A stretch of DNA of 33,897 bases from Clostridia bacterium (lineage in GTDB: Bacteria; Bacillota; Clostridia; Oscillospirales; Acutalibacteraceae). The stretch's first letter is position 1; every line of letters begins with the position of its first letter. The notes beneath the pieces were generated by a model that had not been told where the DNA came from, did no database searches, and was given only the letters and a program-made list of their open reading frames with translations. Both the position numbers and the translations under genes were made by a program. Shown piece by piece: positions 1 to 33,897 of this stretch. The DNA is taken from NCBI GenBank assembly GCA_017436285.1, contig JAFSDL010000063.1, positions 1-33,897 on the forward strand, in the 5' to 3' direction.

Positions 1-1148
<1,148 letters not shown>

Positions 1149-1152
1149 ACAA

Positions 1153-1190
1153 CAGTTCCCATAACTTTTCGAAAAAAGTTATGGGAACTG
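1153..1190 (+). terminator. Rho-independent terminator of the atp operon
   Basis: Perfect 17-base-pair stem (arms 1153-1169 and 1174-1190) with a CGAA tetraloop, followed by AATTTTTATT. It begins 4 bases after the atpC stop. Confidence 0.93.
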
Positions 1191-1217
1191 AATTTTTATT
1201 TACCAAACTTAGTCGTA

Positions 1218-1430
1218 TTATTCTTCCGGTGTTTCTTTTATTCCTATAATGTAATCTGCTGAAACATTTAAAATTTCGCATATTGGTTTCAGATATGTTA
1301 CCGGCATAACATTAATCCCTTTTTCATATCTGGCGTATTGCTGTTGTTTAATTCCTAATTTTTCAGCCATTTCCTTTTGGGTTATGCTTCTGCAATCTCT
1401 CATCCACGCAATTCTTTCATTGTAATACAT
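1218..1430 (-). CDS. XRE-family HTH transcriptional regulator (copy 1)
   Basis: A 70-residue DNA-binding protein consisting of a single Cro/C1-type helix-turn-helix: WMRDCRSITQKEMAEKLGIK is followed by the recognition helix QQQYARYEKG and the closing ILNVSADYIIGI. It has no effector or oligomerisation domain. The ATG has a TGAGG ribosome site 7 bases upstream and a TATAAT -10 box at 1448-1453. A perfect palindrome at 1461-1474 lies just upstream of that box and could be an autoregulatory operator. A paralogous regulator lies directly upstream on the same strand (1495-1719). Target genes cannot be read from the sequence. Confidence 0.85.
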   Translation of the reverse strand: MYYNERIAWMRDCRSITQKEMAEKLGIKQQQYARYEKGINVMPVTYLKPICEILNVSADYIIGIKETPEE

Positions 1431-1447
1431 AACAAAACCTCATTGGC

Positions 1448-1474
1448 ATTATACTGTTTACAACAAATTTGTTG
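1448..1474 (-). promoter_or_regulatory. -10 box and palindromic operator candidate upstream of XRE copy 1
   Basis: On the minus strand TATAAT (1448-1453) precedes the gene. Upstream of it is the perfect 14-base palindrome CAACAAATTTGTTG (1461-1474), in the spacer/-35 zone where no good -35 hexamer is visible. The layout fits a repressor or activator site for the XRE protein itself. Confidence 0.5.
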
Positions 1475-1494
1475 TTGACAAATGCACTGAATTT

Positions 1495-1719
1495 TTATTT
1501 TTTCCATATAGGATTAGGGTCATCTGTGAGGCATAAAATATAATCTGCGCTTACATTATAGTATTTACACAATTTTACAAGATGATGAATTTTCAACTCT
1601 CTTTTTCCCGACTCATAGAGCTGATATTGCTGTTGCGTAATTTCCAAAATCTGCGCAATATTCTCTTGGTTTAAGTCTTTGTCTTCTCTTAAATCCCGCA
1701 ATCTCTGTGTAAAGTGCAT
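1495..1719 (-). CDS. XRE-family HTH transcriptional regulator (copy 2)
   Basis: A 74-residue single-domain Cro/C1-type regulator: LRDLREDKDLNQENIAQILE is followed by TQQQYQLYESGKRELKIHHL and the closing NVSADYILCL. It resembles copy 1 in length and in the QQQY and NVSADYI motifs, so the two are probably a tandem duplication that has diverged. The ribosome site is weak (GAGGG about 10 bases upstream). A TATAAT box at 1754-1759 precedes it on the minus strand, overlapped by an imperfect palindrome TTTGTT-N6-AACAAA at 1737-1754. The 64-base gap to copy 1 holds that gene's own promoter. Function beyond DNA binding is unknown. Confidence 0.85.
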   Translation of the reverse strand: MHFTQRLRDLREDKDLNQENIAQILEITQQQYQLYESGKRELKIHHLVKLCKYYNVSADYILCLTDDPNPIWKK

Positions 1720-1736
1720 TATTATTCAACCCTCGA

Positions 1737-1759
1737 TTTGTTAATATAAACAAATTATA
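1737..1759 (-). promoter_or_regulatory. -10 box and operator candidate of XRE copy 2
   Basis: TATAAT on the minus strand (1754-1759) abuts the inverted repeat TTTGTT-N6-AACAAA (1737-1754). A similar TTTGTTG sequence occurs in the palindrome upstream of the paralogue. No clear -35 hexamer. Confidence 0.4.
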
Positions 1760-1779
1760 ACAACAGTACAAATAAAGAC

Positions 1780-1808
1780 TTGAATTTACATTTGTTTGAA
1801 TGTATAAT
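1780..1808 (+). promoter_or_regulatory. Plus-strand promoter, no protein gene downstream
   Basis: TTGAAT (1780-1785), a 17-base spacer, then TATAAT (1803-1808). It is divergent from XRE copy 2 and points at a short region ending in a terminator, with no plus-strand gene before the 3' end of the opposing ktrA. Confidence 0.55.
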
Positions 1809-1814
1809 AAGCTC

Positions 1815-1904
1815 ATAACACATACTCCTGCTGCGACACGAATTCAGACAGAAGCAAATGAACCGCAGATGCCTTTTGGGTATCTACGGTTCGTTTGTTT
1901 TTTA
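1815..1904 (+). ncRNA. Candidate small RNA of about 80-90 nt
   Basis: Between the plus-strand promoter at 1780-1808 and the hairpin plus T-run at 1856-1904 there is room for a transcript of about 80-90 nt. The only ATG-started frame (from 1858) has no convincing ribosome site and runs antisense through ktrA. I do not recognise a known RNA family. The call rests on promoter and terminator geometry alone. Confidence 0.35.
1856..1904 (+). terminator. Bidirectional terminator between candidate sRNA and ktrA
   Basis: Imperfect 18-base-pair stem (1856-1873 with 1879-1896, loop 1874-1878; two wobble pairs and one mismatch in the plus transcript). It is followed on the plus strand by a T-rich tract to 1904. 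On the minus strand it lies just after the ktrA stop, followed by TTCATTTGCTTCTG, so it can also end the ktrBA transcript. Confidence 0.75.
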
Positions 1905-2552
1905 TTTTAACTTTTCAAGCTTTGCTACATCTGCAATAACAATAAGCTTCATATTTTCTGTTAAGGGCATTTCGGGGTCTATATTTGTTATTACCTCTTC
2001 GCCCTTTATAACTGCCACAACATTTATAGAATATTTTTTTCTGAGATTAAGCTGAACAAGGTTTTTGCCTATCCACTCATTTTTCACCTGAAGCTCAACC
2101 ATTGAAGCATCCTTTGAAAGCTCAACAATATCAACAAAGCCTGAGCTTAAAAGATTTTTGCCAAGCCTTGTGCCTGCTTCCTTTTCAGGGAAAACAACTC
2201 TGTCTGCACCAACTCTTTCAAATATCTTACCGTGCATTTCTTCAACACATTTTGCAATAACAGTGGGAACTCCTGCCTCCTTGCAAAGAGTTATTGCCAT
2301 TACTGTTGCTTCAAGGCTGTTTGCCATTGCAATTATAACAACATCCACATCTGCAATATCAAGCTTATCAATAACCTCAGGCTCTGTAACATCTGCGCAT
2401 TTGCAAACGGGAATAGTCTGCGCCGCTTCATTTACAAGCATTTCGTTATTGTCAATTGCAATAACATCTGCACCGTTTTTAACAAGCTCTTCTGCCACTG
2501 CTCTGCCGTATCTTCCAAGACCAAAAACTGCATAAGTTTTATTTATACTCAT
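1902..2552 (-). CDS. ktrA: Potassium uptake regulatory subunit KtrA/TrkA family
   Basis: Cytoplasmic RCK gating subunit of a Ktr-type K+ (or Na+/K+) uptake system; the ring binds nucleotides and opens the membrane subunit. The 216 residues match the usual KtrA length of about 220. They hold one RCK_N Rossmann domain (GLGRYG at 11-16, acidic residue D34 at the end of the second strand, VDVVIIAM) and one RCK_C domain (from about 140, VELQVKNEWIGKNLVQLNL to the end). TrkA proper is twice this length with two copies. It lies 5 bases downstream of the ktrB-like gene in the same operon. C-terminal RCK_C domains of this family can bind c-di-AMP; whether this one does cannot be read. Confidence 0.9.
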   Translation of the reverse strand: MSINKTYAVFGLGRYGRAVAEELVKNGADVIAIDNNEMLVNEAAQTIPVCKCADVTEPEVIDKLDIADVDVVIIAMANSLEATVMAITLCKEAGVPTVIAKCVEEMHGKIFERVGADRVVFPEKEAGTRLGKNLLSSGFVDIVELSKDASMVELQVKNEWIGKNLVQLNLRKKYSINVVAVIKGEEVITNIDPEMPLTENMKLIVIADVAKLEKLK

Positions 2553-2557
2553 AATTT

Positions 2558-3916
2558 TTACCCCACGCTTATATCTTCAACAGGATTTTTTATTATATTC
2601 GGATTTTGCTTTTTCAGGTTAAGTGCCACAGCTAATGAGATGGGACCCACTCTTCCGAAATACATTGTGGCTATAATTATAATTTTGCCGACAGTATTCA
2701 AGGATGCTGTAAGATTTCTTGTAAGTCCCACTGTTGCAGTTGCGCTTACTGTTTCATAAAGAATGTCAATAAAGCTTGCTTCTGTTACAGCGCTCAGAAG
2801 AAGGGTTGACATAAACATTATAAAAAACGATGTGCAGATTACTGCAACCGCCTTGCTTACCGCTTGCTTTGACAAGGCTCTGTTAAACAGGGAAACATCA
2901 TTCTTGTTTTTTATTGCAGCTATTGCCGCCATAACAACAACAGTAACAGTAACAGTTTTAACACCACCTGCAGTACCTACGGGGGAACCGCCTATAAACA
3001 TCAGTAAAACTGAAGCAAGGGCTGAGCCATTTGAAAAGTTTTCCTGAGGAATTGTGAAAAAGCCTGCAGTTCTTGTGGTTACCGATTGAAAAAATGATGC
3101 CTGAATTTTTTGATACAAGGTAAAATTCTTCATTGTTTCGGGATTATTATATTCAAAAAGGAATATACAAAGAGCACCGCCAAAAATGAGAACAATTGTT
3201 GTTACAAGAGCAATTTTGCTATGCAGAGTTAAATTCTTCAACATTTTAATTTTTCTGCTTTTACTGAATTTTAATACCCTTATAACATCCCACCACACAA
3301 TATAACCTATACCACTGAGGCATATAAGCATACAGGTGGTAAGGTTGATTACGGGATTGTGAACATAGCCTGCTAAGCTATCTGCCGCTATTATATCAAT
3401 TCCTGCATTACAAAATGCAGAAATTGCAGTAAAAACAGAAATCCATATTCCCTTTAAGCCAAACTCAGGAACAAACACCGTCATATAAAGAAGAGCGCCA
3501 ATTCCCTCAACAACAAATGTGCCTAAAACAACCTTTTTTACAAAAACAGAAAGTCCCGAAAGGGTGTTCAGGTTAAAGGCATCCTGCAAAAGAAGCCTGT
3601 CCGACAGGCCCATTTTTCTATGCATAAGTAATGCCAAGCCCGAAACGACTGTTATTACCCCTAATCCGCCTATCTGAATCAAAAAGAGAATTATAATATG
3701 CCCGAAGGTGCTCCAGGCAGAAAAGGTGGGCACAACTACAAGCCCTGTTACACAGGTTGCGGTTGTTGATGTGAAAAGAGCATCAACAAATGGTGTCCAT
3801 TCCCCTGTTGCAGAGCTTACAGGTAGCATAAGCAACACCGCACCCAGAAGCACAGCTAAAAAAAAGCTCAAAAGTATTATATGAGTTGTAGAAAGTTTAA
3901 GTTTTGATTTTTTCAT
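2558..3916 (-). CDS. ktrB: Potassium uptake membrane subunit KtrB/TrkH family
   Basis: Ion-translocating membrane subunit of the K+ uptake system whose gating subunit is the next gene. The 452 residues, close to KtrB length, form the four-fold M1-P-M2 arrangement of the SKT superfamily. Pore-loop sequences with selectivity-filter glycines are visible: STTATCVTGL (first), ISAFCNAGID (second), TTRTAGFFTI (third) and VSATATVGLTR (fourth). GGSPVGTAGGVKT precedes the last repeat. The N-terminus is a short cationic stretch and then a hydrophobic helix. A promoter lies about 35 bases upstream, leaving a leader too short for a c-di-AMP riboswitch. Confidence 0.9.
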   Translation of the reverse strand: MKKSKLKLSTTHIILLSFFLAVLLGAVLLMLPVSSATGEWTPFVDALFTSTTATCVTGLVVVPTFSAWSTFGHIIILFLIQIGGLGVITVVSGLALLMHRKMGLSDRLLLQDAFNLNTLSGLSVFVKKVVLGTFVVEGIGALLYMTVFVPEFGLKGIWISVFTAISAFCNAGIDIIAADSLAGYVHNPVINLTTCMLICLSGIGYIVWWDVIRVLKFSKSRKIKMLKNLTLHSKIALVTTIVLIFGGALCIFLFEYNNPETMKNFTLYQKIQASFFQSVTTRTAGFFTIPQENFSNGSALASVLLMFIGGSPVGTAGGVKTVTVTVVVMAAIAAIKNKNDVSLFNRALSKQAVSKAVAVICTSFFIMFMSTLLLSAVTEASFIDILYETVSATATVGLTRNLTASLNTVGKIIIIATMYFGRVGPISLAVALNLKKQNPNIIKNPVEDISVG

Positions 3917-3949
3917 AACCGAACCTTATCTTCTGTAAGAATATACTTC

Positions 3950-3977
3950 ATTATATCACACATATCATTTTTTACAA
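3950..3977 (-). promoter_or_regulatory. Promoter of the ktrBA operon
   Basis: On the minus strand: TTGTAA (3972-3977), a 16-base spacer, then TATAAT (3950-3955). The predicted leader is under 40 bases. Confidence 0.65.
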
Positions 3978-4009
3978 TAATTTGATTAAATTCTTATTAT
4001 ATATTATCG

Positions 4010-4038
4010 TTGTAAAAGGTTTTTCAATATGTTAAACT
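4010..4038 (+). promoter_or_regulatory. Promoter of the diguanylate cyclase gene
   Basis: TTGTAA (4010-4015), 17-base spacer, TAAACT (4033-4038), with a TG one base before the -10 (extended -10). The ATG at 4074 follows a GGAGGG ribosome site at 4061-4066. Confidence 0.5.
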
Positions 4039-4073
4039 AAAAATACCAAGATAGTTAAACGGAGGGAAGAAAA

Positions 4074-5420
4074 ATGATGACTTCTGCAAACAATAATCGA
4101 GCCGTAAAAAACAAGCTTAAATATACCCCCGCCATATTAGATGCCATATTGAGTATTACCCCCGATATAATTTTTGTAAAAGACAGAGACCTGAGATATG
4201 TAGCTGTATCCCAAAGCTTTGTTGAATACACCGGAAAAACATCCGTTGATGAAATCATCGGAAAAACAGATGAAGAAATCTATGGAGAAAGTGCTGTTGC
4301 AGAAAAATATCGTCTGCAAGACCTGGAAATGATGGTTTCAGGAAAATCCGAGGTCAATGTTGTAAGCCTCATTCCTGATGAGGATGGTAACTCTCGTTTT
4401 GGATTTGCTAAAAAACACATACTAAACGATGAAGATGACAAGCCCATCGGAATATTTGGTATGATACGAGAAACCTCAAAAGAATATCTTGATAAGCAAA
4501 GCTATGAGCAAGAGCTTAATTTCCTTCTGGATACCAATAAGAACACCTATTGCTTAAGCCTTATTGACGTTGACAATTGGGAAATCATAAAAGAGCGCAG
4601 AAGAACGGTGAATGGCTTCAAGCTACCACTCTTTAAAGATATTCAAACCTTCTGCAATATAGCCTACGATGGTGTTGCTGACAGCGATAGCGATGCTTTT
4701 ACATTCTATAAAAATTTCACAAAAAAATACATAAAAGAAATTTTTTCTCAGGGTCGCAGAGATATTGTTATGGAATATCGTCGTATTCTTCCCAACGGTA
4801 AAATCCGTTGGGTACAGGATATTGTAAAATTCCTTGTTAATCCCGAAAACAACCATTTATCTGTTGCTCTCATTTCACGCGATATTGATGCAAGAAAGAA
4901 AAAAGAAGCAAGCCTTTTAAAAGCAGCCGAAACCGATGAAATGACAGGTGTTCTTAACCGTGCAGCCATAACTAAAAAAATAACAACATTTCTGGGTACA
5001 GAAGGTTTAAATAGCTCCCACGCCCTTTTTATGCTTGATATTGATAACTTTAAACGCCTGAATGATACTCTTGGTCATCAGGAGGGCGACCGTCTTTTAG
5101 TGGATTTGGTAACAGCTGTAAAAGCCTGCTTCAGAAACACCGACTTAATCGGCAGAGTTGGCGGTGATGAGTTTTTTGTTCTTATGAAGCATTGTCCTGC
5201 GCGATATATTGCAGAATACAAAGCCTCTGCTCTGATGAGTGCTGTTGGTAATGTTTGCTCTGCATATAAAAAATATGATATTTCGGCAAGTGTCGGAATA
5301 AGCATTTACCCTGCAGACGGAACAAGTCTGACCGAGCTTTACAAAAACGCCGATAATGCACTTTATTATGCAAAACAACACGGTAAACACACTTTTATTT
5401 TTGCAGAAGATATTAAATAA
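4074..5420 (+). CDS. PAS-PAS-GGDEF diguanylate cyclase
   Basis: Probable cytoplasmic enzyme that condenses two GTP to cyclic di-GMP in response to a sensed signal. The 448 residues have no membrane segment. An N-terminal PAS domain lies at about 15-135 (AILDAILSITPDIIFVKDRD, FGMIRETSKE). A second PAS-like segment lies at about 145-280, with a PAC-like ending (MEYRRILPNGKIRWVQDIV, VALISRDIDARKK). The GGDEF domain (about 290-448) starts at DEMTGVLNRAA and has an intact active site GGDEF at 363-367. The motif RNTD at 354-357 sits exactly five residues before it, where the inhibitory c-di-GMP site of cyclases occurs. No EAL domain is present. The gene is followed after 18 bases by a GH43-like gene, so the two are probably cotranscribed. 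Confidence 0.9.
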   Translation: MMTSANNNRAVKNKLKYTPAILDAILSITPDIIFVKDRDLRYVAVSQSFVEYTGKTSVDEIIGKTDEEIYGESAVAEKYRLQDLEMMVSGKSEVNVVSLIPDEDGNSRFGFAKKHILNDEDDKPIGIFGMIRETSKEYLDKQSYEQELNFLLDTNKNTYCLSLIDVDNWEIIKERRRTVNGFKLPLFKDIQTFCNIAYDGVADSDSDAFTFYKNFTKKYIKEIFSQGRRDIVMEYRRILPNGKIRWVQDIVKFLVNPENNHLSVALISRDIDARKKKEASLLKAAETDEMTGVLNRAAITKKITTFLGTEGLNSSHALFMLDIDNFKRLNDTLGHQEGDRLLVDLVTAVKACFRNTDLIGRVGGDEFFVLMKHCPARYIAEYKASALMSAVGNVCSAYKKYDISASVGISIYPADGTSLTELYKNADNALYYAKQHGKHTFIFAEDIK

Positions 5421-5438
5421 CAACAAAAAGGTGATAAT

Positions 5439-6365
5439 ATGCCATATTTATTCGTTCATTTTAAAGAGAAAATTACTGTTGACGGTGAAGCAGTTTATTT
5501 CGGAATAAGTAAAGATGGCTTCAACTGGGAAAAGGTTAATAACGGTAATCCTGTTCTGATGAGTAAGCTTGGTGACAAGGGTTGCCGTGATATTGAAATA
5601 ATAAGGCTTCACACAGGTGGTTTTGTAATTCTTACAACCGACCTTTGCATTGCAAGTAAATTTGATGAAAACTATAATGTTGACTGGAAGCATATAAACA
5701 GCCACGGCAGCAAGTGCCTTTCAATGTGGAAAACTGATGACCTTATTAATTTTTCTGAGCAAAAGTTAATTTATTTCGGCAGAGATGATTTCGGCTGCCT
5801 TTGGGCTCCTGAAATTTTCTTTGATGAAATCAATGAAGAGTATCTTATACATTGGGGTTCAACAGTTGCAGAGAATAATTTTACACATATGTCTATTTAT
5901 TGCTCTGTTACAAAGGATTTTGAAGTCTTTTCCGAGCCGAAGCTTTACTTCACAAAAGAAAACGAAATTTTAGATTCCCACATAACCAAGGTTGGCGATA
6001 CCTACCACCTTTTTTATAAAAACTCCTCCAATCCCCCCATGAATATGCACGCCACATCAAAAAATCTTTACGGTCCCTTTGAACACGATAAGGGCTTTGA
6101 GGAATATATGGATAAGGAAATTTATCACCCCGGCTCCTATGAGGGTCCAACCACCTATACTCTACCCGATGGCAGATGGTGTCTGATGCTTGACTTTTTC
6201 GGTTGCGAGAAAGAAAAAATGGGCTATGTTCCCTTTGTTTCCTCCTGCCCCGGTGATATGAATTTCTCAAGAGCAGACAAGGATTTCTCCTTCCCCTATG
6301 GCTTTAAGCACGGAAAAGTTATTGAAATCACCTGCGATGAATACAAAAGATTGAAAAATATATAA
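5439..6365 (+). CDS. Glycoside hydrolase family 43-like beta-propeller protein
   Basis: Predicted five-bladed beta-propeller glycosidase of the GH43 type; these usually act on arabinose- or xylose-containing side chains. The 308 residues have no signal peptide, so it should be cytoplasmic. Three carboxylates sit in family-like positions: D51 in CRDIEI (candidate base), D179 in ILDSHITKVGDTYHLFYK (candidate pKa modulator) and E235 in SYEGPTTY (candidate acid). The blade motif WAPEI at 122-126 is characteristic. The AAGGTGAT ribosome site and the 18-base gap to the cyclase gene indicate one operon, ended by a terminator 5 bases downstream. Substrate cannot be assigned. Confidence 0.8.
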   Translation: MPYLFVHFKEKITVDGEAVYFGISKDGFNWEKVNNGNPVLMSKLGDKGCRDIEIIRLHTGGFVILTTDLCIASKFDENYNVDWKHINSHGSKCLSMWKTDDLINFSEQKLIYFGRDDFGCLWAPEIFFDEINEEYLIHWGSTVAENNFTHMSIYCSVTKDFEVFSEPKLYFTKENEILDSHITKVGDTYHLFYKNSSNPPMNMHATSKNLYGPFEHDKGFEEYMDKEIYHPGSYEGPTTYTLPDGRWCLMLDFFGCEKEKMGYVPFVSSCPGDMNFSRADKDFSFPYGFKHGKVIEITCDEYKRLKNI

Positions 6366-6370
6366 TAAAA

Positions 6371-6397
6371 GGGACGGATTTTCCGTCTCTTTTTATT
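6371..6397 (+). terminator. Rho-independent terminator of the cyclase-GH43 operon
   Basis: Stem GGGACGGA (6371-6378) with TCCGTCTC (6382-6389), one wobble, three-base loop, then TTTTTATT. Confidence 0.85.
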
Positions 6398-6424
6398 GTA
6401 TTCTTATTTTACTTGTGCTAAAAT
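6396..6424 (+). promoter_or_regulatory. Promoter of the UPF0237-UPF0210 operon
   Basis: TTGTAT (6396-6401), 17-base spacer, TAAAAT (6419-6424) with TGC just upstream (extended -10). It starts inside the T-run of the preceding terminator. Confidence 0.6.
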
Positions 6425-6455
6425 ATTTTATATATTGTTCAAAAGAGGTAATTTT

Positions 6456-6725
6456 ATGAATGCTATTATAACTGTTGTTGGAAAAGACAAGGTTGGTATT
6501 ATGGCAGGTGTTTGCGTTGTTCTTCAGAAAATCAATGTAAACATTCTTGATATAAGCCAGACCGTTATGCAAAATATGTTCACAATGAATATGCTTGTGG
6601 ATGTTAAGGAAGCAAATGTTTCATACCCTGAAATTGTTGACGCTCTTGATAAAGAGGGTCAGCGCCTAGGCGTTAGCATCCGTATTCAGAGAGAAGATAT
6701 TTTTGATGCTATGCACAAAATCTGA
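6456..6725 (+). CDS. ACT domain protein, UPF0237 family
   Basis: Small 89-residue protein made of one ACT domain (AIITVVGKDKVGIMAGVCVVLQKINVNILDISQTVMQ, then MNMLVDVKE and a second helix). ACT domains bind small ligands such as amino acids, often as regulators. The frame is open upstream to 6396, but I start at the ATG at 6456 because AAAGAGGT lies 6 bases before it and the protein then begins exactly at the first ACT strand. It is followed after 8 bases by the UPF0210 gene; this pairing is widely conserved in Firmicutes and suggests the two proteins work together, though their function is not established. Confidence 0.88.
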   Translation: MNAIITVVGKDKVGIMAGVCVVLQKINVNILDISQTVMQNMFTMNMLVDVKEANVSYPEIVDALDKEGQRLGVSIRIQREDIFDAMHKI

Positions 6726-6733
6726 GGTGACTT

Positions 6734-8092
6734 ATGCTTAATCAACGCGAAATTATTGAAACTCTCAATATGATTGATAATCAGCATCTTGATATCCGCA
6801 CAATTACAATGGGTATCTCCTTGCGCTCCTGCGGTCATCCCGACCCCAAAATCTGCGCTCAGAGGATGTATGATAAAATTACAAAATATGCAGAAAATCT
6901 TGTTAAAACAGGTGAAGACCTGGAAAGAGAAATGGGTATTCCTATTATTAACAAGAGAATTTCCGTTACACCAATTGCCATTGCCGCAGAAAGCTGTGAA
7001 ACTGAGGATTACACTATCTTTGCTCAGGCTATGGACAAAGCCGCAAAGGAATGTGGCGTAAACTTTATCGGCGGTTTTTCCGCCCTCGTTCAGAAGGGCT
7101 TTACAATTGGTGACAGAAGACTCATTAGTTCCATCCCCGAAGCCCTTGCAACAACTGATTTTGTTTGCTCTTCAGTTAATATCGGCTCAACAAAGGCAGG
7201 TATTAATATGGATGCGGTTAAGCTTATGGGTCAGACCATTAAGAAAACTGCAAAAAGAACCGAGGATCGCGATGGCTTCGGCTGTGCAAAGCTTGTTGTT
7301 TTCTGCAATGCAGTTGAGGATAATCCCTTTATGGCAGGTGCTTTTCACGGTGTTGGCGAGCCTGAATGTGCAATAAATGTTGGTGTTTCAGGCCCCGGTG
7401 TTGTTTATAACGCACTCAAGCAAATCAAGGGCGAGCCCTTTGATGTGGTTGCAGAAACAATCAAGAAAACTGCATTTAAAATCACAAGAATGGGTCAGTT
7501 AATGGCAAGCGAGGCCTCAAGGCGCCTTGGTGCAGAATTCGGTATAGTTGACCTTAGCCTTGCTCCCACACCTGCTATCGGCGACTCTGTTGCCAGAATA
7601 CTTGAAGAAATAGGTGTCGGTGTTTGCGGTACTCACGGTACAACTGCCGCTCTTGCTATGCTAAACGATGCAGTCAAAAAAGGTGGCGTTATGGCTTCCT
7701 CCCATGTTGGCGGTCTTTCAGGTGCTTTCATTCCCGTTTCCGAGGATGAGGGTATGATTGCCGCCGCAGAAAAGGGTGTTCTTACTCTTGATAAATTAGA
7801 AGCTATGACCTGCGTTTGCTCGGTTGGTCTTGATATGATTGCAGTCCCCGGTGATACATCCGCAGAAACAATTTCTGCAATTATTGCTGATGAAGCCGCA
7901 ATCGGTATGATAAACAATAAAACAACTGCTGTAAGAATCATTCCCGCACCCGGCAAAACTGTTGGTGACTCCATTGAAATGGGAGGTCTTTTAGGAACTG
8001 CTCCCGTAATGCCCGTTCATAACGAGGGCTGCGAGGATTTTATAAACAGAGGTGGCAGAATTCCCGCTCCTCTTAACAGCTTAAGAAACTAA
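6734..8092 (+). CDS. UPF0210 family protein (PFL-like fold)
   Basis: A 452-residue cytoplasmic protein of the UPF0210/DUF711 family, whose members are annotated as PFL family from distant similarity to glycyl-radical enzymes. Family hallmarks include [14 protein letters not shown] near the N-terminus, [34 protein letters not shown], the glycine-rich [40 protein letters not shown] and the C-terminal [17 protein letters not shown]. No glycyl-radical loop is evident, so enzymatic radical chemistry is not claimed. It follows the UPF0237 gene by 8 bases and precedes the acyltransferase-like gene by 13, each with its own ribosome site. The role is unknown; the context suggests ligand-controlled metabolism. 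Confidence 0.88.
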
Positions 8093-8105
8093 AGGGTGTG
8101 TAAAT

Positions 8106-9026
8106 ATGATAATACTTAACGAACATTTTAAAGAGGTTGAAAAAAGACTTGAATTCCCTCAGGAAGCAATTGAAGTTTTTGAAAAAATCGCAACAAAAAT
8201 TGACTCTTCCAAAAATCTGAACAAAAAATTTGAAGCAATATTCAATGAGTATCTTTTTCCTGAAGCTCACGATTTCGGAAAATGCTTTGATAAACTCACT
8301 CTTCTTTCAATTGGGTATGGTATAAAAGAATATTCTTTAGATATGGTATTCCTTATCCGTGCCGCTGAGGTTATGCACAATCTCTATAAAGAGAGAGGCT
8401 TAAGCGAAGAGCTTTTCTGGCACACAATCAAGGACTTAAAATACAAATATGTTGAATGTGTTAACTGCAAGGGCGTTCACGGTACCTTTGTTCCCTGGTG
8501 GAATACAGAGTTTTTCAATCTTCACCGTTTTGCATTAGGCAGATATCAGTTTGATATGACTACATACGGTGGCGAGGATTTCACATCTTCTGCAGGTATC
8601 ACAATCAAAAAAGGTGATAAAACTCTCGGCTTCCATATTCCCTCATCAGGTATTCCCCTTACTGATGATGTCCGCCTTGACTCCTTCAAAAAGGCTTACG
8701 AATTCTTCACAGATTATCGCCGTGAGGACGGTCTTATGATTTTTGAATGTGGCTCCTGGCTTATTTACGAGGGTTATAAGGATTTTCTTCCCGAAAGCTC
8801 AAACATTCTTAAATTTATCGGTGACTTTGAAATTGTTTCAAGCGAGGCAAGAGATAAATTCAATGATGCTTGGAGAGTTTTCAATGCAAGCGGTTACAAA
8901 TCTCCTAAAAAATGGGATGAAAACACCTCTATGCAGAGAGCATTTAAAAAGCACGTTTTAAGCGGTGGCAAAACAGGTCACGGTCACGGAATTATCGTAT
9001 TTGACGGTGAAAAGATTGTAAGATAA
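8106..9026 (+). CDS. GNAT-like acyltransferase domain protein (tentative)
   Basis: A 306-residue cytoplasmic protein. The N-terminal half is helical (EHFKEVEKRLEFPQEAIEVF, FWHTIKDLKYKYVECVNCKG). The C-terminal half resembles the GNAT-like C-terminal domain found with an N-terminal NAT_N module in Firmicute acyltransferase domain-containing proteins: LHRFALGRYQFDM, GFHIPSSGIPLTDDVRLDSFKKAYEFF, then MIFECGSWLIYEGYKDFLPESSNILKF and DAWRVFNA. I assign this from recall of family features, so treat it as tentative. The substrate is unknown. It is the third gene of the UPF0237-UPF0210 operon, 13 bases downstream with AAAGGGTG as ribosome site, and is followed by a bidirectional terminator. Confidence 0.6.
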   Translation: MIILNEHFKEVEKRLEFPQEAIEVFEKIATKIDSSKNLNKKFEAIFNEYLFPEAHDFGKCFDKLTLLSIGYGIKEYSLDMVFLIRAAEVMHNLYKERGLSEELFWHTIKDLKYKYVECVNCKGVHGTFVPWWNTEFFNLHRFALGRYQFDMTTYGGEDFTSSAGITIKKGDKTLGFHIPSSGIPLTDDVRLDSFKKAYEFFTDYRREDGLMIFECGSWLIYEGYKDFLPESSNILKFIGDFEIVSSEARDKFNDAWRVFNASGYKSPKKWDENTSMQRAFKKHVLSGGKTGHGHGIIVFDGEKIVR

Positions 9027-9114
9027 ACAATCTCACCTCTTCACTAAAAACACCGCACCTTTATAATCGGCTTTGCCCCGAAACTTTCCACTTTCCACTT
9101 TCAATTTTCCACTA
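9027..9114. repeat. Degenerate copy of the dispersed intergenic repeat
   Basis: The spacer carries CTTTATAAT, then CCCCGAAACT and a run of CTTTCCACT-like units. The same order of elements is seen at 18878-18935 (CTTTATAAT, GACCGCAGGTCCCGA, CTCCTCACT units) and, without the first element, at 33821-33860. No coding potential was seen. Confidence 0.5.
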
Positions 9115-9153
9115 AAAAAGACTTGTAGTTCAACATGAACTGCAAGTCTTTTT
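9115..9153. terminator. Bidirectional terminator between convergent genes
   Basis: 18-base stem (9115-9132 with 9136-9153), loop ACA, one wobble. It has A-runs on one side and T-runs on the other, so it serves both the acyltransferase operon and the radical SAM gene. Confidence 0.88.
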
Positions 9154-10540
9154 ATTTATGGTCTCTGTAATATTGTGTATGTGTTTTGGGGTGAGGGTTA
9201 TTCTCCCATATTTCAGTTGCAACCGGTTTCCACGCCTTACTGAAATCATCACATTTTGAGCAAAGCTCCTCAACAGTTTCCTGAGAAACGAAATCCGTGC
9301 TCTTTGCACCCGTATCTTTTATAATTCCCCTTAATATATCGGGATTTTCAAGCATAGGACAGGGCATCAGGTGATTATCATTAAAGGGCTGGCCCTTTCT
9401 GTATGCCATAAACAGCGGCTTCTGAAGTGCTTCGAGAAGAGTATCTGTTTTAATGTTGGAATCAGAGTAATGAACAAAAACACAAGGCTCCATATCACCC
9501 TTGGAGTTAATGTGGAAATAGTTTCTGCCACCTGCAATGCAACCGCCAACATATTCGCCATCGTCCTGAAAATCCATAACGAATAAGGGCTTGCCCGTGT
9601 GACTATTACGCATCTTCTTAAGCCAATAATACATATATTTTCGTTGTGATGGTGTGGGAATCAAAGCCACTTCCGCACCCTTACCAACGGGCATAAAGTT
9701 GAAATAGAAGGCGTATTTCACTCCCAAATCAACCATTTTATCAAGGAACGCATCGCTTGTTACATCATTTACATTTTTGCTTGTGTAACAAACAGAAATA
9801 CCGAAAAGAATTTTTTCTTTTCTCAGAAGCTTCATAGCCTCAACGGTTTTTTCATAAGCGCCCTGACCTCTTCGATCATCGTTACTGCATTCATCACCCT
9901 CAATTGAAAGAGCAAGGGTGATATTTCCGCATTTTTTAATATCATCGCAAAGCTTTTTATCAATAAGTGTTGCGTTTGTGTAAATAAGGAAGGTACATTC
10001 AGGATTTTCGGAAGCGAGAGTAATAACATCATTTTTTCTGATAAGAGGCTCTCCACCTGTTAACATATAAAAATGTGTACCCAGCTCTTTACCCTGATTT
10101 ACAATGCTTCTCATATCATCAAGAGAAAGCTGAAAGCTATGGCCATATTCTGCCGCCCAACACCCCTTGCATTTAAGGTTACAGGCACTTGTGGGATCAA
10201 AAAGAATAATGAAAGGAATATTGCAATTATATTTATCTCGCTTTGCACGGACTGTTTTAGTTCCGTAGTAGCCTGCGTGAATACCTAAGGAAATGAGCAT
10301 TGATTTTACTAAATCGCGGTCAACGTCATTAAGAATGTTTTTTGCTAACTGCATATAGACATTCTCTTTATCGCCTACCGCCTTGCGCATTTTTTCGTAG
10401 TTCTCTTTTGGGTACATTGTGAAATATTTTTCCGCAACCTTTAAAATCTTCAGAAGATTTTCTTCAGGCGCTTTATCAATATACCTGAGAATTCTTGACA
10501 ATGCTTTATCCGCCGCAAAGTTGACTAATTTATGCTCCAA
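9152..10540 (-). CDS. Radical SAM protein with SPASM-like C-terminus
   Basis: Predicted iron-sulfur enzyme that cleaves S-adenosylmethionine to a 5'-deoxyadenosyl radical. The cluster motif CNLKCKGC lies at C120, C124 and C127, followed by MLTGGEPLI (GGEP-type SAM contact) and LALSIEGDE. The C-terminal third has further cysteines arranged like an auxiliary cluster domain: GGCIAGGRNYFHINSKGDMEPC, MPCPM and ELCSKC. The N-terminal 90 residues are a helical domain I do not recognise. I start at the TTG at 10540, 8 bases from AGGAGG. The alternative TTG at 10546 is only 2 bases from it. The gene is monocistronic, convergent with the acyltransferase operon and divergent from the MFS gene. The substrate is unknown; no short peptide gene that would suggest RiPP maturation was seen beside it. 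Confidence 0.85.
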   Translation of the reverse strand: MEHKLVNFAADKALSRILRYIDKAPEENLLKILKVAEKYFTMYPKENYEKMRKAVGDKENVYMQLAKNILNDVDRDLVKSMLISLGIHAGYYGTKTVRAKRDKYNCNIPFIILFDPTSACNLKCKGCWAAEYGHSFQLSLDDMRSIVNQGKELGTHFYMLTGGEPLIRKNDVITLASENPECTFLIYTNATLIDKKLCDDIKKCGNITLALSIEGDECSNDDRRGQGAYEKTVEAMKLLRKEKILFGISVCYTSKNVNDVTSDAFLDKMVDLGVKYAFYFNFMPVGKGAEVALIPTPSQRKYMYYWLKKMRNSHTGKPLFVMDFQDDGEYVGGCIAGGRNYFHINSKGDMEPCVFVHYSDSNIKTDTLLEALQKPLFMAYRKGQPFNDNHLMPCPMLENPDILRGIIKDTGAKSTDFVSQETVEELCSKCDDFSKAWKPVATEIWENNPHPKTHTQYYRDHK

Positions 10541-10578
10541 TTGCAATTCCTCCTTTCACAAAATTTTATAACTGATTC

Positions 10579-10607
10579 ATCATATCACAGATTCTAAAAT
10601 TTGTAAA
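10579..10607 (-). promoter_or_regulatory. Promoter of the radical SAM gene
   Basis: Minus strand: TTTACA (10602-10607), 17-base spacer, TATGAT (10579-10584). The palindrome TTGTTAACAA at 10620-10629 lies just upstream, between the two divergent promoters, and might be an operator. Confidence 0.6.
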
Positions 10608-10674
10608 CCGTTCAAAAAATTGTTAACAAAAAAATTATTGGTTTTTTCTGCTATTTTATACACATTCAAATTCC

Positions 10675-10703
10675 TTGACACTTACTATATTTATACTTAT
10701 AAT
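10675..10703 (+). promoter_or_regulatory. Consensus sigma-A-type promoter of the MFS operon
   Basis: TTGACA (10675-10680), exactly 17 bases, TATAAT (10698-10703): a full match to the consensus. It implies strong basal transcription unless repressed. The ribosome site AGGAGT at 10721-10726 precedes the ATG. Confidence 0.85.
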
Positions 10704-10732
10704 AGAGGTATCAATTATTTAGGAGTGTTTTT

Positions 10733-12112
10733 ATGAGCAAAAACAAAGTTATAGCTGAAAACAAGCTCCCCGGCAGAACCTGGTTTAACATCTGCCTTTT
10801 CGGACTTGTTGGTCAGATTGCATGGAACCTTGAAAACATGTATTATAACACCTTCATGTATAATACAGTTTACGAAGGCGGCACAGTTACAGGTACTCTT
10901 TCTTCTATGACTGCAATCCGTCTTATGGTTGCGTTAAGCGCTGTTACTGCTGTTGTTACCACATTTATTATGGGTAACCTTTCTGATAAAATGAACAAAA
11001 GAAAAGTTTTCATTTCTGTTGGCTATCTTATCTGGGGTGTTATTACCGCTTCCTTCGGCTTCTTAACAAAAGAAAACATCGGTGGTCTTTTAGGTCTTAG
11101 CGACACTGCTCAGATTGTTACTGCAACCGCAATCTCAATTATTGCTATGGACTGCATTATGACCTTTGTTGGCTCAACAAGTAACGATTCCGCCTTTAAT
11201 GCTTGGATAACAGATGTTACTACAACAAAAAACCGTGCAACTGCAGAAAGCGTTCTTTCAATTCTTCCCATTGTTGCAACAGTTGTGGTTGTTGTTTTGG
11301 GTGGTATGATTGAATCCCTTGGTGGTTATTCCAACTTCTTCTTTATTCTCGGCGGCTTTGTTATCTTTTGTGGTATCATTGGTCTTTTCACTCTTAAGGA
11401 CTCAAGAAATGGTGAAAGAAATCCCAATGCAAACTATTGGAAGGATCTTGTTTATGGCTTCAGACCTTCTGTAATCAAAGAAAACAGCAAGCTTTATATT
11501 TCACTTTTAGCAGTTGGTGTTTACTCCATCGCTGTTCAGATTTTCTTCCCCTATCTTCTTATTTATCTCGGCAAGCTCGGTCTTAAGGTTGAGGATCTCG
11601 GACAGTATCTTACAACACCCGTTCTTATTGCAGCACCCTTTGTACTTATCGGTGCAGGTGCCCTTATTGTTGGTGCCGGTAAATTAATTGACAAAATCGG
11701 CAAAAAGAACTTTGTTATTGTTGCAAGCGTGCTTTTCATTATTGGTCTTATTATGGCAGGCTTTGCAGATACACTTGGTGCTTTCGGTATTGCAGCAATT
11801 CCGCTTCTTACAGGCTATGCTCTCCTTGGTATTATGCTTAATTCAACCGTTCGCGACTATACTCCCGAAGATAAGGTCGGACTTTTCCAGGGTATCAGAA
11901 TGATTTTCTTCGTTCTTATTCCTATGGTTGTTGGACCAGCTATCGGTGATGCGGTTTGTAAAGCAGCAGCAAGTGGCGTTTATTTTGAAAACGGCATGGA
12001 AAAATACGAGCCCTGTGCAGAAATGTTCCTCGCAGCAGGTGTTGTTGCAGTTCTTATGCTTATCCCTCTTGTTATTCTTCGTAAAAAAGGAATTGACAAA
12101 AAAGAGGATTGA
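10733..12112 (+). CDS. MFS transporter, probable sugar or glycoside uptake
   Basis: A 459-residue membrane protein with about 12 hydrophobic helices, belonging to the major facilitator superfamily. The intracellular loop after the second or third helix carries MGNLSDKMNKRKVF, the superfamily G-x-x-x-D-x-x-x-K/R-K motif. A second half with VGAGKLIDKIGKKNFVIVA repeats the pattern. The polar N-terminus (ENKLPGRTWFNICLFGLVGQIAWNLENMYYN) resembles sugar transporters of the GPH or SLC45-like type; this subfamily placement is an impression, not a proof. It is translated just ahead of a DUF4091/GH123-like hydrolase, so the likely job is import of an oligosaccharide or glycoside hydrolysed by the next gene product. 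Confidence 0.85.
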   Translation: MSKNKVIAENKLPGRTWFNICLFGLVGQIAWNLENMYYNTFMYNTVYEGGTVTGTLSSMTAIRLMVALSAVTAVVTTFIMGNLSDKMNKRKVFISVGYLIWGVITASFGFLTKENIGGLLGLSDTAQIVTATAISIIAMDCIMTFVGSTSNDSAFNAWITDVTTTKNRATAESVLSILPIVATVVVVVLGGMIESLGGYSNFFFILGGFVIFCGIIGLFTLKDSRNGERNPNANYWKDLVYGFRPSVIKENSKLYISLLAVGVYSIAVQIFFPYLLIYLGKLGLKVEDLGQYLTTPVLIAAPFVLIGAGALIVGAGKLIDKIGKKNFVIVASVLFIIGLIMAGFADTLGAFGIAAIPLLTGYALLGIMLNSTVRDYTPEDKVGLFQGIRMIFFVLIPMVVGPAIGDAVCKAAASGVYFENGMEKYEPCAEMFLAAGVVAVLMLIPLVILRKKGIDKKED

Positions 12113-12114
12113 TT

Positions 12115-13737
12115 ATGAAAACGATATTACTTTCATCTCTTGCTAAGGTTTTTAAGGATACAGAACCGAATTTCAACGAGTTCACCTCTTTTTCCTGCCT
12201 GAAAAACGAGAAATTTTCATTTCAGTTGGCTCTTTTAGCTGAAAATGCAGAAGAAACGTCCGTTACTTTTGAAATTGATTCTGATATTAAGAACAATATA
12301 TCTGCTTATATCGTTAAGAACATTCCCTTCAGAAGAAACAAAAAGCATAACTACGACTCTTTTCATTATGACCTTAACCGAAAGGAATTCCCCGATTTGC
12401 TTGAGCCAACAGAAAATTCAGTTGAGCTTAAAGCAAATGAATGGACTTCAATCTGGTTTGAGTTCAAGGGCGATTCCTCTGTTACAGGGGAGCAGCTTAT
12501 AAGAATAACCGTTAATTCAGACGGCAAAGCAATTGAAAAGGCATTTACTCTCAATATTATCGACAGAGTCTTGCCCAAGCAGGAGCTTCTTTATACCAAT
12601 TGGTTCCATAATGACTGCCTTTGTACCTATTATAAGGCTGAGGTTTTTTCAGAGAAATATTGGAAAATTGTCGAAAACTATATAAGAAATGCTGCAGAAC
12701 ACGGCGTTAATATGCTTCTGACTCCTGTTTTCACGCCTCCCCTTGATACTGAGGTGGGCGGTGAACGACCCACAGTTCAGTTGGTTAAGGTTATAAAGGA
12801 AAACAACGAATATTCCTTTGATTTCACCAATTTCAGAAGATATGTGAAGCTTTGCCTTGATTGCGGTATTGAAGCCTTTGAAATTTCCCATTTCTTTACC
12901 CAATGGGGCGCAAAGCACGCTCCTAAAATTATGGCTACGGTAAATGGCAGAGAAAAGCGGATTTTCGGTTGGGAAACAAAAGCCAGCGGTAAGCCCTACA
13001 GAGCCTTCCTTGAAGCCTTCGCATCCGCTTTCAAAAAAGAGGTTGAGGAATTGGGAATCAAGGACAGATGTTGGTTGCATGTTTCCGATGAACCAAGCGA
13101 ATCACAGATAAAGGAATATAAAAAAGCGGCTGATATAATTCACGAGCTTTTTGCAGACTTTAATATGCTTGATGCCCTTTCCGACATAAAGTATTATAAA
13201 AACGGACTTATAAAGACTCCCGTTTGCGGTGAAGGTGAAGCAGATGTATTCAGAGCAGAGGTTAAGGATTTCTGGACCTATTACTGCTGTACTCAGATTA
13301 ATCACTTCTTGCCCAACAGAATGTTTGCTCAGCCATCTCTGAGGAACCGTGTTTTAGGCGTACTCCTTTATAAATATGATGCCAGAGGCTTTTTACAATG
13401 GGGTCATAATTTCTGGTACTCACAATACTCCATAAAGCCCATAAATCCATTTAAGGTTACTGATGCCGGGGGGAGCTTCCCTGCAGGTGACTCCTATATG
13501 GTTTATCCGGGTAAAGACGGCAAGCCCCTCAACTCTCTTCGTCACCTTGTTTTCTTTGATGCCTTTCAGGATTTAAGAGCCCTAAGGCTTTTAGAGAGCC
13601 TTACATCAAGGAAATATGTTTTAAGCCTTATTGAGCAAGGGCTTGATATTCCCCTCTCTTTCCGGACATACCCCCATGAACAAGAATGGTTACTTAATTT
13701 AAGAAAAAAAGTAAACAAAGAAATAGAAAAAATATAA
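12115..13737 (+). CDS. DUF4091 protein, GH123-like glycoside hydrolase
   Basis: A 540-residue protein without signal peptide, so probably cytoplasmic. An N-terminal beta-sandwich (about 1-150, ending FTLNIIDRVLPK) precedes a TIM-barrel-like region starting near LLYTNWFHNDCLCTYY. The acidic pair D325-E326 in HVSDEPSES matches the Asp-Glu pair used by GH123 N-acetylgalactosaminidases in substrate-assisted catalysis. The closing region has GFLQWGHNFW, FPAGDSYMVYPG and the ALRLLE helix typical of DUF4091. I start at the ATG at 12115, with AGAGGA about 8 bases before it; an in-frame TTG at 12109 would overlap the MFS stop. It forms a two-gene operon with the MFS transporter. GalNAc specificity is an inference from the family. 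Confidence 0.82.
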   Translation: MKTILLSSLAKVFKDTEPNFNEFTSFSCLKNEKFSFQLALLAENAEETSVTFEIDSDIKNNISAYIVKNIPFRRNKKHNYDSFHYDLNRKEFPDLLEPTENSVELKANEWTSIWFEFKGDSSVTGEQLIRITVNSDGKAIEKAFTLNIIDRVLPKQELLYTNWFHNDCLCTYYKAEVFSEKYWKIVENYIRNAAEHGVNMLLTPVFTPPLDTEVGGERPTVQLVKVIKENNEYSFDFTNFRRYVKLCLDCGIEAFEISHFFTQWGAKHAPKIMATVNGREKRIFGWETKASGKPYRAFLEAFASAFKKEVEELGIKDRCWLHVSDEPSESQIKEYKKAADIIHELFADFNMLDALSDIKYYKNGLIKTPVCGEGEADVFRAEVKDFWTYYCCTQINHFLPNRMFAQPSLRNRVLGVLLYKYDARGFLQWGHNFWYSQYSIKPINPFKVTDAGGSFPAGDSYMVYPGKDGKPLNSLRHLVFFDAFQDLRALRLLESLTSRKYVLSLIEQGLDIPLSFRTYPHEQEWLLNLRKKVNKEIEKI

Positions 13738-13741
13738 AAAT

Positions 13742-13777
13742 AATCGTCTGAGCATTAAAGTTCAGACGATTGTTTTT
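13742..13777. terminator. Bidirectional terminator between convergent genes
   Basis: Stem AATCGTCTGA (13742-13751) with TCAGACGATT (13762-13771), ten-base loop, then GTTTTTATAA. On the minus strand it is followed by ATTTTTATATTTTT, so it works for both sides. Confidence 0.88.
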
Positions 13778-13785
13778 ATAATTAA

Positions 13786-16700
13786 CTAAAATACCAACAT
13801 ACCCATAGCAAACCACATGCCTATATCAAGCATAGATGCACCACAATAATGTGCGCCGTCATTTTCACCATTTTCATTATTATTCTCCAATTTGGAAAGG
13901 CAGGTTGATGTGTCAACCCATATTGAATTTGTTAGCTGTGTGGTTGAACCGCTTGTGTTCTGATATAGTCCTGCTGTTGTTTGATTTATTACATTTCCTG
14001 TAGTGTTTTTAGGAACAAACCAATGAGATGCATTGTTTGCTTTTGCTATGTTGACAGTATCGGAATAAGTCCATGTATTAATGCCTTCCTTGTATGCCGC
14101 TATAGCTCCATCAATAAATGGGATTTTACTGTCGTTATCCCAACTGCCCAACTCGTTACGGACTCTGTTTACAAGAATATTCTGTAACTCACCATACTGA
14201 TTTGCCCATTGCTCAACACAAGCATCGCTTTCACCCTGCATCCACATAAACGCACGTATGTTAACATTACCAACACCATATATACTCGTAAGCTCAGCAA
14301 GGTCCGCAGCAGCCAGATTAATCATTCCGTCTGCAAGATAAACCCCAAGGTCATTTTTTATGTTCTCAGAATTATTTGCATTCAGATATGAGCCTGTTGT
14401 GTCATACAACCAGTGGCCACCAAGATAGGTTCCTGCTGCAGTGGTTTTAATAATATACCAGATTTCATCCTTAGTTGCTTCGTTTGTTGCGAGATGATAT
14501 GCAATTCCTGCCTCAGGACCAAACCACGCATCTGCCTGACCGCCTATACCTAAACGATATGTTTCAAAAGTACTGTTAGAGTAATGAACTCTCCAATTAT
14601 TCGTACCGTCGTCGCTGTTAATATTAGTGTATTTAATTTTTATATTAGAAAAATCTGTATTGCCAATTGCATTACGAACCTCCTGAGTTAAAGGACTTGC
14701 CCCATAAGCATTGGACTGCCCGGCAAGAATAATAACATTTACCTTTGTATTTCTCTTCTCAAAAAACTCTTCCATACTCTTAAAAACAGATTCAGGAGTA
14801 TTTTCGTTTTGCTCACTTAAAATATTCTTATCATTAATATCAAGAATACCATCAGAATTTAAATCGCAAGCATATTTTTGCCTTGTATTTAAAGTATCCT
14901 GATTTACAAGACCTTTTTTAATTGCGGCTATATCCTCTTTAGTAAATGGTACACCGTCGCAATCATAGTCTCCTTTTAAATAAACATCTACTTCATCAAG
15001 TAACCCGTTTACGATTAAATACATAAAAGCACTGTCGATAGCATTAAGACAACCATCACCATCAATATCCGACTTAAGCATATCCTTATACACGAGTTCT
15101 TCTCCGGAAAGCGCGCTGTTTACAAGGTGTTGATAGTCATTTTGGTCTACATCTTCATCTTCATCAACATCGCCAATACCCGCTAAAACATAAGTATCCT
15201 GTAATTTAACATCATTTACCTTATAAATGCCTGTCTTATCAAACACAGGGCCGTAACCTGATACATTGGTCTTTTGTCCCCAAAGCTGTTCTGTATTAGC
15301 ACTCTGCAACAAATATGCCACTTCACCATTTGCAAATTCTTCGATGGTTTTTGCTGAACCGATATTACTTTCTACAGTGCCAGAACCATCTGTTGCGCAA
15401 TTTGAAAGATAATAACAATTTGAAATGTTCGAAGAATTGGTTTTATCGCCTGCAATTCCGCCTGCATAACCGGTTGCATTTACAACACCTGTATTGTAGC
15501 AATTCTCAACTACACCATTGTTATATCCAGTTATACCACCCGCATATGAACTGCCTTGTAAAATCACATAGAACGAGTAGCTATTTGATATTTTACCGTC
15601 ATTACAGCCACTGATACTGCCTATATATTGGCTTCCTTTAAAATATGAATTGTCAATGCCAACCTCTATAATTTCTGCGTTTGAAGCTGTATAACCAAAC
15701 AAGCCACCATAGGAAATAGTTGAGTCATTCATATACAATCCATTGACTGTATAGCCCTGACCATCAAAGCTACCATTATATTTGTATGTTGCGTTTCCTA
15801 TGGGCGTCCATGTTCTGAAGGCTGATGTATTGCCTGCTAAAATGCCATAACCTGTAAGAACACCTTCGTTATCGGTGATATCACAAACAAGAACTGCATC
15901 TGCATCGACATTACCCTTGTTTACAAAATTACTGAACCAATGAAGCTCACCGGCATTAGAAATCTCATAAATGCCCTCTTCGTTCACTTCAGGGGCGATG
16001 CATTTGCCACACATATCACAGAAGCCGTTTGTACTTGTTGCATTACAGATATCCACATCTGTCTGTGCAACCTTTCTGAAATTCTCACGAATAGTATCTA
16101 CATTACCCGTTGTCATATAATAACAATATGAAATAGGCTTATAGCTTTGGAAATAAAGTGTATCAACAGCGGCAATATATGAGGTTGAACTATGGTTGGC
16201 TGCCGGCTGACCGGGAATAAGATTTTCATCGCTTGCCACTTCATCGCTGTCTTGTAAGGATTTTAATGTACCCCTTTGAAAAACACCTGTAAACATTTTC
16301 GTCTGCCCGGGACAGTAAAGACCTATACCAAAGCTGTCTGCATCATCACCTATATACGCTGCCCAGTTTTCGTTGCAGACGAAGGTCTGATCTGCACCTG
16401 CTTCCTCACCCCAGAAAACAAGGTCGGATTCTGTAACCATTTTATTACTGTCTGTCCAAGCCTCTCCACCTGAATAATAAACAAAATTATTAAGAGGCTC
16501 AACACAATAGAATGCAGGGAGCTCCTGTGTAGTTGTAACTGAAGGGTAACCCGAAAAATCCACAAATCTGCAGGTAGCCCTTATCATACCACCCTCAAGA
16601 GTATACCATGCTTCCATATATGAGGGGGTTATATTTTGCTTTTCCTTTGCCCAGTCAAGAGGACGGCATTTTACATAAATTTCGTTTTCTGTTACCTTAA

Positions 16701-18450
16701 GGTCAACGATTTTACTTGCCTCGTTATAAAGGTTACCACCCTGAACGGGGTTATAGTTCCAAACAGCATCACCATACATTCCCGGCTCATAAGGATAAGA
16801 GCCTGTGCCGTAATATGACTGCTGAACAAGACGTCCGGTGTCATGAGCATTAATTAAGTTAACATTACCTTTTGTGTCATATTTGTTTTTTGTAGTCCCG
16901 CCAATATTAACAGAGCCTATGTTAATACCGCCTGAGGTGAACGTACCCGTGTAATCTGAGCTAAAGCCCACCTGTATGGGTAACGATGTGTCTTGGTTGC
17001 TTTTTGCAGCAACAACATCATTGCTCAGGTCCTCCATATAGGTAAGTGCACCACCCCAATCCAAATCAATACCGATTTTGTAATAGGAGTCATTAAGATA
17101 CACCATACCATAGTCCTTATTTATATCACTCGCTTTATTAAAATCAACAGCAAATAGCGTAAAGTCCGCAAACTCTTTGTTAAGCGACTCAAAGGTGATA
17201 TTTGCAGCTTCAGTTTGGGTTGCACCCTCAAGGAACCCATCAATATATCCTGAAAATGTGCCATTTTGTGCAGGCTCTAAAAAGAATTCTTCAACTGTTC
17301 CGTTAAAATCCAGTTCACCCTTTATATAAGCATCAGAGGAATATGTTATTACATATTGGTTAAACGCATTGCCATTGTAATTGAGAGTGTATGTATTATT
17401 TGCTTTGGTAACGGAATATTCGGATTTGTTAAGTAAAATGCTTGTCCCCTCAGAGCTTTTAACATTCACCTGAAACTCTGCCGTCTGACCACCATAGGTA
17501 ATTGTAACATTCTGTGTTCCTGACTTTGTAAAAACACTCGGAGAACAGGTGAAGCCCTCATCAATATTTTCCTTGGTACCATCAGGATAAGTTACCCCGA
17601 TAACCAAGCCCATTGTATTAACCTTTTCACCTAAATAATAATTATCCTTAACAGGCTCAGTAACAATTTTCAAGCTCTTCACAATAGGCTCCCATTTGGA
17701 ATAAAGACTTGTGCTTGCGGGAGCCATAGTAGTATCTGAAGCGATTTTTTCACCCTTGCCGTCCGGCTCGGTAAACCAACCTGCAAAAACCTTTCCATCT
17801 CTCTCGGGAGAAAGGAGATTTCCGTATTTTGCGCCTGCGGTATATGTAAATGTTTTTCTGCTGTATGAATAGTTCTTTGCATATTCATAAGTTTCTTTTG
17901 AACAGATTCTAATATCAGAAACTGTCATATTAGTGTTAGGGGAGTTATTATCAAATCGAACCTGGATATATCCTATATTTTCACCCGTTGTAAACGTCCA
18001 TTCGTTAAGTGCATTCGGAGTTGCAAATTTATTCTCTAAAGATACATAATTACCCTGAGTATCGAAATAGAAAACAAAGGCTTCTACACTGGTTGTTGTG
18101 CCGTTTGCAACATAGGATAAAACATATTCTGTACTATCTTCAACAGGCATTGAATAAAATGCACCAATTGAGCTGGTTGAAAACGTTGTGTAAACCTCAT
18201 TGCTTGTTGTGTTATTAGTAAGCACAAAGCTACCGTTTTCAATATTTGTTGTCAATGTGCTGGTTGTAGAACCATCGCCCGCAAGTGCCTTTAAATTGGC
18301 GTGATTTGCCCATTGCTCAAAAATGAATAAATTATCAAAGGTAAGCTCATAAACTCCTGTTGCAGCATGTGCTATAGGAGTAAAAAAACTCGCTACAAGT
18401 AAAACGATGCAAACACTTAGTATTACACTTTTCTTTAAATATTTCCTCAT
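13786..18450 (-). CDS. Secreted multidomain SGNH/SASA-type carbohydrate esterase with dockerin-like modules
   Basis: A 1554-residue exported protein. Residues 1-29 are a signal peptide ending AHA. About 30-200 look like a carbohydrate-binding beta-sandwich. About 200-255 are an InlB/Listeria-Bacteroides repeat (AGWFTEPDGKGEKIA). About 258-333 are a bacterial Ig-like domain (YPDGTKENIDEGFT). About 340-815 are an unassigned, possibly mutarotase-like beta region with DLDWGGALTYMEDLSND and INAHDTGRLVQQSYYG. A CDMCGKC knot near 815-822 precedes GLUG repeats (about 885-1015). Two dockerin-like pairs of calcium loops follow (DVDEDEDVDQND and DIDGDGCLNAID; DYDCDGVPFTKED and DLNSDGILDIND, about 1092-1217). 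The C-terminal 1237-1554 is an esterase domain with GQSN (S1246), WMQGESD (E1407) and DGAHY (H1534), as in SASA/CE6-type acetyl esterases. No sortase motif was seen. Its own promoter and terminator flank it. Confidence 0.85.
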   Translation of the reverse strand: MRKYLKKSVILSVCIVLLVASFFTPIAHAATGVYELTFDNLFIFEQWANHANLKALAGDGSTTSTLTTNIENGSFVLTNNTTSNEVYTTFSTSSIGAFYSMPVEDSTEYVLSYVANGTTTSVEAFVFYFDTQGNYVSLENKFATPNALNEWTFTTGENIGYIQVRFDNNSPNTNMTVSDIRICSKETYEYAKNYSYSRKTFTYTAGAKYGNLLSPERDGKVFAGWFTEPDGKGEKIASDTTMAPASTSLYSKWEPIVKSLKIVTEPVKDNYYLGEKVNTMGLVIGVTYPDGTKENIDEGFTCSPSVFTKSGTQNVTITYGGQTAEFQVNVKSSEGTSILLNKSEYSVTKANNTYTLNYNGNAFNQYVITYSSDAYIKGELDFNGTVEEFFLEPAQNGTFSGYIDGFLEGATQTEAANITFESLNKEFADFTLFAVDFNKASDINKDYGMVYLNDSYYKIGIDLDWGGALTYMEDLSNDVVAAKSNQDTSLPIQVGFSSDYTGTFTSGGINIGSVNIGGTTKNKYDTKGNVNLINAHDTGRLVQQSYYGTGSYPYEPGMYGDAVWNYNPVQGGNLYNEASKIVDLKVTENEIYVKCRPLDWAKEKQNITPSYMEAWYTLEGGMIRATCRFVDFSGYPSVTTTQELPAFYCVEPLNNFVYYSGGEAWTDSNKMVTESDLVFWGEEAGADQTFVCNENWAAYIGDDADSFGIGLYCPGQTKMFTGVFQRGTLKSLQDSDEVASDENLIPGQPAANHSSTSYIAAVDTLYFQSYKPISYCYYMTTGNVDTIRENFRKVAQTDVDICNATSTNGFCDMCGKCIAPEVNEEGIYEISNAGELHWFSNFVNKGNVDADAVLVCDITDNEGVLTGYGILAGNTSAFRTWTPIGNATYKYNGSFDGQGYTVNGLYMNDSTISYGGLFGYTASNAEIIEVGIDNSYFKGSQYIGSISGCNDGKISNSYSFYVILQGSSYAGGITGYNNGVVENCYNTGVVNATGYAGGIAGDKTNSSNISNCYYLSNCATDGSGTVESNIGSAKTIEEFANGEVAYLLQSANTEQLWGQKTNVSGYGPVFDKTGIYKVNDVKLQDTYVLAGIGDVDEDEDVDQNDYQHLVNSALSGEELVYKDMLKSDIDGDGCLNAIDSAFMYLIVNGLLDEVDVYLKGDYDCDGVPFTKEDIAAIKKGLVNQDTLNTRQKYACDLNSDGILDINDKNILSEQNENTPESVFKSMEEFFEKRNTKVNVIILAGQSNAYGASPLTQEVRNAIGNTDFSNIKIKYTNINSDDGTNNWRVHYSNSTFETYRLGIGGQADAWFGPEAGIAYHLATNEATKDEIWYIIKTTAAGTYLGGHWLYDTTGSYLNANNSENIKNDLGVYLADGMINLAAADLAELTSIYGVGNVNIRAFMWMQGESDACVEQWANQYGELQNILVNRVRNELGSWDNDSKIPFIDGAIAAYKEGINTWTYSDTVNIAKANNASHWFVPKNTTGNVINQTTAGLYQNTSGSTTQLTNSIWVDTSTCLSKLENNNENGENDGAHYCGASMLDIGMWFAMGMLVF

Positions 18451-18493
18451 ATTAAATTATTCTCCCAAAAAACAATCATAGACATTTGAAAGA

Positions 18494-18522
18494 ATTATAC
18501 CACACATAGTTGTTTTGCACAA
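18494..18522 (-). promoter_or_regulatory. Promoter of the secreted esterase gene
   Basis: Minus strand: TTGTGC (18517-18522), 17-base spacer, TATAAT (18494-18499) with TG one base upstream (extended -10). A GGGAGA ribosome site lies about 11 bases before the ATG. Confidence 0.6.
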
Positions 18523-18560
18523 TATGTCTTCAACAAAAAGCGTGCTGTTCTTTTTAAACT

Positions 18561-18728
18561 TCATAATTCCAAGTTATTTTTATCCATCAACCAAACAAGA
18601 TTTCTTGTGCCTGCAGTTGCATCCTTTTGGGGCTTTTCCTGTTGCTTTTTTGAGTTTTCTGCATTAACTATTCTCACACCATTGATTTTTGCAATTCTGC
18701 GTTGTCTCCTCTGATTTTCTTTTTCCAT
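18561..18728 (-). CDS. Small basic protein of 55 residues, unknown function
   Basis: A short ORF that begins MEKENQRRQRRIAKINGVR and ends in LVWLMDKNNLEL. AGGAGT lies 8 bases upstream of the ATG, and TTTACA (18771-18776) with TAAATT (18748-18753) at 17-base spacing lies before that, so it has its own expression signals. It is rich in Lys, Arg and Gln in its first two thirds, has no membrane segment or signal peptide, and looks like a soluble nucleic-acid- or ribosome-associated type of protein. That is an impression from composition only. It stands alone between the large esterase gene and the repeat-rich spacer. I do not recognise the family. Confidence 0.6.
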   Translation of the reverse strand: MEKENQRRQRRIAKINGVRIVNAENSKKQQEKPQKDATAGTRNLVWLMDKNNLEL

Positions 18729-18747
18729 AATATTGACTCCTATTTAA

Positions 18748-18776
18748 AATTTATTTTTTCTCAGCAACGATGTAAA
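18748..18776 (-). promoter_or_regulatory. Possible promoter of the 55-residue ORF
   Basis: Minus strand: TTTACA (18771-18776), 17-base spacer, TAAATT (18748-18753). The -10 match is only four of six. Confidence 0.4.
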
Positions 18777-18945
18777 AAGGGAACGGGGCAACCCACCACC
18801 GCTGACGCGGTCCCCCTCCCTATTTGCCCAAGGGCAAACAGGGATGATAAGCTTCGCGTTACTTTTACATACTTGCAACTTTATAATGCCGACCGCAGGT
18901 CCCGACACTCCTCACTCCTCACTCTTAATTCCTAACTTTTTTCAA
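18777..18945. repeat. Dispersed intergenic repeat, composite copy
   Basis: This is the body of a 327-base spacer (18729-19055) with no gene. It holds ACCGC-TGA-GCGGT-like and TTTGCCC-AA-GGGCAAA hairpins (18823-18838), then GCTTCGCGTTACTTTTACAT, CTTTATAAT, GACCGCAGGTCCCGA (18891-18905) and several CTCCTCACT units. GACCGCAGGTCCCGA recurs exactly at 33821-33835. The GGAGGGGGACC hairpin module near 33775 recurs here in the opposite orientation (18795-18820). The base composition (long C and G runs) differs from that of the neighbouring genes. Confidence 0.7.
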
Positions 18946-18977
18946 ATATATTATTTGAAAATGTTGTCCGTTTATAC

Positions 18978-19006
18978 TTGTTTTAGCAAAACATCTCTGT
19001 TATACT
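18978..19006 (+). promoter_or_regulatory. Promoter of the lipoprotein-mnmG-GH operon
   Basis: TTGTTT (18978-18983), 17-base spacer, TATACT (19001-19006). The first ATG of the operon is at 19056, after GGAAGTGGA. Confidence 0.55.
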
Positions 19007-19055
19007 GTATTATGTATATTTATATATAAATCAAGTAATTTTTCGGAAGTGGAAT

Positions 19056-20042
19056 ATGAAAATCAAACGAATTTTATCTTTTATATTGGCAGTTATCTGC
19101 CTTTCCTCAACTGTTGCTTTTTCGGGTTGCTCTTTTGCTGAAAAAGGAGTGGCAATGGAAATTAACGATGTTGAAATAAGTGATGATGTTTTCACATATT
19201 TCCTCGACCTTGCAGTTGTGGATTTAGGTGTGGATGCGCCCTTGAAATCCTTAAAAGAAAAGGCAACCGTTTATGCCGAAACATATTTTAAAACAAATTC
19301 CCTTGCTCATTCTCAGGGCATCACTCTTTCCACTGCAGAAAAAGCGGATGTTTCTGAACGGGTTAATGCTTATTGGGGAATTTATGGTGAATATTATTCA
19401 AAAATAGGCGTAACAAAGGAAACCTTAACAAAGATTTTTACTGCCGATGCTTTCCGCGAGGCTTTGCTTGTGCATATTTACGGCACAGGTGGTGAGGAAG
19501 AAATTCCTTTAACTCGTCTTTACGCTCAATTCAAAACAAATTATATTGTTTTTCAGGCTATTACAGGCTATTTTACAACAACCGACCTTAACGGACAAAC
19601 GGTAAAAATCAGCGAAACAGAAAAGGAAGCACTTGTGCTTAAATTCCAGAATATGTCCGCTATGGTGAACGCAGGCGAACAGAATATGGAGGAAGCGGCA
19701 GATTTCCTTGCAGAATCAGGCTATCAGAGCTCTGTTCAGACGGTTGTTCTTCACAAGGATGATACAAGCTATCCCGCAGGCTTCTTTGAAAAGGTTAAAA
19801 ATACCGAAGCCCGTCTTGCAACCGTTATCGGAACAGAGGAATATATTTTCCTTGTTCTTCGTGGGGATGCGGACACAAAAAGCTCTTATTTCAACGAAAA
19901 GCGAACAGAAATGATTGAAATTATTGTAGGCAATGAAATTGACGAGAAAATAGAAGAATCATTGGTAGTTAAAACAAATATTGACAACTCTCTCGCTAAT
20001 GGCTATTTCTCTCTTATTTCAAAAGAAAAGGGTGGTAAATAA
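19056..20042 (+). CDS. Lipoprotein resembling SurA/PrsA-type foldases
   Basis: A 328-residue membrane-anchored lipoprotein. The N-terminus (MKIKRILSFILAVICLSS) ends in the lipobox AFSGC, so C25 is the expected lipidation site. The following segment (VAMEINDVEISDDVFTYFLDL) has the short strand-helix start of SurA_N-type chaperone domains. It is followed by long helices (LKEKATVYAETYFKTNSLAH, KADVSERVNAYWGIYGEYY) and a C-terminal helix (SYFNEKRTEMIEIIVGNEID). A middle part (LQ-free VVLHKDDTSYPAGFFEKVKN) sits where a parvulin domain is found in PrsA, but the hallmark residues are not clear. It may therefore be a foldase without isomerase activity. It is first gene of an operon; its stop overlaps the nitroreductase start by one base. 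Confidence 0.7.
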   Translation: MKIKRILSFILAVICLSSTVAFSGCSFAEKGVAMEINDVEISDDVFTYFLDLAVVDLGVDAPLKSLKEKATVYAETYFKTNSLAHSQGITLSTAEKADVSERVNAYWGIYGEYYSKIGVTKETLTKIFTADAFREALLVHIYGTGGEEEIPLTRLYAQFKTNYIVFQAITGYFTTTDLNGQTVKISETEKEALVLKFQNMSAMVNAGEQNMEEAADFLAESGYQSSVQTVVLHKDDTSYPAGFFEKVKNTEARLATVIGTEEYIFLVLRGDADTKSSYFNEKRTEMIEIIVGNEIDEKIEESLVVKTNIDNSLANGYFSLISKEKGGK

Positions 20043-20581
20043 TGAATCCCGTAATTGAAAGCATAATGTCGCGTCAAACCATTCGCGAATATACAGACCA
20101 ACAAGTACCTGACGAGCTTCTTCAGATTATTCTTGATGCGGCAATCCGTGCGCCAAGCGGAAGGAACTCTCAGCCCTGCCATCTACGAGTTTTGCAGAGC
20201 AAGGAAAAGCTTGAAGAAATGAACAAGGATTTTAAAGATATTGTGGGATGGGACACTCCCGCCTACACAGGCTGGAATCTTCGCCCCGTTTACCATAATG
20301 CTCCCACCTTCATTTTTATTGTTGCGCCTACAAAGGATGGTATGTCCGGGGGACTTATGGCAGAGAACATTGCCCTTGCGGCACATTCCTTGGGTCTCGG
20401 TTCTTGTATGATTGCCTCTCTCGGTGCTCTTTTTGATAATGAAGAGGGTGCAAGGAAATGGAAAAAAATCATTGATGTTCCTCAGGATTGGGAATTTATT
20501 TTAGGTATGTCCTTGGGCTACCCCAACGAGAAACCGCCCTTCAAGGAAAGAGAAGACGGTCACATTAAATTCATTAAGTAA
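20042..20581 (+). CDS. Nitroreductase family flavoprotein
   Basis: A 179-residue cytoplasmic FMN-dependent oxidoreductase. Family motifs are the N-terminal SRQTIREYTDQQVPDELL, the FMN-contacting AAIRAPSGRNSQPCHLRVL, AENIALAAHSLGLGSCMI and the C-terminal LGYPNEKPPFKERE. The length is typical of the short single-domain members. The electron donor and acceptor cannot be predicted. Start and stop overlap with the upstream lipoprotein gene (TAATG), and mnmG follows after 12 bases, so the three are cotranscribed. Confidence 0.92.
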   Translation: MNPVIESIMSRQTIREYTDQQVPDELLQIILDAAIRAPSGRNSQPCHLRVLQSKEKLEEMNKDFKDIVGWDTPAYTGWNLRPVYHNAPTFIFIVAPTKDGMSGGLMAENIALAAHSLGLGSCMIASLGALFDNEEGARKWKKIIDVPQDWEFILGMSLGYPNEKPPFKEREDGHIKFIK

Positions 20582-20593
20582 GGCGAACAATTT

Positions 20594-22459
20594 ATGAAAT
20601 ATTTTGCAGGAAATTATGATGTTGCGGTTATCGGTGCAGGCCACGCAGGTATTGAAGCCGCACTTGCATCCGCAAGGCTTGGTGCAAACACAGTTATTTT
20701 CACCGTAAACCTTGACTGGATTGGCAATATGGCTTGTAACCCATCAATCGGCGGAACATCAAAAGGACATCTTGTCCGTGAAATTGATGCTCTCGGTGGC
20801 GAAATGGGTAAGGCGGCAGATAAAACTTTAATACAGAGCCGTATTCTCAACTTGGGAAAAGGCCCTGCGGTTCACTCCTTAAGAGCACAGATTGACCGCC
20901 GTGATTATACAGAATATATGAAGCGTTGCCTTGAAAATCAGGAAAATCTTGATTTAAAGCAAGGGGAAATTGTTTCATTAGCAAAAAACGAAGAGGGTCT
21001 CTGGGTTTTCTCAACTAAGCTTGAAGCAGAATACACCGCAAAATGCGTTGTTATCGCAACCGGCACATTCCTTAAGGGTATGGTTTATGTTGGTGATGTT
21101 TCCTATGAAAGCGGTCCTGACGGAATGTTCCCCTCTAATGAGCTTTCCGAATCTCTTATGAAATTGGATTTACCCTTAAGGCGCTTCAAAACCGGTACAC
21201 CACCAAGAGTAAACAGAAACAGTGTTAATTTTGAAGGTCTCGAGGAACAGGTGGGCGATGAAGAAATCACACCCTTCTCCTTTGAAACTCCCGAAGGTGT
21301 TTTAGAGAACAAGGCTATCTGCCATATTACATACACAAACGCAGATACAAAGCAGGTTATACTTGATAATTTACACCGCTCCCCTCTTTATTCAAACAAA
21401 ATTGAGGGTGTGGGACCCAGATATTGCCCAAGCATTGAGGATAAAATTGTCCGCTTTGCAGAAAAGGGCAGGCATCAGGTGTTTATTGAGCCCTGCGGAC
21501 TGAGAACGGAAGAGCTTTATCTCCAAGGACTGTCATCCTCTCTTCCCGAGGATGTTCAATTAAAAATCCTGAAAAGCATAAAGGGACTTGAAAATGTTAA
21601 GGTTATGAGAACCGCTTACGCTATCGAGTACGATTGCGTTGACCCTCTTGCGCTTAAATCCACACTTGAATTCACAAATCTTCCGGGACTTTATGGTGCA
21701 GGTCAGTTCAACGGTTCATCAGGCTATGAAGAGGCTGCCGCACAAGGACTGGTGGCAGGTATAAATGCCGCCCGTAAGGTTCAGGGCAAGGAGCCCTTCA
21801 CCCTTGACAGAAGCACATCATATATCGGCACTCTTATTGATGACCTTGTTACCAAGGGCTGTCGTGACCCATACAGAATGATGACCTCAAGAAGTGAATA
21901 CCGACTTATTCTCCGTGAGGATAATGCGGATTTAAGGCTTACGGAAATGGGTTATGAAATAGGTCTTATCAGCCGGGAAAGATACGATAAGCTTCAGGAA
22001 AAGAAAAGGCTTATTGAAGAAGAAACCGAAAGAGTTTCAAAAATTACTATTCCCCCATCAGAAGAGCTTTCAAGGGTTCTTGAAGATGCGGGAACTGCAC
22101 CAACAGTTACGGGTTGCAGACTTTCCGAGCTTATTAAACGCCCTCAGCTTTCATACAAGCTACTGACACCCTTTGATAAAAAACGCCCCGACCTTCCCCG
22201 TGAGGTTTTTGAGCAGGTCGAAATAAACCTTAAATATGCAGGGTACATCAAGCGTCAGTTAGCTCAGGTTGAGGAGCAAAAAAGGCTTGAGGTTAAAAAG
22301 ATTCCCGAGAACATTGATTATGATGATGTTCAGAATCTTCGCCTTGAGGCAAGAGAAAAATTAAAGAAAATCAAGCCCGAAACAATCGGTCAGGCATCCC
22401 GTATAAGTGGTGTTTCCCCTGCCGATATTGCGGTACTGTTGATATATCTGAAAAAGTAA
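20594..22459 (+). CDS. mnmG: tRNA uridine-5-carboxymethylaminomethyl modification enzyme MnmG
   Basis: FAD-binding subunit of the MnmE-MnmG complex, which installs carboxymethylaminomethyl groups on uridine 34 of several tRNAs, needed for accurate decoding. The 621 residues compare with about 629 in E. coli. GAGHAG at 14-19 is the FAD dinucleotide loop. NMACNPSIGGTSKGHLVREIDALGG and LNLGKGPAVHSLRAQIDRRDY are signature sequences. GLYGAGQFNGSSGYEEAAAQGL closes the FAD site, and the C-terminal helical domain (TIGQASRISGVSPADIAVLLIYLKK) is the MnmE/tRNA contact. It is complete and intact. Its neighbours are unusual: it usually travels with mnmE or rsmG but here lies between a nitroreductase and glycosidase genes with 12-base gaps. 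Confidence 0.97.
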   Translation: MKYFAGNYDVAVIGAGHAGIEAALASARLGANTVIFTVNLDWIGNMACNPSIGGTSKGHLVREIDALGGEMGKAADKTLIQSRILNLGKGPAVHSLRAQIDRRDYTEYMKRCLENQENLDLKQGEIVSLAKNEEGLWVFSTKLEAEYTAKCVVIATGTFLKGMVYVGDVSYESGPDGMFPSNELSESLMKLDLPLRRFKTGTPPRVNRNSVNFEGLEEQVGDEEITPFSFETPEGVLENKAICHITYTNADTKQVILDNLHRSPLYSNKIEGVGPRYCPSIEDKIVRFAEKGRHQVFIEPCGLRTEELYLQGLSSSLPEDVQLKILKSIKGLENVKVMRTAYAIEYDCVDPLALKSTLEFTNLPGLYGAGQFNGSSGYEEAAAQGLVAGINAARKVQGKEPFTLDRSTSYIGTLIDDLVTKGCRDPYRMMTSRSEYRLILREDNADLRLTEMGYEIGLISRERYDKLQEKKRLIEEETERVSKITIPPSEELSRVLEDAGTAPTVTGCRLSELIKRPQLSYKLLTPFDKKRPDLPREVFEQVEINLKYAGYIKRQLAQVEEQKRLEVKKIPENIDYDDVQNLRLEAREKLKKIKPETIGQASRISGVSPADIAVLLIYLKK

Positions 22460-22471
22460 GGAGTTTTTAAT

Positions 22472-24193
22472 ATGATACCAAGAAATGAACATCCGAATCC
22501 GAATTTTAAAAGAAATGACTATATAATCCTTAATGGCGAATGGGATTTTGAATTTGATTTTGGCGATAGCGGTAAGGAAAGAAAAATGTTTGCCGTTGAT
22601 GCTCCCTTTTCAAAAAAAATCAATGTACCCTTCTGTCCCGAAAGTGAGCTTTCAGGCATCGGCTACAAGGATTTTATGGCGGCTGTCTGGTACAAAAGAA
22701 CTGTTAATATTTCCGAAGAACAGTTAAAGGGAAAGGCTTTTATTGTATTCGGTGCAGTTGATTTCCACGCAAGCGTTTATGTAAACGGTGAGCTTGCAGG
22801 TGAGCATTTCGGTGGCTACACATCCTTCAGAATTGATGCAACAAAATACTTAAACACCGGCGAAAACACAATTACAGTTTGCGCTCAGGACGATACCCGT
22901 TCACCCTTACAGGCTCGTGGCAAGCAGAGTGAGCTTGTTTATTCCCACGATTGTGACTACACAAGAACAACAGGTATCTGGCAGACAGTTTATATGGATT
23001 TCTGCCCCGAAAATTATATTAAATCAGTAAAATATTTCCCCAATATCACAGATGGCACTCTCACAATCCACGCAGAGCTTGTAGGTAACGGTACATTCTC
23101 TGCAAAGGCTTTCTGGGATGGTAAAGAGGTTGGCGTTGCTTCAACTGAAGCACTCGGTCAGACTGCAACTGTTACTCTCAACCTTTCCGAAAAGCATCTT
23201 TGGGAGGTTGGAAAGGGCGGTCTTTACTCCCTCAACCTTTCTTTTGGTGGTGACGAGGTTTCAAGCTATTTCGGTCTTCGTGAGGTCAAGCTTACAGATA
23301 AAGCAATCAACATCAACGGTGAACCCGTTTTCCAGAGACTTGTTCTCGACCAGGGCTTCTACCCTGACGGAATTTATACCGCACCTACTGCGGAAGCTCT
23401 TAAAAATGATATTCTTCTTTCTATGGAAGTAGGTTTCAATGGTGCAAGACTTCATCAGAAAATTTTCGAACCCCTCTTCCTTCACTATTGTGATGAATTA
23501 GGCTACATTGTGTGGGGTGAGCACGGTAACTGGGGTGCAGACCACACTAATTTTGAATCTCTGCGTTATTTCCTTCTTGAAATTGAAGAGGAAATTGAAA
23601 GAGATTTCAACCACCCTGCTCTTATCGGTTGGTGTCCTTATAACGAAACCTGGGATGTTAACGGCAGAAAGCAGGACGATGATGTTATCAGAATAGTTTA
23701 CAGAACTGTTAAAGCTCTTGATAAAACCCGTCCCTGCATTGATACAAGCGGTAATTTCCACGTTGAAACAGATATTTTTGATGTTCACGATTATGACCAG
23801 GACTGCGAGCTTTTCAAGAGTCATTACGAGGACCTTACAGACAAAAATATCCTTTTCGACCATCAGGGACATCGCCAGCCTTGGACTGGCGAGCCTGTAT
23901 TTATGAGTGAATATGGCGGAATCCGAGTTGAGCTTAAGGAATTCGAAGAAAATGACAGAGAAAAGGCATGGGGCTACGGCAATGCCGCAACAAGCCTTGA
24001 CGAATTCTATGCCCGCTATGACGGACTCACAACAGCCTTGATTGACTGTCCCAAAATGATAGGCTTCTGCTACACTCAGCTTACTGATGTTGAGCAGGAA
24101 TTGAATGGTATTTACAAATATGACAGAACAAAGAAATTTGATTCTGAAATTCTTTACAAAATCAACACAAAGAAAGCTGCTATTGAAAAATAA
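22472..24193 (+). CDS. Glycoside hydrolase family 2 enzyme, beta-galactosidase/glucuronidase type
   Basis: Retaining beta-glycosidase of clan GH-A. The 573 residues have no signal peptide, so the enzyme is cytoplasmic. The sugar-binding jelly-roll (about 1-180) contains LNGEWDFEFDF, WYKRTVNI, VYVNGELAGEHFGGYTSFRID and TRTTGIWQTVYMD. An Ig-like domain follows, then the TIM barrel from about 300 (GFNGARLHQKIFEPLFLHYCDELGYIVWGE). The acid/base is E392 in WCPYNETWD and the nucleophile is E480 in FMSEYGGIR. It is shorter than LacZ and lacks the C-terminal domains. It sits 12 bases after mnmG and 14 before a GH39-like gene; the specific substrate is not predictable. Confidence 0.9.
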   Translation: MIPRNEHPNPNFKRNDYIILNGEWDFEFDFGDSGKERKMFAVDAPFSKKINVPFCPESELSGIGYKDFMAAVWYKRTVNISEEQLKGKAFIVFGAVDFHASVYVNGELAGEHFGGYTSFRIDATKYLNTGENTITVCAQDDTRSPLQARGKQSELVYSHDCDYTRTTGIWQTVYMDFCPENYIKSVKYFPNITDGTLTIHAELVGNGTFSAKAFWDGKEVGVASTEALGQTATVTLNLSEKHLWEVGKGGLYSLNLSFGGDEVSSYFGLREVKLTDKAININGEPVFQRLVLDQGFYPDGIYTAPTAEALKNDILLSMEVGFNGARLHQKIFEPLFLHYCDELGYIVWGEHGNWGADHTNFESLRYFLLEIEEEIERDFNHPALIGWCPYNETWDVNGRKQDDDVIRIVYRTVKALDKTRPCIDTSGNFHVETDIFDVHDYDQDCELFKSHYEDLTDKNILFDHQGHRQPWTGEPVFMSEYGGIRVELKEFEENDREKAWGYGNAATSLDEFYARYDGLTTALIDCPKMIGFCYTQLTDVEQELNGIYKYDRTKKFDSEILYKINTKKAAIEK

Positions 24194-24207
24194 AGGATTG
24201 TGGATTT

Positions 24208-25896
24208 ATGAAAGCCTTTAAAAAAATTCTATGCGTTGTTATTCCCGTAATTATTGTCGGACTTTCAGTTTTTGGTGTTATCTCGGCAGGTGTTTTCAAT
24301 AAATTCACCTTTACTGTTGATGCAACCAAAACCACCAACACATTACATAATGTTGTAAATAATGTAAATATATGGTCAATTGAAGGCAACCCCTTTGTTA
24401 ATGCAACAGTTAATGAAGAAAACAACATTTTCGAATTTGTTGATTATGTTCAGTTTATGCAATGCTCAGGTGGTACGGAAGCCCGCGACCTTTTCAAAGA
24501 TCCTCTTGACAGAACCGTTCTTGACGACTACGACTTTACAGTTCTTATTGAAAACTGCAGAGGTGTTTTAGAATTAGGCGGAAAGCCAATGCTTAAATTA
24601 GGTAGCGTCCCCCTTAAATATTCCGAAAAAGCATCTACAGACGCGGGCTTTGGTATGAACCGCTATCCCCCCGATGATTACGATGTTTATTATGACTACA
24701 TAAAGGCAATTGCAAAAGCTCTTGTTAAGGAATTCGGCAAAAAAGAGGTTCTTTCATGGCGTTTCGGTGTTATGACCGAATACGAGAATTACGATTGGTT
24801 CGTTGGCTCAGACAGTGAGGATGATGAAATTCTTGCAAAGGAAAGTGCCGAGGCTTACTGCAAGCTTTACGACTATACCGCACAAGCACTTGTCGATGTT
24901 TTAGGCAAGGATGTTTTTGTTGGTGCTCACTCAATGAGCGTTACTGAAGGGCTTTGGGATGAGGCTATATTCATTGAGCATTGTGCTAAAGGCAAAAACT
25001 ACAAAACAGGTGAAACCGGCTCACCTCTCAAATACCTTTCCGCCTCCTTTTACGATTCAACCCCCGGTGACTATACCGACGGCTATACTCTTCCCGAAAC
25101 AATTGCTTATATAAGAGGTGTTGCAGAGGCTAACGGCTTAACCGACCTTATTTACGGTATCGACGAGGGCAGAATACTCTGTGGTGTAAACAGTGGCGCA
25201 AACAATGACGAATTGCTCACAAGAACCTGCGGTTATACCTATCAGGCAGCTTATGATGCTCGCCTTATTGCACAGATGTTCAATAATGACATCGCTTATT
25301 TCTCAGCCTGGTCCTACCTTTCAGGCGGATTTTTAAGCGGTAACCCCACAGTAAGCTACCATGTTGCGAAAAATGCTGCTAAAATGGCAGGTGCACAGCT
25401 TGCACATACCGAAAAAACCGAAGAAGGTATTATCATCGGTGGCGAAATTGACGCTGTTTCTGCTTTTAATGAAGATGCTGAAACGCTTTATGTTATGGCT
25501 TACAATTTCAAAAATGACCTTGATTACAAAACAAGTGCGGAATTGAATTTTGAAATTAATGCTCCCCAATTTGACGGTAAAAAAGTAAAAATCACCACCT
25601 ATACAATAGATGATGATTGCAACTATTTTGATGAATGGGTTGAGGACAGAAAAACCTATAACATAGGTGACGACTGCTTCAACTGGTCACCCGATGACCC
25701 CGAAATTGATGCCACCACAACTCTTGAAAACCAAGAGGCGAGAGATATTTATTTCAATGAGCTTTATAGTAAATACACCGAATGCTCAAGGCTTGTTCCC
25801 ACAGAAGAGACCGTAAAGGTTGAAAACGGAAAAATCCTTCTCAACAAAACTCTCAACCCTCACGCAGTTGTTTTCTATGAAATAACCGCAATATAA
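24208..25896 (+). CDS. Membrane-anchored GH39-like glycoside hydrolase
   Basis: A 562-residue protein with an N-terminal hydrophobic segment at about 5-27 (ILCVVIPVIIVGLSVFGVIS), an uncleaved anchor or signal peptide, so the enzyme should act outside the cell. The TIM-barrel part resembles GH39/GH-A xylosidases: E191 in WRFGVMTEYENYDWF is the candidate acid/base and E320 in YGIDEGRIL the candidate nucleophile. The C-terminal part (VSAFNEDAETLYVMAYNFKND to the end) is a beta-sandwich like those following GH39 barrels. The usual Asn before the acid/base is Thr190 here. It is last in the five-gene operon and is closed by a terminator 6 bases downstream. Family assignment is moderate. Confidence 0.7.
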   Translation: MKAFKKILCVVIPVIIVGLSVFGVISAGVFNKFTFTVDATKTTNTLHNVVNNVNIWSIEGNPFVNATVNEENNIFEFVDYVQFMQCSGGTEARDLFKDPLDRTVLDDYDFTVLIENCRGVLELGGKPMLKLGSVPLKYSEKASTDAGFGMNRYPPDDYDVYYDYIKAIAKALVKEFGKKEVLSWRFGVMTEYENYDWFVGSDSEDDEILAKESAEAYCKLYDYTAQALVDVLGKDVFVGAHSMSVTEGLWDEAIFIEHCAKGKNYKTGETGSPLKYLSASFYDSTPGDYTDGYTLPETIAYIRGVAEANGLTDLIYGIDEGRILCGVNSGANNDELLTRTCGYTYQAAYDARLIAQMFNNDIAYFSAWSYLSGGFLSGNPTVSYHVAKNAAKMAGAQLAHTEKTEEGIIIGGEIDAVSAFNEDAETLYVMAYNFKNDLDYKTSAELNFEINAPQFDGKKVKITTYTIDDDCNYFDEWVEDRKTYNIGDDCFNWSPDDPEIDATTTLENQEARDIYFNELYSKYTECSRLVPTEETVKVENGKILLNKTLNPHAVVFYEITAI

Positions 25897-25901
25897 AAAA
25901 C

Positions 25902-25939
25902 AAACTGCTTTACTCTTAATTGGTAAGGCAGTTTATCTT
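25902..25939. terminator. Bidirectional terminator between convergent genes
   Basis: 12-base-pair stem (25902-25913 with 25923-25934), nine-base loop, one wobble. On the minus strand it is followed by GTTTGTTTTTTATATT, on the plus strand by ATCTTTTA. Confidence 0.82.
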
Positions 25940-26179
25940 TTAGTCATCAATATTATCTCTGTCAAAAAGTGGTGAATTAAAAAAATCGTTTAGCGAAATT
26001 CCTAAACCATCGCATATTTCATAAATTATCCTTAATTTCATACTTGGATATGAGCATTTCATTATTGTACTTAGTGTAGATTGTGGTACACCGCTTTTTA
26101 GATACAATTGATATTGAGTGAGCTTACTTTCTTCACATAATTCCTTTATTCTTAATGCAACTGCTTCATTTAAATGCAC
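25940..26179 (-). CDS. XRE-family HTH regulator (third in window)
   Basis: A DNA-binding protein of 79 residues if started at the GTG at 26179, which I prefer because GGAG lies 8 bases upstream and the protein then begins VHLNEAVALRIKELC, the usual start of this family. An upstream in-frame GTG/ATG at 26209/26203 would add up to 10 residues. The helix-turn-helix is LTQYQLYLKSGVPQSTLSTI, followed by the typical GLGISLNDFFNSPLFD tail. It is unlike the two XRE proteins near the left end. It diverges from a small ORF at 26310, and four AAGTATAG-type boxes lie in the shared region, so it probably controls itself and that ORF. Confidence 0.82.
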   Translation of the reverse strand: MHLNEAVALRIKELCEESKLTQYQLYLKSGVPQSTLSTIMKCSYPSMKLRIIYEICDGLGISLNDFFNSPLFDRDNIDD

Positions 26180-26190
26180 TTTTCCCACTC

Positions 26191-26245
26191 CTCTATACTT
26201 CATTTGCACGATAAAAGTATAGAGTATAGCTTCACAATTATACTT
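26191..26245. promoter_or_regulatory. AAGTATAG-type operator boxes between divergent genes
   Basis: Two inverted pairs: CTCTATACTT (26191-26200) with AAGTATAGAG (26215-26224), a perfect 10-base match, and AGTATAG (26223-26229) with TATACTT (26239-26245). A TATAAT on the minus strand at 26237-26242 overlaps the last box, consistent with autorepression of the XRE gene. Confidence 0.55.
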
Positions 26246-26252
26246 CGGGTAC

Positions 26253-26281
26253 TTGATATTTGTTTCCTTTTATGTTATTCT
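26253..26281 (+). promoter_or_regulatory. Promoter of the small ORF at 26310
   Basis: TTGATA (26253-26258), 17-base spacer, TATTCT (26276-26281). It starts 8 bases after the last AAGTATAG-type box. Confidence 0.45.
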
Positions 26282-26309
26282 ACTTATAAATAATAATATG
26301 GGTGTGTTT

Positions 26310-26486
26310 ATGATTACGAATTTAAATGTGGTAAAAGAATTAAAGCTTTATAAAAAAATGTATAAACATCTTTTCAATTCTGTTACTCGTATCATAAATA
26401 TTTGTAAAGACCCTGTTGCAAAAGATTTACTCATAATTGCACAACAAGAAACTGAAGAAATATATGTATCAGAAGACATTTCCTAA
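26310..26486 (+). CDS. Small helical protein of 58 residues, unknown function
   Basis: Begins MITNLNVVKELKLYKKMYKH and continues as amphipathic helices (LFNSVTRIINICKDPVAKDL, then LLIIAQQETEEIYVSED). It has no signal peptide or membrane segment. An ATG at 26298 would add four residues. The open frame reaches 26253, but its first codons overlap the promoter. The start is judged from the GGTG just upstream and from where the helical pattern begins. The pattern of Lys-Leu-Tyr-rich helix and Gln-Glu-rich end recalls short hypothetical proteins common in Clostridia, which I cannot name. It is divergent from the XRE regulator and ended by a strong terminator. Confidence 0.6.
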   Translation: MITNLNVVKELKLYKKMYKHLFNSVTRIINICKDPVAKDLLIIAQQETEEIYVSEDIS

Positions 26487-26492
26487 AAAATT

Positions 26493-26531
26493 AACACCTC
26501 GGAGCTTTTACTGCTTCGAGGTGTTTTGTTA
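26493..26531. terminator. Bidirectional terminator between small ORF and aldolase gene
   Basis: 13-base-pair stem (26493-26505 with 26513-26525), seven-base loop, one wobble. TTTTGTTATTT follows on the plus strand and TTAATTTTTT on the minus strand. Confidence 0.88.
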
Positions 26532-26532
26532 T

Positions 26533-27753
26533 TTATTTTCCTGCCTTCTTGGAATATTTCATCTTATAAATAATTCTCATAAGGTGTGCATCAATTTTTC
26601 CGATGGGCTTAACATCTGCATAAAGCTCTGCGCCAACTGCAGTTTTTGCTGCCTTTTCCATAACCAATTCAACTGCTTCTGCATCGTACTGATTACCTGC
26701 TACACAAACTGCTCCATTATCCTTAACAAGAACTGCATTTTTGTTGCCGAGAGCCCTTGCAACCTTTTTGCTTGTTTTGAGAGTGCTTGAGGGGTTAAAC
26801 ACTGCACATTTAACAACAGGTCCGCAAAGCTGAGCAAAGTCATCAAGAAGAGGCTTCATTGTTTTGCCCTTTCTGGACATTGCAACAACAAAATCATTCT
26901 TTGTGTGACGGATGAATTTAACATCCTCTCTCTTTTTGTAGATAGCCCAATGCATATCTGCACTGTCGGGGATTTCGCCACCGCCTACCCATGCACCGCT
27001 TTTTGTGTCGATAATAGCAGCCTGTTTGCCTTCTTCACCAACAAAGAAGCAGTTGCCCTTTCTTTCACTATCACAAGGAGCGAATTCCTTTGCCGGCTTA
27101 TATTTTTCACCTGATTTGAAAACATCGGTAACATAATCAACAACGCCACAGAAGGTGTCAATAGCTTTACCTGAAACCTCTGCACAACGAGCCGCAATAA
27201 ATTTCTCGCAAACTCTTTCAAGAGCATTTGCAACTGCGAAGGCATCCTCATAGCTTTCACCAAGGCAAACTGCACCGTGATGCTTCATAATAGCTGCCTT
27301 TGAGGTTGAACGCTCAAGAGCGCCGATAACCCCCTGACGAAGCTTGGGCTGACCGGGAAGACCATAGGATGCACAGGGTACATCTGTACCAAGAATTTCT
27401 GCATCCTCGCCATCAATATTGTTAATATCAAGACCAAGAGTGCTTACAACAGAAGCATTCTTCTGATGAGTGTGAATAACAAAATTGATGTTGGGACGAA
27501 GCTCGTAGCAGGAGGCGTGAATACCTTTTTCTGAAGAGGGCTTAACATCACCCTCATAGGAAAGGTCTGCAATATTAACAAGAACAATATCATCGGGAGT
27601 AAGAACATCATAAGCCATACCGCTGGGAGTGATAACAAACTGCTTATCATTAACTCTGCAGCTGATGTTACCCCAGGTTCTTACAATAAGTCCTGCTTCC
27701 AAAAGCTCGTGACCTGCTCTGATGACTAATTCTTTTGCTTCTAAAATATCCAT
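26533..27753 (-). CDS. Two-domain class II aldolase/adducin family protein
   Basis: Predicted zinc-dependent aldolase or epimerase. The N-terminal domain (about 1-200) has all residues used by fuculose-phosphate-type aldolases: TWGNISCRV, E75 in KPSSEKGIHA, H94 and H96 in FVIHTHQ and H158-H159 in IMKHHGAVCLG. A second copy of the same fold (about 260-395) follows but has lost these residues: SADMHWAIYKKR instead of the Glu segment, FIRHTKND instead of HTH and VKDNGAVC instead of KHHG. That half is therefore probably structural or ligand-binding. Single-domain aldolases are about 215 residues. The gene lies 62 bases downstream of a class III PLP enzyme on the same strand. GAGGAGA precedes the ATG by 6 bases. 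Confidence 0.87.
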   Translation of the reverse strand: MDILEAKELVIRAGHELLEAGLIVRTWGNISCRVNDKQFVITPSGMAYDVLTPDDIVLVNIADLSYEGDVKPSSEKGIHASCYELRPNINFVIHTHQKNASVVSTLGLDINNIDGEDAEILGTDVPCASYGLPGQPKLRQGVIGALERSTSKAAIMKHHGAVCLGESYEDAFAVANALERVCEKFIAARCAEVSGKAIDTFCGVVDYVTDVFKSGEKYKPAKEFAPCDSERKGNCFFVGEEGKQAAIIDTKSGAWVGGGEIPDSADMHWAIYKKREDVKFIRHTKNDFVVAMSRKGKTMKPLLDDFAQLCGPVVKCAVFNPSSTLKTSKKVARALGNKNAVLVKDNGAVCVAGNQYDAEAVELVMEKAAKTAVGAELYADVKPIGKIDAHLMRIIYKMKYSKKAGK

Positions 27754-27778
27754 AAAAATCTCCTCTCTGGAGTTTTAG

Positions 27779-27802
27779 AAAGCCACGGAAAACCGTGGCT
27801 TT
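27779..27802 (-). other. Intercistronic hairpin between PLP enzyme and aldolase genes
   Basis: Perfect 10-base-pair stem (27779-27788 with 27793-27802), four-base loop. The T-run lies on the plus strand (27801-27812). In the direction of transcription only CTTTCTAAAA follows, so it is more likely a partial terminator, processing site or mRNA stabiliser than a full stop. Confidence 0.5.
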
Positions 27803-27815
27803 TCTGTTTTTTAAA

Positions 27816-29294
27816 TTATTCTTTAACTGCAACGTTTGCGAATACTCTGTCAAATCTTCTGAGAGCTTCGTCAATAAGCTCAGGTGTGTACTGAGCATTA
27901 GTGTAAAGACGGCTTCCTGCAAGAGTAACAAGACCTTCTGCCATATATGCTGCACCCATATGCTGCATTTCTTTCTTTCTTTCGCTTGTTGCGGAAAGAA
28001 CTCCGGGAATTTCCCAAGGCTTAGACCAGTTGATTGAGTAGTGCATTGTACCAACTGTGTCAATATGGCAAACTGAGCCCTGGTTGAATGCAACGAAGGG
28101 AAGGTTATATTTCTTAATGAGCTCCTGAAGACCCTTTGTAAGTCTGTCACCCATTTCGCCTGCCTTCTGACAAGCATTCTGTTTATCAATCTCTTCAAGT
28201 GTGTAGTAACCTGCAACACAAGAAAGAGGAGTAGCAGCCATTGTACCGCCCATAAATGCCTTCTTAACCTTTTCGCCACTTGCATCAAGACCTGCACCGA
28301 GGTATTTCATATATTCCTTCTTACCACCGATACCGCCTGCACCGGGATAACCACCGGCAATAACCTTACCGAAGATTGTAAGGTCAGGAGAAACACCATA
28401 GTAGCCCTGTGCACCTGCCATACCGATACGGAAGCCTGTAACAACCTCATCAAAGATAAGGAGTGCGCCATATTTACGGCAAAGTCTTTCAACGCCCTTG
28501 TTGAAGTCTTTATCAAGAGGTCTTGTACCGCTTTCGGGACCGATAGGCTCCATAAATACAGCAGCAGTACCGCCACGGAACTGATTAAGACGAAGAACTC
28601 TTTCAAGAGAATCAAGGTCATTGGGGAAGAATTCCTGTGTATGCTTGAAAAGGTAGAGCGGAACTCCGTGTGCCTGAGTGAATTTTGAACCGGGAACACG
28701 GATACTGTAACCGAGCTGGTCAGACCAACCGTGGTAAGCACCACCCATTTTTACAATGTTTTTATTTTTTGTTGCAAGTCTTGCAACACGAACAGCTGCC
28801 ATACAAGCCTCTGTACCTGAACCGAGCATACGGAACATATCGCAGGTTTCAACGCTGTCGCAGATTTTCTTTGCAAGCTTATATTCAAACTCGTGGAAAA
28901 GACCTGTTGAAGGGCCACAGGTATTGAGAAGGTCAATAACCTGATCTCTTACTACCTTGGGGTTTGAGCCGAGAACTGTGGGGCCACCTGCCTGAAGGAA
29001 GTCGAAATACTCGTTGCCGTCAATATCATAGAGCATCATTCCGTCTGCCTTTGTGAAAACAAGGGGGAAGGGATAGTTGAAGGCAAGGTTATGCTGAACA
29101 CCACCGGGAATAACCTGTTTTGCTTCTTCAATCATTTCCTTACTCTTAGCGCACTTTTTGTTGAAGTATTCTTCTTCGTAGTTTTTAAGCACGTCGGGTT
29201 TAATAGTATAGATTGGTTTTTTGATGAGCTCGTCAAGCTGTTTTGTTACCGCTGCAGCATCATGATACTCATTAATAGCGAATCTTGTGTCCAT
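27816..29294 (-). CDS. Class III aminotransferase, glutamate-1-semialdehyde aminomutase-like (copy 1)
   Basis: PLP-dependent enzyme of fold type I. The 492 residues are longer than HemL (about 430) because of an N-terminal extension of about 55 residues. AKQVIPGGVQHNLAFNYPFP and DGMMLYDIDGNEYFDF start the common fold. SGTEACMAAVRVARLAT binds the cofactor phosphate, LLIFDEVVTGFR contacts the pyridine, and K310 in IFGKVIAGGYPGAGG is the Schiff-base lysine. I start at the ATG at 29294, which has AGGAGGTG 5-6 bases upstream; the open frame goes 17 codons further without a ribosome site. No haem genes are nearby, and a second, diverged relative lies in the divergent operon. A role in amino-compound metabolism, not haem synthesis, is therefore more likely. 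Confidence 0.88.
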   Translation of the reverse strand: MDTRFAINEYHDAAAVTKQLDELIKKPIYTIKPDVLKNYEEEYFNKKCAKSKEMIEEAKQVIPGGVQHNLAFNYPFPLVFTKADGMMLYDIDGNEYFDFLQAGGPTVLGSNPKVVRDQVIDLLNTCGPSTGLFHEFEYKLAKKICDSVETCDMFRMLGSGTEACMAAVRVARLATKNKNIVKMGGAYHGWSDQLGYSIRVPGSKFTQAHGVPLYLFKHTQEFFPNDLDSLERVLRLNQFRGGTAAVFMEPIGPESGTRPLDKDFNKGVERLCRKYGALLIFDEVVTGFRIGMAGAQGYYGVSPDLTIFGKVIAGGYPGAGGIGGKKEYMKYLGAGLDASGEKVKKAFMGGTMAATPLSCVAGYYTLEEIDKQNACQKAGEMGDRLTKGLQELIKKYNLPFVAFNQGSVCHIDTVGTMHYSINWSKPWEIPGVLSATSERKKEMQHMGAAYMAEGLVTLAGSRLYTNAQYTPELIDEALRRFDRVFANVAVKE

Positions 29295-29325
29295 AAAGAC
29301 ACCTCCTGAAATAGAGTTTGATAAC

Positions 29326-29349
29326 AAAAGTGAATTTGTATTCACTTTT
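29326..29349. promoter_or_regulatory. Operator-like palindrome next to the -10 box
   Basis: Perfect inverted repeat with 10-base arms (AAAAGTGAAT and ATTCACTTTT) around TTGT, directly downstream of the -10 box of the leftward promoter. The core GTGAAT-N4-ATTCAC is repeated in related form at 29385-29400. Confidence 0.65.
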
Positions 29350-29377
29350 ATTATACATTATTATAATAAATTGTCAA
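29350..29377 (-). promoter_or_regulatory. Promoter of the leftward aminotransferase-aldolase operon
   Basis: Minus strand: TTGACA (29372-29377), 16-base spacer, TATAAT (29350-29355), both perfect hexamers. Confidence 0.82.
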
Positions 29378-29384
29378 GAACGCG

Positions 29385-29400
29385 GTGAATTCAAATTCAA
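29385..29400. promoter_or_regulatory. Second operator-like site upstream of the -35 box
   Basis: GTGAAT-N4-ATTCAA: same half-sites and spacing as the palindrome at 29330-29345 except the last base. The two cores are 55 bases apart, about five helical turns. The rest of this 312-base spacer (29295-29606) contains AT-rich sequence, an AAACAGG/CCTGTTT inverted repeat (29479-29517) and the rightward promoter. Confidence 0.5.
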
Positions 29401-29536
29401 CAAAATAAAAGCTCACTTTTTATGAACTTTTTATAAGAATTTTGTCAAAACAAGCTCTTTTTTCCTGAAAAGAATTAAAAACAGGTTTTTGTGTAATTTT
29501 TCAACATATTCCTGTTTAATTATTTTTTAGTATTTG

Positions 29537-29565
29537 TTGACTTTGCCCGAAACCTCTGCTAAAAT
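29537..29565 (+). promoter_or_regulatory. Promoter of the rightward operon
   Basis: TTGACT (29537-29542), 17-base spacer, TAAAAT (29560-29565) with TGC upstream (extended -10). Confidence 0.7.
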
Positions 29566-29606
29566 ATAATGGACTGAATTCTATTTTTAAAAAGGAGGCA
29601 ATCGCT

Positions 29607-30374
29607 TTGCAAAATTTAATGGATTCAAAAACACTTGCGTACATAAATATGTATGCGGTTCTCGGTACTTTGGAAAACCTTTGCGAAATCGTTCCCGAAG
29701 CATCAGAACTTCTGCAGGGCAAAAAGCCCATTTCAATCGGATTAGAGGTTAAGGACGGTCCCGCGGCTACTCTTTACTTCAAAAACGGCAAATGCCGTAT
29801 GGAACAGGGTTGCAGTAACTGTGATGTTAAACTCCCCTTCTCTAGCTGTGAAAAATTCAATGGTCTTATTGATGGTACAGTGACTCCCATACCTTCAAAG
29901 GGATTTACACACATCAAATTCCTTCTCAAAGAATTTACCGCTCTTACTGATTTACTTTCAAAATATATGAGAGCAAGTGAAGAAGACCTTAAAGACCCTG
30001 TTTTCTTTGAGAGAAGCACAATGCTTATGCTTTACACCATCGGTGTTGCCATCGCTCAGATCGGTAACAATGATGAAATCGGTAAATTCAGCGCAAAATA
30101 TATTGCAGATGGCAGTGTTATGATGGGTATCAAAAACGGTCCCGCAGTTGAGCTTGTCTGCAAAGACCATCGTCTTGTAACTCTCAAAAAAGCTCCCGAG
30201 AAATATCGTGCGGCTATGATTTTCGAATCAATCGAAACAGCTCGTGCTCTTTTTGATGGTAATGTTAATGCTCTTACCTGCATCGGTACAGGTAAAATTG
30301 AAATGCACGGTCTTGTTAGTATGCTTGACAATGTTAACCGCATACTTGACAGAGTTGCATTATATCTTGCATAA
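29607..30374 (+). CDS. Tandem SCP2-like domain protein, unknown function
   Basis: A 255-residue cytoplasmic protein that starts at TTG, 8 bases after AAAGGAGG; an ATG four codons later is a less well placed alternative. It appears to be an internal duplication. Each half has a helix, a beta-sheet with a glycine turn (ISIGLEVKDGPAATLYFKNG in the first; SVMMGIKNGPAVELVCKDH in the second), a loss-of-charge loop, and a closing helix (FLLKEFTALTDLLSKYM; VSMLDNVNRILDRVALYL). This pattern resembles SCP2/sterol-carrier-like folds, which hold hydrophobic ligands. Two cysteines lie in CSNCDVKLPFSSC. It is first in the operon, 12 bases before a class III PLP enzyme. No enzymatic motif is visible. Confidence 0.65.
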   Translation: MQNLMDSKTLAYINMYAVLGTLENLCEIVPEASELLQGKKPISIGLEVKDGPAATLYFKNGKCRMEQGCSNCDVKLPFSSCEKFNGLIDGTVTPIPSKGFTHIKFLLKEFTALTDLLSKYMRASEEDLKDPVFFERSTMLMLYTIGVAIAQIGNNDEIGKFSAKYIADGSVMMGIKNGPAVELVCKDHRLVTLKKAPEKYRAAMIFESIETARALFDGNVNALTCIGTGKIEMHGLVSMLDNVNRILDRVALYLA

Positions 30375-30386
30375 GGAGGTAGCAAA

Positions 30387-31655
30387 ATGAGTGAAAAATT
30401 CCCTTTATACAAAACAACAAAATCAGATGAATGGTATGCTCGTGCTGCCCAGGTAATTCCCTCAGGTGTTTACGGACATCTCGGTCCTGCTGAAGGTCAG
30501 TTCATTCCTGTTAACAGATGGCCTCGTTTTTCAGAAAAGGCAAAAGGCTCATATTTCTGGGATGTTGACGGAAATAAATATATTGACTATATGTGTGCTT
30601 ATGGCCCCAATGTGCTTGGCTATGGCGATGAAGATGTTGATGCTGCCGCTATTGAGCAGATAAAGAAAGGAAACTGTGTAACATCTCCCGATAAAATTAT
30701 GGTTGAATGTGCAGAGCTTCTCGTTGATACAGTAAACTGTGCTGACTGGGCATTCTTTGCAAAAAATGGTAACGATGCTACTCAGGGTGCAATTCTTACC
30801 GCTCGTGCTCATACTCACAGAAAGAAACTTATTTTCTTCAACGGTTTCTATCATGGTGTTTCCCCCATGGTTCAGAAAATCGACTATCCCGGTGTTACTC
30901 CCGAAGATGTTGCAAACAATCTCTACACTCCTTGGGACGACATTGAAAATTTCAAGAGGCTTCTTGCAGAAAACGAAGGCGAAATTGCCGCTGTAATTGC
31001 TCAGCCTTACAACCACGGCAACTTTAACGACAACTCTTTCCCCATTGATGGTTTCTGGAAAGAAGTTCGCGAGCTTTGCACAAAGAATGAAATCGTTCTT
31101 ATTGTTGACGACGTTCGTTGCGGTTTCCGTCTTGACCTTGCAGGTAGTGACCATTTCTTTGGCTTTGAAGCTGATATTATCTGCTTCTGTAAAGCTCTTG
31201 CAAACGGCTACAATATGTCTGCTTTCTGCGGTAAGGAATTCCTTAAAAATGCCGCATCAAGCCTTTCATACACAGGTTCTTATTGGATGAGTGCCGTTCC
31301 TTTTGCTGCTTGTATAGCAACAATCAACAAGCTCAAAAAGCTGGATGCTCCCAAGCTTTTCGATACACTCGGCAGAGAGCTTACAACAGGCTTCAAAAAA
31401 GCAGGTGCAGAACACGGCTTTGACCTTGTTGTTTCAGGTGCTCCCGCACTCTTCTATTTAAGAATTGCAAACGATGATTCTCTTCTTCTTCATCAGGATT
31501 GGGTTGCTGAATGTGTAAACCGTGGTTTGTTCATCACATCTCACCACAACCATTTCATTAACGCTTCCCTTACCCACGAAGATATTAACCGCTCTATTGA
31601 AATTGCAGAAGATGCATTCAAAGCAGTTAAGAAAAATCATCCCGAATTAGGCTAA
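30387..31655 (+). CDS. Class III aminotransferase, glutamate-1-semialdehyde aminomutase-like (copy 2)
   Basis: PLP-dependent fold type I enzyme of 422 residues, close to HemL length. AAQVIPSGVYGHLGPAEGQF and GSYFWDVDGNKYIDYMCAYG open the fold. KNGNDATQGAILTARAHTHR occupies the cofactor-phosphate segment, with Asn-Asp where most relatives have Gly-Thr-Glu. VLIVDDVRCGFR carries the pyridine-contact Asp (second residue Asp instead of the usual Glu). K269 in CFCKALANGYNMSAFCG is the Schiff-base lysine. AAGGAGGT precedes the ATG. It is clearly different from copy 1 across the divide (27816-29294). Aminotransferase or aminomutase activity on a small sugar-like or keto substrate is the inference. 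Confidence 0.87.
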   Translation: MSEKFPLYKTTKSDEWYARAAQVIPSGVYGHLGPAEGQFIPVNRWPRFSEKAKGSYFWDVDGNKYIDYMCAYGPNVLGYGDEDVDAAAIEQIKKGNCVTSPDKIMVECAELLVDTVNCADWAFFAKNGNDATQGAILTARAHTHRKKLIFFNGFYHGVSPMVQKIDYPGVTPEDVANNLYTPWDDIENFKRLLAENEGEIAAVIAQPYNHGNFNDNSFPIDGFWKEVRELCTKNEIVLIVDDVRCGFRLDLAGSDHFFGFEADIICFCKALANGYNMSAFCGKEFLKNAASSLSYTGSYWMSAVPFAACIATINKLKKLDAPKLFDTLGRELTTGFKKAGAEHGFDLVVSGAPALFYLRIANDDSLLLHQDWVAECVNRGLFITSHHNHFINASLTHEDINRSIEIAEDAFKAVKKNHPELG

Positions 31656-31665
31656 TATTTTGGAA

Positions 31666-31687
31666 TTAAACCGAGTTTTCGGTTAAT
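31666..31687 (+). other. Small hairpin between aminotransferase and transketolase genes
   Basis: AACCGA with TCGGTT around a four-base loop, in the 58-base gap. No T-run follows, so read-through to the transketolase genes is expected. Confidence 0.35.
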
Positions 31688-31713
31688 CAAATAAACTTTA
31701 GGAGGCTTTTATT

Positions 31714-32586
31714 ATGGCTCTTTCAAAACAGGAGTGGCTTGCTCTTGAAAAGAAAGCAAATGAGCTCCGTAACCTCTGCCTTGATACAACTTACTGGGCA
31801 GGTTCAGGTCATATCGGTGGCGGTATGAGTGTTATGGACATTATGACAGTGTGCTATCACAAATATATGCACATTAAGGTTGAAGATCCCAACTGGGAAG
31901 ACCGCGACAGATTCATTCTCAGTAAAGGTCATGCAGGTATTGCTTATGCACCTGTTCTTTGCGACCTTGGCTTCAACGACAAGGAAATGCTTAAAACATT
32001 TAACCTTTCAGGTTCAAAAATGGGTATGCACCTTGACTCAAACAAGGTTGTAGGCGTTGACGCTTCAACAGGCTCTCTCGGTCACGGTCTTTCAATCGGT
32101 GTTGGTACTGCTCTTGCAGCAAGACTTCTGAAAAAAGACTATAAAACATTCGTTGTTCTCGGTGACGGTGAGCTTGACGAAGGCTCCAACTGGGAAGCAG
32201 CAATGAGTGCAGCTCATTTCAAGCTTACAAACCTTATCACTTTTGTTGACCGTAACCACAATATGATTGACGGTAACACAGAAGATGTTATGGCTCTTGA
32301 ACCCCTTGCAGACAAATGGGAAGCATTCGGCTTTATCGTTAAGAAAATTGACGGTAACAACATCAAAGAGCTTTGCGAAGCTATTGACTTTGCTTATGAA
32401 AACGAAACTGATAAACCTGTTCTTATCCTTTGCGATACAGTTAAGGGTTGCGGTATCGACTTTATTGAAGGCGATTTCAGATGGCACTACGGTGCATTTG
32501 ATGATGAAAAATACGAAAAGGGTAAAAAATCTCTTGAAGAAACTTATCAGAAACGTGTTGCACGTGCAGAAAAGGAGGCTGAATAA
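31714..32586 (+). CDS. Transketolase N-terminal subunit
   Basis: Thiamine-diphosphate-binding half of a split transketolase, which moves two-carbon ketol units between sugars. The 290 residues contain GHIGGGMSVMDIMTVCYHKYM, the start of the cofactor site; FILSKGHAGIAYAPVL; MGMHLDSN; GSLGHGLSIGVGTALAARLL; and the thiamine-diphosphate motif GDGELDEGSNWEAA from G150 to the metal-ligand region FVDRNHNMIDG. TAGGAGGC precedes the ATG. The C-terminal partner follows after 2 bases, so the two halves form one enzyme. The donor and acceptor sugars are not predictable. Its place behind an aminotransferase suggests a dedicated copy, not the housekeeping one. Confidence 0.95.
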   Translation: MALSKQEWLALEKKANELRNLCLDTTYWAGSGHIGGGMSVMDIMTVCYHKYMHIKVEDPNWEDRDRFILSKGHAGIAYAPVLCDLGFNDKEMLKTFNLSGSKMGMHLDSNKVVGVDASTGSLGHGLSIGVGTALAARLLKKDYKTFVVLGDGELDEGSNWEAAMSAAHFKLTNLITFVDRNHNMIDGNTEDVMALEPLADKWEAFGFIVKKIDGNNIKELCEAIDFAYENETDKPVLILCDTVKGCGIDFIEGDFRWHYGAFDDEKYEKGKKSLEETYQKRVARAEKEAE

Positions 32587-32588
32587 TT

Positions 32589-33599
32589 ATGGCAGGCGGA
32601 TTAAGTTACACAGCTGAACAATCAACATCTCTCTCCACAGCCGAAATTTACGGTCAGGCTCTCGTTGAGTTGGCAGAAGCACATCCTGAGGTTGTTGCTC
32701 TTACTGCTGACCTTGCAAAATCAACAAAAATAGGTGATTTCCAGAAGAAATTCCCCGACCGTTTCTTTAATGTAGGTATTGCAGAACAGAATATGTTCGG
32801 TGTTGCTGCAGGTATGGCTAAGGCAGGTCTTGTTCCTTTCCTTTCAACCTTCTCTCAGTTCGCATCCTTCCGTTCAGCAGACCAGCTCCACACAGATCTT
32901 TGCTACCAGAATATCAATGCAAAAGTTATTGCTACTCATTCAGGTACATCCTTCGGTCAGGCAGGTTCAACTCACCACGCTATCTGCGACCTTGCTTTGA
33001 CACGTTCTATTCCTAATCTTACAGTTATCTGCCCCGCTGACGGTTACGAAACCTATAATGCAGTTATGGCAGCATATAACACACCCGGTCCTTTCTATAT
33101 CAGAATTAACCGTGGTTTTGACCGTGTTCTTTATAAAGATGCTAACTACGGCTTTGAAGTAGGTAAAGCAGTTGAAGTTCATGAAGGTTCAGATATTACA
33201 ATTATCGCTTGCGGTTCTTGTGTATTCCAGGCTTTCCAGGCTGCAGAATTCCTTGAGAAAGCGGACGGACTTAAAGTTCGCGTTCTTGATATGCACACAA
33301 TTAAACCTCTCGATAAAGAAGCTGTTCTTAAAGCAGTTATGGACACTCGCCGTATTATCACAGTTGAAGACCATACAGTTATCGGTGGTCTCGGTAGCGC
33401 AGTTGCAGAGGTTGTTGTTGAATCCGGTAAGGGTTGCGCATTCAAGAAACTTGGTGTTCAGGATACATTCGCACCTATCGGTCTTCACGAAGACATTATG
33501 AGCTATATCGGTATCGACTCAAACGGCATTATCGAAGCAGTTCGTGAAGTAATGAAGGCTGATTTTGAGGAAGACAACGACTGGGACGACGAGTTTTAA
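32589..33599 (+). CDS. Transketolase C-terminal subunit
   Basis: Pyrimidine-binding half of the split transketolase. The 336 residues include STAEIYGQALVELAEAHPEV, ALTADLAKSTKIGDFQKKFP and E66 in FFNVGIAEQNMFGVAAGMAKAG, the glutamate that activates thiamine diphosphate. THSGTSFGQAGSTHHAICDLAL carries the catalytic-site histidines, and the C-terminal Rossmann-like domain runs from about 200 (TIIACGSCVFQAFQAAEFL, VEDHTVIGGLGSAVAEVV). The ATG lies 2 bases after the partner gene stop, and its ribosome site AAGGAGG is inside that gene. A 110-base imperfect palindrome begins right after its stop. Confidence 0.95.
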   Translation: MAGGLSYTAEQSTSLSTAEIYGQALVELAEAHPEVVALTADLAKSTKIGDFQKKFPDRFFNVGIAEQNMFGVAAGMAKAGLVPFLSTFSQFASFRSADQLHTDLCYQNINAKVIATHSGTSFGQAGSTHHAICDLALTRSIPNLTVICPADGYETYNAVMAAYNTPGPFYIRINRGFDRVLYKDANYGFEVGKAVEVHEGSDITIIACGSCVFQAFQAAEFLEKADGLKVRVLDMHTIKPLDKEAVLKAVMDTRRIITVEDHTVIGGLGSAVAEVVVESGKGCAFKKLGVQDTFAPIGLHEDIMSYIGIDSNGIIEAVREVMKADFEEDNDWDDEF

Positions 33600-33601
33600 T
33601 G

Positions 33602-33711
33602 TTTTTTTGCGAATATGCAGGAATCTTTGCGTTTTAGCGACCCGAACTCGCGTACCTATGTACGCTTCGGGGTCACTAAATCCGCAAATCTCCCCACATC
33701 TTCACAAAAAA
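33602..33711. repeat. 110-base imperfect palindrome (foldback element)
   Basis: The two arms, meeting near 33657, pair along almost their whole length. Outside are TTTTTTT (33602-33608) and AAAAAA (33706-33711). Next come GCGAA/TTCAC and TGCAGGA/CCCCACA-type partial pairings. TTTGCG (33626-33631) pairs with CGCAAA (33683-33688), TTTAG with CTAAA, GACCC (33639-33643) with GGGTC (33670-33674), and GCGTAC with GTACGC around CTAT. T-runs lie at the wrong ends for a terminator. It resembles a foldback or MITE-like element. Confidence 0.7.
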
Positions 33712-33737
33712 GAGTGAAGCATTAAGACAAGGAGAAT

Positions 33738-33860
33738 CAGTTTTCGGTATGCGAAGCCTCGCCCTCCTGCTTCAGGAGGAGGGGGGACCACCGTCAGGTG
33801 GTGGGAGGTCCCAAAATGTTGACCGCAGGTCCCGAAACTCCTCACTTTCAACTCCTCACT
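33738..33860. repeat. Dispersed intergenic repeat, second clear copy
   Basis: Holds a CCTCCTG/CAGGAGG hairpin, a GGGACCACC/GGTGGT hairpin, GACCGCAGGTCCCGA (33821-33835) and CTCCTCACT units. The last two modules are shared with 18891-18935 in the same order. The GGAGGGGGACC module is shared with 18795-18820 in inverted order. GC-rich compared with the neighbouring genes. Confidence 0.7.
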
Positions 33861-33882
33861 AAATCGAAAGGAATGATTTCTC

Positions 33883-33897
33883 ATGGCAAATACACAA
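33883..33897 (+). CDS. Start of a further gene, cut by the window end
   Basis: Only five codons are visible (MANTQ). AAAGGA lies 10 bases upstream of the ATG. It follows the transketolase genes on the same strand after 283 bases of repeat sequence, so it could belong to the same functional cluster, possibly with its own promoter. The product cannot be identified from five residues. Confidence 0.5.

Follow-up and report, generated by a model that had tools for sequence, protein, structure and literature searches.

Which compound is handled by a gene set that combines two PLP enzymes, a tandem aldolase, SCP2-like proteins and a split transketolase? The question arises at one end of contig JAFSDL010000063.1 of a Clostridia bacterium, which we analyzed in its entirety (33,897 bp, hereafter the window). 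The original prediction described two operons diverging from a 312-base region and proposed a dedicated route for an amino-sugar, an amino-polyol or a related compound. The list of open reading frames and Pfam searches confirmed the reading frames and the family labels of six genes, and the gap between the starts of B and C (29295-29606) measures exactly 312 bases. The features of the locus are the following:

26533..27753, minus strand: A, tandem class II aldolase of 406 aa with two Aldolase_II stretches (PF00596, 2.2e-62)
27816..29294, minus strand: B, class III PLP enzyme of 492 aa (PF00202, 1e-50)
29330..29345, no strand: putative TetR-type operator GTGAATTTGTATTCAC, the strict pattern being found once in the window
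29385..29400, no strand: second, weaker palindrome around TGAATTCAAATTCA, seen in the sequence
29607..30374, plus strand: C, double SCP2-like protein of 255 aa, with a TTG start after AAGGAGG
30387..31655, plus strand: D, class III PLP enzyme of 422 aa, FumI-like (PF00202, 4.2e-41)
31714..32586, plus strand: E, N-terminal transketolase half (PF00456, Transketolase_N)
32589..33599, plus strand: F, C-terminal transketolase half with an altered acceptor pocket (PF02779/PF02780, Transket_pyr and Transketolase_C)
33883..33897, plus strand: G, opening codons of another double SCP2-like protein, truncated where the contig ends

The start of B is our choice (ATG at 29294), and the list of open reading frames has GTG at 29345. 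The further gene expected past F begins with an ATG 15 bases before the contig end, and relatives carry 91 distinct full-length copies of it.

Conservation, co-inheritance and a common operator

Both the genes themselves and the linkage between them have good support. All five genes C-D-E-F-G were found together in 71 of 80 loci of relatives (L080-L159), each with a flank of at most 10 kb and some ended by contig ends. The pair A-B is usually elsewhere in these relatives and lies beside the core in 17 of the 80 loci, so that the divergent arrangement holds for the window but is mostly local. Both parts are adjacent in several genera (L054, L071, L157, L158), and one genome (L071) has nine contiguous genes, i.e., the seven described here plus a TetR regulator and an FGGY kinase. 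Operon counts left out distant PLP relatives (L073-L078), and residue counts were restricted to proteins within a length range. As two sets of loci (L040-L079 and L080-L159) partly hold the same genomes, e.g., L040 and L087, we recounted on distinct sequences, which reduced 108 F, 112 E and 114 upstream regions to 97, 103 and 105, respectively.

To the extent that co-occurrence can be read across 150 genomes of the family, the two parts are inherited together: D is present in 38 (including a 152-residue fragment in G083), B in 36 and both in 34 (Fisher p 8e-27, ignoring kinship). Two genomes have C-D-E-F-G without B (G536, G682) and two have B without D (G047, G073). In a set of 60 family genomes, 17 carry D, and precisely these 17 carry the F-type transketolase as well. 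Copies of B are 75-77% identical in families f9, f42 and f115.

The same rare operator is found at the B and at the C operons, and a TetR gene accompanies the system in relatives. The form GTGAATnnnnATTCAC is the putative binding site of the TetR protein. In 1.42 Mb of loci L080-L159, 24 of the 29 strict copies are found in the 400 bp upstream of C. Upstream of B the operator was found in 22 of 33 cases; this count is limited to L303-L336 because L303-L332 and L345-L364 share genomes, and the script's figure of 33/53 includes the duplicates. In divergent loci, a single operator was counted for both genes.

The proposed check for co-occurrence in other genomes thus came out in favor of one system, and we rejected the idea that A-B are chance neighbors of the core on the grounds of co-inheritance and the common operator. 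A and B with the kinase might instead form a pathway separate from C-G, both being favored by the same gut niche. The 63 of 80 loci (within the same flanks and contig ends) where A-B and the core are not together and the four genomes with only one of B and D speak for this explanation, but it is very unlikely given the 34 shared genomes, the same operator at both operons and the repeated adjacency across genera. Hence, the A-B and C-G sets look like one undescribed, dedicated and co-regulated pathway of uncultured gut Clostridia. Our literature search for the gene set and its substrate, within the library and terms used, found no description.

The PLP enzymes, the aldolase and the kinase

Two enzymes resembling GSA aminomutase had been announced. 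The label fits B, whose best matches are GSA-aminomutase models and structures, but not D, which is FumI-like instead (289 bits to FumI vs 168 to the next). B shares the class III fold with HemL, yet it scores 284 and 270 bits against HemL models with cut-offs of 398 and 527, and at the latter cut-off (TIGR00713, NCBIfam) D scores 197. In a tree of PLP enzymes that included HemL and GabT and left out FumI itself, HemL and GabT fell outside both the B and the D groups. A role of either PLP enzyme in haem synthesis was rejected because the curated cut-offs are not reached. The presumed PLP lysines are invariant (K310 in 41/41 unique B sequences, K269 in 107/107 of D).

Among solved class III enzymes, the closest relative of D is 6hbs, an aminopentol aminotransferase (E 4e-85, the next at 3e-48), and D is predicted from this similarity to be an aminotransferase. 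FumI, from the fumonisin degradation of Sphingopyxis, deaminates a sphinganine-like compound: pyruvate receives the 2-amino group from hydrolysed fumonisin. D shares the motifs CAYGPN, VDDVR.GFR and TGS.W.SAVP with it in the alignment; unlike that of FumI, the substrate of D is a predicted one. We know of no transketolase or SCP2 gene in the fumonisin degradation pathway, and the three plasmid relatives of D whose neighborhoods were examined (two from Variovorax and one from Agrobacterium, 37-39% identity) have no annotated transketolase-half or SCP2 neighbors.

The N-domain of A has the metal histidines and catalytic Glu of class II aldolases of the fuculose-phosphate aldolase type: T26, G28, N29, S73, S74, E75, H94, H96 and H159, whose metal-binding and catalytic roles we assume, are kept in all 38 unique orthologues. 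The C-domain is degenerate, and position 346, which matches H159, is never His in these orthologues. In relatives, an FGGY kinase gene adjoins B-A. The earlier statement that no phosphotransferase is in view therefore applies to the window but not to the system. The kinase is closest to xylulokinase models. An open reading frame downstream in the window's genus (L087:16239-17819), FGGY-looking by eye, was rejected as the pathway kinase; it had no match at E 1e-10 among the kinases adjoining B-A.

Fucose and rhamnose pathways break down ketoses with an FGGY kinase and a class II aldolase. The present system resembles them in that a kinase adjoins an aldolase whose N-domain keeps their residues. 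It differs in that a class III PLP enzyme replaces the isomerase, the aldolase is a tandem and none of the sugar-specific models among the matches listed reaches its cut-off. FGGY-aldolase modules normally handle sugars, which counts against the breakdown of a lipid.

The SCP2-like proteins and the transketolase pocket

The label SCP2-like given to C was right, although the window copy is weak against PF02036 (E 0.027, short of the cut-off). Matches at E <= 1 are found in 28 of 44 C orthologues (best 2.8e-7), and the predicted structure of C has the fold of SCP2, a lipid carrier; ligand binding is predicted accordingly. G is homologous to C (hhalign probability 97, E 8e-11).

The closest solved relatives of both transketolase halves are 6yak and 6yaj, the Carboxydothermus hydrogenoformans split transketolase, with the former being the best for E. 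The equivalents of E. coli H26, H66, H100 and H261 are kept in 103/103 distinct E sequences and E411, H461 and H473 in 97/97 of F. E/F thus retain what we take to be the ThDP-activating Glu and the catalytic histidines of a transketolase. F departs from ordinary sugar-phosphate transketolases at Asp469 and Arg358: in 97/97 distinct sequences D469 is replaced by A and E468 by Q, and position 358 is never R (A 89, S 4, T 2, G 2). Two distant F-type copies (L190, L191) keep R358 and have A or S at 469. R520, S385 and H461, presumably part of the phosphate site, are retained in F.

For comparison, 22 other split-type copies were examined, and 17 of them keep Asp469. The window genome's other split transketolase (L173) keeps both D469 and R358. 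Because of this separate standard copy, a housekeeping pentose phosphate role for E/F was rejected; the F-type is restricted to 17 of 60 family genomes. The C. hydrogenoformans enzyme shares the two-gene architecture and is reported to accept bulky aldehydes (PMC7661550), but in our reading of the alignment it keeps the equivalents of Asp469 and Arg358, both of which F has lost. A change at Asp469 also marks the engineered E. coli S385Y/D469T/R520Q lineage, in which an evolved line with D469T is reported to have shifted from phosphorylated aldehydes to non-polar ones (PMC5073344). In F, which retains S385 and R520, the change is natural and the residue is Ala and not Thr.

The retained R520, S385 and H461, the xylulokinase-like kinase and the residues that the aldolase has in common with fuculose-phosphate aldolase would all suit a hydrophilic amino-sugar, amino-polyol or aminocyclitol, the SCP2-like proteins then having another role. 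We consider such a substrate unlikely, since the core operon carries two double SCP2 proteins, Asp469 is lost in every distinct copy of F, D is close to FumI, SPT- and KDSR-like genes adjoin C-D in one genus, and no sugar transporter recurred with the core among the loci clustered. As a whole the original prediction is partly supported: the idea of a single dedicated pathway stands, but a lipophilic amino-alcohol appears likelier as its substrate.

Proposed breakdown or synthesis of sphingoid bases

We propose, with a probability of roughly 45%, that the nine genes act as one co-regulated pathway by which lipophilic 2-amino-polyols, most likely long-chain bases of the sphingoid type, are catabolized; the substrate, its chain length, the direction and the assignment of enzymes to bases are our inferences. 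C and G would bind the hydrophobic chain. D would transaminate 2-amino-1,3-diols of the sphinganine type to 1,3-dihydroxy-2-ketones, which E/F would cut between C2 and C3, giving a long-chain aldehyde and passing the C2 unit to a sugar phosphate. B would perform the same transamination on a 3,4-dihydroxy (phytosphingosine-type) base or similar amino-polyol, the FGGY kinase would phosphorylate the resulting ketone, and A would split it into dihydroxyacetone phosphate and an aldehyde. The lipophilic substrate is suggested by the SCP2 fold of C, the closeness of D to FumI, the loss of Asp469 and the SPT/KDSR-like neighbors; linkage, co-inheritance, the operator, the homology of C and G, the D469T precedent, the kinase beside B-A and the nine-gene locus also favor breakdown.

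The same substrates might be handled in the opposite direction, as sphingoid-base biosynthesis without SPT. The transketolase would then couple a C2 ketol with a fatty aldehyde, giving the 1,3-dihydroxy-2-ketone for amination by D; from dihydroxyacetone phosphate and a fatty aldehyde, A and B would produce a 4-hydroxylated base. C-D lie directly upstream of SPT-like and ketosphinganine-reductase-like (KdsR-like) genes in two genomes of one genus (G257, G270), an order that suggests a biosynthetic setting and argues against breakdown. Both matches are under curated cut-offs: the SPT-like gene of G257 has 536 bits for a cut-off of 640 (NCBIfam, the best model among the matches listed) and the KdsR-like gene 229 for 400. 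The SPT-KDSR pair was counted in 9/12. All four genomes of the order with C-D but without the F-type transketolase (G184, G189, G257, G270) have an SPT-like gene, and 12 of 13 genomes with E-F-G had none at >=70% identity in the same search.

In the family, neutral ceramidase (PF04734) is rare: 6 of 150 genomes have a match above the cut-off, one of them a strong match, so that free sphingoid bases would need another source. Cultures of Flavonifractor plautii are reported to produce phytosphingosine (PMC11914097). These observations favor synthesis, but we give it a low probability. SPT-like genes are in any case common in the order (35 of 245 genomes at >=52% identity), and their exclusivity with D within the family is not significant (0 shared, p 0.20). 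With SPT and KDSR present, D would be redundant, and synthesis from dihydroxyacetone phosphate would require a phosphatase. A kinase beside an aldolase typically points to catabolism, as does a regulator of the TetR repressor type.

The proposed breakdown also has to accommodate, besides the rare ceramidase, the weak SPT/KdsR-like matches, the genomes lacking B or D and the residues kept in F, a genome with C-D but neither F-type transketolase nor SPT-like gene (G596). Moreover, no transporter or fatty-acid gene recurred beside the core in most loci, among clustered neighbors of which few are annotated.

Sphingolipids, which serve as signals in the gut, are abundant in the diet and in host tissue; to our knowledge, little is known of how anaerobic Firmicutes build or dismantle the sphingolipid backbone. 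This question becomes testable with a conserved, co-regulated set whose transketolase has been re-shaped by nature. More tentatively still, the set may represent a lyase-free and SPT-free sphingoid-base pathway of anaerobic gut Clostridia, with a transaminase and a sugar-type C-C enzyme for each base (transketolase for 1,3-diols, kinase and class II aldolase for 3,4-diols), SCP2 proteins as carriers and one TetR switch. Lipids would be treated like ketoses, and action on a lipid would be, as far as we know, a new role for transketolase. Reconstituted enzymes could couple the transketolase and transaminase steps on lipophilic aldehydes, for which the E. coli transketolase needed engineering. 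The breakdown of sphingoid bases by a kinase and sphingosine-1-phosphate lyase (PMC6148460) also ends in a long-chain aldehyde, the end product that we propose, but here cleavage would follow transamination and be done by transketolase or aldolase. In line with breakdown, an aldehyde dehydrogenase gene follows E-F-G in one relative (G199), and in another (G008) one of 52% identity to it is located 5' of B-A, with one opposite-strand open reading frame between.

Conservation of the gene set

Open reading frames and family searches agree with the original prediction on its six genes and their families, and the divergent region between the two operons is exactly 312 bases long, as it had stated. 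The right-hand operon (plus strand) holds the SCP2-like gene C, the PLP enzyme D, the transketolase halves E and F and, at the edge of the window, a seventh gene:

33883 (start), plus strand: G, second double SCP2-like protein

An hhalign comparison shows G to be a homolog of C (probability 97, E 8e-11). The window is one entire contig of 33,897 bp, and the source genome is incomplete (83.7% complete). A short dispersed repeat lies 3' of F (33777-33890), with 16 further matches in the genome, one of them at window position 18885.

Scanning genome contigs with D returned MAGs labeled Oscillospiraceae, Ruminococcaceae, Clostridia or similar, many of them, going by titles, from ruminant and other animal guts. 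Only the best 80 of 176 confirmed loci were kept, and the counts are thus biased to close relatives. Among these 80, 71 carry C to G together. Seven of the remaining nine are cut by a contig end, and two (L097 and L145) truly have no E-F-G beside C-D. The left-hand pair (minus strand), i.e., the aldolase A and the first PLP enzyme B, adjoins C-G in only 17 of the best 80. Hence, the divergent layout is not general.

B and D are nevertheless linked by co-occurrence: among 150 genomes of the family, B (at least 56% identity) is found in 36, D in 38 (one a fragment), and both in 34 (Fisher p 8e-27, relatedness ignored). Outside the family, genomes G199, G507, G537, and G762 have B and also an F-type transketolase, and B is absent from the four genomes of the order with C-D and without that transketolase (G184, G189, G257, and G270). 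B is likewise missing from genome G596, where the matches are all distant, and G536 and G682 carry C-D-E-F-G in the absence of B. In more distant genomes the operon falls into two modules, C-D versus E-F-G; in G022, G199, and G537 the latter is at another site, yet still grouped. At the C-D locus of G022 (L072), an iron-containing alcohol dehydrogenase gene lies 3', along with a gene that, judged by its sequence, reads as pdxS (PLP synthesis).

Putative operator and neighboring genes

Of 105 distinct regions upstream of C, 28 carry a palindrome, GTGA-N(4-12)-TCAC, no more than 330 bp from the gene (200 base shuffles: mean 2.8, maximum 8). B has it too: 22 of 33 loci (L303-L336) show the palindrome in the 350 bp that precede the gene. 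The shuffle control for B covered all 53 loci (mean 1.7, maximum 5). The window has a strict form:

29330-29345: strict 16-base putative operator

This form has 29 copies in 1.42 Mb of D-scan loci, of which 24 are less than 400 bp upstream of C, spread over 24 of the best 80 of 176 loci, and two are near the start of B (L157 and L158). As the operator is missing from most loci, regulation through it is not universal.

An FGGY kinase gene lies near B in at least 11 of 25 B loci (10 of 24 genomes) and a TetR gene of a single cluster in at least eight, both lower bounds because the flank is just 1.5 kb at some loci. The nearest NCBIfam models of the kinase are xylulokinases, with scores below the cut-off. 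The kinases of G073 and G087 form a second subtype that shares 31-34% identity with the other B-adjacent ones; the order in G073 is B, kinase, and two single-domain aldolase-type genes. Genome G040 (L071) has everything contiguous, with a single operator between kinase, TetR, A, and B on one side and the opposing genes C to G on the other. In the window, the region directly left of A (22472-26209) encodes GH2 beta-glucuronidase-like and GH39-like proteins and a small Cro/C1-type regulator, and an ORF of 1,554 aa occupies 13786-18450 on the minus strand.

The PLP enzymes and the transketolase

The two PLP enzymes had been described as GSA-aminomutase-like. This stands for B, whose nearest relatives are GSA aminomutases, at scores far under their cut-offs, and not for D, which is nearest to FumI, the aminopentol aminotransferase of fumonisin degradation (289 bits vs 168 for the best GSA aminomutase). 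FumI transfers the 2-amino group of hydrolyzed fumonisin to pyruvate, according to an excerpt of PMC2933618. The tree suggested by the original prediction (39 rows, FumI left out, weak deep forks, and a long GabT branch) places HemL and GabT outside the B and D groups; B forms a 100/100 group, and D is inside another that also holds its Proteobacterial plasmid relatives.

The window-type transketolase retains all catalytic residues of E. coli TktA. In all 97 distinct F proteins, Asp469 (E. coli numbering) is replaced by Ala and Glu468 by Gln, and the Arg358 position is never Arg; the second split transketolase of the same genome retains both Asp469 and Arg358. In three distant F-type copies (L189-L191), position 469 is Ala or Ser and position 468 is Thr or Val; Arg358 is retained in two of them. 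Among 22 other split-type copies, 17 have Asp469 and five have different residues (L194, L195, L197, L199, and L209). The loss is thus invariant within this system, though not exclusive to it. In excerpts of PMC5073344, an evolved E. coli transketolase line with D469T shifts from phosphorylated to non-polar aldehydes, and D469T itself confers activity on aromatic aldehydes; an excerpt of PMC7661550 describes split transketolases without a linker, which may give space to bulkier aldehydes. The five exceptions, of which L194 and L195 are from G257 and G270, have non-standard residues at 461, 468 or 469 and are possibly further specialized transketolases.

Proposed chemistry and direction

D would transaminate a 2-amino-1,3-diol to an alpha-hydroxyketone, a bond arrangement that a transketolase cleaves or forms and an aldolase cannot. 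B would transaminate a 2-amino-1,3,4-triol to a ketone bearing a beta-hydroxyl; once phosphorylated, such ketones are the type of substrate that fuculose-phosphate-type aldolases split into dihydroxyacetone phosphate and an aldehyde. These products and carbon-carbon chemistries suggest that D and E/F make up one route, and that B, the kinase, and A make up a parallel one built on the same logic. As far as we found in the literature, this gene set has not been described: the enzyme families are known, and the combination, the shared operator, and the likely lipid substrate are new.

G199 has an aldehyde dehydrogenase gene 3' of E-F-G, G008 has one close to B-A, and a third copy lies some kilobases away from C-G in G043. 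Together with the kinase and the repressor-type regulator, these neighbors favor breakdown, which we tentatively prefer as the direction of the pathway (probability around 0.45). Synthesis seems rather unlikely, even if two observations favor it, or another source of bases: ceramidase is rare (6 of 150 family genomes), and genes resembling serine palmitoyltransferase (SPT) are neighbors in one genus. In G257 and G270, of one genus, C-D is directly followed by SPT-like and 3-ketodihydrosphingosine-reductase-like genes (L177:9258-13291 and L178); in G257 each model is the best match, with a score below the curated cut-off. An SPT-like gene occurs in all four genomes of the order with C-D and without the F-type transketolase, and, in the same search, at 70% identity in one (G536) of 13 E-F-G genomes. 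Since such genes are frequent in the order (35 of 245 genomes at 52% identity or more), this pattern is modest evidence. Elsewhere in uncultured Clostridia the SPT-reductase pair also stands on its own: 9 of the 12 SPT loci that were opened have it. This suggests that organisms other than the usual groups synthesize sphingoid bases.
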